Assembly (NCBI GenBank): GCA_013368325.1
Contig: JAACJK010000009.1
Coordinates: 310,001 to 374,000, forward strand
Origin: Ephemerocybe angulata
Taxonomy: Eukaryota > Basidiomycota > Agaricomycetes > Agaricales > Psathyrellaceae
Reading direction: 5' to 3'
DNA length: 64,000 bases
The translations under genes and the position numbers were made by a program. Below are positions 1 through 64,000 of the stretch, one piece after another. The notes under the pieces are model-generated. The model did no database searches and was not told the origin of the DNA. It saw only the letters and a program-made list of their open reading frames with translations. Within the stretch, counting starts at the first letter, position 1. Each line of letters opens with the position of its first letter.

Positions 1-1062
1 ATGTGATAGCCCAGAATCCATCTATTCGGACTATTCCTACGCATCGGCACCAGCGCGCTCGCCAACCCCTCCATCTCGAACCACCGACTCCCAAGAGCGC
101 CGAACGAGCCAGCCCTCCGCACGGAAGCAAACCAGGAAGAAGCGCCCCGGATACATCGCGCGCCCTCCCAACGCGTTCATCATCTTTCGCTCCGACTTCT
201 GGGCCGCCGAGAAGCTCAAGCCGCAGCCCGTCGAGCGCAACAACGCCGACATCAGCCGCATCGTCGGGCACTGCTGGAACAGCATGGACGCTGCCCAGAA
301 GAAGGTGTACTACGACCGCGCGGCGCAGCTCCGCGAGATGCATAGGCTGCAGTACCCCGAATATCGCCTCAAGCCTGCGGCGCGTCGTCCTCGTGCGCAG
401 AAGACGAAGTCGGGAGTTGTGATTGAGAAGGAGGAGAGGTGCCGCCGCCTCGCGTCTGCGATCATTGGGGAGGCGCATCAGCTCGAGTTTAGTTCACCGA
501 GTTCGCAATCACATCCGAGCCTCCATGAATACACCCGCTCCGAAGTGAACCAGATGCCCTGCCTGGATTTGGATACCTCTTTCAACACATCACATCTCGC
601 GCCTCGTGCTGTCCCACCGCAATTTGCCGCACCCATCCCCGTAAGTTCATGCATGGTCTTCGCTAAGTTCGTGCAATTGATTTCTGACCATCTCCCCTCT
701 AGATTCGTCCCGACGGCAGCTATCTGGACATCCCAACGAGCCTTCTCCATCTCGAACTCCCCTTGCCCACGCTCCAAAGCACAGGAACTACCCACTCGGA
801 CGCGTTCTCCTTCGACCACGACCTCAAGGATAGCGACCTGACAGCCTACCCTCCCCTTCCCCTTCTCGACACCGAATTCGCGAACTGTCAAAACTGGGAA
901 ACCATGTTTGCATCGGACGCGTATCTATGGCAGGCGACCACCGAAGGCTCGACGTTCGATATTGACTCGTTTCAGAATCTTTCGCTTGCTGACGACTGTG
1001 ATTTGAACTCGTACACGGGAAGTGAAGAAACACATGGAGGCTTCGAGCCCTTCTATTATTGA
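1..1062 (+). CDS. HMG-box transcription factor (5' partial)
   Basis: The reading frame is open from the left edge, so the start lies outside the window. Exon 1 ends at 640, an intron occupies 641-702 (GTAAGT...CTCTAG), and the last exon ends at a TGA at 1060-1062. Residues encoded by about 140-370 form one HMG box: it begins with a basic RKKRPG stretch and RPPNAFIIFRSDFW, continues through NADISRIVGHCW, and ends with QYPEYRLKP followed by a basic arginine-rich tail. HMG boxes of this type bind the DNA minor groove and act as nuclear regulators; in fungi they include mating and development factors. The C-terminal half is acidic and aromatic without a recognised domain and could be an activation region (inference). 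Which HMG subfamily it belongs to cannot be told without its N-terminus. Confidence 0.85.
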
Positions 1063-2084
1063 GAGGCGACGCAGGCATTGGCGATAGCAACTGTATTGAA
1101 CGTATATGCATCTTGTATTCTTTCACCATGTTAAAATTGACTTAGCCTTATGTATTTAGCTTACTTGAATTGATATATTCATCAAATCTCCGCGCATCTG
1201 GTGGGCCCACCTTCGCTCTTGAGTCTCAGGTGAGTGCGGCTTGAAAGGGTGCGAATTGCTGGGCAGCGGCTACAGGCCCACTGTACATTCCGATTCCAAA
1301 GTGGACCTTCGGATCCCCACCCTCAGCCATCTGCCATTTCTATAGGTGCACAACTTTCCTTACCCGTGAGCCGTAGTCTCCTTCGTGGAGCGAAAGATGG
1401 GCGCCAAGTGGGCGTCAAACTTGAGGATAATGATCGATGACCAAGCACGATCAATTTTACAGGGCCCTCTGTCCGGAGCCGTTTTATTCTTGTTCCACGT
1501 CTACCACTATCACCGCGGCTGCTTCTCCGGCCGTTACTCTACCAACCCTACTCAGCCACGTCTAATGCGCTATCGACCTACCATAACCTCGAACCTCTGC
1601 CTTCGCCCTCGACCTGTTACCTCGCAAATCCCGACCGTCGCCAGGAGACGGCTAAGACCATATCACTCGGTGCTGGTGCCGCGTCCCCACCATTATCCTC
1701 TTCCCTCCAGTCACAATCATGGCCCCGTCACTTCTGAAGGTCCTATTATCAAGCTACTAGGAGGGCGTTTGGGGTGGCAGCCAGAGGCCGAAAAATGAGG
1801 TTTGCTTGGCCAACGCAATTATGAGATGCTATTTGAGGTCCAGAGTGTGAACAAGGTTACACGCGAGAACGCCAACCCGACCGGGTACCCATGCTATTCT
1901 ACTAATCAAGTGGGGAATGGGACCAACAAGTCGATTCAAGCCAACGGTAGGGGCCTTCAGGAGCTTCGACGGTTCGACCACGAGGCCTCTGATGACCCTC
2001 ACGTGCTGGGATTCTGTTTCAAGCGCTATCCTCGATTTCTGACAGCCTTCGCTCGCTCGGGTTGCTTCACTACCTCCAGCCCTC
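1063..2084. other. intergenic region without supported gene
   Basis: About 1 kb between the HMG-box gene and the first F-box/LRR gene. I see no open frame with a family signature. It presumably holds the 3' UTR of the former and the promoter and 5' UTR of the latter. Confidence 0.5.
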
Positions 2085-4113
2085 ATGTCGGACGTCCAGA
2101 ACCACAATCTTGACGTCTCTGGGGCTGAAGAACAAGGCGAAGGTACCGAACTGGGTGAGTAGATGACAGCATTACGAGGAGCGAGTACGGCGCTTATCGA
2201 TGTAATCAGATGCGCAATGGGATGATTGCTCGAAGAGCGAGGATGCTGGGCCAAGCAATGGAGGCGGCGGCGATTCATCCTTGGATCCTTCCCCAAACGC
2301 CAAAGACCAAGTTCTGACGAGCGACGACATCCTTCCGATCATCCTGAGGCATTTGAAGGACGACTTGGATAAGTTGGATCCAGCCATCGGGTCGGGGGCC
2401 TCGCAAGTCCGCAAAGGGTGGAAAGGTGCTATCGCCTCGTTGCTCCCCGTCAATGGCACGTTCTTTCATTCTGGAGTAAACATGCTGTGGCACACCATGG
2501 ATAGCATCGTCCCCGTGTTGAAGCTCTTGCCCTGGTACAAATCACCATATAAGGGTGTCGGGGTAAGTCAGTTTGCTGCCTTGATCTGAACCATATAATT
2601 CAGATATCTCTTTTAGGGTTTCGCGTACTCTGGCCGGAACGATTGGAAGCAAGTAACCGAATATGCAACTCGTATCCAGCAATTCGACCTCCAAACACGG
2701 GCAAGCTGCGATATCGACCTGCTTTGGCTCGTCGAGCTCCTCACCCTGCACGAAAGACCTGATCCTTTCTTTCCCCACTTACAAGCCGTCTCGTTCTCGC
2801 CAGACGCTTGCCGCACACTCAGAATCTTGATGTTTCTTATGTGCCCATCATTGGAGTCGCTAGTAGTTCACGCCGGTTCTGAAGTGCGCGGATACGAGTC
2901 CTATCCAGACGACTGGCGCAACAGCGACAGGAGATCTCACGTGGCTGCGACTCAGCTTTTGCAAGATAACGTTCTGGCCTCCTTTCCGAAATTGTCCTCC
3001 AGCTCCACCCGTCTGAGATCTCTTACATATCGAGGGCCAACAAATAAAGAGATCCTCGAGCGCATATCCAACATTGGGACCATTACGTTTCTGGATTTAA
3101 CACTTACGGCGCAAGATGATAGTGACCACTGCCTCCGGGATCTCCGCAAGCTTCCCCTACTGCAGAGCCTTGTAGTCACTGCCCTACCTTACCAAACCTA
3201 CGCTAATGACAAGGTCACTATGCTGGCTCTTCGGTGTGGACGTCTTACTAGCCTGCACATCACTGCCATGGAAGGCCAGATGGTTGGCTTGCTGTTCGGT
3301 ATACTAGCCCCTCACCCAACGAAGATTCGCGACCTCACCCTCAACTTCATCAGGATCAACGACCAGTCATATTTTTACCGCTCAATCGAAGAACCTACCC
3401 GAGGAAACACATTTCTGGAAATTATAACAGTGCAAAGCGTAGCACCAGCGGGACAGCAGTTATTTGAAACTCACAGTTGGCAGTGGACTCCACAATCCTT
3501 CTTTGAGATGTCTGAATCGAACGTGAAATCTAATTTCAAAATAGCCTCCAACATCAAAGCCGCAAGGTTTATTGATATGCCACCCATTCTATGGCGATCC
3601 TTATCCTCCGTTCTTCGAGCCTCTATTCCGCACTGGAAGCTACTCACCACTCTCATCTTCACAATCCAAGCCGGCATCGGAGACGAGGCCGCGAACAACG
3701 CCATACCCATTAACGGCTTCCCCGGCCTCTCATTCCTCGCATCCGGGATCTGGAACAACTGTCCAAATCTGGAGATTCTCATCTTCCAGTTCGACGAAGA
3801 TAAAGTCATCCTAGAGGACCTCACATCGATACTCTCCACATCATACCAGAGTGCAGCATCAACACTGGAACGGTACCCTACAGGACACCCGTTGCGCGAG
3901 CTCACCGTTAACACGGGCGTTGGAGAGGGTAGCGGGACGTTGGCTTTGGACTTACCTAGGAAGGTCCAAATTGTCACATTCCTTGATAAACTTTTCCCTA
4001 ACCTGGTGGAGGTGAAGGGATCGGCGACGACTGTGTGGGAGGAGATTGGTACTTGGGTTGCGGCGTATCAGGAGTTGAAGGATGATTTTTGTGCTCAAAT
4101 CGAGGCTTTGTGA
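2085..4113 (+). CDS. F-box/LRR-like protein, subfamily 1, copy 1
   Basis: Three exons: 2085-2154, 2210-2562 and 2617-4113, giving 639 aa. The start was chosen because the ATG at 2085 splices in phase (phase 1, donor GTGAGT) into the conserved N-terminal block. That block contains ILPIILRHLKD, an F-box-like helix, followed by a segment ending in WYKSPYKGVG. The rest is a long run of leucine-rich repeat-like units (SLTYRGPTN, FLDLTLTAQDD, LPLLQSLVVTALP, SLHITAMEG) as in the many Agaricomycete F-box/LRR-like proteins. Such proteins are thought to be substrate adaptors of SCF ubiquitin ligases, but I see no direct evidence of Skp1 binding. The C-terminus (WEEIGTWVAAYQELK) is intact, unlike in the next gene, which is a tandem paralog sharing intron positions. 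Confidence 0.8.
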
Positions 4114-4527
4114 TGGGTCTATGATATGATCCTCCACGCGTCGTATACATTACAAACACACGACGAATTTCCAGCATCCTCTCTATCTTTCCTTCGCACA
4201 ACAAGATTGCGATGTATGTACAGTTCGCTTGTTTATGCAGATTATTATCTCAGTTGTGCTGTAAGCTCGAAAACATCCGTTACATTCGAAATTCAATGTA
4301 TACTACAATATACAACTCCTCTAACGTCCTAGATTGAGCCCACAGCTGTCTAATAAGTCTCGGTCTGTTCTATAGGGAACCCTCCATGTTAAAACTCGGG
4401 CGCTTAGCGCTTAGCACCTTATCTCCGATTCTTTCGGGCCGAAATCACAACCCTGGGAAAGGTCCGAAGCCGTCCACCAACTTTCACCCACCACGCATCC
4501 CTTTCCTGACTCTTTCGTTGACACACG
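4114..4527. other. intergenic region between tandem F-box/LRR paralogs
   Basis: It holds the presumed 3' UTR of the upstream gene and the promoter of the downstream one. A short GCGCTTAGCGCTTAGC stretch lies near 4399-4414. Nothing else recognised. Confidence 0.4.
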
Positions 4528-4900
4528 ATGGACTTGAGCAAAATCGAGATCCCTGGGCCCCCCTGCAACGCTCGAACCGCTTGCGAACTGCGATTACCCT
4601 ATCCCGACCCGGGTACGGCCGGGCCTATAGGCCAGAGGTAAGTTGCTCTCGGACTTTGGAGCCTGTGCTATTCGATGCTTCGAGCACGAGGCGCGGGTAC
4701 CCCTTCACGTGCTGGTCCTTGAAAGAAACTACAAAAATCTGTTCTAGCACGACTAGTTTGGTAATTACACCTGTAGCCGCTAATCACGTATGCCTGAAGA
4801 CTCTGGCGAAAGCCAACCTCTTGTTATCGTTCCCATCCAGTGCGAATAATACGACACAAAGAATGAACTAGGTCAGTCCATACACAAAGTCGACGTTTAA

Positions 4901-6733
4901 TCTGCTCTGATCGTACGGTGGCTACCAGACGAAAGAGAAGACCCCGAGCCAGGCACTGATACAAGAAGCGAAGGCTGCTCAGCGGAGGACAGTGCTCGGA
5001 GCGTTGGGAACCAAATCTTCAAGAGCATCGACATCTTGCCGATCATCCTCGGACAGCTGAGGGACGTGCTGGAATCAGACGATCTGGCACGGGCAGCGGA
5101 TGAACGGAGGGGGTGGAGAGGCCTCTTCACTTTGGTCTTGAGTATCAACGATGCATTCTTCGACGCAGGGGCGAACATGCTGTGGAACACGATGGAAAGC
5201 ATCATTCCCGTGCTGAAGCTTTTGCCCTGGTTCAAGGACCCGTACCAAGGGGTTGGGGTGAGCTATCTCCTGCTGCCCTCTGAGAAATCAATTGTAGGCT
5301 GAAGCTGTGACGTTTAGGGATACGACTACTCTGGCTCCGGTGATTGGAAGACCTTCTTAAGCTACGCGTCCCGCGTTCAGCGATTCCGTTTCACATCGCT
5401 TGCAAGCATCGATATCGATCCATTCTATGTCTTGGAACTTGTCACTCTCCCTGGAAGGCCCGATCCCTTCTTTTCCGGACTCCAGTCCCTTTCTCTCGCA
5501 CCAGACGCGTGTCGTCAAATATCTCCTCTGACACTCTTCTTTGGTCCTTCCCTTAAATCACTGGAGATATTGACCGCTTCAGAACTAAGCGGGTACGAAA
5601 TCTTGCCGGCGGACTGGAATTGGACCGCATCTGGGCTCGTCGCTACAGAGGCTTTACGGAAGCGCATCCTTGCCGCCTTTCCCAAGTCGCCCAATTGCCT
5701 ACCCAACCTGACCATATTCAAATACAGAGGACCCACGAACGAGGATTTCTTCCGTCAAATAGCAAAATACAAGGCCATAGTATCCTTGGACCTCACATTG
5801 ACAGCACCCGATGGCGGTCGCCACAGTCTCCGACCTCTGCGTGATTTGCCGGACCTTCAGTCGCTTGTGATCACCATATTACCCCCCCATAACAGCGACA
5901 CCAACCCCCGGAGTTTGCGGTTTACCTGCCCACGGCTCAGGAATTTGCATATCACCGCCAGGGAAGGTCAGGCCTGTATATTGGTGTCGTCCTTATGTCC
6001 CCGGCCTATGCTCAGCAAGCTCAAACTCGACTTCATCACAATAACCGATGCATCAATGTTTTACGGCACCCTTTCCTCCTGCCTTGTAGACAACGACAGA
6101 GTGGAATCGATTGCGGTGAGATGCGTCGAGGCAGCCGGCCAACCTTTGAGCCAACTCTTCGGCGGCAGCTGGACGAGGACAGGCTCAATTCCACTCGAAA
6201 AATATATCGCCCATGCGAGAACATGCTTCAGCGCGTGCGCCAATGTCCAAAATGTAACTTTCCTCGACATACCGCCCAGCTTATGGGAAACCATCTTCCC
6301 TATCCTTGAAGAAAGTATGACGCACTGGAAATCTTTGAGAACCTTCGCTTTCAAAACGCGGGCTGGTATCGGGGCCGAAGCTGTAAACAACACGATTCCC
6401 ACTGGCGCTTTCCCCGGGCTCTCCTTCCTCGCCACCACGGTATGGATGGAATGCCCCATGCTGGAGTCTCTCAAGGTCCAGGTAGACGAAGAGCTCGTGG
6501 CTCAGGAAGACCTCGTCGAAGCGCTGAAGGCTTGTGGTGATTCTTTGGCAATGGTGGAACGTTATACGGATGGACACCCCCTACGCGAGCTGACAATCAA
6601 CACGGGTATTGAAGGACGTGCCTTAAAGTTGGATCAGAAGAGGAAGGTTCAGATAGTCAGGTTTCTCGAGAGTCTCTTCCCGAAGTTGGTGGAGGTGAAA
6701 GGATCATCGTCGAATTTGGTGTGGAGGAGATAG
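4901..6733 (+). CDS. F-box/LRR-like protein, subfamily 1, copy 2 (C-terminally truncated)
   Basis: Paralog of the gene just upstream with the same intron after the WFKDPYQGVG block (intron 5258-5317, GTGAGC...TTTAG). The conserved exon is in frame from about 4929; exon 5318-6733 follows. The true start is unresolved: an ATG at 4528 with a good donor at 4638 is attractive, but its phase does not match the acceptor at 4927-4928, so a further small exon or another start is needed. LRR-like units parallel copy 1 (FKYRGPTNEDF, SLDLTLTAPDG, LPDLQSLVITILP). The frame ends early at a TAG (6731-6733) created by a 19-bp tandem duplication at 6723-6760. This removes about 25 residues that copy 1 retains. 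The protein may still work; the loss affects only the last helix-like segment. Confidence 0.75.
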
Positions 6734-6760
6734 GCGCTTGGGGAGGAGATAGGCGCTTGG
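6723..6760 (+). repeat. 19-bp perfect tandem duplication within a coding exon
   Basis: Two perfect head-to-tail copies at 6723-6741 and 6742-6760. Because 19 is not a multiple of three, the reading frame shifts, and a TAG falls inside the first copy. Downstream of the second copy the frame resembling the C-terminus of the neighbouring paralog resumes and ends at a TAG near 6820. Confidence 0.95.
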
Positions 6761-8330
6761 GTGTTGGCATATCGGGAGCTCAAGAGCGACGTATACTCTC
6801 AGATCGAGGCAATTTTATAGTTAAAGGATCTACATACAGTATTTCTCTTCACTGGCGTCGCTGAGCGTGTTTCGACGGACCGTGGTATGGGCGCCTAATC
6901 GGGCTTGCCGACATGGGCGCTCTTGCTAGTTTGTTGCCACCGCTCTTCCTTCCTTCCTTCCTTCACGTACCACCTCCTGTTTTATGTAGCTTTTTTTCTT
7001 TATTTCTACCCATACCAAGCGTACTGCACCGATATTGGGCTTTTCCGTTGAACCTGTTCCAGAATCATACCCTATGAAGTGCCAGCAGCTTCGAATCGCC
7101 TCACTCGACTCTGCATCACTGCTAAGCCAATTACAAGGCTCCGTCTCAGCTGTGAATCGACGGGAGGCACAGCTCCCTGGAGCCACTTCCTTTGATCACA
7201 ACGCCTCGCCTCTCAGAGTGCGCGAGGCGCCGGCTCCCACTCGGCCCTCAAACGTAGACCGCTTTCCAGATAAACCGATCTGGATGTATTCGGGCTATAC
7301 CTGCGCGTGCTATAGCCTCTAAAGGTTGTTAGCATCTACCCCCTCTCTTATTGCCTTAAAATTATCGATCGAGAGGAATTATTCAGCCGGGGATACGGGC
7401 GCTTAAAGAAGCTCGCACTGAAACACATGGGCAGTTCGTGCAGACCTGCGTGGGGAAGATGGGAATTAGTGGCATTTTTATGGCAGTTATATCTACAGCC
7501 GATGTGACTCCGTCTGCTCCCTCTGGTAAGTGACGGTCTATCCTAGGCCGCGTCTCTTTCTTGCTGGCCAGTCCCGTGAGGCCCAGCAGGCGATCGGACA
7601 TGTTGTACCATGTCGGTCTGAATTCATCTAGCCTGAAACCGATGATGAATATCACAGAACTTAATTGCTCATACCCAAACGTTCAATCCAAACCAGTGGC
7701 CTCCGATTTCTATTTTGCGAAAGCTGTGGAAGGTCTGCCAAGAAAGCTGGAGATAGCACGAATATCCCATCATGTTTCTCAGTTCAAAATGCTTCCGCCT
7801 CGTACCTACCAGCTTTCAAGGTATATGCTCAGGGACAGCCACATAGCGCTAGTTTCTGACGCTCGGATGACGAAGGCAGGAAATGTTGTCCACCTATGTT
7901 CCTGAACACCATCAGTGGCGGCCGAGCCAGTACTACTTGGCTTCACCAAATTAGTATGCTGTGGACTGGTCCTCAATGACGAAACGTGGTACCCGGGAGG
8001 TAGCCTCATGTATCCTGGTGTATGTTTGCTTCTCAACGTGTTCAACAGTCAACAGTGTCTAAGCAAAGCGAGTACATCGGTCGGATGGACGACTGGTACT
8101 ATTCATATCCCAGAGCAGTGCACTTTATGATACATCAAGCATTTGAATCTCGATAGAAAGGCGGTATGACAGCGGTCTCGGCTGACTGCGACAGAAGACC
8201 CAGGAATCGATGCTGGAAAGGGTATAAGGTTACCACCAAGTCTCTCCGGAGAATATGGCCGTGACGGTCGGCGATGCAATCTGTTGTGGGCGGCACGCAT
8301 GATCGCAGAATATAAGAACGCCGGTGGTAC
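6761..8330. other. gene-poor interval
   Basis: Short open frames only, none with a family signature or splice-consistent extension. A small TTCC microsatellite lies near 6945-6962. It probably contains the 3' UTR of the F-box/LRR gene. Confidence 0.45.
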
Positions 8331-8377
8331 ATAATTTCGCTTGGGCCAAGTTGACTTGGTCAACTTGGGTCAACTTG
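8331..8377 (+). repeat. left 47-bp terminal inverted repeat
   Basis: Perfect inverted match to 9520-9566. It contains an internal palindrome built from CAAGTTGAC and GTCAACTTG. Confidence 0.9.
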
Positions 8378-9519
8378 GGCTAACTTGGCTCCGCCAAAAC
8401 GACACAAGTTGACTTGGACCAACTTGCAAGTCGGTGCAAGTGCAAGCGAAGGTCAAGTCAATTTAGCAAGAATCGGTATCACTAACTTGTGCTGTTTTAT
8501 ATGCATACCATGGTAATTAGAGGCCGCTTCTGTATGGTACGGGCCAGGACTGGTCGTGAGGGTGATACTAGACAGTGATTAAGCTTCACCTCGTCTGCCG
8601 TTGGCATCTGAGCCTTTTCCTGAAATTTGTCCCAGGTTGTGACCCAAGTTGGTAACCCCTAACTTGGGGAGCGCGAGGACGTAGGGTGATACTTACATTA
8701 CCTATAATCTGATCTGGTGAGGCTCAGCTACCAAGTAAGAGTGTATGGGCGTTGCCGGCACTGATATACTCCGCCTGATTCTTTTTTGGCTCCAATTTCG
8801 TCTCCGCTGCTTTCTGCTACTCCGGTAACACATACAGCGTTGAAGTGATATAGTTGTGCTATTTACCACCTCGAGCTCCTAATGGGATACTGCTCGTTAT
8901 ATCCGTGAAAATATACGAAAAGCAGAACACTCAAATGTGCCGAGACCAAGCGAGACATGTTTCGATCCCGCTTCCAAACAATATATAAACGATTTTTGCT
9001 GGGCTTGCCGCTGCACCGCCGTTCAGAGCTCGGCCAGACCATATTTGTTTAGGGCAAGCCGAAGTCTCGGTTCGACCTGCTTCCAAGGCCCACAATTGAG
9101 CCGCAAATCTCAATCACATTTCGAAGTCTTACGTCTTCCAGTCTATTCTAACTCATCATTAGGAATATAGTGGTGCCTAACATTAGACTAGAGTTCCCCA
9201 GTGTGATCCGCTCGACTCCTGTATAAATAAGACTGTATACTAGATTGTATAAGGGCGGGGGAAATGATAGAAAGGGTGAATAATTACGACGGTGCCATGC
9301 CTATAAGCACTCGAGTACCTATTATGGCATCTATAATAGGTACTCAAATGGTCCCCAGTCATGTTCTTGGGAGCCAGAATAGAGATTAACTATTCAACTT
9401 GCCCTGCCGATTCAGAACACCCAAGTTTTCGACCCAAGCGAAATTGTCGCTCCGTGGGAATCAAGTTGCCCAAGCGACTTGCCCTAACTTGGTTCGAACT
9501 TGGGTTCATTTGGCGGGGG

Positions 9520-9566
9520 CAAGTTGACCCAAGTTGACCAAGTCAACTTGGCCCAAGCGAAATTAT
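9520..9566 (-). repeat. right 47-bp terminal inverted repeat
   Basis: Perfect inverted match to 8331-8377. Confidence 0.9.
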
Positions 9567-9657
9567 ACACGGTCAAGAACGCCCTATCAGAACTTCATAT
9601 TCCCCCGAACCGCCCAGCTTACTCCCTCTCTAGACCCCAACCTCCTTCTCCTCGACG

Positions 9658-10992
9658 ATGTCGCACTCGAGTCCCAAGCGTGGCTTCGTTCGGTGCAATT
9701 GCACTAAGCCTGGGTGCTCCGGGGAGACCTGGAGCAAGGCAGTCAGCGATAGGCTGGGGCTTACGCTCAATACGGCTCACATCCTTTGCAATACCCTCAA
9801 GCAGCTTGGGAGTATCGGCCATGTCCCGGGGCTGTCACAGGGGGCAGGAGCCCTCCTCATCGTTATCGCCGGCCTTCAAGTGAGTTGTAATGTCGACTTT
9901 AACAAGCTAACCGGGCGCTGACTAGAGTTACCTCTAACGATCAGGATATGAAGGAAGTGAGAGGCGGCTTCACAAACATACTCCTCGATATTTGCAACTT
10001 GATGAAGGTCGTCGCACGGAGAATTCACGAGAAAGGAGTTAAGAAGATCCCTCGAGAGATGAGGCGGGCCATCGGGGAGCTTACCAAGTGTGTTCTTTCT
10101 TCCCATTGTGCTGCTCACCCAAGCCACTCACCAGGCTTCTCATCTTAACCTTAGGACGATTCTAGACATAAAGGGATACTGCGACGCGATGCAAAGGAGA
10201 AACGCAATCGTACAGTTCATCAATAGCAGTGCCGATAAAGCCAAAGTTGGCGAGTGGAGGACGAAGTATGAGGAAGCGCGCGAGGCGTTCAGAGTAAGTT
10301 GACACTGCGTTCTTCGCTAATAGGGTCTAGTCCCCGGCTCTTACAAGCATTATTTTAGGTCGATCTTGAGATTGGAAACAGTCTAGAGATCCGGGAGATA
10401 ATGGAACTGCTCAGACCTCGAGCGGATGAGCACCCCAGCGGGGCATCGAACTACGAAGCTCCCCAGGAACACAACCAAGCGCCAGCCCCTCAGCACCAGC
10501 AGAGCTACAACGCCCAGGCCAACGGTTACGTAGCGCACGAACAGCAAAGTTGGGACTGGCAAAACCAGCACCAGGATACCCAATGGAATCAGTACGACCA
10601 ACAAGACTACCAGTGGGGTGGCGGTCAGGCATATGCTGAACCTCAGCATTACGAAGACCCGTGTACGTGTAACTCTCTCCCGTTCCCTCGTACTGCAAAA
10701 CTGCTCGACTGACAGAGTCCCCTTGACACAGACTCAACCCCTCAGTACAGTGACTATCCACAAAGCAATGGGCAGCAGTACCACAATAACGGTGGTTACT
10801 CCCAATACCCCCAGCGACAGTGGACCAGCCCGCAGCCCCAATTCTCGCCCCCCGCAAGCTCCGCGGGACGGTCATATACCATCGGCTCGGTGATGAATGG
10901 CAACTTCGGAGACAACCACGGTACGTCGTACATCTGGGTATTCCTCCTGCCTATTGCTGACCATTTTCCCAGGTCTCATCGTCCAGGGCTGA
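9658..10992 (+). CDS. helical-bundle protein with Q/N/Y-rich C-terminal tail
   Basis: Six exons (9658-9879, 9945-10087, 10155-10293, 10359-10662, 10732-10920, 10973-10992) join without a stop into 338 aa. Residues about 40-170 are predicted by eye to be a run of amphipathic helices (LGSIGHVPGLSQGAGALLIVIAGL, then segments with the pattern LLDICNLMKVVARRI, LTKTILDIKGYCDAM and WRTKYEEAREAF). This organisation resembles the N-terminal four-helix bundles (MLKL-NTD/HeLo-like) found at the start of many Agaricomycete proteins; that assignment is an inference. The last half is low-complexity, rich in Q, N, Y, W and S. No kinase or NTPase domain follows. Function unknown. Confidence 0.7.
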
Positions 10993-12035
10993 AGCACCAC
11001 TCTCGAACGCTTTCCCTCCGAAATTCCATCCTCCCTCTCGAAAAGACCAACGATGTGTATCATCGTTATTCCTTCCTATTGTTCTCCCCCAGCCTTTTAT
11101 TGATCCATCTGCACTTTTGTAATTTACATCCCTATTCACATCGCTCGTCGACCGAGACGCTTTCCGAGACGCTACCTACACCCTACTCCTTCACATTATG
11201 CTTCTTCCTCATCCTACATAGTACACATACCCCATCATGATCACGACCTTAATCACGACCTCACACACGTTCGACAATTGCTGTAAACAACTATCTATGT
11301 ATACCCATAATCGCATCCTCCTTCCATGGAACGTCTCATGCATTACTTCCTCATTAAACGAACCGCAGCATCCAAGCAGCACCTACCACAGCCTCCCGCA
11401 TCACATCGCGAGGCAGCTCAATTGAATAATCGATACAAATCGCGACTAGCACGACATCGGACCTTCACACTGGCAAAGCACTTCGCGAAGCGCACTACAC
11501 CCACGCAAAGGCTGTGGACACGCACCAATTTGCCCATTCCCAGAAGACCCAAGGACCGCCGTATGCGCGATCAGAACCACGAGCCTGACTGGGCCAAGAC
11601 CAGCGAACCAAAGAATATCTCCTTGGTCCGGCGTTGGGCAGTGTGACAAGTAGTCGCCGACGCGGACCCACCGAGCCACATACATACAAAGACCGCCGAT
11701 CGATCAATCGCCCGACGATCCTAATTCTGAAGGACAGCTTCAGTCACCCGCACACCTCGAAGTGCCCGTGACTGAAATGACTAGGGATCCTCGTCAACTT
11801 CCTGTCATCAGAGAAGGATCCAACTGCCAGACTGTCACCCTACTAAGATGAAGTCATCGTTCGAGCCTGTCCCGCCATTCAACGCTGCGCAAAGATCCCA
11901 GGGAAACGGAACAAAGTACATAGCCCTCATCGTCATTGAACGTCCCTGGCCCGCCCACAACTCTGCAAAGGAATAGAAAGAAAACAGAAAACAAAAAATG
12001 AGAATTTTAAGATTAGCCTATCTACGAAAAACCAT
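10993..12035. other. intergenic region between convergent genes
   Basis: About 1 kb between the stops of two convergent genes. I see only short frames without conserved features; it likely holds both 3' UTRs. Confidence 0.45.
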
Positions 12036-14633
12036 CTAAGCATACATAGACTGCTCATTAGCTCCAACATCCACAACATCCTCACCCTTCACGAAAGCCT
12101 TCGTGCACTGCGCCATCGTAACCGACGCCCTCGATATCGGATCCGTCTGATAAAAGTTCGAAATCGGCTTCGTAATCGGCTTGCCACTGATCTTCGCCCC
12201 CTGCGTTTTCTCCACAACGTTCTTCAACCCAGCAAGCACAACCTCAGGCGACGTCGGCTCAGCAACGTCGTACCTCACCAGCGTAGGCGAGATCTCCCAC
12301 ATTCGGTCGCGGAGCTCGAGGATGTCGTCGTACGGTAGAGGCGCACCGACGACTTCCGAGAGCGCACGGACGATCTTCCAGTCGTCGCGAGCAGCGCCAG
12401 GTGCGGACACGGCGGCACGACCGAGCTGCGTTCGTCCCTCGGTGTTGACCCAGGTCGAGCCCTTCTCGGTGTACGCGAATCCGGGGAGGATGACGTCGGC
12501 GAGCTGAGCGCCAAGGTCACCGTGGTGGCCCTGGTACACAACGAAGGCGTCCTGGGGGATGGACTTGGGGTCGACTTCGTCGGCGTTGAGGAGGTAGATG
12601 AATTTCGGCTTGGTGGTGGAGGCCTTCTTCGAGGGCGTGAAACCAATGTCGTAGGCGGCAGCGCGGGATGCAACCTGTAGATAATACTGTCAGTAAGCAA
12701 TACCAAGCAAAAGGGGGAGAATTCGTACGCGTTGCAATACACTGAAGCCGTTCCATTCAGGAGTGACAAGCTGCGCCTTGTTCACCTCAACGAACTTGGC
12801 GAGCTCGTTGTAGATAGCGGCAGCATCGGGGTGCTCAGAAAGGGCGCTACCGACAATGATCAGAGGCTTCTTGGCAGCCTTGAACTTCGCAGAGAAGGCG
12901 CTCTTGCCAGTGATGAAGTCAGTCAGAGCCTTGGCATCGGTACCGATGTGCTCGTAGCCATAGGTCGTCTCGACCTTCTCGCCGACGAGACCAACCTCGA
13001 GACCAGTGTGCAACCAGCTCTTGCGGATACGGGAGTTGAGGACGGCCGCCTCGTGACGGGGGTTGGTGCCGACAAGAAGGATAGCGTCAGCCTCCTCGAC
13101 GCGGGGGATGGTGGAGTTGAAGAGGTAGTTGGAGCGGACGTCGACTCCGTGGACAGGGGGCGCGGTACCGTTTACCTGGTCGAGGGCAAGGTTGTCGGAG
13201 CCGAGGCGGTTGACAAGGTCCTTGAGGGCGACGAGGGACTCGGTATCGGCGAGGTGGCCAGCAACAGCCTGAATCTCGTCACCGGTGGCGCCGGCAAGAC
13301 CATCAGAGATGGCTTTAAGAGCCTCCTCCCAGGTGGCGGCGACGAAACGGTCACCCTGCTTGACGTGAGGAACGGTCAGGCGCTGGAACTTGAGACCGTC
13401 ATGAGCATATCGCGTCTTGTCGCTGATCCACTCCTCGTTGACGTTGTCGTTGGTCTTGGGCTGAATACGCATAACCTGCACACCACGCGAGTCGATGCGA
13501 ATGTTCGAGCCAACAGCGTCCATGACGTCTATTGACTCAGTGTTCTTCAACTCCCAAGGACGAGCCTGGAACGCGTAGGGCTTGCTGGTAAGCGCACCGA
13601 CGGGGCAAAGGTCGACGATGTTGCCAGACAACTCCGAGTCCATCGTTCTGGCGACGTAGGTTCCGATCTGCATGTCGTTTCCACGGCCGGTGGTTCCGAA
13701 CTCCTCAACACCAGCGACTTCGTTTGCGAATCGCACGCAACGGGTACATTGGATACACCTGTTCATGGAGGTCTTGACGAGAGGACCCAAGTTCTTGTTC
13801 TCTACAGCTCGCTTTCCGGTGATTTCGTGGAAACGAGTGCGGTCGGAGCCGTAACGCATCGACTGGTCTTGGAGATCACACTCTCCTCCCTGGTCGCAAA
13901 CGGGGCAGTCGAGAGGGTGGTTGGCCAACAAGAATTCCATGACACCTTCCCGGGCTTCGTGGACGAGGGGCGTATTTGTCCAAACCTTGGCGCCAGGCAT
14001 AGCGGGCATGGCACTACACAAAGATGAGTTTTTGCAACCCAAATCGAACTTTTGCAACGTACCATGATGCGACGGGTTTTGGTGAGCGTTCAACCTCAAC
14101 CAAGCACATACTAACAGAATCTTCAGCAAAGGACCACATATAACCACAAGTCTTTTGCTCACCGACAATTGCCAGCAATAGCGAGTCTGCGAACCCAAAT
14201 GTCAACCCCCGCTACACCCTGAAAACGAGAACCCGGCGTACCTGTCATGGTAGCAGAATCTACAGGAACTTGTGAGACTTGGCTTCAAAGTCGTGTGATA
14301 CCACGACGTACCTTGGTATCGTTGCACCAGCAGCCTCGCACGCCTGAATCAGAGCGGTTCCTGGATATCTCAAGCTTCAGTCGCTGCCCTCCGAGCGAAA
14401 CTCTCTGCCAACGAACCCTGGGGAACCGTAACCTCCTTCCCGTCCACCGTTAATGTGATATCGGCACCCCGTGCTGGTGTTGAGGCAAATGTTCTCTTGG
14501 CTATAACCCGAGCACGTCAATAACGCGCTGAAGCCCCAGTACCGCACTGCAACAGACCTTGGGCCGACACCGCAAGCTTTCCGAGTCGCCCCGCCGACGT
14601 GGGGCGCGAGACCGACGAAACGAGTCGTAACAT
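12036..14633 (-). CDS. NADH:ubiquinone oxidoreductase 75-kDa subunit (complex I, NDUFS1-type)
   Basis: Mitochondrial respiratory complex I subunit that carries the N1b, N3 and N4 iron-sulfur clusters and passes electrons from the FMN subunit towards quinone. The ATG at 14633 opens a serine/arginine-rich targeting peptide. Several small 5' exons then encode the 2Fe-2S ferredoxin-like part (DITLTVDGKEVTVPQG, TALIQACEAAGATIPR, LAIAGNCRMCLVEVER) and splice into the long exon starting before 14016. That exon shows the NDUFS1 core: HPLDCPVCDQGGECDLQDQ, CIQCTRCVRF and DLCPVGALTSKP. A last intron ends near 12673 and the frame closes at the TAG 12036-12038. Everything needed is present, and the gene looks intact and single-copy. 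Microexons at the 5' end make automated start calls unreliable. Confidence 0.93.
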
Positions 14634-15113
14634 GGGCAGAATTGAGGACGGATGGGGAGGAATATGTCAAGGATTTGGGCCCGCCGCCCGCAGACAGTGA
14701 GGACAGAAAATATATGAGCTGGTCACTGTGCTCAACGACGACCAACCACGTCCACCCAATTTCACTTTCCCACAGTTTTCGAGCGGAGCTCAATCCGAGC
14801 CCGCGGCCCATTCCGCCCCGAAGCTGCCCTTTTTGGACGCCCGAGCGGCCAATCGGCGGCAGCCGAACTCAAATCCGTCATAAGCGCCCAGTAGGTTTCT
14901 ACGAATCGATTTTATTGAGAGCAGACGGTATATGGTGTTTGGTTTGGGATAGGATATACTAAGGGCAGTGATGATAGCGTACTAACGCGCGGATATAAAT
15001 GTGCCTTGAGCAGAAAGCAGGGTAAATAACGAAAACAGAACAGAGGAAAGCAAGGTAAATAGCGGAAGCAGAACAGAGGAAAGCAAAATAGAAACGGGGA
15101 GTAGCGGTGGCAG
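14634..15113. other. intergenic region
   Basis: It lies upstream of the complex I gene and downstream of the pseudokinase gene. It contains a 33-bp imperfect tandem repeat (15021-15086). No gene supported. Confidence 0.5.
15021..15086. repeat. 33-bp tandem repeat, two imperfect copies
   Basis: Copies at 15021-15053 and 15054-15086 differ at a few positions. They are A/G-rich and lie in the presumed 3' UTR of the pseudokinase gene. Confidence 0.85.
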
Positions 15114-17188
15114 TTAAGCCACTTTGAGGGCGGAGTGGAGGTAGTAGAAGGTATCTTCCTTTCCCAGTACGGGAGCCACGGGGGCGTCGGACAGCACAGT
15201 GCCGTTGATTTGAAGAGTCTCTGGGACGTAGTCAGACTCCTGGCTAGGGTCGCATTTGATCACCATAGAAGCGCTGTCCTTTGTGCTGAAAGTCTTGTAA
15301 AGCAGCTCATGGTACTTTCTATATAAAAGTCAGAACCTTGGGCTCAGGTATGGCAGATACTACTACGTACTCAGATTTCAAGAAGGGGTGGTCTCGGACC
15401 TGTCCCAACTTCATGCGTTTATCAGGCATCACTTGTAGGAACTAGAAATTGACCAAGTCAACTCATGCACAGTAAAAGCCAGCTTTGGAGAAATAGACAT
15501 ACCTTATTGAGGAACGAGATTCGAATATGCCCATCCGATTTCGTGAACTTCTCCAGGTGCACAAATTGCTGGATCGCAGAGCTGCGGGCATACCCATCAT
15601 GGGGGTCAACTTCGCACTCCCTCTTGAGATCGTGCATCCACGGCAAGTAGACATGATGCGTGTGCGCCAAGCACTGGAACAAGGGCTGCATAAAAACGTC
15701 AGACCAAGTAAATAGAGGAAGCGCGAGTCCACATTTAAAATACGCACCCTGAAGGCCTTTCCCGCGCAGACTCGGAAGAGTTCCGCAATGATACATCCCA
15801 AAGACCAGATGTCCGCCTCCCTCCCATAGGCCGCCAAGGTCGATATCTCCTCATCAAAATCCGTGGCCGCCACCTTCTCATGGATCTTCTTTTGCCGAGA
15901 CATAGCGCGCACTTCAGGAGCGGTATACTCAAGTCGCCCGCGTACTCGGAACGCGTACTTATGGCCATCCCTCAGAGGCCCGGCCTCAGGACGGACATAG
16001 GACTGAGAGAAGTCGCTCAGCATCAGCCTTCCGTCGAGGTTCACAAGGAACGAAGAGGGTTTGATGTTGCGGTGCATGACACCAAGCCTATGAAGGCTTC
16101 TGAGTCCCTCGACCTGGTCGATAGGAAGACGTTAAGCGCGGTTACGTCAACGACCGAAATTGAAGCACGCACCATCTGAATAATCCAAGGCAACTTATAC
16201 TTCTGGATGTTGACAGAGAAACCCAGCGCCTTTGTCAAAGGATTAACCAAGATATCCAAGAGACTGCATCGCATGAACGGCTAAACGAGACGATCGCATG
16301 GTTAGAACCTGAGTACTAGCGATCAGGAAATAATGATCCACGCACCAAGACGAGATAGATGCAATCACTATCTTGCATCACCATGTAAGCGCCGAGAATA
16401 AGTTCCTTCAGATCCCCATGAGCCCGCTCCCTAAGCCTAAGCACACGTAGTTCTTGACGAATCGCCATCATAGGAGTCACAGATCCCGATTCCAGAGCTT
16501 CAATGGAGTGCTTCCTGTAAACCCGCACAGCAGCGAAGGCGCTAACGCTGTCAAGAAGAGACCCGACGCGAACCGCGGCATAAGTGTGGTGAAGCCCAGA
16601 GCCAGACCCGTCAAGACTATGCAGATATTTGTACGAGACCTCCTCGCCGAGTTTAACCTTGAGGTTGGCGATATTCGCTTGGCTCGCAGCCGTAGACGGG
16701 ACCTTTCTGGGGACAGTCAAGCCGCCGTTGGAGGTCGCGAAGTAATACTCGTTGGCAGGAGGAGCAACTTGGCCGGTGCGCTGCACTTTGAGCAAGTAGT
16801 TGTTGACTTTCCCAAGTCTTCCAGGCGCCTTGGTAGGTGGGACTTCGGGTAGCTTGGCATCGGGGCGCCTCTGAGGCCTTGGAGGTCCGGTCGAGTTCGA
16901 CGCGTCTGAAGCGGGGTTGGCTTTCGCGACGAGAGGAGCCGTAGGGGATGGTAAATTAAAGGTGACAGAGTTGATTTTGGTGGCAGAGGTAGAGGATAGC
17001 TCCGTTGGCTTTGAGCCTTCCAGGGAGTCCAAGTCGGGAGTCGAAGAGCCATCGCCGAGCGAGGTTGGATCCGTGGAGGTAGTTTGAACAGAATCCTCAG
17101 TCGTCTGCCTTGAGAACTGAAAGAGCACCTTCTCCGAGAGTATACTACTACTCTCAGACCCAGACCTCTGAGGAACAATGCCCGCCAT
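15114..17188 (-). CDS. pseudokinase (protein kinase-fold protein with altered catalytic residues)
   Basis: The ATG at 17188 (MAGIVPQRSG) opens a low-complexity Ser/Thr/Pro-rich N-terminal half. A kinase fold follows and the frame ends at the TAA 15114-15116 after about six exons. Kinase landmarks: the beta-3 strand reads AVRVYRK, with arginine at the usual lysine position. The catalytic loop reads HRNIKPSSF, so the HRD aspartate is asparagine and the metal-binding asparagine is serine. The DFG motif is DFS. The APE motif (YTAPEV) and the helix-F motif (ADIWSLGCIIAELF) are kept, so the fold is kinase-like while phosphotransfer is doubtful. The C-lobe continues with HVYLPWMHDL and DKRMKLGQVRDHPFL. 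A scaffold or regulatory role is inference; the partner is unknown. Confidence 0.8.
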
Positions 17189-18029
17189 GGTGGAGGAAGG
17201 GAAATAGAGAACGGGCGAGGTACTGGGTGAAGGTAAAGGAAAGAAAAGCAACGAGCTCGCAATCCCAATTTATTCTGTTGAGCTTGAACAATGGGCGTTT
17301 CGGAATTAAGTCTCGATTTATCATTAGCCCCGGTGGAGGAGCTATGGGATTTCGCACACAGGGAGTGGCGGGAGGTGTTGCCGCATCAGCCGAGCCTCGG
17401 CTTTGTGACAATGTGATTCTCATCTGGCACCCATAGCTAGGGTTAGGTTTCAATATTCCGAAGATTCGGTGGTTCCACAGACCTGTATTGACTATGGGAC
17501 ACCCACGGGCTACTGACTTATAAGAGGCCTCATATCGGACCAAATGAAAGGAGGGACACCGGCACAGTGGACAGGGTACATCCCGTGTAATGCGGACTTC
17601 GGATTGCTTCCGGTTGGCATGTCGTCTTTGAGAAAGAGAGAAAGACTATGAGTACCGTCTTTCTAGATATCTCAGCTTTGGCGTGGAGCTACAGAGCACC
17701 CTCTAGGACTGATATTTCCCTTGTTAGAATCTCATACCCCTTTCTTGATACCTCCCTGTGAAGAGAGCTTCTGTGAGCCTGAGGACGGATGGGCACCCTC
17801 ATGCAAGGTACTTCAAATCCTCTTGAACAATCGGACCCACCTACCGAGGTAGCCAAGACACTGAATGCAGATTTTTCAATACTCTGGAGCTGTATTAAGC
17901 CCTTTTAATCATGGCAAGCTTGCCTTTCAACCAATTCAGAAAAGATGAGATTGCTTGCGTAAGCTTGAGGTTGATGCCGACCTCGCTGAACGGGCAAGGA
18001 ATTGTGCAAATGGGGTAAACAAGATCGAC
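17189..18029. other. intergenic region
   Basis: It carries the promoter of the pseudokinase gene and the presumed 3' UTR of the ABC transporter gene. No supported gene. Confidence 0.5.
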
Positions 18030-21000
18030 CTATACATCCTGCTTACTACTTCTCTTCTTCCTGAGTCTACCCAGCTGAGCTTTTATCCAGCCCAAATGCT
18101 TATGAGTCCGAATCCTCGCTACATACGTGAAGAAATATACCCCCGCAATCTATTCATTATCTGTAAGCATGCCACAACAAACCTATCGGGTTACTCACAT
18201 TGAACAGGATATAGGCCCAGAACAAGCCAAAGTCTCGCCAGTGGTGTCGGTAGTAGATGTTGAACTGAGGGCCGAGCCATTCGTCAGTCGTTCGACTGGA
18301 ACAGAACCGGCATCCTGAGGAGGCGTCGCTGTTTGTAAGATATCCTCCCACGGACGAGATGTATCGCGCCATGTATGAGCCGCACGTCTGTCCAGACGGG
18401 GGTTCAAGAGTTACGAGCTCTTTGTCTGAGCAGTTGATGGTTTGGTGGCCGATTGCTAATTGTATAATCATTAGAAATCCAGTGTACCCAGTCGTAGAGA
18501 GAAACAGAAGCTCACCTTGGCCAACCAGAGCTTCGATGAGATATGTAAATGGAGTCAAATGATACATCCACCTCCACCATTTCAGCTCCCGATACGGCTG
18601 GACAACACCGTCACTGCAAGAACTGCGGTTAGCTACACCCAACAGAAGAAACAAGACATCTTACAAAGTAAGCACGAAAGAAAACAAGAACGAATACATC
18701 AATCCCGCGATATCCGCCGTGGGGCACATCGACGCTACCGCCAGCGCAAAGGTGGTATAGTAGACAGGGAACAAGACCCCGTACATGAAGTACGTGAACC
18801 CAGCTCTGCTCGTCGGGAACCCGACTGTCCAGAACCAACATACGAAGAAGAGAGACGAGCCAAAGATGTTCCAGGGGACTTCGACGAGGATTTGAGACGT
18901 TACGAGGACCGACCAATGATACATTTGGCTTGACTTTTCTCGAATTTCGTAGATGTTTCGTATCTATAGTAAGCATGTCAAAAGGATGTGGGTCCGAAGG
19001 AATGTTCAGGGACGGACCTTGATGTATGGAACGTGAAGCTGCGAGCCAAGCGGGGCGCTCTACATAACCTACGTCAGCCATTGGAACGGTTGGAACGGAC
19101 CAAGAGTTACCCGCGTACCAGTATAGTAGCCATGAAGATTGCCTGGGCGAATGTAGGTTAATGTAGGTAAAGTGAAAGGCCAACACTGGAACTCACGAAA
19201 AGCTTGTTCTGCGTACCCTGTATACTATCCTTGCTCTTGAAGAACGTAAACCCAATAAACAGTCCCCCAATGACATTCAGCGATATCTTCGACATCATAT
19301 ACGTCGGATCACGCCAATAGGTGAGGAACGATCTCTTCACAACGACTCGCGCCTGGTACATCCACGGATTCGCGAACTTCGATTTGAGCGTTGCAGCAAC
19401 TGGTGGCTCCTTCCGTCCCTCTTCATGAATGTGCTGGAGCTCTTCCCGGGCTGCTTCGCACTCTTCAGATTTCAGCCAGACCTCGTGCCAGTCCTTGTCT
19501 GCGGTTGCAGTGGCCCCGGCACCAATCACGTCGAGCATGTACTCTGCACTAGTTACAAAGTCAGTATGCAGATCGAACTGACCATTCAAGACAATCGCGA
19601 CGTACGGATTGTCGCCGGGTTCGCACTTCCGCCCCCCATTCTTCTGGAAGTAGTCGATGACATTCGAGGCGTGTTCCCCCACATCGCCGAAGTACACAGT
19701 CTGGCCTCCTTTCTTCAGCAGCAACAGTCGATCGAAGACTTGGAACAACTCCGCAGAGGGTTGATGGATTCTAAACAGAGGTCAACATCAGACCAAACGA
19801 CCGCACAACGTCAAAGTGTATTGAACGTACGTGCAAAGAATTGCTTGCCCACTATCAGCTAGATCCCTCAAGAACGATACAATCGCCCAAGCACTCTGCG
19901 AGTCCAGTCCCGACGTTGGCTCATCCAGGAATAAGAGCAGTTTCGGCTATGTTGAAATGTGGGCTCAGTCTTCCTACGTTGAGAGGGGGCGAGAATGCGG
20001 ACCTTGGCAGCGAGTTCCACCCCAATCGTCGTACGCTTCTTTTGTTCCACGCCGAGGGTCCCTACCATCGCATCCGCAAACTGCGAAAGTCCACACATCA
20101 TCAGGCACTTCTCTGCGCTGCACCAGAAACGTTGGCCCGATGTGGTACCAGAATGGACTCAAAGTCACTCACTATGCATCCTTCTCTTCTGTAGACACCG
20201 AACTCGGTTGGCGAAGGCGCGCAGAGAACTGCAACGCCTCTCTAACAGTCGTGTTCCCCACATGGGTATCCATCTGTTGACAATACCCCGTCTGCGACTG
20301 GAAGTCCGGAGGTAGCGCCTGTCCATTGAAAAACCTATCTCCAGTAACGACACCGCTATCCGTCCGTTCCGCCAGTACGTTCAGAAGCGTGGTCTAGATA
20401 TCTTAATAAGCATCCCCACCATAGAGAAAAAGGTTTCCAGAACACTAACCTTCCCAGCTCCCGACTCCCCCATTAACGCCGTCAACTTGCCAGGAGCGAC
20501 GTACCCCGACACGTCGTCCAACAACTTCTTATTCGATACCTCATAGTTCAGATGATCCCATGAAAAAACATTCCTCATCTTTGGCTGCTCAACCAACGCC
20601 TCCTTCTCCTTGTCCTCGTCCGCACCTTCGACCACTGCGGGTGCAGGAGGCTTGTCATCCTTCCTCTTCTCTTCGTCGTCCCCAACGGCAGCTTCTGCTT
20701 GTTGTATTATTGGCGGCTTGGTGCCCTGTTTGAAGAGAATGATAGAAGTGTCTCCCGCGGTTCCGGTATTGTACTCCGTGAAGATGAGGAGCCAGGCTAG
20801 AAAGCCGACGCCAAAGCAGCAGAGGAACCCGAAATTCTGACCGCCTTCTGCGTTAGCTAATACAATTTAATGGGGAGCATCAAGGTAATGAGCACGTACC
20901 CGCCACATATCATGATGGTAGTATCGGTAAGATAATGCCAAGTACGTGTTCCCGTTGACCCTATTCTGCCCCGGCTGGCCCCCTACAACTGGGCAAACCT

Positions 21001-23499
21001 GGTTCGCCAGTGATACCCCCTCATATCCTGGTCCAGAGGGAACAAGATTCGAGCAGATTCCGTCTAGCGTGCTGAATTCGTTTGTCATCAGCCCATCGAA
21101 TGCCCACCGTACCGGCTGTGTGGAACACCTTAAGTACCTCTCAAAACCTGGGAGTCGAAAGAAGGCCCACGCACGTTGATATAAGATATCCATCGCAGAG
21201 CGCCAATCATAGAAGGCCTCGGAATCTGGTATCCGGTATACAGAGAAAGCGCGAGAACCATAACGCCTGCAACAGCCTGCGCAGGAGCCGCCGACTTGAA
21301 AGCGGCAGCCAGTCCTCTAAAGAATGCCCTCATGGAAAGTCCAACAACGAATAGAAAGATGAAGAAGGTGCTATCAGGTTCTGCGTCAGCAATCACAGCA
21401 GTCGAGGAAGGGAAGAATACGCACAAGAACTGTTTCGCCGTTTGCTGCAGTTTCACAATGAAGTAGATAATTACCGAGAATAAGACTATGGTGATGAACG
21501 TGAAGGGGATGTCGACAAGGGTTAGTGCGAGGGCTTCGACCATGGGATGGTACATCGCCGCCAGATTGTGTCGGTGGACGATCGGACGTTGGGCAAAGAG
21601 AGCCGGAATTTCGTTCATGCTGAACAGAGTCGGGATGAAAACAGAGCTGAGGAAACCTATGTGAATACGAAGCCAACACCAAAACCCGACTGAAACTCAC
21701 AAGAAGATCACACCTCCACGAGAGAAGTAAGCCGAAGTCGTCTCGCCCAGCTTGATGAAGGTCGTGCCTATGATGACAGCTTGCAAAACAAAAGTGCTTC
21801 ATGTAAAGTCAGCATACGACCGAAGGGAGGTTATAGAGAATCTCACGCCGTGGAAAGAAACTGGGGCAACAGGTTGCCTTTTATGATTTGCGCTCTACGA
21901 AGCATCACGATTCGAATTTGCATGAGAATGGAGATCGTATAAGGAGACTGCAAACCCAACCATCAGATTCTCGCCGTGCACACGATGGCATAGGACGCAC
22001 CTTGGGACGGGTATGCCGAGCCTGCTCTTGTCGGGCGCTATCCTTGTACGCACCAGCGATACCCGCCTTCTCAGTCGACTGAGCCCGGTAGTCTTCCATA
22101 TCCGCTTGATTAATCTTCCAAATGTCCGACGCGCGGTAATAGTCCTCGAACTCCTGGGCTGTTTGTGGTATCGGTGGACCGCCTTCCCGGTCGTCCGCCG
22201 TCCTTCTTCCATTCGGATCGGTGACCGACAAAAGGAAGTCAGGCGTTGTTTGCCTGTTCTTAGGAATGTATCCCATGTCGATGAAGTATTGACGGGCGGC
22301 TCCCGCCGGGCCAAAATACACCATCCGCCCCTCATATATAATGCAGACCTTGTCAAAGTGGTCATAAAGCGATTCGCCCGCTTGGTAGATCGAAACGACA
22401 GTCGTGTTGCGCACGAGATCCGTCGCTATACGAAGCGCTTTAACATACTCTAGAGCAGTACTTGAATCGAGTCCACGGGTCGAATTGTCCCAACACGTCA
22501 TCAAGGCTCGAGTAGCCATAACTTCGCTGATACTTAAGAGGCCTTAGAACTGGACAAATGAACGCAATGGGAAGACACTCACGAAACGCGTTTCTTCTCT
22601 CCACCACTAACGCCTCGCAAAGACGCATCTCCTACAACTGTGTCCTTGACATGGTTCAGCCCAAAGATAGTCTCGTATAAATCAGCAACAAGACGCGTGT
22701 ACTGGCCACGGCTTTTCTCATCCAGCCGGAAGTGTGGGGCACGAGTCTTCGCTGCGAAACAAATCGTCTGGTCCACAGTCAGAGTTGGGAAATGAATATC
22801 GTCTTCCGGGCAATATTGAACGTCTCCACGGTAGTGTTTGGCGATGTCGTGGGTTGACAGAGATCCATAGAACACATCTCCTTCGATGAGATGATAGCCT
22901 TTACGGTGGTTGGCCAGCACCTTCAAAAGTGTAGTGCATCCTGAACCGGGTCGTCCGAGAACCACTGAGCTTCGTTAGCGGAGAACGTAGCATACGATGG
23001 GGGATGGCTTACATAGCATCTCTCCAGGTCGGACACACCCGTCGAACTTGACTAGAATGTCCCGGAGAGGGGGGTGCCGGAAATTTTGGAGAGCGTGCAC
23101 AACGTTCATTGGGTTGAAAAGTGAACCGAGGGTTGGCTGAAAACTTGCTGATGCACCTAACCCAACGACATGGAGATTGGCAAAATAGACGCCCAACTGG
23201 CGAGGCTTGACACCGGACTTTTCACGTCTGGCCATTGCGTAGATCATGTCAGGGGATCAAAAATGGCTGAAGCGACGTGGGGCTTACTTTTTTACGAACT
23301 GACGTGCAAGCTGCTCGAAGTCGAAGTTTTCCCCTATGGTCAGTGGTCCTTCGGTCGCTGTTTCAGATGAGGGCCGTTCTGCGGCCTGTGGTTTAGGAAC
23401 TTCTTGGGGTCCTGATATGTGACTGAGATCTCGGGTTAGCGTCCGTGCTCCAGATGGGTCGAAGTGGTCGATGGAGACATGGTGTGCGTGGGGGTCCAT
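18030..23499 (-). CDS. PDR-type full-size ABC transporter (ABCG subfamily)
   Basis: Plasma-membrane efflux pump of the pleiotropic drug resistance family, expected to export hydrophobic toxicants, azoles or plant and wood compounds. Many-exon gene; ATG at 23499 ([15 protein letters not shown]), stop at 18030-18032. The order is the PDR one: NBD1-TMD1-NBD2-TMD2. NBD1 has the typical degenerate Walker [14 protein letters not shown], signature [10 protein letters not shown] and Walker [21 protein letters not shown]1 follows (segments around 21900-20900). NBD2 has Walker [17 protein letters not shown], signature [19 protein letters not shown] and [17 protein letters not shown]. The NBD1/NBD2 asymmetry matches PDR/Cdr pumps. 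TMD2 ends with [11 protein letters not shown] and a basic tail. I found no frame lesion. Exact exon edges in TMD1 and TMD2 are approximate. Confidence 0.92.
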
Positions 23500-25691
23500 C
23501 TTGGAGTTAATGCCAAAAAGCAGATGGCACAGCGAAACAATCCACAGGCCTCAGGACGGTTCCAAACTCCACGATGTATACCTAGCCGCGCATATGGAGC
23601 GAATCGGCACCCCCGATCGCTGAAAGGTGAATATCGTGGCTTGAGGATGAATCCATGACGTCTCAGCTCCATTCTTCCCCTTCACGAGGGACCTCCAGCA
23701 AGCGCGAAAGCTCGATTCACACCCACCGAGCCTCCTCCTGATCGCGAGGGACCCTGTATACTGCTCTCCTCTATCCTCTATGAACATCGACGCTCCCCTG
23801 TTGGAACCACAGAGTAGCAATTCTCCTCCGCCGCTTCTTCGTATCATGTTCGTTGACCATGATACTGATGTTGCTCGCTGTTCTCCCCAAGTGTCACCAT
23901 TCAGATAACTGCGTCTTCCGAGGTCTGTCTTTCGGTGTTGTGCATCCAGCCAGGTCAAGAGGGTTTGAGAAAAATTTGGTCCTTAGTTCCAAGTAGCCGA
24001 ATGTTGTGCATGGCGGTAAAGAGTCAAGCTGGTCAATACGAACCATCCGAACGCCGCGGCGGCTGGTCTTGCTGCTGTCGGGATCCCACGGCTCGGCATT
24101 TCCCTTTATAATTTTGATCTAACTGTTCCGAGATTGATGCGCCTTGTGGCCAATGCGACAAGCGCCTAGCGCCTGAGCGCTTGGCCACCGCCACCACCGT
24201 CGCCAAAAGATTAGATTATCCGTCCCGCACACAAGCCGCGAGGGACCTACACCCTAGGCAAGAGACTTAACTTTTCCTTGGCAATTTCAGTCTGGAAGTT
24301 CAAAAAACTTAGTGGCTTCCCTCAGGCTGTTGTGATTTGGTCACCTAAGTAGTCGCAATATCATCGAAGCCCCTGAAGTTCTGGGCAGGGGGTGTAAGCC
24401 CCAGAGCCCCCAAACGAAGATAAAGGGATATCCCAAGGAGCTTTTTGATTCTTAATTTTGAGCAAACTTAGTGCCCCGTATGGCCTGGGGAGAGGCACAA
24501 CTAGCCCCGTTCTCCGCTCAACCCCCACCAGTTTCCGCGACCCATGGAGATTTCCGCCACGGTGACATCGGCAGAAAGAAACCGATATTCGGAGGTACAG
24601 AACGAGCAAGATAAATCCATTATCCTGCACATTAACTACGACGGTCGGACGTGAAGTCTTGAACTGAACAGGTCTGATCAGTGTTATGATCAGTGGCACC
24701 GCTCGAGGTAGGGCCGCAGTCTCGTGGTACTTAAAAGTTAAACCCGAAATCTACCCAGCCAACGAGAGCCAACGTCACCAATCTTCAGAGGTCAAGGAGT
24801 TTTCCGCGACGGTGGGAGCGAACCTACCCCAGCTCTTCTTCTTTCTGATGTTCGTTGAGCACATTCCAGCGCCCGCAGCTGCCCCCGAATGATGAGCTTC
24901 GGGCACGATTCCGTCTCATCCGCGTATCACAAGAAGCACTGCCGACCTTCTATCATGCATAATATTGGCGAGAGTGTTGACAGAATCATCTTGCAAGAAG
25001 AAGTCGAAGCGATCGGGCGCCGCCTTCAAGTCTCTCCCAACGCTTTGACAGCCGGGAAACTAGATTTGCTGTGGGAGGGATCTACTACAAGATGCCGTCG
25101 TAGAAGTAGAGTATTGGCCCCAATTTTCTTGATAATGGCCATTTTTTCCCCGCACTGTTTAAAAGGCTCCCGTAACAACCTTGTGTACGGTAGAACAGAA
25201 CCACGCTGCGCAGATAACTCGGCCAGCTGAAAGTTTACCTACCCTGCAGGCGGCGTTTCGCGGCTCGGGGTAGGTTGCCATGGGCAAGGAAGTTGGAACG
25301 ACCTGTGTATCCCTAACGTATGCGCTCCACCCCGCCATCTGACATCAATACGCTCGTGTGGCCAGGACAGAAACAGTGTGTCGCCCGTTGATATCGATGA
25401 TGCCAAAAGTCGATCCAGGGTGCACTATGGTACAATTCCACTGCGAAGATACTGCTATGTTACATCTGCGAACGATGAGATAATGTTAAACGACAACAAG
25501 GAACAGCAAAGCAAAGGGTCTCCCAGAATCTCAGACACGGGGGTTAGAGCCAGTTTTTGTTGGATATCTAGGTTCTATTGGTATAAATGAGTGATAGATG
25601 TGAGGCAAGTGTCCATTCCACAAAGCAAGGATTTCGGTGTACAGAGTACTCAAGGATACATCTGCGAAATCAGTAATAGAACTAGGTCAGT
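23500..25691. other. intergenic region, 2.2 kb
   Basis: Promoter and 5' UTR of the ABC transporter plus the downstream flank of the membrane-protein gene. Only short frames without family features on either strand. A GCGCCTAGCGCCTGAGCGC-type palindromic cluster lies near 24165-24185. Confidence 0.45.
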
Positions 25692-27126
25692 TCACGCAGT
25701 TGGACCACGAGGTAGGAAGGAAATGCGTACCCTGCTCTTCGGCATACTGCTATCATCATCGTCGATTTGAACATCAGTGGTAACGGAAACGACAGGATAG
25801 GTTTTGGATGTTTGGTGAGTTGGTGTGGGGTACGAGCGAAGGGCGCCGAGTTGAACTTGGTTGGTGGTGTTGTTGAGAGACTTCTGCCCAGTAGACCTGC
25901 CAGAGAATTCATGCTCGTTGGTTGCGGCGAGACGCATACGCTGACGACCGTTGAGCGTGGCGAGCAGTACATTGGCATAGAGTCTTCCCAGAAGGTATTC
26001 GCTACAGAGACTCGTTAAATTTAACCATCACCAAGAGCGAGGGGACTACTCACAAGCAAATGTAGTAGAAGTTGTCGGGGAAGACGAGGAAGCAGATAAG
26101 GTCGACCAGAGCGCAAACGGTGGTGATCATACCGTTCTCAATGGTGTGGATAATGAGAGCATTGAGCACGTTCTTCGACGAGCTATACGCCGTTGAGCTC
26201 CGAGCAAAGATCAGGACGAACACCATTGCAATGGAGATGAGGACGTCGCATGACACACTTCCGGCCAGCCAAACGATGATCGTTCGGTTGAGAGACTTCA
26301 CGGCTTCGATTTTTCCATCGAGCAGGGTGAACTGAATGGAAACTCCAAAGCCCGCCGCGCATTGCATGCCTGCCAACTATTTCGGTGTCTAGTTAAGGAA
26401 CCTAGAGTAATGGAAAGCAAGTGATCGCGTGCTCACCAGCGCTACAAGTCCAGCCGCAATCTTTCCGAAGATGGACTTGGTAAGAATGAGAATTCGCCAT
26501 GCGAAGAAGATCTGTGTGCAGAAACCGCCTAGAACACGAGACTATCGATCAGCGAAGGGGTTCTTCGGTAGGGCGACAGTGAAGAACGCACCGGCGGCAT
26601 TGAGAGCTGGGAGGGCAGCACCGGAAAAGGGAGCATTGACGAAAACCGTCGGGTCCCCATAGCCTGCCGCGAGGAAGCTGTAGGTGGTGTGCGACGAGAA
26701 AGCCATGTGCAGCAGCTCGATGACTACCACCACCGCGACTGAATAAAGTTACGAGACAGTCAGGAATGCTGTGGGCCGCGGGAGCGCTGGGGATGAACGT
26801 ACCCAGGTAGACGAAGAAACGCCTGTCCGTCGCGGCGTAGTTCATGTAGTAGTGGTCTGTGTATGGTCAGGATCGACTGTGTATGTCCATGATCGACAGA
26901 ACACCCACATATTTGCATAGCAAAAGCACCGTTCAGGAAATAACTGAGCAGCGACCCCATGAGCTACACCAACGAACGTAAGCACACATTCATTCAATTA
27001 GGCCGGCGGTGAGTGGGCGCGTACCAGAGGGCCGGTGCTAATGAGAGGGGTCGTCAGCAATGTTGCCCTGAGATCAAAGCGTTCGGAGGGAATAACTCAC
27101 AGGAGAATATACGGATTGCTGGCCAT
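25692..27126 (-). CDS. DUF6534-like seven-helix membrane protein
   Basis: Model: ATG at 27126, with tiny 5' exons (MASNPYILL, TGPL) spliced into LMGSLLSYFLNGAFAMQI, then several exons down to a stop near 25692. The hydrophobic segments follow the Agaricomycete DUF6534 layout. The most diagnostic part is the block SSKNVLNALIIHTIENGMITTVCALVDLICFLVFPD, followed by EYLLGRLYANVLLATLNGRQRMR at the end of the last helix. A cytosolic Ser/Thr/Asp-rich tail follows. The family is expanded in mushrooms, membrane-embedded, and of unknown function; a receptor-like role is only speculation. The last exon could use a splice site near 25730, which would change the final residues. Confidence 0.75.
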
Positions 27127-30100
27127 GACTGTGAGCGGTCGGGGGGTAGAGTCAACGGGGCTAGGGAAACACGGAGCGTTGCCCCACCTCCCTTTTGTAC
27201 GGACATCGCAACGGTGAATGGGGGAAGCGAACTTAGGGTCCCTCCCACGGGATTTGAAGAAGCAGCCCCAGATCGGGCTGGCTGTGATGTTCAATTCCCC
27301 TTCGAGCGTACAGGCAAACTTAGTGCCGTCAATCAAATCTTTGATCAGAAAACTTTACAAGATTGCGTGTGGCCTTCCTCAGGCTTCCGTACCCTTTACA
27401 CTTTTTTTTGAGGACGAGACTTGCCGCCGTCTTAACCAGACCTCCTTACTTACGAGACCCCGCCAGGTGGTCAAGCCCTATCATCGCTGTTGCTTCTCTG
27501 TGTGGGGCGCGTGAGAGGATACATACGCCGGGTGGAGACATGCATGATCATGTACGTTCAACGGTACAGCTGAAAGACGGGTACAGTCCAGCCCTGAATT
27601 CTGGTGAAGGGTACAGAGATGCATGCGCACCTAAACCGAGAAAGGAGAACAGGCACGCCATCCTCTCCATACTCTCCAGACCCATGGTCTATTTTGTACC
27701 CCAAACGTCGTCAGTTTGCCCGATCAGCACGAGCAGACGGAAGCTGAAGTTATTTAATATAAGTCTCTGAGGATGTTGTTGCAGGTATATGGTTCATACC
27801 ATTCAAGAACCACATGGAGACCACCACTTGCTCACATCTTACATGAAGTCCCCCATCTTCATTCATCCTCTCTCGAAGGCCGCTATGACCCAGGAGCGCT
27901 CATTCAGACCTATTCTAACATTATGATTGCGCGCACCCCGAGCTTGGACCGGACTTCGTATCCCGGTCCGACTCGGAAGTCGATGTGCGCGCTAAACATG
28001 GAATGTGGGCGGCAACGGACTCTGTGCTTATCCCTAGTACATAAGCTTAGCACGTCTATCTTTTCCAGCGTAAGATCGTGGAGAGCAAGAGATGGAAAGT
28101 TCTGATGATGTGGAGACTCACTCACCTATCCAGCCTCGATCCGTGAGTACGCGCGCGCTTGTTAACCTTCGTTGTAGAGTTTTGTCCACCGTGGGTCGCT
28201 TCAACCTGGGAAAGTGGATCTGCCAGGACCTTCGGAAGCTGGGAGCCTGCGCCGAAGCGTGAAGGGTAGCAGGGTACGTTGCATGTGTTAAAATCCACTA
28301 CGCCAGACTGGCGTAGTGGATTTTAACAGCATGTACCACGGTCTGCAGTTTACCATTGGTTGTCGACCCTTGCATCGTAGTGATAACGGAAGGGGCCCTC
28401 GCGCCAGTATACTCAAGCCTCCCAATGTCCAGGGACTGTGTGTCCGTACATCAGTGACAATGGATGGTCAGAATAATGGATAGAAATGTGCAAGCTCTCG
28501 AGCCTAAAAGTCGTGATCATACCCTTGAATTCCTTGCCCAGCGGGCGGACGTACCGGTCATGTCGTAAAGGCCTGTAAGTATTGAGGGTCAGCACCGAGC
28601 AAGTGTCAAGAATGTTTACCATACCTTATGATAGAAGTGAAGTCCCAAGAGCAACGTGGATTGAGTCTATTCAATTCCACCGTCAATGGCAGCTTGAAAG
28701 TTCGTAAATTCCATGCCATGCCTCTCATGCTGCCACGGCGAAGTGGACACTCCTCCGAGTTCGACTCCGAGTCGCATCCGTGCATCCGTGCCTCGTGAGA
28801 GAGAGAAGGAATGCGCTTCCGTCGTCCTGTAAACGCCCTGCCCCCAGCACGTAGGCGATCTCGTGCGAGGTCAGGGGGCTGAGACGTCCCAGTTGGAAGA
28901 GGGAAAAATGAGTGAAAAGGGTTGAATTGCACCCAGCAGACGCCTCAGAAAGGATAGAGTCAGCAACCAGGCACGCGAGATAGAAACCTGAACAGACGCA
29001 CCTCTCGAGCTGACCCTGAGGATGCCTCGTAAGCACGTCCCCTCAACGCCGCAGAAATGCAGCTCGCCGTTCAGGGTATGTATGAAGAGAAGCAGGAGAA
29101 GCGCGCCCAAGGGCCACTGAAGTTACAAGTGGAATAGCCTCTAAACGCTAACGGATACTCGGATAGTATCTTCTGCCGCTTAGCCAGCGCCGTCAACAAC
29201 GGATGCTTCCAAACTTTCCATAAAGAGGTCAGAACCTCCTCAGCTCCTTCCGAGTCCGAATTGTGGATCGACGCGTCCGGATGGCCCGGCTGGAGGCCAT
29301 GGGTGCTGAACGGGCGCTCGTATAGGGATAAGCGCTAAGCGCCTGGTCCGCCGCCACTGATCGTTTAATGGCAAACCGAATAACGAGCTGTGTCGCGGCA
29401 AAGTGCCGCACATCTCACTAAGTATTCACAGCATCCAAAACTCAAAACCCAAAACGAGTGGTGTAGGAATTCGACGCCGAAGTCGGGTAGGGTGGGCCTG
29501 GGGCGCGGGCGACTCCTTGAGGAAGGTCAGCTTATTTACAGTCCAGACGAATAGGCGCCCATATCCATAAACCATCACCAGTAGGAGATCGCGTATGTCC
29601 GCGTCAAGGACACATCCGAGTTCAGAGTCCACTCCCTGCGACCAGATCTCGATGCTCCCACTAAAAGATCGTTTGAACATCACAGCGCGGGTCCGCGTGG
29701 TGTCGCCATGCGTGTCGCGTCGCTCAGGGTCCCTGGCGGGCCCATCGCACCCCCGATTGAACGCTAGGAACACGCATCGCAACCACAACAAATGCCCGGT
29801 GCAACGAAGGTGTGAATGATATTCAATCAAATTTATAAAAACCCTGCATTCTGATGCCACCGGGCTCGCCATGGCTGCGGGCAACACAAATAAACGTTCA
29901 GTCGGTGGAGCGATGCCGGGGACTGAGGTGGAATGCAGCATTGGCAGTACGCACCAACCGAATCCGCATCTCCCAGCGACAAACTGCCTGAGCGCGTGTG
30001 ATACCAATGCAGTTCAAGATGTTGTGGAGAAAGTTCGGGGTTGGGAAGGCCCGGCTCAGAGTATGGCGACGAAACTGTGTCCCTTTCGCCGGGATGTTGA

Positions 30101-30363
30101 AGTTGTGCTTGAGGCACGCCCGAGAGTCGCATGAACTCGCGGGGGGAAATGATCAAGAGGTCAGAGGTCCCAGAAAGCAAATTCGAGTCAATGCATGCGA
30201 GCATTGGCGTCAGCTCGTTGCGGCACCGCAGAGCTGACCACCAGTACTTTCCACCAAACGTCCAACACAGTTTTGTTGAGGCCCACCGTCGTACCAAGTC
30301 CAATGTGTGAAGGTGTGATCATTGGCCTCCCGATCCGACGGAACATGCGAAGACGAGATAGGA
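27127..30363. other. gene-poor interval, 3.2 kb
   Basis: I found no gene I can support. Minus-strand frames at about 28413-28622, 28606-29110 and 29426-30303 have a few plausible splice signals but no recognised family and are interrupted. They could be decayed genes. A 43-bp palindrome lies at 28286-28328. Confidence 0.4.
28286..28328. repeat. 43-bp near-perfect palindrome
   Basis: Arms of 21 bp (28286-28306 and 28308-28328) match perfectly around a single central A. The outer arm reads TGTTAAAATCC and the inner arm ends CGCCAG. It can form a cruciform or, if transcribed, a very tight hairpin. Confidence 0.95.
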
Positions 30364-31733
30364 TTACTTGCCCTTCCCCTTGCTTCCCCCAAAGGTCTTC
30401 TTGCCTCAAATCCGGGCCTTGCCTTTCCCTTTCCCTTGCCCGCAGCGCCTTTCTTGCTGCTCGCACCGCTCTTCTTGTCCTTTTTGCGGTCGGCACGCAT
30501 AGCAAGGTTATCGGTACGCTTCTTCTGGCGGGCAGCCATAGCAGCGGAAACTTGCTCCTTGCGCTCGGACCTGCAGACTGTGAGCTACCGAGAAGAGTAA
30601 AAATCTGAGCACGCACCATTCCTTCTTCGTCTTCATCTTCTCCTTGTCCTTCCTCTTCACCGCCTTCTTCAGCCTGCCCTCGTCGTCGCGCACCTTGACA
30701 CCCTCCATCCTCGCCTCCGCCTTCAACCACCGCTCCCGCTCCGCAATCTCCTTCCTCTTCTCCTCCGGCAGCGCCTCCAGCTTCGCCTTCTTCGCCTGCA
30801 GCTGCAACAGCGCCTGTTTGGGATCCGACGACGCCTTCAGAGACTTGTACGACGAGCTCGCAGCAGGCTTCGAGGACGAAGGGTCCCTGACGGTAGAGAA
30901 CGCCACGTTCGCGACCTTGTTCGAGTGGTCGGGCACCAGGAGTTGGGGCGCCTTTGGCACGCTGCCCTTGGGGGTCTGCTGCGTTTTCTCCTTCGCAGAA
31001 CCCTTGCGCGCCTCCTGCTCCTTGCGAATGCGCTCCCGCGTCTCCTTTCTCCGCCGCTCACGCATCGCTGCCCGCTGTTATCTCCGTTCCTCGAGCAGCT
31101 CGTCCTTGGAGCCGGGCTCCGCCTGCCCGCGCTGTTGGCGGAATCCTGCGATCTTGGACTGCATTTTCTGGCGGAGGGTGTTGATTCCGCCGCCTGAGGG
31201 CATCGGGACGTATTCCCGCTCTTCTTCATCACCACCTTCGTCGTTGGACTCGTCCTCGTCCTCGTCCGCCCCCTCGAAGGAGACGTCGACGTCCACCCCG
31301 CCGTCGCTTCCAGAGTCGGACTCGTCGCTGCCCTCCTCGGTGTTCTGTTCGTTCTGGATATCGATGATCGTCTTTTGGTTTGCTGGGTCGAGCTGTACTG
31401 CCATGTCAATTTGTCACTACTTTAGAAACGAAAGCACCGAACCTTTTGTCTTTTCGCGGCTTGCTTTGCGGCTGCCTCAGCCTGCAACCTCCGCAGCGTG
31501 CTTCACGCCCTTCTGCTTTTTGCTGTGTTTTTGGAATTTGGTCGCCATCTACGTTCCGCATGAGCACCCGGTCCCGGTGAAAAGAGACCTCCTCGTCGCA
31601 CCTGCTCTTCCATTTTTTGCTCGTTCACGATGTAGTACTGCGCCGGGATGAGCTTGAGGAGGTTTTCGAACGTCTCATTGTGCTGCTCGAGTGACGTTCG
31701 AAGAAGATTCGCTGGTGTAGGTATGACGGGCAT
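30364..31733 (-). pseudogene. SURF6/Rrp14-like ribosome biogenesis gene with disrupted frame
   Basis: The recognisable layout is that of Rrp14/SURF6, a nucleolar protein needed for pre-rRNA processing and ribosomal subunit assembly. Exon 1 (31733-31602) encodes TSLEQHNETFENLLKLIP. Exon 2 begins at 31548 with ATKFQKHSKKQK. Then come LDPANQKTIIDIQN, an acidic stretch, the SURF6 core entry TLRQKMQSKIAGFRQQR with DELLEERR, and a long Lys/Arg-rich coiled region. Three lesions are visible. A frame change before 31477-31479 (TGA) sits between HAAE and AEAAAKQAAKRQK. An in-frame TAA lies at 31078-31080 inside the usually continuous EERR-QRAAMRERRRKE block. Near 30400 a one-base loss breaks the basic glycine/lysine tail that would end at 30364. 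As this gene is normally essential, the copy may be a pseudogene with an intact one elsewhere, one allele of a dikaryon, or sequence error. Confidence 0.75.
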
Positions 31734-32306
31734 AGTTGACTGTACAACTTGGAGAGCAATGAAGAAGAAGAAACGATGTGGTGGGACTCTTTTGAGTGAT
31801 GAGATCAACGTCAGCCAAAAATGGATCACAGCGAGCTCGCCCAGATCTTCCGATGACCACGACGATGTCTGTTGCTGCAAAAGTCTTTGAGCCAACTTAT
31901 CGACCACATGAATGAGCTGAAAACCCGGATGCTTCATTCAAAGGACGAAGCTAGTGGATTCAGACCGCGATCTTCAGCCATGCAGCAAAATTGTCACCTA
32001 TCGGCAACTTGCTCCTTCAGCGTCTCACACTGGTAGATCGATTCACAAATCATGGGTTCAAGAACTCCAGGGGAAGAAGATATGAAGGCCGACTAGCCCC
32101 GGCTCTGCACATCGAAGGGCGGGAGAGCTTCCAAATTCACCGGGGAAGGCTGGCCCTGGAACAAGTCCAGGTTGTGTTATGGTGCGTGTCTTCGCGCTTT
32201 TACTGGGCCGACGAGGTACTTAAAGAGACATGAGTAGCTTCTCCAATTCGCTGGCCAAAGTGATGCACAAACCGCCTTCTTTGAAGATTCCGCGTCTAGT
32301 AATTGG
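31734..32306. other. flank between SURF6-like gene and KDZ transposon
   Basis: Upstream region of the SURF6-like gene. No open frame with recognised features. Confidence 0.4.
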
Positions 32307-32314
32307 GATGAATA
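32307..32314. repeat. left 8-bp target-site duplication (GATGAATA)
   Basis: Identical to 43204-43211 on the other side of the element. An 8-bp duplication is the length reported for KDZ elements. Confidence 0.95.
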
Positions 32315-32621
32315 CACCTGATCCTTCCGTATCAGACGGCTAACTAGCCGGGTAGTTGGGGCTCACCTACGCGGCTAACTGGCGGGGTTTATGCCTATTT
32401 TCCTATCGTATGGTTATCGGTCCAATATCGAGGCGAAATGTCTTCGTCGTTTCGCGTTTCCGCCCTCCAGACCCTCAGACCCTCCACGGCGGATGCCGAG
32501 ATCGATTCGCACCCTTCCACGCGGCGGAGCGGGCCATGCCCAGGCCATCAACGGGCCTCGGCGTCGTCATCGCGGGTCAAAGCAACCTCGCTTCGCTCGT
32601 CGTCGTCGTCGTCGCCGCCGC
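32315..32621 (+). repeat. left 307-bp terminal inverted repeat of the KDZ element
   Basis: Matches 42897-43203 in inverse orientation; I saw no mismatch by eye. It ends inward in CGT and CGC triplet repeats and is GC- and CpG-rich. Confidence 0.93.
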
Positions 32622-32833
32622 TGTAGGTACAATTCAGAGCTTAATATAATGATTTCTACGTGTTTCTGAGAGGCGATTGAGGAAATGTTGCTCGTTATCA
32701 AATTTATCTAGTTTACGGCACTATCTAAGCTGACACGTGGGGTTATTGGATGGCTGCTGGGAACTTCATCGAGCGGCGCATGCATCAGTCCAAGCAACCA
32801 TCCACAACCATCAATCGACCAACACCCACCACC

Positions 32834-34425
32834 CTACTCCTCCTCGTCCGAAGATGGAACAACCGACGCGCTTCTAGGAGGAAGTTGCTGCGCGACCGAC
32901 TTCTTGGGCGCCTTCTTTGCTCGCTTTCGGGGAGGGGGCCCATCTTGTGCACTATCAGCTGCGTGCGCAACTTCAGGTGCGCCTTCAACAGTCTTCTTTA
33001 CACCCTTATCCTTCCTCGTCTTTCTCTTTTTCTGAGGAGCAGCAGAGGCCTGCTCAGATGCAGCTGCATGCTGGGCATCTGTGAGCTTTACCCAACAGCA
33101 TGCCCCGGACGCGAGGGCATCACGGAGCCTTTGGACCTGGGCGACGGCGTTGATGTTGTGTGGCGACACAAAATCAATCTTATCTGGCCAGCCTCGAAGT
33201 TTGACTTTCAGCTTGACCATGATCTGCGGTACGTAGTTGTCGCCGTACGCCATCATGAGGTTCTTGCGTTTCAAAAGACGATCTGAACACAATCAGAACG
33301 AATCAGGTATGCTTCTCTCCACTATCGAGCATAAACCACTTACTCAAGCCGTCAGATATCATGCTCGTGCACTCCTTCTGCAGAATGCGGAGGGCAGAGC
33401 CTTTGGAGTTCGGGCCTGTTGGGTTGATAGTGGACCCAAGGCGACGTACGGTGAGTGCACTGGTTAAGTCTACGTGAACAGTTCAAGTTGCTTACCTTCA
33501 TGCCTTGCATCGTTCCAGCTCTGGTACTTCCGAATAAATTCGTTCACCGTCATGCCCAGTTGCTCAACGAAGAACATCGAAGAGTCGCCGGCGTCGACGA
33601 ACGTGGGAGGTAGGGTATCGTTGACATGGTTTCGCGCGCCGACGAGAAAGAGGCTGGACCCCGTTCTTTCATGGAGGTTGGTCATCTACGACATTGGTGA
33701 GAAAATGCTTTCCTTCTCTCTATTATCATGCAGAGGGAAAGCATTCTAACGTACCTCTGCATGCAGACGACCAGTGGTAGCCTCGTAGTCAACGGCGGCA
33801 GCCCTGTGGTTCACTCTGGCTCCCTTTTTCTTGAGTTCCTTATGCTTTACCAGTTTCTCTATTAACATTTTCTTCTCGTCCTCGTTCAAGTCGACCATGT
33901 CAGGGTCTTCCTTCATGCGACGTTGAATCTCCATAAGATTTTCTTTATTCCCCTCCTCGGAATCTGGTTCAAACTGGTGAGTTTTTGTAACAGATTGAGC
34001 AGAGACAGCGGCGACTGACCTTCATTAATCTCGTTTGCCAGGAAGTGCAACTTGGCATTGTGGAGGGTAGGAGCGCGCTCATTCTTGTAGACGGTCTGGG
34101 CCGTCGCCACACTGCGGACATAGTGGAGAGTCTTGCCGTGTTTCTTTGCCAGGTCCTGCAGCGCCAGAGCTTGGTTCTCTTTAAACACCTGCAAATCCTC
34201 CAACCAGCTATCCCTTGGCCCCTGCGTCTGTGCCGCCCTGGCTGCCGCCGTTATCTTTTCAGCGTCGGTGAGTTTCTTGTAGTTATTTCGTGGAGGAATA
34301 ACCGGCTTCAGAGGGTTCCGTGCTGCCCAAGTAGAGATGTCGTCGTCTTGAAGGTCGGCGAGCTCGAGAGCAGTAGGTGCAAATCCACTAGGCTCCTGGT
34401 AGGATGTAGTGCTGACGTCCGCCAT
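32834..34425 (-). CDS. KDZ-element cargo protein A, unknown function, 441 aa
   Basis: Five exons on the minus strand (34425-34020, 33963-33755, 33685-33496, 33415-33344, 33282-32834) join in phase into 441 codons plus stop, which strongly supports an intact gene. ATG at 34425 (MADVSTTSYQEP). The middle contains a charged helical segment (EIQRRMKEDPDMVDLNEDEKKMLIEKL) and a block GSSLFLVGARNHVNDTLPPTFVDAG. The C-terminal tail is strongly basic (PQKKRKTRKDKG, PPPRKRAKKAPKK), resembling nuclear localisation signals, then acidic (SSDEEE). No known domain recognised. Its place in the transposon and the basic tail suggest a nuclear accessory protein, perhaps DNA-binding (inference). It is divergent from cargo gene B across about 230 bp. 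Confidence 0.8.
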
Positions 34426-34659
34426 TGATTCAGGAGTTGTGGGGAGGGTGTGGACGTTGGGTGACAGGGTGTTGGATGGAAGAGTGGATATTTTGCGGAG
34501 AGTAGTCTCAGTGAGTTTAGCCTCGTCGTACACCAGAGAATAAAACAGTGAACTGACGCTCCTCAGTTCTAGTGATTCAGTTTCCGCTGTCGGCTGGTGC
34601 CGCGCGCGCCAGCCTCTTCATTTTTCACCCGGAAGTTCCCTCAAACCTGAACCACTCTC
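34426..34659. promoter_or_regulatory. shared intergenic region of divergent cargo genes A and B
   Basis: The 234 bp between the two divergent ATGs must hold both 5' UTRs and promoters. No specific motif assigned. Confidence 0.5.
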
Positions 34660-35193
34660 ATGTCGCACACCAACTCGCACCCCGCCTCAGAAGATCGAAA
34701 GGCCACCGAGCTCAGGCTGTGGCGCTTCAAGCAAGGTCGCTTCGAAAGCTGGGCTCGCTTTGAAAGATGGAACAAGACTCTTGAGGAGTGGGACTTTGGC
34801 GACAGCGACGGTGAGGACGACGCCGAATTCCTTGCCCGCCACGACGCGGATATCCAAGCTCGTGCCCGTCAGGCTCGTCGATTCCCAGCCTACGTCGAAA
34901 TCGATGACCTTCCCCCGCTGAATCAAGCCTGCAAGACTGAGCCTGGAGGAAGTTTGGCCGGCGTCCAGGGTGGAGCTCACCCGCATTCCAATGGTTTCAA
35001 ACCAGCGGCAGCACAAGCGATCTCTGCTGGTACGTTCCTCTGGCTCTCCGCAATGCATCTCAGTATACTAACCCACACGTTCAAAGACTCCAAAGGATCC
35101 AACGGTCCAATCCCCAAGCACGAAGAACAGCATAGGTGTGCGATGAGGCTGTTGGAGGGCATCAGCATGAGTTTGGGGGTCCCTAGCAAATAG
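34660..35193 (+). CDS. KDZ-element cargo protein B, small acidic protein of unknown function
   Basis: ATG at 34660; exon 1 ends at 35029, intron 35030-35086 (GTACGT...CAAAG, 57 bp, so the frame is open with or without splicing), stop at 35193. The spliced product is 158 aa. The N-terminus has an aromatic and basic block (RLWRFKQGRFESWARFERWNK), followed by acidic DFGDSDGEDDAEF and an arginine-rich helix (ADIQARARQARRFP). The end (HRCAMRLLEGISMSLGVP) looks helical. No family recognised. Splicing removes a hydrophobic stretch that would otherwise look like a membrane segment, so unspliced annotation would mislead. Confidence 0.7.
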   Translation: MSHTNSHPASEDRKATELRLWRFKQGRFESWARFERWNKTLEEWDFGDSDGEDDAEFLARHDADIQARARQARRFPAYVEIDDLPPLNQACKTEPGGSLAGVQGGAHPHSNGFKPAAAQAISAGTFLWLSAMHLSILTHTFKDSKGSNGPIPKHEEQHRCAMRLLEGISMSLGVPSK

Positions 35194-35560
35194 CATCATG
35201 TAGTAGTGTGTAGGGATGTACAAATCGACGGTGACATAAAACACCACACCACTCCCTAGCATTGGCTGGCTTGTGTGAGATCGATGTAAGGCTTTGACGA
35301 TGCGCACAAAATATTTAGTGTCCGGACTACACTGAACGTTACACCAATACGACCATAGCAGACTACTTTACGTTCTAGACATGGTTTAGTGGTTATGCTG
35401 CCAAGCTGGTACACGTTGCTCTTCTGTTCAATCCTCGTTGCTTGCCAATTTTTTTGCATGAGGATGTAGGCGTAGCTTCATTAATGACGTCTGAGATCTG
35501 AGTGTCGATCAAAATGTGAAAGGCTGGCTGATCAAATATATTTTTCTGTCCTGAACAACC
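35194..35560. other. spacer inside the KDZ element
   Basis: AT-rich spacer between cargo genes B and C; no gene or repeat recognised. Confidence 0.4.
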
Positions 35561-36683
35561 ATGGCTGCCCGCAAGGGTACCAGAGCCTCTACACACCAGA
35601 GCCTCTCAGAAGTGGCAGAACGCCTTGAGAAACGCCGCGAATCCAGCCGGAAATCTAGTCGCAAGTATTACTACAAGTGAGTACCTTAAGCTAGCGGTGT
35701 TCTGGTACGGTGGTCTGTAGACTGAGCGTCGCTTCTAAAGGCTAAGCTTATATCTCTAACTTCTAGGAATATTACTGCATCCCGAGAGAAAGGCGCAGAG
35801 AGAGCACGAAAGATTCGAGTTCAAAAGGCGGAAAGCCGCCAGCGGGCCTGGCTCAATGTCGAAGAGAGACGGGAGGCACACAGACAGTCAAGCAGGAAGA
35901 ACTACTACAAGTAAGTCATACATGCTTAATAGACACGCCGCACCAAAAAGACTATAACTTCCCCAACTTACAATAACCAGGGACTTGGCTGAATCTCGCC
36001 GAAAGGCTGCAGCCCGTGCTCGCCAATATAGGGCGGCTAAGAAAATGTACGTAACGTGCGCCACCCAGACAGCCAGCGCCTAAATGTTATTTCTAGGCGC
36101 CAGCTCAATCAAGTGGCAATACCCTTGCCGCAGACCCCTCCACCCAGGTCTCGCAAGCAGAAGTCCACACACACAGCTGCAAAGTGCGTATGCTCTAACC
36201 TAGTATCACCTAGTTTGAAACTCATTAGCACAATGTCACAACTATACCGGCAACCCCAGCCGCGTACGAGTCAACACCGGCCACACACAAGCCTCTGTTT
36301 CTCCTCTTCCAACATCGTCCCCGCCACCCTCTACGCCCGAATACCGTTCGCAACTTCGGCGCCTTGAAGAAATGTCTTCGGGTGAAGAAGGAAACTCTGA
36401 AGCAGAGTCAGACTCTCTTCCTTGCGCCCCACCGTCACCGATGTTCTGGGAGCACCATGCGCCGAGGTTGCCCCAGCTACCTCCAGGTCCCACACGCAGA
36501 GACGAGCGCCGGCGCATTCTACAGAGGTATACCGACAACGAGAAGATGTTCCTCCAAGCCGTCTTTGGAGACGCGATGGCTGACGTTGATAGGTATGGGT
36601 ACGGGGGCTACAACGTATTCTGGGACCGGGCATATGAGAAGCATCAGAAGATAGCACGTTCATTGGGGGGTGAATTTATGTAG
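35561..36683 (+). CDS. KDZ-element cargo protein C with repeated basic exon units
   Basis: Five exons (35561-35676, 35767-35910, 35981-36046, 36097-36183, 36260-36683) join in a constant phase 2 into 278 aa. The first three exons each carry a basic, bZIP-basic-region-like unit: RRESSRKSSRKYYYK, RREAHRQSSRKNYYK and RRKAAARARQYRAAKKM. The first two exons end at the same point in the unit. A proline/serine-rich linker follows. The C-terminal domain is acidic then helical (DERRRILQRYTDNEKMFLQAVFGD, GYNVFWDRAYEKHQK). Exon-wise duplication of one basic unit is the likely origin. A DNA- or RNA-binding role is inferred from composition only. The gene is too exon-split to be found by ORF scanning. Confidence 0.75.
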
Positions 36684-37437
36684 AATAAATTTAGTATAAT
36701 ACATACAGTGCTCGTTCAATGTGCTGAACTCTCTGAGTACTGCGAAGGGTACTGCAGTCAGTTGGAACACAAGTTCTGGATCTTCTGGGGTACTTGCCGT
36801 AATCCTGGAGACATGAACTCCTGTATGTGAACGTTGCTGATAAACAGCACGTAGAAAAGGTATAGTAAACATTAATATAAGTTGATTAGAAGTAGGGAGT
36901 ATATCGGAGGTAGGTCAGAGACGTGGTAATGTCAGTGACGGAAATCAGTGACGGCTTTTGAATGTGCTCTCTCACTGCATATACTATAATTAAACATTTT
37001 AAAATATACGCAAACTTGTATGATTACCTGCTGGTGCACGCCTGCAAATTTTCGAAGCAAATAAACATGTTGTGAAGCCATGGTGCACTGTACATTTTGA
37101 GGTCAGGTACGCATCAGTGACACTCAAGGTCAGTGACGCTCTGATCCCGTTGCGTAAATCCCTAATTCCACCACATTAGTAGCATATTGCCAGTACTTAA
37201 GTACAGAGAGAGTATCCTAAGTGCTATATCATTGAAATCCCGTAAGTTAAAGTCATATAAATCTCGCGGTAGTGTCAATGTATTCTAGTGTTCATGGATT
37301 GCTGCGCCGCGCACATCAAGTTCGCGGCATCACGTCCTGACTCCTTGGCCATTATACCACACTACACAATATTTTCAGCCAAGTTGTACAAAAACATATA
37401 CATATGATACTATCAAGGAATACTAATGCTAACTAGC
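36684..37437. other. AT-rich spacer inside the KDZ element
   Basis: About 750 bp between the convergent stops of cargo gene C and the TET/JBP gene; no gene recognised. Confidence 0.45.
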
Positions 37438-39084
37438 CTACTCGAACTCTTCGTCACTTTCTATATCATCCTCGGTGTCCTCGATCTGCTCAAGTATTTC
37501 ATCCAGCGTGGGCCAGAGACTGAGGTCTCGCTCCCATCGAGTCCGCTTGCGCTCCATCATGTACTCGTACTGGTCTAGGTCATACGCCTTCAGCCCCTCC
37601 TCGGTACGGTACCCGTTGTCAGCAAAGCGGAACAGGCCGCCAGAGGAATATTGGGTAAAAGATACTCTAGTCTCCCCTGGCTGAATAGATGTGTTTGAAT
37701 GCGTAAAGACGGCGGATGGGATGAGGGCGCAGGAGCCTGGGGGAAACTCGACGATAATACCAAGCTCCTCTATCACGAGATGGCCTCCCAGCTTTGGGTC
37801 GAAGTCTCCCAGCGCGGTAATCGCGCAATAACCAGCTGGAAGGTTCATCGAGTCGCGGTGGCGTGCACATACAACTTGTGGGCCAAAGTTGAACGCAGCG
37901 GCGGAGAACACGCTGCGCGGGAAGTTCCACTTCAAATCCATGTGGTTTTCGACGTCGGTGCGGAGGGTATGGTACTTGACGTAGAGCTTGGGGAGAAACA
38001 AACCGAAGGCAGCTACGGGCAACCAGAGGAGTCAGTACAGGTACGCATCTGCAGCACGACATCACTCACCACTTTGAAATGTTGCCATTCGCTCGACGTC
38101 CGGGTTGGCAAGGAGGTCCTCAAGCACGGGCTCAGTGCGAAGGTTATACGGCTTCTTGGGGCCCTGCTGATGGAGGATCCCGACGTTCCGCGCCCCGAAG
38201 CCACGACCGCGCCGGTGGTCCTTGTCCAACTTGATCTTGGTGCCCGCCAGGAGGATTGCCTCGCACGCCCGCAAAAGCGACGCCGCATACCTCGGGTCGT
38301 CTGGACGTCCAACGCCGACGAAGACAACTCTACCCGTGGCAGGGTCGGTGATGATAATGGGACTTCTAGAAGCGGGAGGCGCGTGAGCGAAGTACAATGA
38401 CGAGTACATTAAGCGAGTGTACTCACATTCCGTCCCAGGCAATGTACTGCTTCATGGGCAATTCGCTCTTCACTTGTTCGAGCGTTCGCGGTGCCTTCGA
38501 ACCTGACGCGCCCTTGTTGATAGCTTCATACCCACTGGAGGAGGCGGGGAGGGCGTCGAAGTCGACGTCCTTTGCGAGGGCGCTAACCGATTGGCGCGAG
38601 ATGTTGAGTTTGGCGTCCTGGATGCGCGACGGTTGTCCCATTGTGGCAAACGCGTCGGCCTTCTTCTTCTTCTTGTCCGACCGATGGCGAGACTTGTTGC
38701 GGAGAGCGCGATTGCTTTGCGAGGCACCGTTGGCAGGCGTGTCGCCAGCAGGGGTGGTGGCAGAAGGGTTGCCCGTTGTGCGGGGCCGCTTGGCGTCGCT
38801 CCCGGCCCCACTGAGGCCAGCTGTTACTGAACCTCTCTTCGACGCGGAATACGCGTTGCTGGTGATGTCGTCGAGTGCGGCTTCGATGTCGACGATGTCC
38901 TCGCGCTCGTACGCGGCGGTGAGGCACGGCGAAAGGGAGAAGGTGGGGGCGGGGACCGGGGCAGACAAAAACGTCGTGTACGTCTTGCCTGAGCGCGTAG
39001 TGCGAGTCTAGCAGCCTGGTAAGTGCCACGTCACAGTATTTTAGTGAGAAAAACGCGTACCACTGTTGAGGTTTTGAACTGCAT
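37438..39084 (-). CDS. TET/JBP-family 2-oxoglutarate/Fe(II) dioxygenase carried by a transposon
   Basis: TET/JBP enzymes oxidise the methyl group of 5-methylcytosine or thymine in DNA using Fe(II) and 2-oxoglutarate. Four exons (39084-39061, 39007-38427, 38365-38070, 38012-37438) join in phase into 491 aa. Residues 1-200 are low-complexity and basic (RHRSDKKKKK). Then comes IIITDPATGRVVFVGVGRPDDPRYA, typical of the fungal TET/JBP N-terminal part. The catalytic double-stranded beta-helix is complete: the HxD metal ligands in CARHRDSMNLP, the distal histidine in VFTHSNT, and the 2-oxoglutarate-binding arginine in GETRVSFTQY. The C-terminus is acidic (EDTEDDIESDEE). It is divergent from the KDZ transposase and sits within its element, matching the known TET/KDZ association in basidiomycetes. 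The residues look sufficient for activity; substrate is not shown. Confidence 0.93.
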
Positions 39085-39380
39085 GGTGGCGAGTTGGGCC
39101 GGGGACGAGAACGGAGGGGGATGAAGGTCTCGTCACAGTGCACTCCGGTCCGTGAACGCTGCCGGGTGTGGCCTCAAGAGCCGGGGGGGAGTGCAACAGT
39201 GAGAATCTGAGGAAAGGATGGACGTGGTGGTGAAGGGGAAGAAACAACAAAGGGCTGGGTTAGGGGTCCGAGATTTCGAACCAGCGCGCTTCTCGCGACG
39301 CGTTATATGAACGTGAGAATTGATGAGTAGCCGGCAAAAAATTGAACATCCACTTATCTACGCGCTTCACCCTGAGCCTC
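39085..39380. promoter_or_regulatory. bidirectional region between TET/JBP and KDZ transposase genes
   Basis: The 296 bp between the two divergent start codons must contain the control elements of both genes, so they are likely co-expressed. No TATA box or operator can be assigned with confidence. Confidence 0.5.
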
Positions 39381-42300
39381 ATGCCACTGAAGAAAACCAA
39401 GGGCTCATCGTCCCGTCGCATTCGCCTCCATTCATCCCAAGTAAGCTCTACTGGCGTGTATGAGCGCCAAAGCCGGGTGCTATCCTCCCACCGCCAAATC
39501 TTGCAGAATGTGATTGAAACTCGACGAAGCGCTGAAGGTACGTTTCCATTCCTATCTATACATGTAATGATATATTAATTTGCAGGGCCCTGACAGATAC
39601 TCGCCGGAAGAACCTCTACTCCCATCTCGATGTTCCTGAGTCGTCGTCCTCTGGGGACATTGAGATGATGAACGGCGGAGAACCGGACGACAACGACTGG
39701 GAGGACGAGCAAATCACGCCCGCAGGGGTTCTCGATGGTAGTACCCGCCTGGAGTCAAGTCATGCGGGAGGGGAATTCAGAGACCTTGTTGGCGAAAAGA
39801 AGCGGTAAGTACTTTTCCCATCTTTTTTATTCAGCATCCTTAACGAGGAACATCAGGCGTCGCCAAATCGAATACCGAACCTCACGCCGAGAGCAGACAC
39901 ACCGGCGCAATGACGGGTTTGAGAAGCAAATGCAGCAAATGGTGTGGGCGTTCATGAGGTGGGACGAATTGGTTGGAAGCCGAGGGTTTCGAAGTGGTGG
40001 TGTGCCCGAGCATGCCTTCCAAGAGCGAGAGGTGCAAGGTACCTATAAGATTACTGTAGTTGATTGCTTTGGTGAGTTTAGCGCCCGTACTCCCCGTAGC
40101 TGTGAGCGCTTACGAGTTCCAATAGAAATATATACGCACCTTGCGGAACTTCGAGAAGGTGATCAGGGAGTCCCTGCCGCACTCCTATCCCAAGGCCTCG
40201 TTCCTACAGCCCCGTACTCTCCTTCGACTGCTTTCACAGTTCGAAACCTCGAGCTATACCGGTCCCTCCACCTTCGCTCGCCCTCCCTTGCTCTCCAACC
40301 ATATGTCAAAGGCTTGTGCGATCTTCAGGGCCTTCCTTTTCGCCGATCGTACTCAGACGCGTTCAATAATGCGTACGACCTTTACCTGCGACTCCTTGAA
40401 GAAGTCGAGAACGCGGTACTACGGACTTTGGGTCGGGGCGAGAGAATATGGCGCATGAAGAATGCATGCCCCGCATGCACGTATGTGCTAGACGGCGAGG
40501 CCGTACTTCGCTTTCGGATGCTTGTGACGATGGACGGCGGGAACTCGTTGAAGCGGCTTGCAAGGCGGGAAATGGGGAAGGAATCGGGCGACGTTCTTGG
40601 GCCCATGCGAGGTGTGAGGGACGATCGCACAGTCTCTCAGAGGTATTACCTCACGAGAGAAGAGGTAAACAAGTGGGCTAAGCCAACAGCACCACCGGCT
40701 GGCCCCTCTACTGCGTCACCAGAGAATGATGCATTCGATGAGACTGAGGGAGAAGCCAGCAGCCCCTGCGCCAGTCGTTGGCACAATATGAACAGCGAAG
40801 CGACGGCGAAAATGTGGGGGATATTCGACGAGACCGGGATATTCCTGTGTCTCTGTCGGCACGGGTTTGTTCTCAGTGTTTCAGACATGGTGCAAAGTGG
40901 TGAACAGTACGTCCGTGCCCTCGTTCTCCTCCAATTTATTTGCTGACCATGCCTCCAGGTCGAAGTATCCTCTAGCAACAGTGGAAAATCTAATAAATAC
41001 ATTTGGTTCGCGAATCGGCTGCGGCTACGACATCGGCTGCAAATTCTCCTCAACTATCGCCAATAGCGCGTTATCAGCGAAGGCTCGAGGGCACGAATTC
41101 ACCTCGCTGGTCGGCGCTTTCCACGGACATGCCCATAATCGCTTGTGCCAGCTCTCAAATCTGGCAGCATACGTCCCCGGCATGGGCATCGAGGATCTCG
41201 AGGGCTGCGAGCGCATGTTCTCGAAGTCGAACCAACTCGCACCATCCCTCCGCTACGCCAGCCCTTTTCACAGAACGCAAAAGATAGATCAATTCTTTCA
41301 CCATATGGACTCCTATGAAACAATGGCAAATTTGAGTATGTAAATTCTCCCTCTGTGTGCCGACCCATTTTAACATGAAGTTTCTAGGTAAATTCCTTGT
41401 CGACAACTATAAGCAAGCACTCGAGATACTTTCCGAACAGGACGAACTCGCCAGGATGATGAAGGATCAGGGTATAGCAAACATCGACGTGTTTTCAACC
41501 TGGCTGGACGAGGAGCGTAAGTATCTAACCAGTCTTGCAGAGGAACCGCCGAAGGAAACACTGGAAATGGACTACTATCAGAAGCTGGTTGAGTATAAGG
41601 AAAGCGAGTGAGTACTCACCCAATGTATCATACACCGTGCACCAGGCCTAACGGAAGTTAGAGCGAATCTCGCCAAAGCGCGAAGTACATTCCTGCAGCA
41701 CGATCCTTCCGCGCCCCCGCCGCCGTCCACTGGCAAACGAACACAATCTCCAGAGACGAAAATGCGGCACGCGACTGAACTCAACACAAAGATCCTTAGG
41801 GCTGTCATGGACTTGGAGCTCAAGCTCGACGTCAAGAAACGCTGGACAGAGGGTTCAAAAGATTGGGTTGCAGCTGCGGACCTAGTCAGTAAGCGCCGGT
41901 ACCAGCGCTGCCTCGATCAGTTGGAATCCCTCATCGTATCCCGTATGTTTGAGCTCACTAAAATGAATATGTCCAAGACGGGTGAGTTTTGCATCGATTT
42001 TGACGTCGCGTTGAGTGGCTTCTCATGATTTCTAGGATACAAACTTCGAACCCATATCTCGAAATCACTGCAGACCCGTTCCCAAGCTATTCGCAATGCG
42101 CTTGAACGGTACAATGTCGCAGCAGCAGCAATGAAGCCCCCGCAACAGAGTCTTAGTTGGGACCAAGTCGTCGAATATGCCTTTCTGGCAGATTTCGACT
42201 TACTCCGTGTCTCGCGCGAGGACATTCGCGCACGCCCTTGGGCCCAGCCAATCAACCGGGCCATCATGCACAAGTACTTCAAGATACAGCGCGCTCGCGA

Positions 42301-42820
42301 GGAGATACAGCGCCTCGACATCGAGATCCGGCGCGTCGTAACCTACATTCAAGATGAGCAAGCTTTCCTTCGTGACGCCGAGTCAGCACCCCCTTCACTC
42401 CCCAACGACATCTCTGTGCTGACACTCACACCGGATGACCCGAATTCCCGTTCACCCTCTGATCCCCCTCTCACGTATCACATTCGCCGCTACGCAGACC
42501 GGCGGACACTCTTCTTTGAAGGCCACCTCGCACGCTTCAAGAAACTAAAGGACACCGTTCCCCAGCTCGCAACAGCCCTCATGCCGGGAGTTCCAGTGGA
42601 CAAATCCCTACGGCGTACATCGAAAGCCGTAAAGGCTCCAACGGAAACTGGTAATGGGTGCGAACGGCAATTCAATGCCTTTGAGAAAGGGGACGGCTTA
42701 CCTGGCAGTACTGAGAATACAGCGTCGGACAACGAGGAGGAGGAGGAGCAGGTGGAGGAGGAGGAGGAGGAGGAAGAATCACTGCACCGTGTAGAGGAAG
42801 CATTTGCACTTCAAGAATAA
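39381..42820 (+). CDS. KDZ (Kyakuja-Dileera-Zisupton) transposase
   Basis: Nine exons (39381-39440, 39507-39537, 39597-39804, 39857-40071, 40126-40906, 40959-41335, 41388-41607, 41662-41981, 42036-42820) join in phase into 998 aa. The middle has the cysteine-cluster region seen with these transposases: QGLVPTAPYSPSTAF, RNLELYRSLHLRSP and NACPACTY. The catalytic region shows MLVTMDGGNSLKR, DETGIFLCLCRHGFVLSVSDMVQSGE, KYPLATVENL, GCGYDIGCKF and the C-terminal block GAFHGHAHNRLCQLS with GIEDLEGCERMFSKSNQLAPSLRYASPFHR. Conserved acidic residues lie in the MDGG, YDIGC and EGCER motifs. The end is a long acidic Glu-rich tail. It cuts and joins the element's termini in the nucleus; everything points to an intact enzyme. 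Very short exons 1-3 were placed by phase only. Confidence 0.93.
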
Positions 42821-42896
42821 GAGTCAAATTAATGTATATAGCCACTATATAGTATATACCACTAAAAAATACAAGCACAACACCAAAGACGCGACG

Positions 42897-43203
42897 GCGG
42901 CGGCGACGACGACGACGACGAGCGAAGCGAGGTTGCTTTGACCCGCGATGACGACGCCGAGGCCCGTTGATGGCCTGGGCATGGCCCGCTCCGCCGCGTG
43001 GAAGGGTGCGAATCGATCTCGGCATCCGCCGTGGAGGGTCTGAGGGTCTGGAGGGCGGAAACGCGAAACGACGAAGACATTTCGCCTCGATATTGGACCG
43101 ATAACCATACGATAGGAAAATAGGCATAAACCCCGCCAGTTAGCCGCGTAGGTGAGCCCCAACTACCCGGCTAGTTAGCCGTCTGATACGGAAGGATCAG
43201 GTG
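42897..43203 (-). repeat. right 307-bp terminal inverted repeat of the KDZ element
   Basis: Inverse copy of 32315-32621; the outer end reads GGATCAGGTG. Confidence 0.93.
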
Positions 43204-43211
43204 GATGAATA
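43204..43211. repeat. right 8-bp target-site duplication (GATGAATA)
   Basis: Identical to 32307-32314. Confidence 0.95.
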
Positions 43212-43370
43212 GTTGCGGTTACCGAGGGAGTCGCGTATTGATCAACCCTGGCTTCCGAATTCGCCGAGAGACATCGTGATTCGTGCCCAGGAATGCGATA
43301 TACGTCTTCTGCGACTTTTAGCATATAAGAGAGCACACGGACGAATACCTTGACATTCCCAGCGAACACC

Positions 43371-45542
43371 ATGGCTGGACTCAGCAAGTTCTGCGCCCTC
43401 ATTGGTCTTATCACACTTACCGCGACGCTTGTCAATGGAAAGGTATATTCTGGCCTTGGGGAATTAACCGCCAAAGATGTGTACGACTTTGTTGTGGTAG
43501 GAGGTATGTCCTAGTGCTCCCTGGTGGCCTTCACTCACTGACTTTGGTATTCAGGCGGGGTTGGAGGTTCCGTTTTAGCAACTCGACTTTCTGAGAATCC
43601 TCGACACAACGTTCTTCTCGTCGAAGCCGGTCCTAAGTAAGACATGTTTTCTTTCTCAGGGAGCTTTCAGCAGTCTAACTTCACCATCAGCAACCAAAAC
43701 ATAACAGATATTGCGGTTCCTGCATTCTTTTACAATATAAACGGCACTTACACCTGGGGTCATGTCACGACTCCTCAGGCGGGCCTTAATGGTCGTTCCT
43801 TACCTTACACCCAAGGTCGTGTCCTTGGTGGAGGTAGCTCCGTCAGTGCGTTATCTTGCTATTGCCCCTGAAGCACGACGTTCAAAGGGCCTAGATGGGA
43901 TGATGTACACCCGCGGCGCGTCCGACGACTATGATCTCTGGGGAAAGGTATCTGGTGATCGCAGCTGGTCGTGGAAGACATTGTATCCTTACTTCATACG
44001 CGTGAGCACGACTATGCTAAGTTAAAGTGTTATCTAATATCCCGCATAGAACGAGAAGTTGGTCCCCCCTCCAGGCGGTCGCAATGCTACCGGCGAGTAT
44101 GACCCCCGTTATCATGGCCATAACGGGCCCACGCACGTCAGCCTGCCATGGGGTCCACCAATCGACTTTGACCTCCTCTCCGTCAAGAATGCCCAGTCGA
44201 GCAAGGAAATCAAGTTCAACCTGGAGCCCAACTCGGGTAAACCTGAGGGACTGAGTGAGTGTCCAATAGCTTTACCAGCCCGTTAACTTCGTTTACCTTA
44301 CCTTTCTCAGTTTACGTGCAATCTACCATTGGGGAAGGAGAGCGTTGGAGTGCCGCCGTTGGGTTCCTGAGCGCCAACGTTAGGGAGCGCCCCAATTTGA
44401 CGATCCTATTGAACACGCAGGCCACCCGCATTTTGCCAAGCTCCAAGTCCTCTCGTCAGTTGGACATCAGGACCGTCGAGCTCGTGCCAAACGGTGGAGG
44501 TGAGCCATCTTTTGCGCACCTCTTGGCATGACCCTCACGCTTCTTTCGTTCGCTTCAGGAAACACCACTACAGTAACCGCCAAGAAGGAGCTGATTCTCA
44601 GTGCAGGATCGTTCGGGACCCCCCACCTTCTCCTTAACTCCGGCGTCGGCGACAAGAAAGAACTCGAAGAACTCAAAATCAAATCAATTCTTGACCTTCC
44701 CGACGTCGGGAAAGGTCTGAGCGACCATCTTACCGTCCCGGTCACCTGGAGCTCGAATGCCACCTACGCACCCGTAGACTATGTCGCTGCCTTGGAAGAG
44801 TGGCAGACCAACCGTACTGGCCCTCTTACGGAGGCTGTGGGGCATCAGGTTATCTTTACGCGCATTGCGTCCAACTCGTCCGTTTTCAAGGAGCACAGCG
44901 ACCCCGCTTCGGGGCCGAATGCTGCCCACATCGAAATCACGCTACGTGTAAGCGGGTTCTCTTCCTCACCTGAGCAGGTGCTGAATCGCTCGTGGTAGGC
45001 GGGATCCCCCATTGTCAGCGCCTACATCGTTCTTCTTACACCGAAGTCGCGCGGGTCCGTCAAGCTCAGATCCAACAACCCTCTCGATAAACCCCTCATC
45101 GACATCGGCTTCCTCACACACCCCTTCGATCTGCTCGCAATCAAGGAAGGGGTGAGGATCGCGAAGCGCTGGTACGCAGGAGCTGCGTACAAGGGCTATA
45201 TCACGGGGTTCATCGGGCCCGATCCTGACGTCCTCCCGGAGAAGGAATTCAACGACCAGCTGAAGGCGTCTGTAGGAACGTTCTGGCACCCTGTGGGCAC
45301 GTCGAGCATCTCGCCGAGGGGAGCGAAGCATGGTGTCTTGGATCCTGATTTGAAGGTTAAGGGTGTGAAGGGGTTGCGCGTTGTGGATGCTTCGGCCATT
45401 GTGAGTGAATTTTCTAGACGGCGCTATGCTTTGAGAGGCTGATCTGTTTGGGGGACAGCCGTATGTTCCAACTGCTCACACTCAGGCGGCGACGTACGTC
45501 CTTTCAGAGAGGGCTTCGGATATCATCAAGGATTCGTGGTGA
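43371..45542 (+). CDS. secreted GMC oxidoreductase (aryl-alcohol/glucose-methanol-choline type), copy 1
   Basis: FAD-dependent oxidase or dehydrogenase of the GMC family, expected to oxidise alcohols or sugars and supply H2O2 or reduce quinones during lignocellulose breakdown. ATG at 43371 opens a signal peptide (MAGLSKFCALIGLITLTATLVNG). The dinucleotide-binding motif is split by an intron (VVGGGVGGSVLATRLSENP, LLVEAG). GMC signature 1 follows (RVLGGGSSVNGMMYTRG after the intron ending at 43893). Signature 2 is EELILSAGSFGTPHLLLNSGVG-like in exon 44560-44960. Both catalytic histidine regions are present (TFWHPVGTSS and PTAHTQAA). Stop TGA at 45540-45542. About nine exons, no lesion found. 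Tandem paralog of the next gene. A KDZ transposon ends 167 bp before the ATG. Confidence 0.9.
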
Positions 45543-46162
45543 ACAGCGGGATGCACTCATTGCAATACGATGTATCTAAAACCAAGGTTATCAAACATGA
45601 AGCACCGATGTACGGGTTTAAAGACTCATTTCACCGAGCGAAGACATTCTCATCGGATTCTGAAGGTAACTCCAGGCTTCGAACTTAAACTTTATAAAAA
45701 GCTTTGATCACGAGCACGCGAGAAGGCGCTTCTTTAATGGGCCATCTGCTTCTTGCCTCTTGGCACCAGCGTCTAATGCTCGGATAATTGTCTGTCACAG
45801 TCGGATAATCAACTCGTCATCTCCGTGTCCCCATGATGGTTATAGGCTGGGAACGCGTAAGGAGAATGGTGCGATCCCAATTCCTTTGCTACTTAATGTG
45901 CTGAAGGACTCGCTTCGTTCGTGGCGCTAGAGGGGGAGCTTTCTGCGCGTTTACGAGATCGGGGGGTGCGACATGGCTGTTCGGGAAAACTTGCCCTTCG
46001 TATGTGGTTCGAATTCTTCCTGGCATTATACCGTTTTCAGGCTAAGACAAGTGTCCTTGATATGTGTAAAAGCCGTCAGAACCTGCGATTTGTTGGTTCT
46101 GGTTTGGCCCCCGCAGCTCCCAAGGATACTTCAGCTAACAGGCCCCTGGCAAGGAGAAGAAA
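45543..46162. other. intergenic region between tandem GMC genes
   Basis: Presumed 3' UTR of copy 1 and promoter of copy 2. No other feature seen. Confidence 0.45.
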
Positions 46163-48608
46163 ATGAGAAGATTATCAACACTGAGCGCGTTTGTCGCCCT
46201 CAGCGTTACGACGATTCGGGTTGTGAATGCAGCTGTGTACCAAAGTATAGATGAGCTACCGCTCATGGCGAGTGCGAAGGAGGCTTATGATTTCATCATC
46301 GTTGGAGGTTCGTTCTATTCCCCCTCGTCCCTGTCCACATTAATTTCCTCCTGATACTCTCTGTCCCTCTTCAGGTGGAGGTGCAGGAGCGACCCTTGCT
46401 GGTCGTCTGTCCGAGAACCCGAAGTTCAGCGTGTTGCTCATCGAAGCCGGTGCCGAGTGAGTTCTAGTCGATTCAAGGAGGGTTCTACAAAAGTGCCATT
46501 CTGACCATTCTTCCTTTTCTACAGTAATGAGGGCCACGAAGATTTGATGATGCCTTCGAAGAACCTGGAAGTCCAGGCCGACACCTCGTATATCTGGAAC
46601 TGGTGGACCGTCCCGCTCTCTGGCGTCAACAACCGGTCCATCGAATATAAGAGTGGACATGTCCTCGGTGGTGGCACCTCTATTAGTGCGTCGTCCGCTT
46701 GAACGAAAAGCTGGCGAAGGAGCGGTAGGCTAATGCGCATGGGCTGCCAGATGGAATGGTTTACACAAGAGGAGCGGACAACGATTATGACCTCTGGGGC
46801 AAGGTCTCGAAGGATAGCAAGACCTGGAGCTGGAAAGGATTGGCACCTTACATCAAAAAGGTTCGTTTGAGGCCCTTCAATTCCTTTGCCTCGGGTGTCA
46901 TGCTCACAAATGATGGGCGCTTAAAAGCATGAGAAATGGGTTCAACCGCCAGGAGAACGTAACATCTCAGGCCAGTACGATCCTCGTGTGCACGGATACA
47001 AGGGCCCCGTGGGCGTCAGTCTCCCATGGAGCGTCCCTATCGAGTTCGATGCCAGGGCGTTGAAGAACGCTGAGATACAGGATGAATTCGACTTCAACCC
47101 TGACCCTAATTCTGGGAAGCCGATTGGTGTCAGTGAGTGACCCTGTTTTCACTTTCCTCCCCAGAATGAAAGCTGAGCACAATCACCAGCCTGGACGCAG
47201 TTCACTATCGGCGCTGGGGAGCGAACGAGTTCAGCGACTTCATACCTTGGGCCGGACGTTAGGAAAAGACCGAACCTAGCTATTTTGGTAAACACATACG
47301 CTAAGCGCGTTCTTCCGACGCCCGGACCAACTCTTGGATTCCGGAAGGATATCAGAACTGTCGAGTTAGTTCGAAGGAATGGAGGTACATGCGATCCCTA
47401 CAAGTCTCTGTCACTCGACTGATCCTGAGCCTGATACTACCATTCACCGAAATAGAGGGCCCTTCGACGACCGTCACTGCAAATAAAGAGGTCATCTTGA
47501 CTGCAGGAGCGATTGGTTCTGCAAAACTTCTTCTGGATTCTGGTATCGGGGACAAGACCGAGCTGGAAAAGGTTGGAGTAAAGAGCGTTGCTAACATTCG
47601 CGATGTGGGGAAAGGGTTGACCGATCATTTCACTGCGAGTATTATGTGGACGGCAAACGGAACCGACGCTGTGTAAGAATTGGGATTACATTCCTCGGTC
47701 TGCTCAGGCTAATCAATCTCTCTCTGTGCGTCTAGCATCAACGCCACAGAGTCGTTGGACCTTTGGCGCAAGGAACGTATTGGGCCGTACAGCGAGCCGA
47801 CTGGCCCAAGGCATCAAATCCTCTGGTCGAGGATTCCGGACAAGTCTCCTGTCCTGAAAGACTATGCTGACCCCTCCGCTGGACCCAACTCGCCCCACTT
47901 TGAGATAACCCTGTCGGTGAGTCCCAAACTCTGACTCTGCGTGCGAAGGTGACTGACAGACTCTTAGGGAGGTGGATCGTCGATCTTCTCCTTTGTCGTC
48001 CTCTTGACGCCTTACTCCCGTACGTCAACAAACTATAATGATTTTCCCGCCGAGACTGAAGGACTTTCTGCGTAGGTGGATCCGTCACAATCAACTCGAC
48101 TGACCCACTGGCCCCACCTCTCATCGACCTCGGGTTCCTGACACATCCATTCGATCGTGCAGCTCTCATCGAAGGCATCCGGCAGACGAAGCGGTTCTAC
48201 TCAGGCCTCGCGTGGGACGGATACGTCAAGGATTTCCTGGGACCCGACCCCGACGCCGACCCTTCCCCCGAAGGTCAAGAACTATTCTGGAATGCGATCA
48301 AAGCAGATATGAACTCCTTCTTCCACCCTTGCGGTACCGCTGCGATTTCACCCAAAGGAAGCGGCGTAGGCAAGGGCGAGGGCGTTGTCGATAGCGAGTT
48401 GAAGGTGAAGACCGTTACAGGTTTGAGGGTGGCGGATGCGGCGGTTATTGTGAGTTCACCTTTAGATTTAAGCTCAAGGCTCGTTTGGCCACCGCGCTGA
48501 CTGCTTTTCTTTTCACAAAAGCCGTATGTGCCTACTGCCCATACGCAAGCCGCTGTATACACCCTAGCTGAGAGGGCGGCAGATCTCATCAAGGAGGAAT
48601 GGAAGTAA
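46163..48608 (+). CDS. secreted GMC oxidoreductase, copy 2
   Basis: Paralog of the preceding gene with matching intron positions. ATG at 46163; signal peptide MRRLSTLSAFVALSVTTIRVVNA. FAD-binding FIIVGGG-GAGATLAGRLSENP and LLIEAGA; signature 1 HVLGGGTSINGMVYTRGADNDYD across an intron; signature 2 KEVILTAGAIGSAKLLLDSGIG; catalytic histidines in SFFHPCGTAA and PTAHTQAA. Stop TAA at 48606-48608 after KEEWK. The spliced frame is continuous across about eleven exons. Sequence divergence from copy 1, notably in the substrate-side loops (QADTSYIWNWW), suggests a different substrate range (inference). The last exon and 3' flank are duplicated at about 54996-55140. Confidence 0.9.
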
Positions 48609-48739
48609 GTCCGAAATATATAACTGCGCGTTTCCGTGATTCGTGCGTACAAAGTATATAGAGGCACAGAACTGGCTCTGCAGACAACAAGATGAAATGC
48701 ACCAAATCGGATGTTACTGAGGCGGGTCCTGGCGTTAGT

Positions 48740-48905
48740 CTGACCTTTCGACAAGCATCACAGTCTCTGTCGTTCTGGCAATATCACGGATTGCCTGCGC
48801 ACAAAGGGCCTGAAAGTAGAAACGTATCGGTCAGCGTCTCGAGGTGCGGAAGGAGCCGATATCCGAGGTATATTGGCCTATCCGCACCGAGGGATAGCAC
48901 TGCGC
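48740..48905 (-). pseudogene. fragment of F-box/LRR-like gene 3' end (subfamily 2)
   Basis: Stretches here such as TCGACAAGCAT, GTTCTGGCAATATCACGG and AGTGTCTCGAGGTGCGGAA correspond in order to 55190-55360, the C-terminal coding end of the minus-strand LRR gene, with an internal deletion. The rest of the gene is missing. It lies just downstream of GMC copy 2, as the full LRR gene lies just downstream of the GMC fragment at 54996. Confidence 0.75.
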
Positions 48906-49099
48906 ATAGAAGATGGTCGACAATGCCGCAGCAAGAAATGGTACGCGGCCCCAAAAATACATGTGCGCAGGACCCACGACGCTAGGAGGCTTACTAACTG
49001 AACACTATTTGAAGCTTCTCTAGAGATGCGAAGGGGAAATGAGAGTCAAGCGGCGCAAACGCTGTCACTTGGCTGCGGTCGTCTTACAAAGACTCGAGC

Positions 49100-49162
49100 A
49101 CATTGTGGCTACATTGTGGCACATTGTGGCTACATTGTGGCACATTGTGGCTACATTGTGGC
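49100..49162. repeat. three perfect 21-bp tandem repeats upstream of the glutathione transferase gene
   Basis: Units at 49100-49120, 49121-49141 and 49142-49162. Each unit itself contains two ACATTGTGGC-like words. It lies about 180 bp before the ATG. Confidence 0.95.
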
Positions 49163-49262
49163 ACATTGCAACAATTCTATATATGGACGACGTCCACTAA
49201 TTCTCTCCGCTTTCTAAGCACTTGGAGGTGAATAATAATAGGCAGAGAACTTGAAGGTATAT

Positions 49263-49292
49263 AAAGCCCATGGAATCAAAGCCCATGGAATC
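49263..49292. repeat. two perfect 15-bp tandem repeats in the glutathione transferase leader
   Basis: AAAGCCCATGGAATC repeated at 49263-49277 and 49278-49292. Each copy contains an out-of-context ATG upstream of the true start. Confidence 0.95.
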
Positions 49293-49341
49293 TTGAAGCA
49301 TCTACATCTTACTGGCACATTGCCTGCTAGATTCACCGAAA

Positions 49342-50182
49342 ATGGTTCTCACCCTCTATGGCCTGTCATTCTCGACTTGCACGAAGCGTGTTGCCACGGT
49401 CATGCATGAGAAGCAGGTCCCCTTCAAGCTCGTCCAGGTCGATTACTTGAAAAACGAGCACAAGTCACCCGCTTTCCTCGAGAAACAACCTTTTGGGCAA
49501 GTCCCATATCTCGTGGGTGGCTACATGTCGTGACGCTGGTTCTCTGCTAAAATGTATCTGCCTCCACAGGATGACGATGGGTACATTATTTACGAAAGTC
49601 GGGCTATCTGCCGCTACATCGCGGAGAAATACGCCGATCAAGGCACTGCTCTCATCCCGAGGGATTTGAAGGCGAAGGGCCTCTTCGAGCAGGCTGCATC
49701 CGTCGAGCTAAGCAACTTTGACTACTACGCGACCCGAGCTGTCTTTGAAGTCGTTTATAAGCCGTAAGTACCATAGACATGCGAGCTGGGCCAGGAATCC
49801 ACTTGAACCTTGCTAATATGTGGCGCTCTCTTGGTTCTGCAGGAAGCTGGGATTGGTTCCCGACAGCGCTGTCTTTGACTCACTTGTTGCTACTTTAGAG
49901 CAAAAGCTCGATGCGTACGACCGGATTTTATCGAAGCAGAAGTACCTTTCTGGGGATGAGGTGACTCTTGCAGACCTCTTTCACCTTCCGTATGCCGTAT
50001 CCCTTCCCGAGGCGGGGGTCAACGCGATGGAGGTACGGCCTAACGTTGCAAGGTACGAGATTTGACACCAGACTGAAAATGTGATTAACTAGTAACCATA
50101 TTGTCCATCTAGGTGGTTAAAGGACCTGACGAGCCGACCGTCCTGGCAAACAATCAAGGACGGAATTTCCAGTACCGCTTAA
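49342..50182 (+). CDS. glutathione S-transferase (fungal GSTF/phi-like)
   Basis: Conjugates glutathione to electrophiles or acts as a ligand-binding protein; cytosolic dimer. Four exons (49342-49512, 49570-49763, 49843-50052, 50113-50182) join into 214 aa, the usual GST length. The thioredoxin-like N-domain begins VLTLYGLSFSTCTKRVATVMHEK, with Ser/Thr/Cys near residue 10 at the catalytic site. It continues with KQPFGQVPYL and the glutathione-contacting ESRAICRYIAEKY. The helical C-domain has KYLSGDEVTLADLFHLPY, the N-capping-box motif typical of GSTs, and ends in RWLKDLTSRPSW. The gene lies next to two GMC oxidoreductases, so a role in detoxifying aromatic products is plausible (inference). 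Confidence 0.92.
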
Positions 50183-50355
50183 CACAGCGCCTCCTTAATA
50201 TACCTAGTTTGAGAAAGGATTAGATAGAAAGTATGGAATTATCTGATCTTGAGGCCTGAGGGCCTTGAGGGATAAAGTTGGGAGATCTACCAAATCTCAG
50301 GTTCCTCGAATTGTTTATTCACGTCTCAACCATTATTCATTCCGTAAACTATCCG

Positions 50356-52226
50356 TCATTGAAAGTCAACGAATCCGAGGGCTTCATCGTTGTCTTCTTG
50401 TTCCTCTTCCAGGCGAGCGCTCCACAAAACGACTAGCCTTCCTGATGCTGCACAGAGCGAATAAAATGCTGGCATCCCCGGAGCATCATCCCACGGATAG
50501 AGCGCCATAAGCAGCCTGGGTGTATCCTCGGTGGGTGGGACCTCGATGGGCGCAGACGAAGAGTCGATGGCAGAGGTAGAGGGGGGAGAAGCGCGGCTGA
50601 TAGAGATGTAGATACCATCTGCGACACAGGGATCGACGAGTTCTTCACCATCGTAATGACGAGGCTCAATCCACAGGACACCTATCCTACGGTGCCAACC
50701 AGAGCCACAAAGAAAGGTGAAGGTTGGTTCGGGTTCGTCGTCCTCGGCCCAATATGCTGGGGTTCGGTCCACAAATTGTATGATACTCGCAGTGGGATCG
50801 AGGGGGTTTAGCTCGTAGCGGTAGTGGCTGAGTACATGACCTTCGTGGTCAGTACAATCGTGGCTTTCGTATATCGTGTAGATGAAAGCACCGGTATCTG
50901 GAATGCGAGTTGGGACGTTGGCGCCCAGAATTCTATGCCCCAGGCTAGTGTCCCGGACAGGATGGCTTGGGTGAGGAGTTGAGAAACATGGAATTGGACC
51001 ATTGGAGAATGGTGGATTCTGTTCGAAAGAGACAGTCTCATCTTGGATTAAGTGGTAGGCGCCTTCATACGGGAGTGGGATAGCATGAACCCCAGCGTGA
51101 TCGATATACAGAATACATCCCTGTTCGATTAACAGCCTTGATGACTATCTGCAAAATCAGGCACGCCAAGAGGAAGGGTTATTTGTAGTGTTACGCACGG
51201 AACCGGGGTCACAGACCCAGCTAAAATAGCTTTTCTGGCTGTAGTTCCAAGCTATGGTTATGCGGCCCGACCGAATGAAGATAGTCTGAAGTTCGTGATG
51301 GATAGCAACACCCTCTTCAGAAATGAACCTACGGCCATCCCGGGGATCCGGTACTACTTGGAGTCGTCCCAGCTCTCGAATTGAAGGGGTTGCAGCATTG
51401 AACCACTTGAGCTCAATGATTTTGAACATGGAAGCACTGTTTTCAGGATGATTGTCAATGCATTGAAACCGTAATAAACATTTACACTGACTTGTCCTCG
51501 GGGTAGTCCAAATCCCGCCGCAGCCCAAGCAAAATTTGGACGGTGAAATCGTTGATCACCTCGGAGTATACAATGCAATACCTGTGCGTGTTGGCGCCCT
51601 TCGGAGGACCTAGTGCGTGGCGCAAGATGATGGTCGGTAGTGCTGTCGCATTCGGAGGGCCCAAATCCCAGAGAAAGAGGCAGGTGGAATTGAGTGTCAC
51701 AAGGAAGCGACCACCTGGTATGAGATAGACTCCAGCAGTTGCGTATTCAGCACTATTCACGCTACTGCGGTAGCTCTGGGACCTAGAAGAACCTTCTTCT
51801 TCCTCCCTCTCCTCCTCCAAGCAAGTCGTGGGATCCGTTGATATGAGGAAGACAGTTTCGAGGAGGGTACGGCTACAAACATTTAGAGAGTCGTCATTTG
51901 AGTTGTCTTCACACCGTTTTATGAACGTTACTGGGCGAATACAAGCGTTCTTGAAGTCGAGGGCTGTGGAGAGGCCGTCGTAGCTTGCCCAAATCAGTTT
52001 CTCCAACTTGCACATTCGCTTGAGACGGGATTTCCAGACATCGGGAATGCCTTCAATCAGGTTAAACATGCTCTTGCAGGACTGTTATACGAGAGGGTTG
52101 GTTAATTTCTGAGAGCAAGATGAAAAGCAGGAGGAAGAGTACCTGTGCTAGATGGTAAATGTCCAAATCATCGAGCTCTTGAGTGATTGTGAGGTGCAGT
52201 TCAAGTGGTAGAGTCCCTAGTGCCAT
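50356..52226 (-). CDS. F-box domain protein
   Basis: ATG at 52226, stop TGA at 50356. Exon 1 encodes MALGTLPLELHLTITQELDDLDIYHLAQ and the next exon continues SCKSMFNLIEGIPDVWKSRLKRM, together a clear F-box. F-boxes bind Skp1 and recruit substrates to SCF ubiquitin ligases. The remaining roughly 500 residues run over several exons, with strand-rich segments (GVYLIPGGRFLVTLNSTCLFLWDLG, ELQTIFIRSGRITIAWNYSQK) that suggest a beta-propeller-like substrate domain (inference). The tail is acidic (EEEQEDNDEALGF). It is unrelated in the C-terminal part to the LRR-like families nearby. Confidence 0.8.
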
Positions 52227-52499
52227 CTTTTATCAGATGCAATTGAATCAGAGTTCTCTGGAGGACGAGAGGCTGTTTAAGGTGATGCACGGGATGACAA
52301 GGCAGGTTAGAGGTTGAAGAGGGGCTTGGAAGGGTCAGGAAGAAAACTGTGACTCCTCTGTGACTCTCGACCGTTAACAAAAGGAAGTGGCATAAGGGTC
52401 ATTATGATGTTTATCGATCTGAAGACTTGAGAGTAGAGTGGCGAGGGAAAAGCCGCGCGGCGCGAATCGCGGGGAGCGTAAGGTAAGTCCAAATTGAAA

Positions 52500-52575
52500 A
52501 AGTCTCCCTGCCTGGGAGTCGAACCCAGCTTGCGCGCGTGACAAGGCGTGACACCAACTTGGAGGCCAGTAATTG
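52500..52575 (-). other. tRNA-like fragment (partial)
   Basis: On the minus strand, a good T-arm (CTGGG-TTCGACT-CCCAG, 52528-52512) is followed by an acceptor-like GCAGGGAG and a TTTTT run, resembling the 3' half of a Pol III gene. A weak box-A-like AAGTTGGT lies upstream. No matching 5' acceptor strand or proper anticodon loop is found, so a functional tRNA is not supported. Remnant or chance. Confidence 0.35.
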
Positions 52576-52644
52576 CCGCCGAGCGCCAATTCCTTCGTTT
52601 TCTTGATTCTTCTTCCCGAACGACCATCTACCCGCTGGTGCACG

Positions 52645-54488
52645 ATGGAAGATACCGATACGCCAGGTCAGCAACTAAACCGTGAAATTGCTGCTGTCGA
52701 TCTGATCGTGTTCACGCTTTTCAGGGAGAACGGCCGGTCGCGAGGTCTTGAACAATATGGAGTTGACCTCGATGATATTCCAGTTTTTGAGGGATGGGAC
52801 TTTGATAGAAGCGGGCCTAAAGCTGGTAGGCGGAGCAATGCAAACCATGCCAAAGTCTTGGACCAGCATCTTTGCACGCCTCGCTCTAGTCAACAACGCA
52901 TTCTTTCACGCGAGCACGGACGTGCTTTGGGAAAACATGACGACTGTGGAACCGTTCTTTGGACTCCTACTTCAAGCGGACTCGCATAGGGAGGATGGCC
53001 ATATGCATGGGACGGGGATATTGGTGCGATTTTGGGATTTGAATCTCTTCTGTGGTGGATCACTGAACGCGCCAGCAGTCATATTACTGGCTCATAACTC
53101 AGGACGAGTGGGACCGCTTTGAGATCTACTCCAGGAAGGTCAAGAATCTGGCTCTGATTGGGGCGAATTCCCTCAAAATTCGAACACCGTGGCTCCTCTA
53201 TCTTTCAAGAACAAAGCTCCAACCGAAACGCTTATTCCCTACGCTCAAGCGACTGTTCCTCACCTCATCCGACGACATCTCCCTTTTCGTCGCTATGTCT
53301 GTTGCGCCATACATCAAGTCCCTCACCATTCACCTAGGGGAAAATCCTCAAGATCCGACGCAAGATGCGTGTATGGCACTTACTAGCATCCTTTGCGAAT
53401 TGACAAGTGTGCTTTCCGAGCTCCGAATCTTGAACCCGATCACGCCCGTTCTTACGCCTAATGTATTCGAGATTTCTGGCATCACATCGCTATCTCTGAC
53501 GGTCAATAGCAAGCTCGAAGATCTCAAGCTAGCCGAGATCTCTTACCTTACGTTCTTGGAGAAGTTGGAATTGCAACAGACAGTGAAGACAGACAGGATA
53601 CAGTTTCCCACAACGATCGACATACAAGCAGCTATAGCACGGGTGCCATCCAAGCCAGGGTTCGAAAATCAGTCCCTTCGTGAACTCACAGTCACAGGAG
53701 GCGGTTCTCTGCTCTATGAGATTGCCGCGACGATATCGCCTCGTTTCCTCAAAGCGCTACGCCTGGAAGTAATCCCTGACATTTCGTACAAGTCGATGGC
53801 TCTCGTTCCGTTGGCAATCGCTATCTACGCACACCGGAACAAGTCTCTGACGTCTCTGGTAGTCAATTGCCCTACACGAGGGAGGAATAGGGCAGAAGAT
53901 CTCCTCCCTCTTCGAGACGATATGCGGTTCAGGAGGGCTGGCGACCTGCTTGCAGCCCTTTCCACTCTCCACGATCTAAAGACCCTCTGCATTGATAAAC
54001 TGCCATTTCTCGCAGTGGATATCAACGTGGACGTGCTTCGGGTCGTGCAAAACCTTAAGGGGTTGGAAAGCCTTCGCCTAAGGACGAAGCCTATGACCTC
54101 CGCCAGCGACGACGAATTAGTGGTGCCCCCTCTCCAATACCTCGAAGACCTTTCGAGGAACAACCTCAACCTCTCCGAAGTCGAGATGGAGATCGACATG
54201 TCCACCATTCCCGACATCCCTACGGACTACACCTCGACAAACGCGCTTCGTCATCTTTACCTTTACCCCAGCAGCACCTCTCGAGCAATTTCGAATGGGG
54301 AAAGGCTCAGGATGGCGCGATACATCGATCGTTTGTTCCCTCAGGTCAAGAAGCTCAGGTCGGACGCGATGAAGGGCAGCCCTCTGTGGGAGCTTTGGGG
54401 TCATGTCGAGGAGATGGTCTCCCATACCCAGGAGGTTCGGGCGCAAGCCATACGGGATCTTGCTCGGTCGAATAACGCGGACTTGTGA
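52645..54488 (+). CDS. F-box/LRR-like protein, subfamily 2, copy 1
   Basis: Three exons (52645-52666, 52725-53023, 53103-54488) join in phase into 568 aa. The tiny first exon (MEDTDTPG) was placed by phase and by analogy with its paralogs. The N-terminal block VLNNMELTSMIFQFLRDGTL, then SWTSIFARLALVNNAFFHASTDVLWENM, is shared by all subfamily members and resembles a degenerate F-box. LRR-like units follow (LRELTVTGGGSLLYEIA, LTSLVVNCPTRGR, LPFLAVDI). The end has the family tail MARYIDRLFPQVKKLRSD and QEVRAQAIRDLARS. Likely an SCF adaptor-like or orphan LRR protein; function unknown. First member of a local cluster. Confidence 0.8.
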
Positions 54489-54759
54489 CCAGGAATAGTC
54501 GCCTGGACCACTATGCGTACCTCTTTCAAGCGTACAAAGTGGCGGTGGCTGGTGCCAGTGAGCTGACCTGCTACAATTTTGTATCAATATCTGTAATATT
54601 CTCGCCCCAAAATCTACCACAGTCGCCGGCGAAGACGCTGTATTTCATCTTTCCACCACCGTATGCTCGCATATTATAAGTTTCTTTGCGTGAAAACCTG
54701 AAGAGTATCATACTCATATACTCTACTTCTCTATCTAGTACCCCTTCACTGCTCTATCC

Positions 54760-54995
54760 CTCCTTGTCCTTGAGCTCGTACTACGTAGGAGATCATCTCA
54801 CATCCCAAGACACGAGTATCCTACGATTGGGTATGTTTCATCAGCCACACGTCCTCGAGCAGCCGCTTTGGGGTCTGTCTATTCTTTGGGTCCCAGTGCC
54901 CACTGAAGAATCTTGGCCAGGAATTCCACGAACATCCTCTTGTCCCCACCCTCCAAATTCGTCTCCACATCCATCAAGGAGATAGAACGGGGAAT
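54760..54995 (-). pseudogene. SRPK-like kinase 3'-end fragment
   Basis: The minus strand matches the last exon of the kinase at 57681 (PIP-SI-L, DKRMFVEF, NRQTPK, W..KHTQS) and its 3' flank. A 7-bp insertion around 54893-54903 (a local tandem duplication) shifts the frame within the LQW-PKNRQTPK segment. The rest of the kinase is absent. At about 54995 it abuts the GMC fragment. Confidence 0.85.
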
Positions 54996-55150
54996 TGGAT
55001 ACACCCTAGCGGAGAGGCGGCCGATCTCATCAAGGAGGCATGGAAGTAAGACCGAGATATATACCTGGACGTCTCCGTGAATCGTGCGTACAAAGTTGAA
55101 AGTACATAGAGGCTATGGCAGAGCTGGTTCTGTGAACAACAAGATGAATT
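54996..55150 (+). pseudogene. GMC oxidoreductase 3'-end fragment
   Basis: Matches the last exon of GMC copy 2 (YTLAERAADLIKEEWK) and its 3' flank at about 48556-48715. A one-base deletion within the AERAAD codons shifts the frame. Only the extreme 3' end is present. Confidence 0.85.
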
Positions 55151-55179
55151 CCATCAAACCGGATTTTATAATAGGGCGC

Positions 55180-57084
55180 TTAGTCCCCTTCGACAAGCAT
55201 ACCAGTCCCTGCCGTTCTGGCGATATCACGGGCTGCTTGCGCACGAAGTGCCTGGAAAGTAGAAACCATCGCGAAAATCTCGCCCCATGCTTTCCGCCCC
55301 CACGCATCCGTGATTGGTAGAGTATCAGTCAGTGTCTCGAGGTGCGGAAAGAGTCGATCGAGGTATTGGGCTATCCTCAACCTGTATTCCGTGGAACGCT
55401 CTTCGAGATCTTCGACGGTCATGGTGCAGAGATCCAATTTCTTCAAACGATTAGTCGATATGTAGTCATTTGGGATAGGGGGCACTTCAGCGAGGTCAAT
55501 GGGTAAAACGCAATGGTTGAGGCGTTGGTTCGTTCTGGAGATATTGTCCAGGCTATGCAGAAAGGGGATGACCACTTCGTCTTCCTCAAGTTCCGTCATA
55601 TTTGTAACGTCTAACCAGAGGAGCTCTAGCATGGGCAGGGAATGGACTGCGTCGAGCATAAGGGCCAAGATATCGACGGTGAGGAATGGCACACTCAAGA
55701 TCTTCAGGGTGGTAAGGTTCCGTAATGCTGAGAGTGCCTGGGTAAAGGATAGCGCTTTATCGTATAGTGGGTCGCCGCGCATGGGGTTTATCGTGTCCTG
55801 GTCCCAATGGATCCCGCGCGTCCAATATTCGGCGACTAGAGACTTGAGGTTCAAGTTGCGTTTGGCATGGATCGTAAGAATGTGAGGGATGATCATTGCA
55901 TGCTCCTCTGGATGGTCGGATAGGAACACAAGGTTGATGCTTTCCAAGGATGGAGACGAAATGCTGGCCGCGAGCTGGTAATGAGTGGCTGGATTGGCTC
56001 TCACCGAAAGTTCCTGAAGGCGAGGTGAACCGTCCAGAGGAGCTGAGATAACTCGTGGAAAGTCGAGCAAGGGTGGAAGCGGACTCGGCCGGGAAGCGTC
56101 CAGGGTTTGTGTAAACTGCAGCTTCTCAAGCAGGGGTAGGTTTTTAACCCGCGTAAAATCTACCGCACTTGTTTCTCCATTTGCGTGCAAGGAGAGTGAG
56201 GAAAGAGAGGTAATTTCGAAGATACGGGAGGCCGTGTCGCTGTTGAATGGACTAAGTAGGGCGGCGTGAGTGAGATTCCGGGCCCTCTCTTGTAATAGGG
56301 TGGTGAGGGCGATACCCGACTCCTCTACGGGCTCGTTGGATCCCGCGTCCAGGTCGACGGTAATGGAAGTGATATATGGCGCAAACGAGAACGCAACCAG
56401 AAGGGAGAGGTTGCTATTCGAGCACAGGTAAACCGCTTTGAGGGCAGGGAATAAGAGGTCTGGCTTTGTCTTATCGGTTGCGAGAAACATCACCCAAGAC
56501 GACTCGTCGATTTGAGGTGATGTGAACCGATTGAGGGCGAGAGATTTCGTCCGAGACGAATATAGCGTAAAGCGATGCCATTGTACGGACCTGACCCCAC
56601 GATAGTAGGACTTGGGTTGCTGGATGTGAGCTTGCTTCAAGCACCTGTTACTAGATAGCGCTCACCAGGAGTATCGAAAACATGTCGTTCTGTTTCCTAT
56701 CTGCTGGAAGAAGCGTGCTGAAGAATGGTTCCAACGAGCTCATGTGCTCCCAGAGAACTTCGATGGATGCATGGAAAACTGTGCGATTCACCGTTGTAAG
56801 ACGAGCGAAATATTGTCTCCATGGAGCAGGGCGACAGGTCTTCAAGCCGCCTGGAGGGACTACAGGGGCAACACCGCTTTCCTGCAGGGTAATCCCTTTG
56901 AGAGACTGCATAATGAGGGAGCTGAGTTCCATGTTATTGAATACTTGACTCGGTGCTCCGGGCGCTGCATCTATGGTTCGCATTCAAAGATTAACCTACA
57001 AGGCACGCACGACTCACTTGGGGCAGCTTCTGCTTGAGTTTCCGTTGCTTCAACAATCATGTCGTTATCCAGGGAGACATCCAT
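55180..57084 (-). CDS. F-box/LRR-like protein, subfamily 2, copy 2
   Basis: Three exons (57084-57018, 56970-56666, 56619-55180) join in phase into 603 aa. ATG at 57084 (MDVSLDNDMIVEATE). Shared block VFNNMELSSLIMQSLKG followed by WRQYFARLTTVNRTVFHASIEVLWEHM. LRR-like region with FTLYSSRTKSLAL, ITSLSSLSLHANGE, LPLLEKLQFTQTL and VPFLTVDIL. Tail IAQYLDRLFPHLETL and FQALRAQAARDIART. The second intron is only 46 bp. It lies head-to-head with the truncated copy at 57399. Confidence 0.8.
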
Positions 57085-57398
57085 GTGCGAAGCCGAGCAG
57101 TGTCAGACCTTTCTTTCGTGAACCAATTTCTATGTGAAAGAGGATTGTTGGCCCCGTCTTTGGGGACGCGTTGGTGTAGAGCAAGGTTGCCAGCATGCAC
57201 TGTCGGCCCCTGAATTCCCTCCCCCGGATCACCCTGAGCGGATCATCAATGGGTGATCGGAGCCATTGTTTATCTGATCCGGCTTTTCGCTGGCGTTTGG
57301 AATAAACGCAGCCTTCTTCCGTACCCTCAAGAGTACCCATCCCCACACTTTCTCGAGCCTCGTACACTCCCAGTCGTCTCGAAGACCGAATTACACGC

Positions 57399-57605
57399 AT
57401 GCCAGGAGCAACATTAGATGGAGGTACGCCCGGTACATGGCATCCTTTTCAAACAAATATTCACATTCCCTTCATGTCAGGATCGACCGCAGGGCATCAA
57501 GTCTTCACGAATCTGGAACTCACAGGAATCGTATTCCAATACCTCAAGGATGAAACTCTCAAGGAAGTTGGTATAATACAATGTGGCATGCCCATGTGCC
57601 TCCCG
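57399..57605 (+). pseudogene. F-box/LRR-like subfamily 2, 5'-end fragment
   Basis: ATG at 57399 (MPGATLDG), one intron (to about 57478), then GHQVFTNLELTGIVFQYLKDETLKEVG as in the family N-terminus. After about 57580-57605 similarity stops and the sequence becomes the 3' flank of the kinase on the other strand. The gene was therefore truncated after its first conserved block. Confidence 0.8.
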
Positions 57606-57680
57606 CCTTTACCTATTGTGACTACTTTACCCCTCCTTGTCCTAGAGCTCGTAGGAGATCCATCAAAAGACACGAGTATC

Positions 57681-59113
57681 CTACGATCGGGTATGTTCTA
57701 TCAGCCACTTGTCCTGGAGCAGCTGCTTTGGGGTCTGTCTATTCTTTGGGTCCCACTGAAGCATCTTGGTCAGGAGTTCGACAAACATCCTCTTGTCCAG
57801 ACCCTCCAAACTCGTCTCTATATCCGTCAAGGAGATAGAAGGGGGAATTGGAATGCCGGCCTGAAATTCCCCTGTGAATTGAGTAAAGTCAGCGTCAAGA
57901 CGCAGGCTACGTTGAAACAAACTGACCATTCTCAGAGAAGAATTTCGAACTTAAAACACCACGGGCAACAAGATCTGGGGGTGGCGGCCCAAGGAGGGCG
58001 ATCATTTCAGCTAGATGAGCTCGGCTGCGATAGACACGGTGCTCTGGATCTGTCCCATAGAAAAGGTGCCGGGCTTCAAACATATTAAAAATCTTTCACA
58101 ATTCCAAGTCAGTTACATATAAGCTCGGAAAGGCTCCTGCAAATCGAGACACTCACAGCACAGCCGATGTTCCAAACATCTATCTCGTAACTCCAAGGCA
58201 CCTTGAGGATGACCTCCGGTGACCGATACACATCGGGCTGGACATCCTCTTTGTGTTCTTCCTCTCCCCAGACGGAGGAACCGAAGTCACAAAGCACAGG
58301 TGGAGAGAACCTGCTAGGCGCCTGAAGCTCTCGAGATTGATAGATGATGCGACCTTCCGTCTCCTTGCGTGGGGTTGGATGTTCTAGCTCGTCCTGTTCG
58401 AACTTTTCCAAGACGGATGGGTCGTCGATTCCAAACATTATATTGCTAGGCGAGATGTCTATAAATGTAATACGATTGGTTAAATCTCTTGCTCGCACAA
58501 AAAAAAACAGGAAACGAGCAAACTCGCCTGTGTGAATGACCTGGCATTCGCGGCAATAGTCAAGAGCCAGAAAGACCTGTCGGAGAACGATCGCGAGCAC
58601 GGGAATGGGCAGTCTGCCAACAGGGTTACGCGCCAAAAAGGTCGAGACGCTGTCCCATAACGGAGGGTGCACAAGACACTGGTGTTCGCCCTCGGGTCCA
58701 GCCACGGTGAATGAGTCCAGCAGCGTGCGAACAGCACCGCGACCTGGATGCGAGACAGGACCCTTCTCCAACCGTTGGTAGGCATGCAGCTCTTGAAAGG
58801 CACTCTCCCCCAGGCTGGACGAACGAAGATAAATCTTCACAGCAACGTGGCGCCGCCCCGGGAGGTCGCGAGCAAGCCACACGGTTGAGGTTGCCCCGAA
58901 GCCAAGTTTACCGACAACTTGGTATCGCGAGGCCAATAGGTCACCAATGCGCATTGGGTAGTACCCCACTGTAGAAAATTCGGGCATGTTCTCTTCCTCG
59001 AGAAGCTGATTTGCGCCGATCCGCTGGAAGTGCGGATTGGCGAAGGTTTTGAGGGCCCAAGGTTGGCGCCCGCTCAAGGCTTTTGATGCCCATCGGCCAA
59101 TAGATGAAAGCAT
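57681..59113 (-). CDS. SRPK-like serine/threonine protein kinase, copy 1
   Basis: ATG at 59113 (MLSSIGRWASKALSGRQPW), stop TAG at 57681-57683. Exons 59113-58528, 58458-58157, 58092 to about 57927, then the final exon. Glycine loop VGKLGFGATSTVW, ATP lysine in HVAVKIYLRS, catalytic loop VIHTDISPSNIMF (HTD as in fungal SRPK-like kinases), DFG in LCDFGSSVWGEE, and YRSPEVILKVPWSYEIDVWNIGC. The C-lobe ends WDPKNRQTPKQLLQDKWL. All catalytic residues are present. The first intron uses a GC donor (AG|GCGAGT) and splits the catalytic loop. SRPKs phosphorylate SR-type splicing factors; this expanded fungal group has unknown substrates. The copy at 61962 is nearly identical and inverted. Confidence 0.88.
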
Positions 59114-59133
59114 GGTTATGAGAGAAAAGAGTC

Positions 59134-59643
59134 GTGGGGACTATTGACGGGGTACGGAGGAGGCAATGCAGGTGCGCAAGAATATATGTTTATGAGCAGC
59201 CTGTCACGCCGGGTCAGTTAAGAATCGTGTTTGTGGGTGTTTATGCCTCCAGCATCCCGGAAATGGCGGATAAGCGCCCGTTTCAATTAATCCCAAGTCT
59301 AAGATTTGGGCTTATATCATGTACGTGGTTAGTTCCACTCTGTCGATATTTTCAGCGCACCGAGGGTCAGGGCACGAGATTCTCTCGCCTCCGTCTTATT
59401 AATCCTACCGAGGTCCGAGAGGTTCGCGAGCAGTCGGACCCTTCGACTGTCGACATCACTTCGCTTACTTCACTGGACCTGGCCCTGCAAGATACTAGGG
59501 CCATATGTAAGGCTCAAGGGGTGAGATTGCACGAACTTCAGCATTTTGGAACGTTTAAGGGCTCAAGCAAACCTTGGAAGACAATGGACTCAGCGAGGTG
59601 CCGTCGGCCGACGGCGGCGGAGGGCCTGGCGTTCAACGTGTAG
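59134..59643 (+). pseudogene. decayed F-box/LRR-like remnant
   Basis: An open frame covers 59134-59643, but only about 59370-59520 resembles the family: TRFSRLRLINPTEVREV followed by VDITSLTSLDLALQD parallels NLTHAALLSPFNSDTAS/FEITSLSSLSLHANGE of copy 2. No start block or tail is present. Probably a relic. Confidence 0.45.
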
Positions 59644-59929
59644 TATAACTATCACCCCTCAGTCATTGTCCCTACTTATTTCTCACTATACGCACCAAGA
59701 CACACTCACCCTCTGAAAAAATATACATTGCTGGGGTTCTCCTTCTCTAGTTCTCGGATCGCCATTTTCTGTGATCCGCGTGGGGCCGTTGCTTTGATCC
59801 GCTTCTCGCTGGCGGCTGGGGAGGGGAGTCGGGGCTTGACATCGTACTCCAACATACTTTCTTGCACTTCTTCGCCGTTTCTTGGTATCCAAGTCGCAAA
59901 CAACCTCTCTTCCTATCTGGTCTTCCAGA

Positions 59930-61747
59930 ATGTCGGACGCGTCGCTGGTTTCTATCTCAGGCGTGTATATTGCATCTCAAAGCGCTTGTCGAGAGAAAAA
60001 AAAACTGACTTTGCTTCATGACTAGGGCCTTCGTCCGCACTCCAAGTCCTAAACAATATGGAACTCACAACCATAATGTTCCAATACCTAAAAGAAATGA
60101 CGCTAGTGCGGCCTCCATCTTGGAGGCAGCAATTCGCTCGATTGACTTTGGTGAACCACGCGTTCTTCCATGCGAGCATTGGCATACTTTGGGAGAATAT
60201 GGACTCCGTGAAGCCGTTCTTTGAGATTCTGCTTCGAGAGGGCACTAGTGCTGTCGGAAATACCGAGTCGGTAACGCCCTTGGTTCGTGGCTCGGCACTA
60301 AGTCTCCGGTCTTCCAAATACTATACTTACCATTAGGCGACAGACATACGACGTCGAGAAATGGGATAGATTCAAGGTGTACTCATCTCGGACAAAAAGT
60401 CTTTCACTCCGCCGTTCAACATCGCTCGCGCTCGACTACCATTGGGCGCTTTTCCTTTCGACCGACAGAAAATGGCCAGATCCACTCTTCCCGAGCCTCA
60501 AGCGGCTGTATCTCTCTTCCGACGACCCGCTTTCCCTGCTCGTAGCATATACTACTGCGCATCAACTCGAAGTTATCACTGTCGAATTTGACGAACATTG
60601 CAAGACGGTCTTGGAATCCGCTTCAGCACCTGCCATGCTCCTGAGCGATCGGGCAAGAAACCTCAAGTCCCTTGCACTCAAAAATCCGGCCAATACGCGT
60701 ACTATCTCCCGCGTCTGCCAAGTGGACACCCTCAGATCACTCTATTTGTCTATCACTGAGGGTAGTCGAGAGATGATCTCGAAGATCAATGACCTCACGC
60801 GCCTCGAAACGCTCGAAATCGTCCAAACCCTCGTCCCATCGCAGCCCAGCCCATTCCCTTCCTTGGTCGATATGCCCAAACATATCTCAAGGCCGACGAA
60901 ACTTGCGAACCTTCGGACGATGACTGTCGAGGCCAACGCGTCGATGCAATATCTGGTAGCCTCCACCCTTTCGCCCCGTTCGCTGAAAAATTTGGATCTA
61001 GACATCCTGACCGATAGTTCTGACAAGCAAATGCTTGTCGTCCCCCACGTCCTCACTATTTACGCCAAACGCAATCTTGCCCTCCGCACTTTGTCTGTCT
61101 TTTGCCCGGCACGAGGCAACGTCGATTCCGACGCAATTGCCCATCTACGAGGAGACCTCGCGTTCAACCAAATTGAACCTCTTATGTCAAGCCTTGCCGC
61201 GCTACGCCAGATTTCCGATTTGGCCATCCGCGGCGTCCCTTTCTTGGCAGTCGACATCTTGTTCCGTTTCCTTACCGCCATTCGGTCGCTACCGAACCTA
61301 CGAAACCTCAGCCTAGACCCCAAGCCCATGACGAACCTAGAAGCGGATGAACTTATGGTTCCCACCATCCAATGCTTGGAAGACGTCTCGAGGCACAATC
61401 AACGTCTGGTGCACTGTTTACTCCCTTTCGACGTCTCACAACCCGTCCCCGAGATTCCGAAGGATTACGTCTCGACAAACCGCCTTGCGCGGCTTGACCC
61501 CTTCTTCCCTGTTTATACAGCGGACCTTGCGACGTTCACCACGGAGAGAAAGCTGGCGATCGCGCGCTACCTCGACCGACTTTTTCCTCATATGAAGGAT
61601 ATCTCGGGTTGTATGACGAAGGAGGGGCCGCGGTGGAAACTATGGAGTGAGGTCGAGAAGATTATGTTCTCCTTCCAGGAACTCCGGGCTGAGGCAATCC
61701 GGGACCTCGCCGCCTTACCAAATGCAATGGCTGTGGATGCTGTTTGA
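59930..61747 (+). CDS. F-box/LRR-like protein, subfamily 2, copy 3
   Basis: Model 59930-59960, 60026-60270, 60344-61747, 559 aa. The first intron only fits in phase with a GC donor (CAG|GCGTGT), so the first exon is tentative. Block VLNNMELTTIMFQYLKEMTL, then WRQQFARLTLVNHAFFHASIGILWENMDS. LRR-like region: VYSSRTKSLSLRRSTS, VDTLRSLYLSITEG and VPFLAVDILF. Tail IARYLDRLFPHMKDIS and FQELRAEAIRDLAAL. Closest in arrangement to copy 2. The SRPK-like kinase copy 2 follows about 215 bp downstream in the same direction. Confidence 0.78.
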
Positions 61748-61961
61748 AATTCGTTATTCGGCACTAATGTTGGAGATATCGTCTAGTCTCCTCAATAAAC
61801 TGCATGCAAGCTTTTAGTCCCATGAAACAATTCCCTCCTCAAGGCCAGTCGATATGATCCGCTCGAGATGATCCGGTATGGAGGGATCACCCACGCCTGC
61901 CACATCTCTCCTTCCTCCTTTCCCCGTCAATAATCCCTCGCGACTCTTTACTCTCATAACC

Positions 61962-63398
61962 ATGCTTTCATCTATTGGCCGGTGGGCATCAAAAGCCTTG
62001 AGCGGGCGCCAACCTTGGGCCCTCAAAACCTTCGCCAATCCGCACTTCCGGCGGATTGGCGCAAATCAGCTTCTCGAGGAAGAGAACATGCCCGAATTTT
62101 CTACAGTGGGGTACTACCCGGTGCGCATCGGTGAACTGTTGGCCTCGCGCTACCAGGTGGTCGGTAAGCTTGGCTTCGGGGCAATGTCAACCGTGTGGCT
62201 TGCTCGCGACCTGCCGGGGCGCCGCCACGTCGCTGTGAAGATTTATGTTCGTTCCTCCAGCCTGGGGGAGAGTGCCTTTCAAGAGCTGCATGCCTACCAA
62301 CGGTTGGAGAAGGGTCCTGTGTCGCATCCAGGTCGCGGTGCTGTTCGCACGCTGCTGGACTCGTTCACCGTGTCTGGACCTGAGGGCGAACACCAGTGTC
62401 TTGTGCACCCTCCGTTATGGGACAGCGTCTGGACTTTCTTGGCGCGTAACCCTGCTGGCAGACTCCCAATTCCCGTGCTCGCGATCGCTCTCAGGCAGGT
62501 CTTTCTGGCTCTTGACTATTGCCGCGAATGCCAGATCATCCACACAGGCGAGTTTGCTCGTTTCCTGCTTTCTCGTTGAATTTATGTGAGCAAGAGATTG
62601 ACCGGCCGTATTACAGACATCTCACCCGGCAATATAATGTTTGGGATCGATGACCCGTCCGTCTTGGAGAAGTTCGAACAGGACGAGCTAGAACATCCGA
62701 CCCCACGCAAGGAGACGGGAGGTCGCATCATCTATCAATCTCGAGAGCTTCAGATGCCTAGCAGGCTATCTGCACCTGTGCTTTGTGACTTCGGTTCCTC
62801 AGTCTGGGGAGAGGAGGAACACAGAGAGGATGTCCAGCCCGACGTGTATCGGTCGCCGGAGGTCATCCTCGAGGTACCTTGGAGCTACGAGATAGATGTC
62901 TGGAATATCGGCTGTGCTGTGAGTATCTCAATTCTCGGGACTTGGAGCCCTCGAGTTTATATGTAACTAACTTGGAGTTGTGAAAGATTTGGGATATGTT
63001 TGAAGGCGGGCATCTTTTCGACGGGACAGATCCCGAACACGGTGTCTACCGCAGCCGCGCTCATCTAGCTGAAATGATTGCCCTCCTTGGGCCGCCACCT
63101 CCAGAATTTGTTGCCCGTGGTGCTTGGAGTTCGAAATTCTTCTCTGAGAACGGCCAGTTTGTTTCAACGTAGCCCGTGCCTTGACGCTGACTTTACTCGA
63201 TTCACAGGGGAATTTCAGGCAGGTATTCCAATTCCCCGTTCTATCCCCTTGACGGATAGGGAGACGAATTTGGAGGGTTCAGACAAGAGGATGTTTGTGG
63301 AATTCCTGGACAAGATGCTTCAGTGGGATCCCAAGAATAGACAGACCCCAAAACAGCTGCTCCAGGACGAGTGGCTGAGGAAACATACCCAATCGTAG
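61962..63398 (+). CDS. SRPK-like serine/threonine protein kinase, copy 2
   Basis: Inverted near-identical copy of the kinase at 57681-59113, starting at the ATG 61962 with the same MLSSIGRWASKALSGRQPW and ending at the TAG 63396-63398. VGKLGFGAMSTVW, HVAVKIYVRS, IIHTDISPGNIMF, LCDFGSSVWGEE and YRSPEVILEVPW are intact. The first intron again has a GC donor. The donor of the last intron, GT in copy 1, is GC here (63153-63154, G|GCCAGT). If not spliced, the frame stops at the TAG near 63171, losing the last roughly 70 residues of the C-lobe. The coding substitutions between copies are few and mostly conservative. Confidence 0.85.
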
Positions 63399-63519
63399 GA
63401 TACAACAGTAGGCTCGAATCCCGCATCGTGCATTGCGACTTATGATCAGGGAAAGTAAGTAGAGTTCAATTAGTACTATATGGTGACATAGATTCCAACA
63501 GGCAGATAGATGAGCGTGG

Positions 63520-64000
63520 TTAAACGATAGCGTCTGCAAGCTCCTCGATGGCCCGATTGCGAAGCTCTTGGAAGGACAAGATAATCCTCTCAACCCCGAC
63601 CAAGTTCGCTTCCTCCCACCCATCTCTGTATTCTCTCACTTCCTCAAGGCACGGAAACAGCCTGTCAAGGTACTTCGCCAGCTTTAGCTTGTCATCTACA
63701 GATTCCAAATCCTCGGCCTCGGCGTAAAGAGGAACCACCATGAGCCGCTTCATTGCGGTCTGCGGCGGGGGCAGCCCGCCAAGGATAACTGCCTCCGCGT
63801 CCTCGAAATGTTCGATGATGACAAGGCACTCCTCCAGGCATCGATTATATCTGGCGATATCCTTCAGGCACGCCAAGGATGGTGCCATCAGCTCGTCCGC
63901 CTCGAAATCTGTCATCGGTTTAGGGTAAAGCCAGAGGACCTCCAACAGTGGGAGGGTCTGAATCGCGGTGAGGAGGTGGGACATGATGTCGACCGCAAGG
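63520..64000 (-). CDS. F-box/LRR-like protein, subfamily 2, copy 4 (5' end beyond the window)
   Basis: The frame runs from the right edge to the TAA at 63520-63522. It has the family features LAVDIMSHLLTAIQTLPLLEVLWLYPKPMTDFEADEL, KYLDRLFPCLEEV and FQELRNRAIEELADAIV. It is convergent with the kinase copy 2, about 120 bp apart. Only the C-terminal part is in the window. Confidence 0.8.
   Translation of the reverse strand, partial: LAVDIMSHLLTAIQTLPLLEVLWLYPKPMTDFEADELMAPSLACLKDIARYNRCLEECLVIIEHFEDAEAVILGGLPPPQTAMKRLMVVPLYAEAEDLESVDDKLKLAKYLDRLFPCLEEVREYRDGWEEANLVGVERIILSFQELRNRAIEELADAIV

Follow-up and report, generated by a model that had tools for sequence, protein, structure and literature searches.

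Results

Structure of the element

The 64,000-nucleotide stretch of Ephemerocybe angulata DNA analysed here (the window) contains, at positions 32307–43211, a 10,889-bp transposon together with one 8-bp duplication per side. The element carries five genes, A to E, whose models were drawn by eye from the sequence with GT..AG introns of 50–90 bp:

32307..32314, no strand, left 8-bp target-site duplication, GATGAATA
32315..43203, no strand, transposon, 10,889 bp, ends CACCTGATCC..GGATCAGGTG
32315..32621, + strand, left terminal inverted repeat (TIR), 307 bp, carrying CGGCTAAC twice, at repeat positions 23 and 58
32834..34425, − strand, gene A, 441 aa, 5 exons
34660..35193, + strand, gene B, 158 aa with one intron or 177 aa with the intron kept, both open
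35561..36683, + strand, gene C, 278 aa, 5 exons, N-terminal half basic
37438..39084, − strand, gene D, TET/JBP-fold dioxygenase, 491 aa, 4 exons; H352-x-D354, H405, R416; N357, C363
39381..42820, + strand, gene E, KDZ transposase, 1020 aa, 8 exons; conserved D330, D478, E535/E538
42897..43203, − strand, right terminal inverted repeat, 307 bp, same sequence as the left repeat
43204..43211, no strand, right 8-bp target-site duplication, GATGAATA

An earlier reading made from the sequence only had described five genes with intact spliced frames, 307-bp TIRs without visible mismatch and an exact 8-bp target duplication, and all of these held. The by-eye models spliced into frames without internal stops, the two repeats matched at 307 of 307 positions, with a first mismatch at position 308 and a BLAST alignment reaching 310 with one mismatch, and GATGAATA was found on both sides. 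The inverted repeats (307/307) and target duplication (GATGAATA twice) that mark a KDZ DNA transposon were thus both present. When the terminal 20-mer was searched for within the window, allowing up to three mismatches, only the two element ends were recovered (mean in shuffled sequences, 0.01). The left flank occurred once in the assembly at the insertion point, with one partial match of 127 bases elsewhere. Rejoining the empty site in silico produced no open frame of at least 80 aa across it, and no interrupted exon was found when introns were left out of consideration. Two CGGCTA copies, at about positions 23 and 58 of the repeat, were kept in seven (first copy) and eight (second copy) of eight aligned ends, and we propose the CGGCTAAC copies in the TIR as candidate transposase sites.

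Gene E matched PF18758 with 260.4 bits (cut-off 26.6) over positions 1–217 of the 217 in the profile, which bears out the earlier identification of a KDZ transposon. Its acidic residues were conserved (D330 in 121/121, D478 in 119/121, E535 in 120/121 and E538 in 118/121); they would make up a DDE set, in which E535 or E538 may be the catalytic glutamate. Neither gene B nor gene C matched Pfam. Gene A had seven homologs, all in Agaricales fungi (E. angulata, Tricholoma and Termitomyces), and the predicted fold of one of them, P0221, was too poor for a fold search (mean pLDDT 60.5, pTM 0.29).

Copies of the element in the genome

We searched the E. angulata assembly (58.67 Mb, 232 contigs) with the left end of the element and obtained 23 matches. 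Both ends were examined at eight loci, with C143, C47:372085, C115, C31 and C32 outside this set, and we found that all eight had exact 8-bp duplications, each different from the others. The end match on C117 had no inverted partner. The eight copies, and C37 in addition, were as follows:

Window element, duplication GATGAATA, end differences 0/307
C120, duplication TACTAGAC, 46,685 bp, enlarged by later inserts, end differences 0/307
C133, duplication AGTTGAAC, middle of KDZ missing, end differences 11/320
C47, duplication ACCAGGAG, end differences 9/310
C86, duplication CCATCAGG, end differences 13/300
C37, more distant, duplication AATTGGAC, CACCTG terminus as in the window, TIRs of about 690 bp, end differences 5/681 plus 10 gap columns
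C207, short derivative, duplication TCGATGCT, 2,488 bp
C151, short derivative, duplication AGCCTGGA, 2,369 bp
C125, short derivative, duplication TGTTTCGA, 234 bp

The arrangement of A, C, TET and KDZ was repeated in C120, C133, C47 and C86, among which gene B was found in C120 and C86 only; C37 carried A, TET and KDZ. Of the full-length elements found with the window's repeat, all five carried a TET-fold gene, as did the divergent C37. The sequence-only reading had named a further complete copy flanked by another 8-bp duplication as a sign of mobility; such copies were provided by C120, C133, C47, C86 and C37, and these insertions support a mobile element family. The window element had also been called young, in agreement with its 307/307 ends and with the 20 mismatches in 8,179 aligned bases that separated it from C120 outside one block. 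We consider it a structurally complete cut-and-paste KDZ transposon of the kind with long TIRs and 8-bp duplications, inserted recently and probably able to mobilise itself.

At 46.7 kb, C120 was considered as a giant transposon with new cargo, and this was rejected because its extra length came from later insertions. These included four pairs of long, LTR-like direct repeats (99.93–100% identity) that enclose retrotransposon-like ORFs, one pair being broken into two pieces by a 254-base difference; further inserts were a hAT-like one with an 8-bp duplication and one of 194 bp with a tRNA-like stretch. Gypsy, Copia and hAT elements may be among them. At C125:2081001 inverted repeats accompanied a TET and a partial KDZ, with no matching duplication at the ends tried. 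A search for inverted repeats around the TETs of C36, C150 and C128 was fruitless, and no KDZ was found in the stretches examined there.

The TET/JBP-fold gene

Gene D scored 15.2 bits against Pfam Tet_JBP, under the curated cut-off of 34.9. Its fold was therefore checked, and it was found to be that of TET. Among the homologs of gene D, 24 of 42 matched Tet_JBP at E ≤1 (best 4.8e-06), and the HxD...H iron triad and arginine were kept in nearly all homologs (H352 in 97/99, D354 in 98/99, H405 in 96/99 and R416 in 94/99). The earlier claim that the element carries a TET/JBP gene was supported for a gene of this fold. That reading had overlooked the divergent type of this TET, as well as the mosaic TET region between copies described below.

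The TET types described include the AG-type of Kyakuja, with Gly/Ser and Asp, and the PE-type, with HxE (PMC12730594), and gene D is unlike both. The position of D354 was Asp in 98 of 99 homologs and Asn in one, so that the HxE of PE-type was absent. CcTet of Coprinopsis cinerea carries Gly331 and Asp337 (PMC11040006). At these positions, assigned via the ungapped offset from the iron histidine, the gene D family instead had Asn (N357, 96/99 homologs) and Cys (C363, 99/99 homologs), and thus neither the Gly/Ser at 331 nor the Asp at 337 of AG-type. Canonical TETs read from the E. angulata genome had Gly and Asp there in four of four cases. Gene D gave no sequence match at E ≤1 to the CcTet structures (7vpn, 7w5p and 8jkk) with either phmmer or a profile, while a canonical TET of the E. 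angulata genome matched CcTet at about 5e-33. Sequence searches of solved structures with gene D, its profile and the homolog P0014 yielded no useful match.

A second association of TET and KDZ

PF12851 matched above its cut-off at 25 places in the E. angulata genome. At least 18 of these 25 canonical TETs had a KDZ match no more than 5 kb away, at 3.9–4.6 kb in 17 cases, and among the matches listed seven had no KDZ within that distance. Six KDZs taken from beside canonical TETs were placed in a tree built on the C-terminal half of the KDZ domain. All six grouped apart from the window lineage, and a profile of the window's relatives scored these KDZs at 22–34 bits versus about 350–370 for the window family. 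We call them Kyakuja-like by their linkage to CcTet-like genes only. The left flanks of two near-identical Kyakuja-like elements, C22 and C117, matched too, so that no duplication length could be derived from them.

The transposase of the window element did not group with the CcTet-adjacent KDZs. The first two TET-bearing Kyakuja families, Kyakuja-1_LB and -2_LB from Laccaria, lack TIRs and make 7-bp duplications (PMC12730594), unlike the window element with its 8-bp duplications and 307-bp TIRs. Zisupton makes 8-bp duplications (PMC12730594), as were found at all eight loci with both ends examined and at C37. The Dileera element Zisupton-1_PGr also makes 8 bp according to the same source, and duplication length therefore does not decide for Zisupton.

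Apparent exchange of the TET region

Comparison of the window element with C120 revealed one block that departed from the rest:

35788..38089, no strand, mosaic block, about 72–95% identical to the C120 copy against 99.8% for the rest; covers most of gene C and the TET catalytic half

In the first part of the block identity was about 72–73%, with 490 of 1,772 aligned bases mismatched, and in the remainder it rose to about 94.5%. Outside the block dS was 0.003 for gene A, 0.019 for gene B, 0.005 for KDZ and 0.005 for TET; inside it, dS was 0.27–0.34 for TET and 0.69 for gene C. Two separate events were considered for the step from 73% to 94.5% and rejected, since TET dS was similar on both sides (0.344 and 0.268) and constraint explains the step. 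In the TET catalytic zone within the block we obtained dN 0.009 and omega 0.033 over 151 codons, and in gene C omega 0.21 over 225 codons; the C120 pieces compared were free of stop codons. Codon by codon, gene A of the two copies differed by one synonymous change in 441 codons; it reads 92.4% by tblastn because that alignment ran through introns. Judged by these substitution rates, the catalytic zone of gene D is under strong purifying selection, and at the DNA level, in this pair of copies, the comparison shows a TET region exchanged between elements. The simplest account would be that gene conversion or recombination swapped this stretch with that of a divergent relative, and that each version remained functional.

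We also compared the window with DFP72DRAFT proteins, which carry the same species name and appear to come from a different E. angulata assembly. Between the window TET and the TET P0001 of that assembly, 10 of 491 residues differed, none of them beyond residue 203. A 103,669-bp contig, with proteins tagged DFP72DRAFT_861221, _861224 and _994703, encodes this TET together with gene A (P0221) and a KDZ (P0103), and over fixed ranges identity to the window was 95.1% (residues 1–205) and 100.0% (300–475) for TET, 77.0% for KDZ and 60.8% for gene A; by BLASTP over the whole match, KDZ was 69.5% and gene A 55.6% identical. TET and KDZ identities lay within 4 points of each other in 20 of the 28 pairs having both, and for C47 versus a 152,430-bp contig they were 93.2 and 95.5. 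Two of the 28 pairs, the window and C120 versus the 103,669-bp contig, departed by 23 and 19 points. Another six departed by 14–16 points; these are six of the seven pairs with a 1.6-Mb contig, and we discounted them because a contig of that size does not show a shared element. The comparison leaves out C133, in which the KDZ middle is missing, and the TET-less contigs of 275,024 and 556,349 bp.

The protein identities, with linkage taken from the shared contig and close locus tags, support an exchange of the TET region between elements of two strains. The mismatch would also arise if the 103,669-bp contig held two elements, a window-like one with the TET and a divergent one with gene A and KDZ. 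The cross-strain comparison is one of proteins alone, and the KDZ cluster P0100 has three member sequences, among which a window-like KDZ could be hidden; the window assembly's own gene A is likewise missing from the protein list, so that absence there means little. Against two elements, however, the tags of gene A (861221) and TET (861224) are three numbers apart, which would fit the order A-B-C-TET of a single element, and we regard two elements as possible but rather doubtful.

CpG transitions and the role of the TET

We found an excess of CpG-type changes among the transitions between the window and C120 (9 of 15, against an expected fraction of 0.276, p 0.0085), and when the end differences of C133, C47, C86 and C37 were pooled with these, CpG-type transitions numbered 20 of 35 (p 0.0002). 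The excess is modest, and suggests that element copies are or were CpG-methylated. The CpG observed/expected ratio was 1.02 in the element and 0.96 and 0.94 in the flanks; RIP-like decay was rejected on the element's ratio, and the undepleted CpG is consistent with a brief residence, little methylation or protection.

Relief of a transposon from silencing by its own TET has been proposed by Kojima (PMC12730594), and the sequence-only reading suggested it for this element. Gene D would likewise oxidise 5-methylcytosine on element DNA, and its most likely role, in which we have about even confidence, is to counter silencing by CpG methylation. The opposite role has also to be weighed, in which oxidised 5mC is a repressive or restraining mark with which the TET limits expression of its own element or rival transposons. 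Transposons heavily modified with 5hmC/5fC accompany gene silencing in Laccaria bicolor and Coprinopsis cinerea, and the few TET genes expressed there are expressed weakly (PMC8889193), as a repressive mark would have it. The TETs of these two mushrooms are, however, mostly CcTet-like and gene D is of a different type, and a mobile element that keeps an enzyme under strong selection suggests that the enzyme helps it, although self-restraint could be selected as well. We consider the repressive role unlikely. The low CpG methylation of active transposons in Marasmius oreades (PMC9674265) is compatible with both relief and a repressive mark.

Discussion

KDZ elements and TET/JBP genes were reportedly found by Iyer et al. 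in 2014 to be associated, and expanded, in basidiomycetes. TET-bearing KDZ transposons (Kyakuja, Zisupton and Dileera) were described by Kojima in 2025, after Iyer et al. 2014, with TET-bearing Zisupton reported from Auriculariales and Agaricus (PMC12730594). The window element resembles them in joining a transposase and a TET/JBP gene in one Agaricomycetes element. By its residues, the TET of this lineage is outside the hallmarks of the Kyakuja AG-type and of the PE-type. Cryptococcus belongs to another basidiomycete subphylum. KDZ1 of Cryptococcus neoformans, of about 11 kb with 241-bp TIRs and 8-bp duplications, has been shown to jump into a reporter gene (PMC12810828); it is like the window element in size, long TIRs, 8-bp duplications and KDZ transposase, and the accessible text of that report names no TET gene for it. 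KDZ elements built in this way do move. In the accessible text of the literature on Ephemerocybe angulata or Coprinellus angulatus (including PMC7368018) we found nothing on transposons, and a literature search on TET/KDZ exchange or mosaics gave no title or abstract opening that described it. TET-bearing KDZ elements are thus known, and we did not find a TET-centred mosaic in the titles and abstract openings seen.

Collectively, we hold with high confidence that the locus is a recent, complete KDZ transposon with a TET under selection, whose TET region has been exchanged between elements. The KDZ transposase would bind the long repeats, possibly through their CGGCTAAC copies, excise the element at its long ends and insert it with 8-bp staggered joins. 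The TET would oxidise 5mC on element DNA, most likely against CpG-methylation silencing, and its region would be swapped with a divergent relative through gene conversion or recombination. An assembly artefact, with the block of a third element misjoined in the window or in C120, could be suspected from a mosaic seen in one DNA pair and a repeat-rich C120, but is very unlikely, as matching duplications flank both copies, the window TET catalytic half (residues 206–491) is identical in an independent assembly, and neither block, the other copy aside, has a long match above 73% in the genome (67–73% plus one 40-base match at 90% for the window block; the window as sole match for the C120 block), so that the third element would have had to vanish.

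We tentatively suggest, at somewhat less than even confidence, that the TET is an exchangeable cassette, with catalytic halves and whole genes shuffled between divergent backbones within a species while catalysis is selected, and that it is a TET type outside AG and PE in which the 5mC-recognition position holds a TET2-like Asn. Such shuffling would be expected if the TET, and not the transposase, fronts an arms race with host methylation. Whether transposon-borne TET enzymes aid the transposon is a question that this genome lets one probe, with a natural test set: a pair of near-identical elements whose main difference is the TET region, several relatives that are complete, short derivatives that lack TET and, in the same genome, a separate TET lineage beside another KDZ group. 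Swapping of the TET between backbones under selection would make it a trait that counts by itself, rather than a passenger.

Later insertions and short derivatives of the family

The copy of the KDZ element on contig C120 of the same E. angulata assembly (G000) was found to carry later inserts in series within one transposon copy (C120:1013955-1060639; L009-L013). LTR-like repeat pairs among these inserts were 99.93-100% identical, and the insertion cluster is very young. The TET exon of this copy was interrupted by an insert of 194 bp; part of it resembles a tRNA, which ARAGORN labelled tRNA-Pyl(cta), surely a misnomer. Three short derivatives had the ends of the window's family, each with its own 8-bp duplication, and were likely mobilised in trans by the family's transposase.

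Short derivatives
C207:493238-495725, 2,488 bp
C151:317592-319960, 2,369 bp
C125:478908-479141, 234 bp

Other open frames in the window

Five long frames that partly resemble one another gave no Pfam match at E 0.01; they may be F-box-like. The start of the kinase-like frame was repeated almost unaltered, in opposite orientation, in a frame at 61872-62576 (+).

Open frames
2-838, +, HMG-box (PF00505, 50.9 bits), truncated by the window start
2617-4110, +, long frame
5318-6730, +, long frame
53067-54485, +, long frame
55183-56661, -, long frame
58112-59140, -, protein-kinase-like (44.4 bits)
60302-61744, +, long frame

Other TET genes in the assembly

Three further TET genes of the window's type, with ~72-73% identity in the catalytic part, were located at C128:279745-281371, C36:18763-20306 and C150:76282-78063. 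No KDZ was found near them within the surrounding stretches examined, and they may be orphan, degraded or inside a different kind of transposon. A second, CcTet-like set comprised 25 loci. Among the KDZ matches listed, at least 18 of these loci had one from a different KDZ group no more than 5 kb away.
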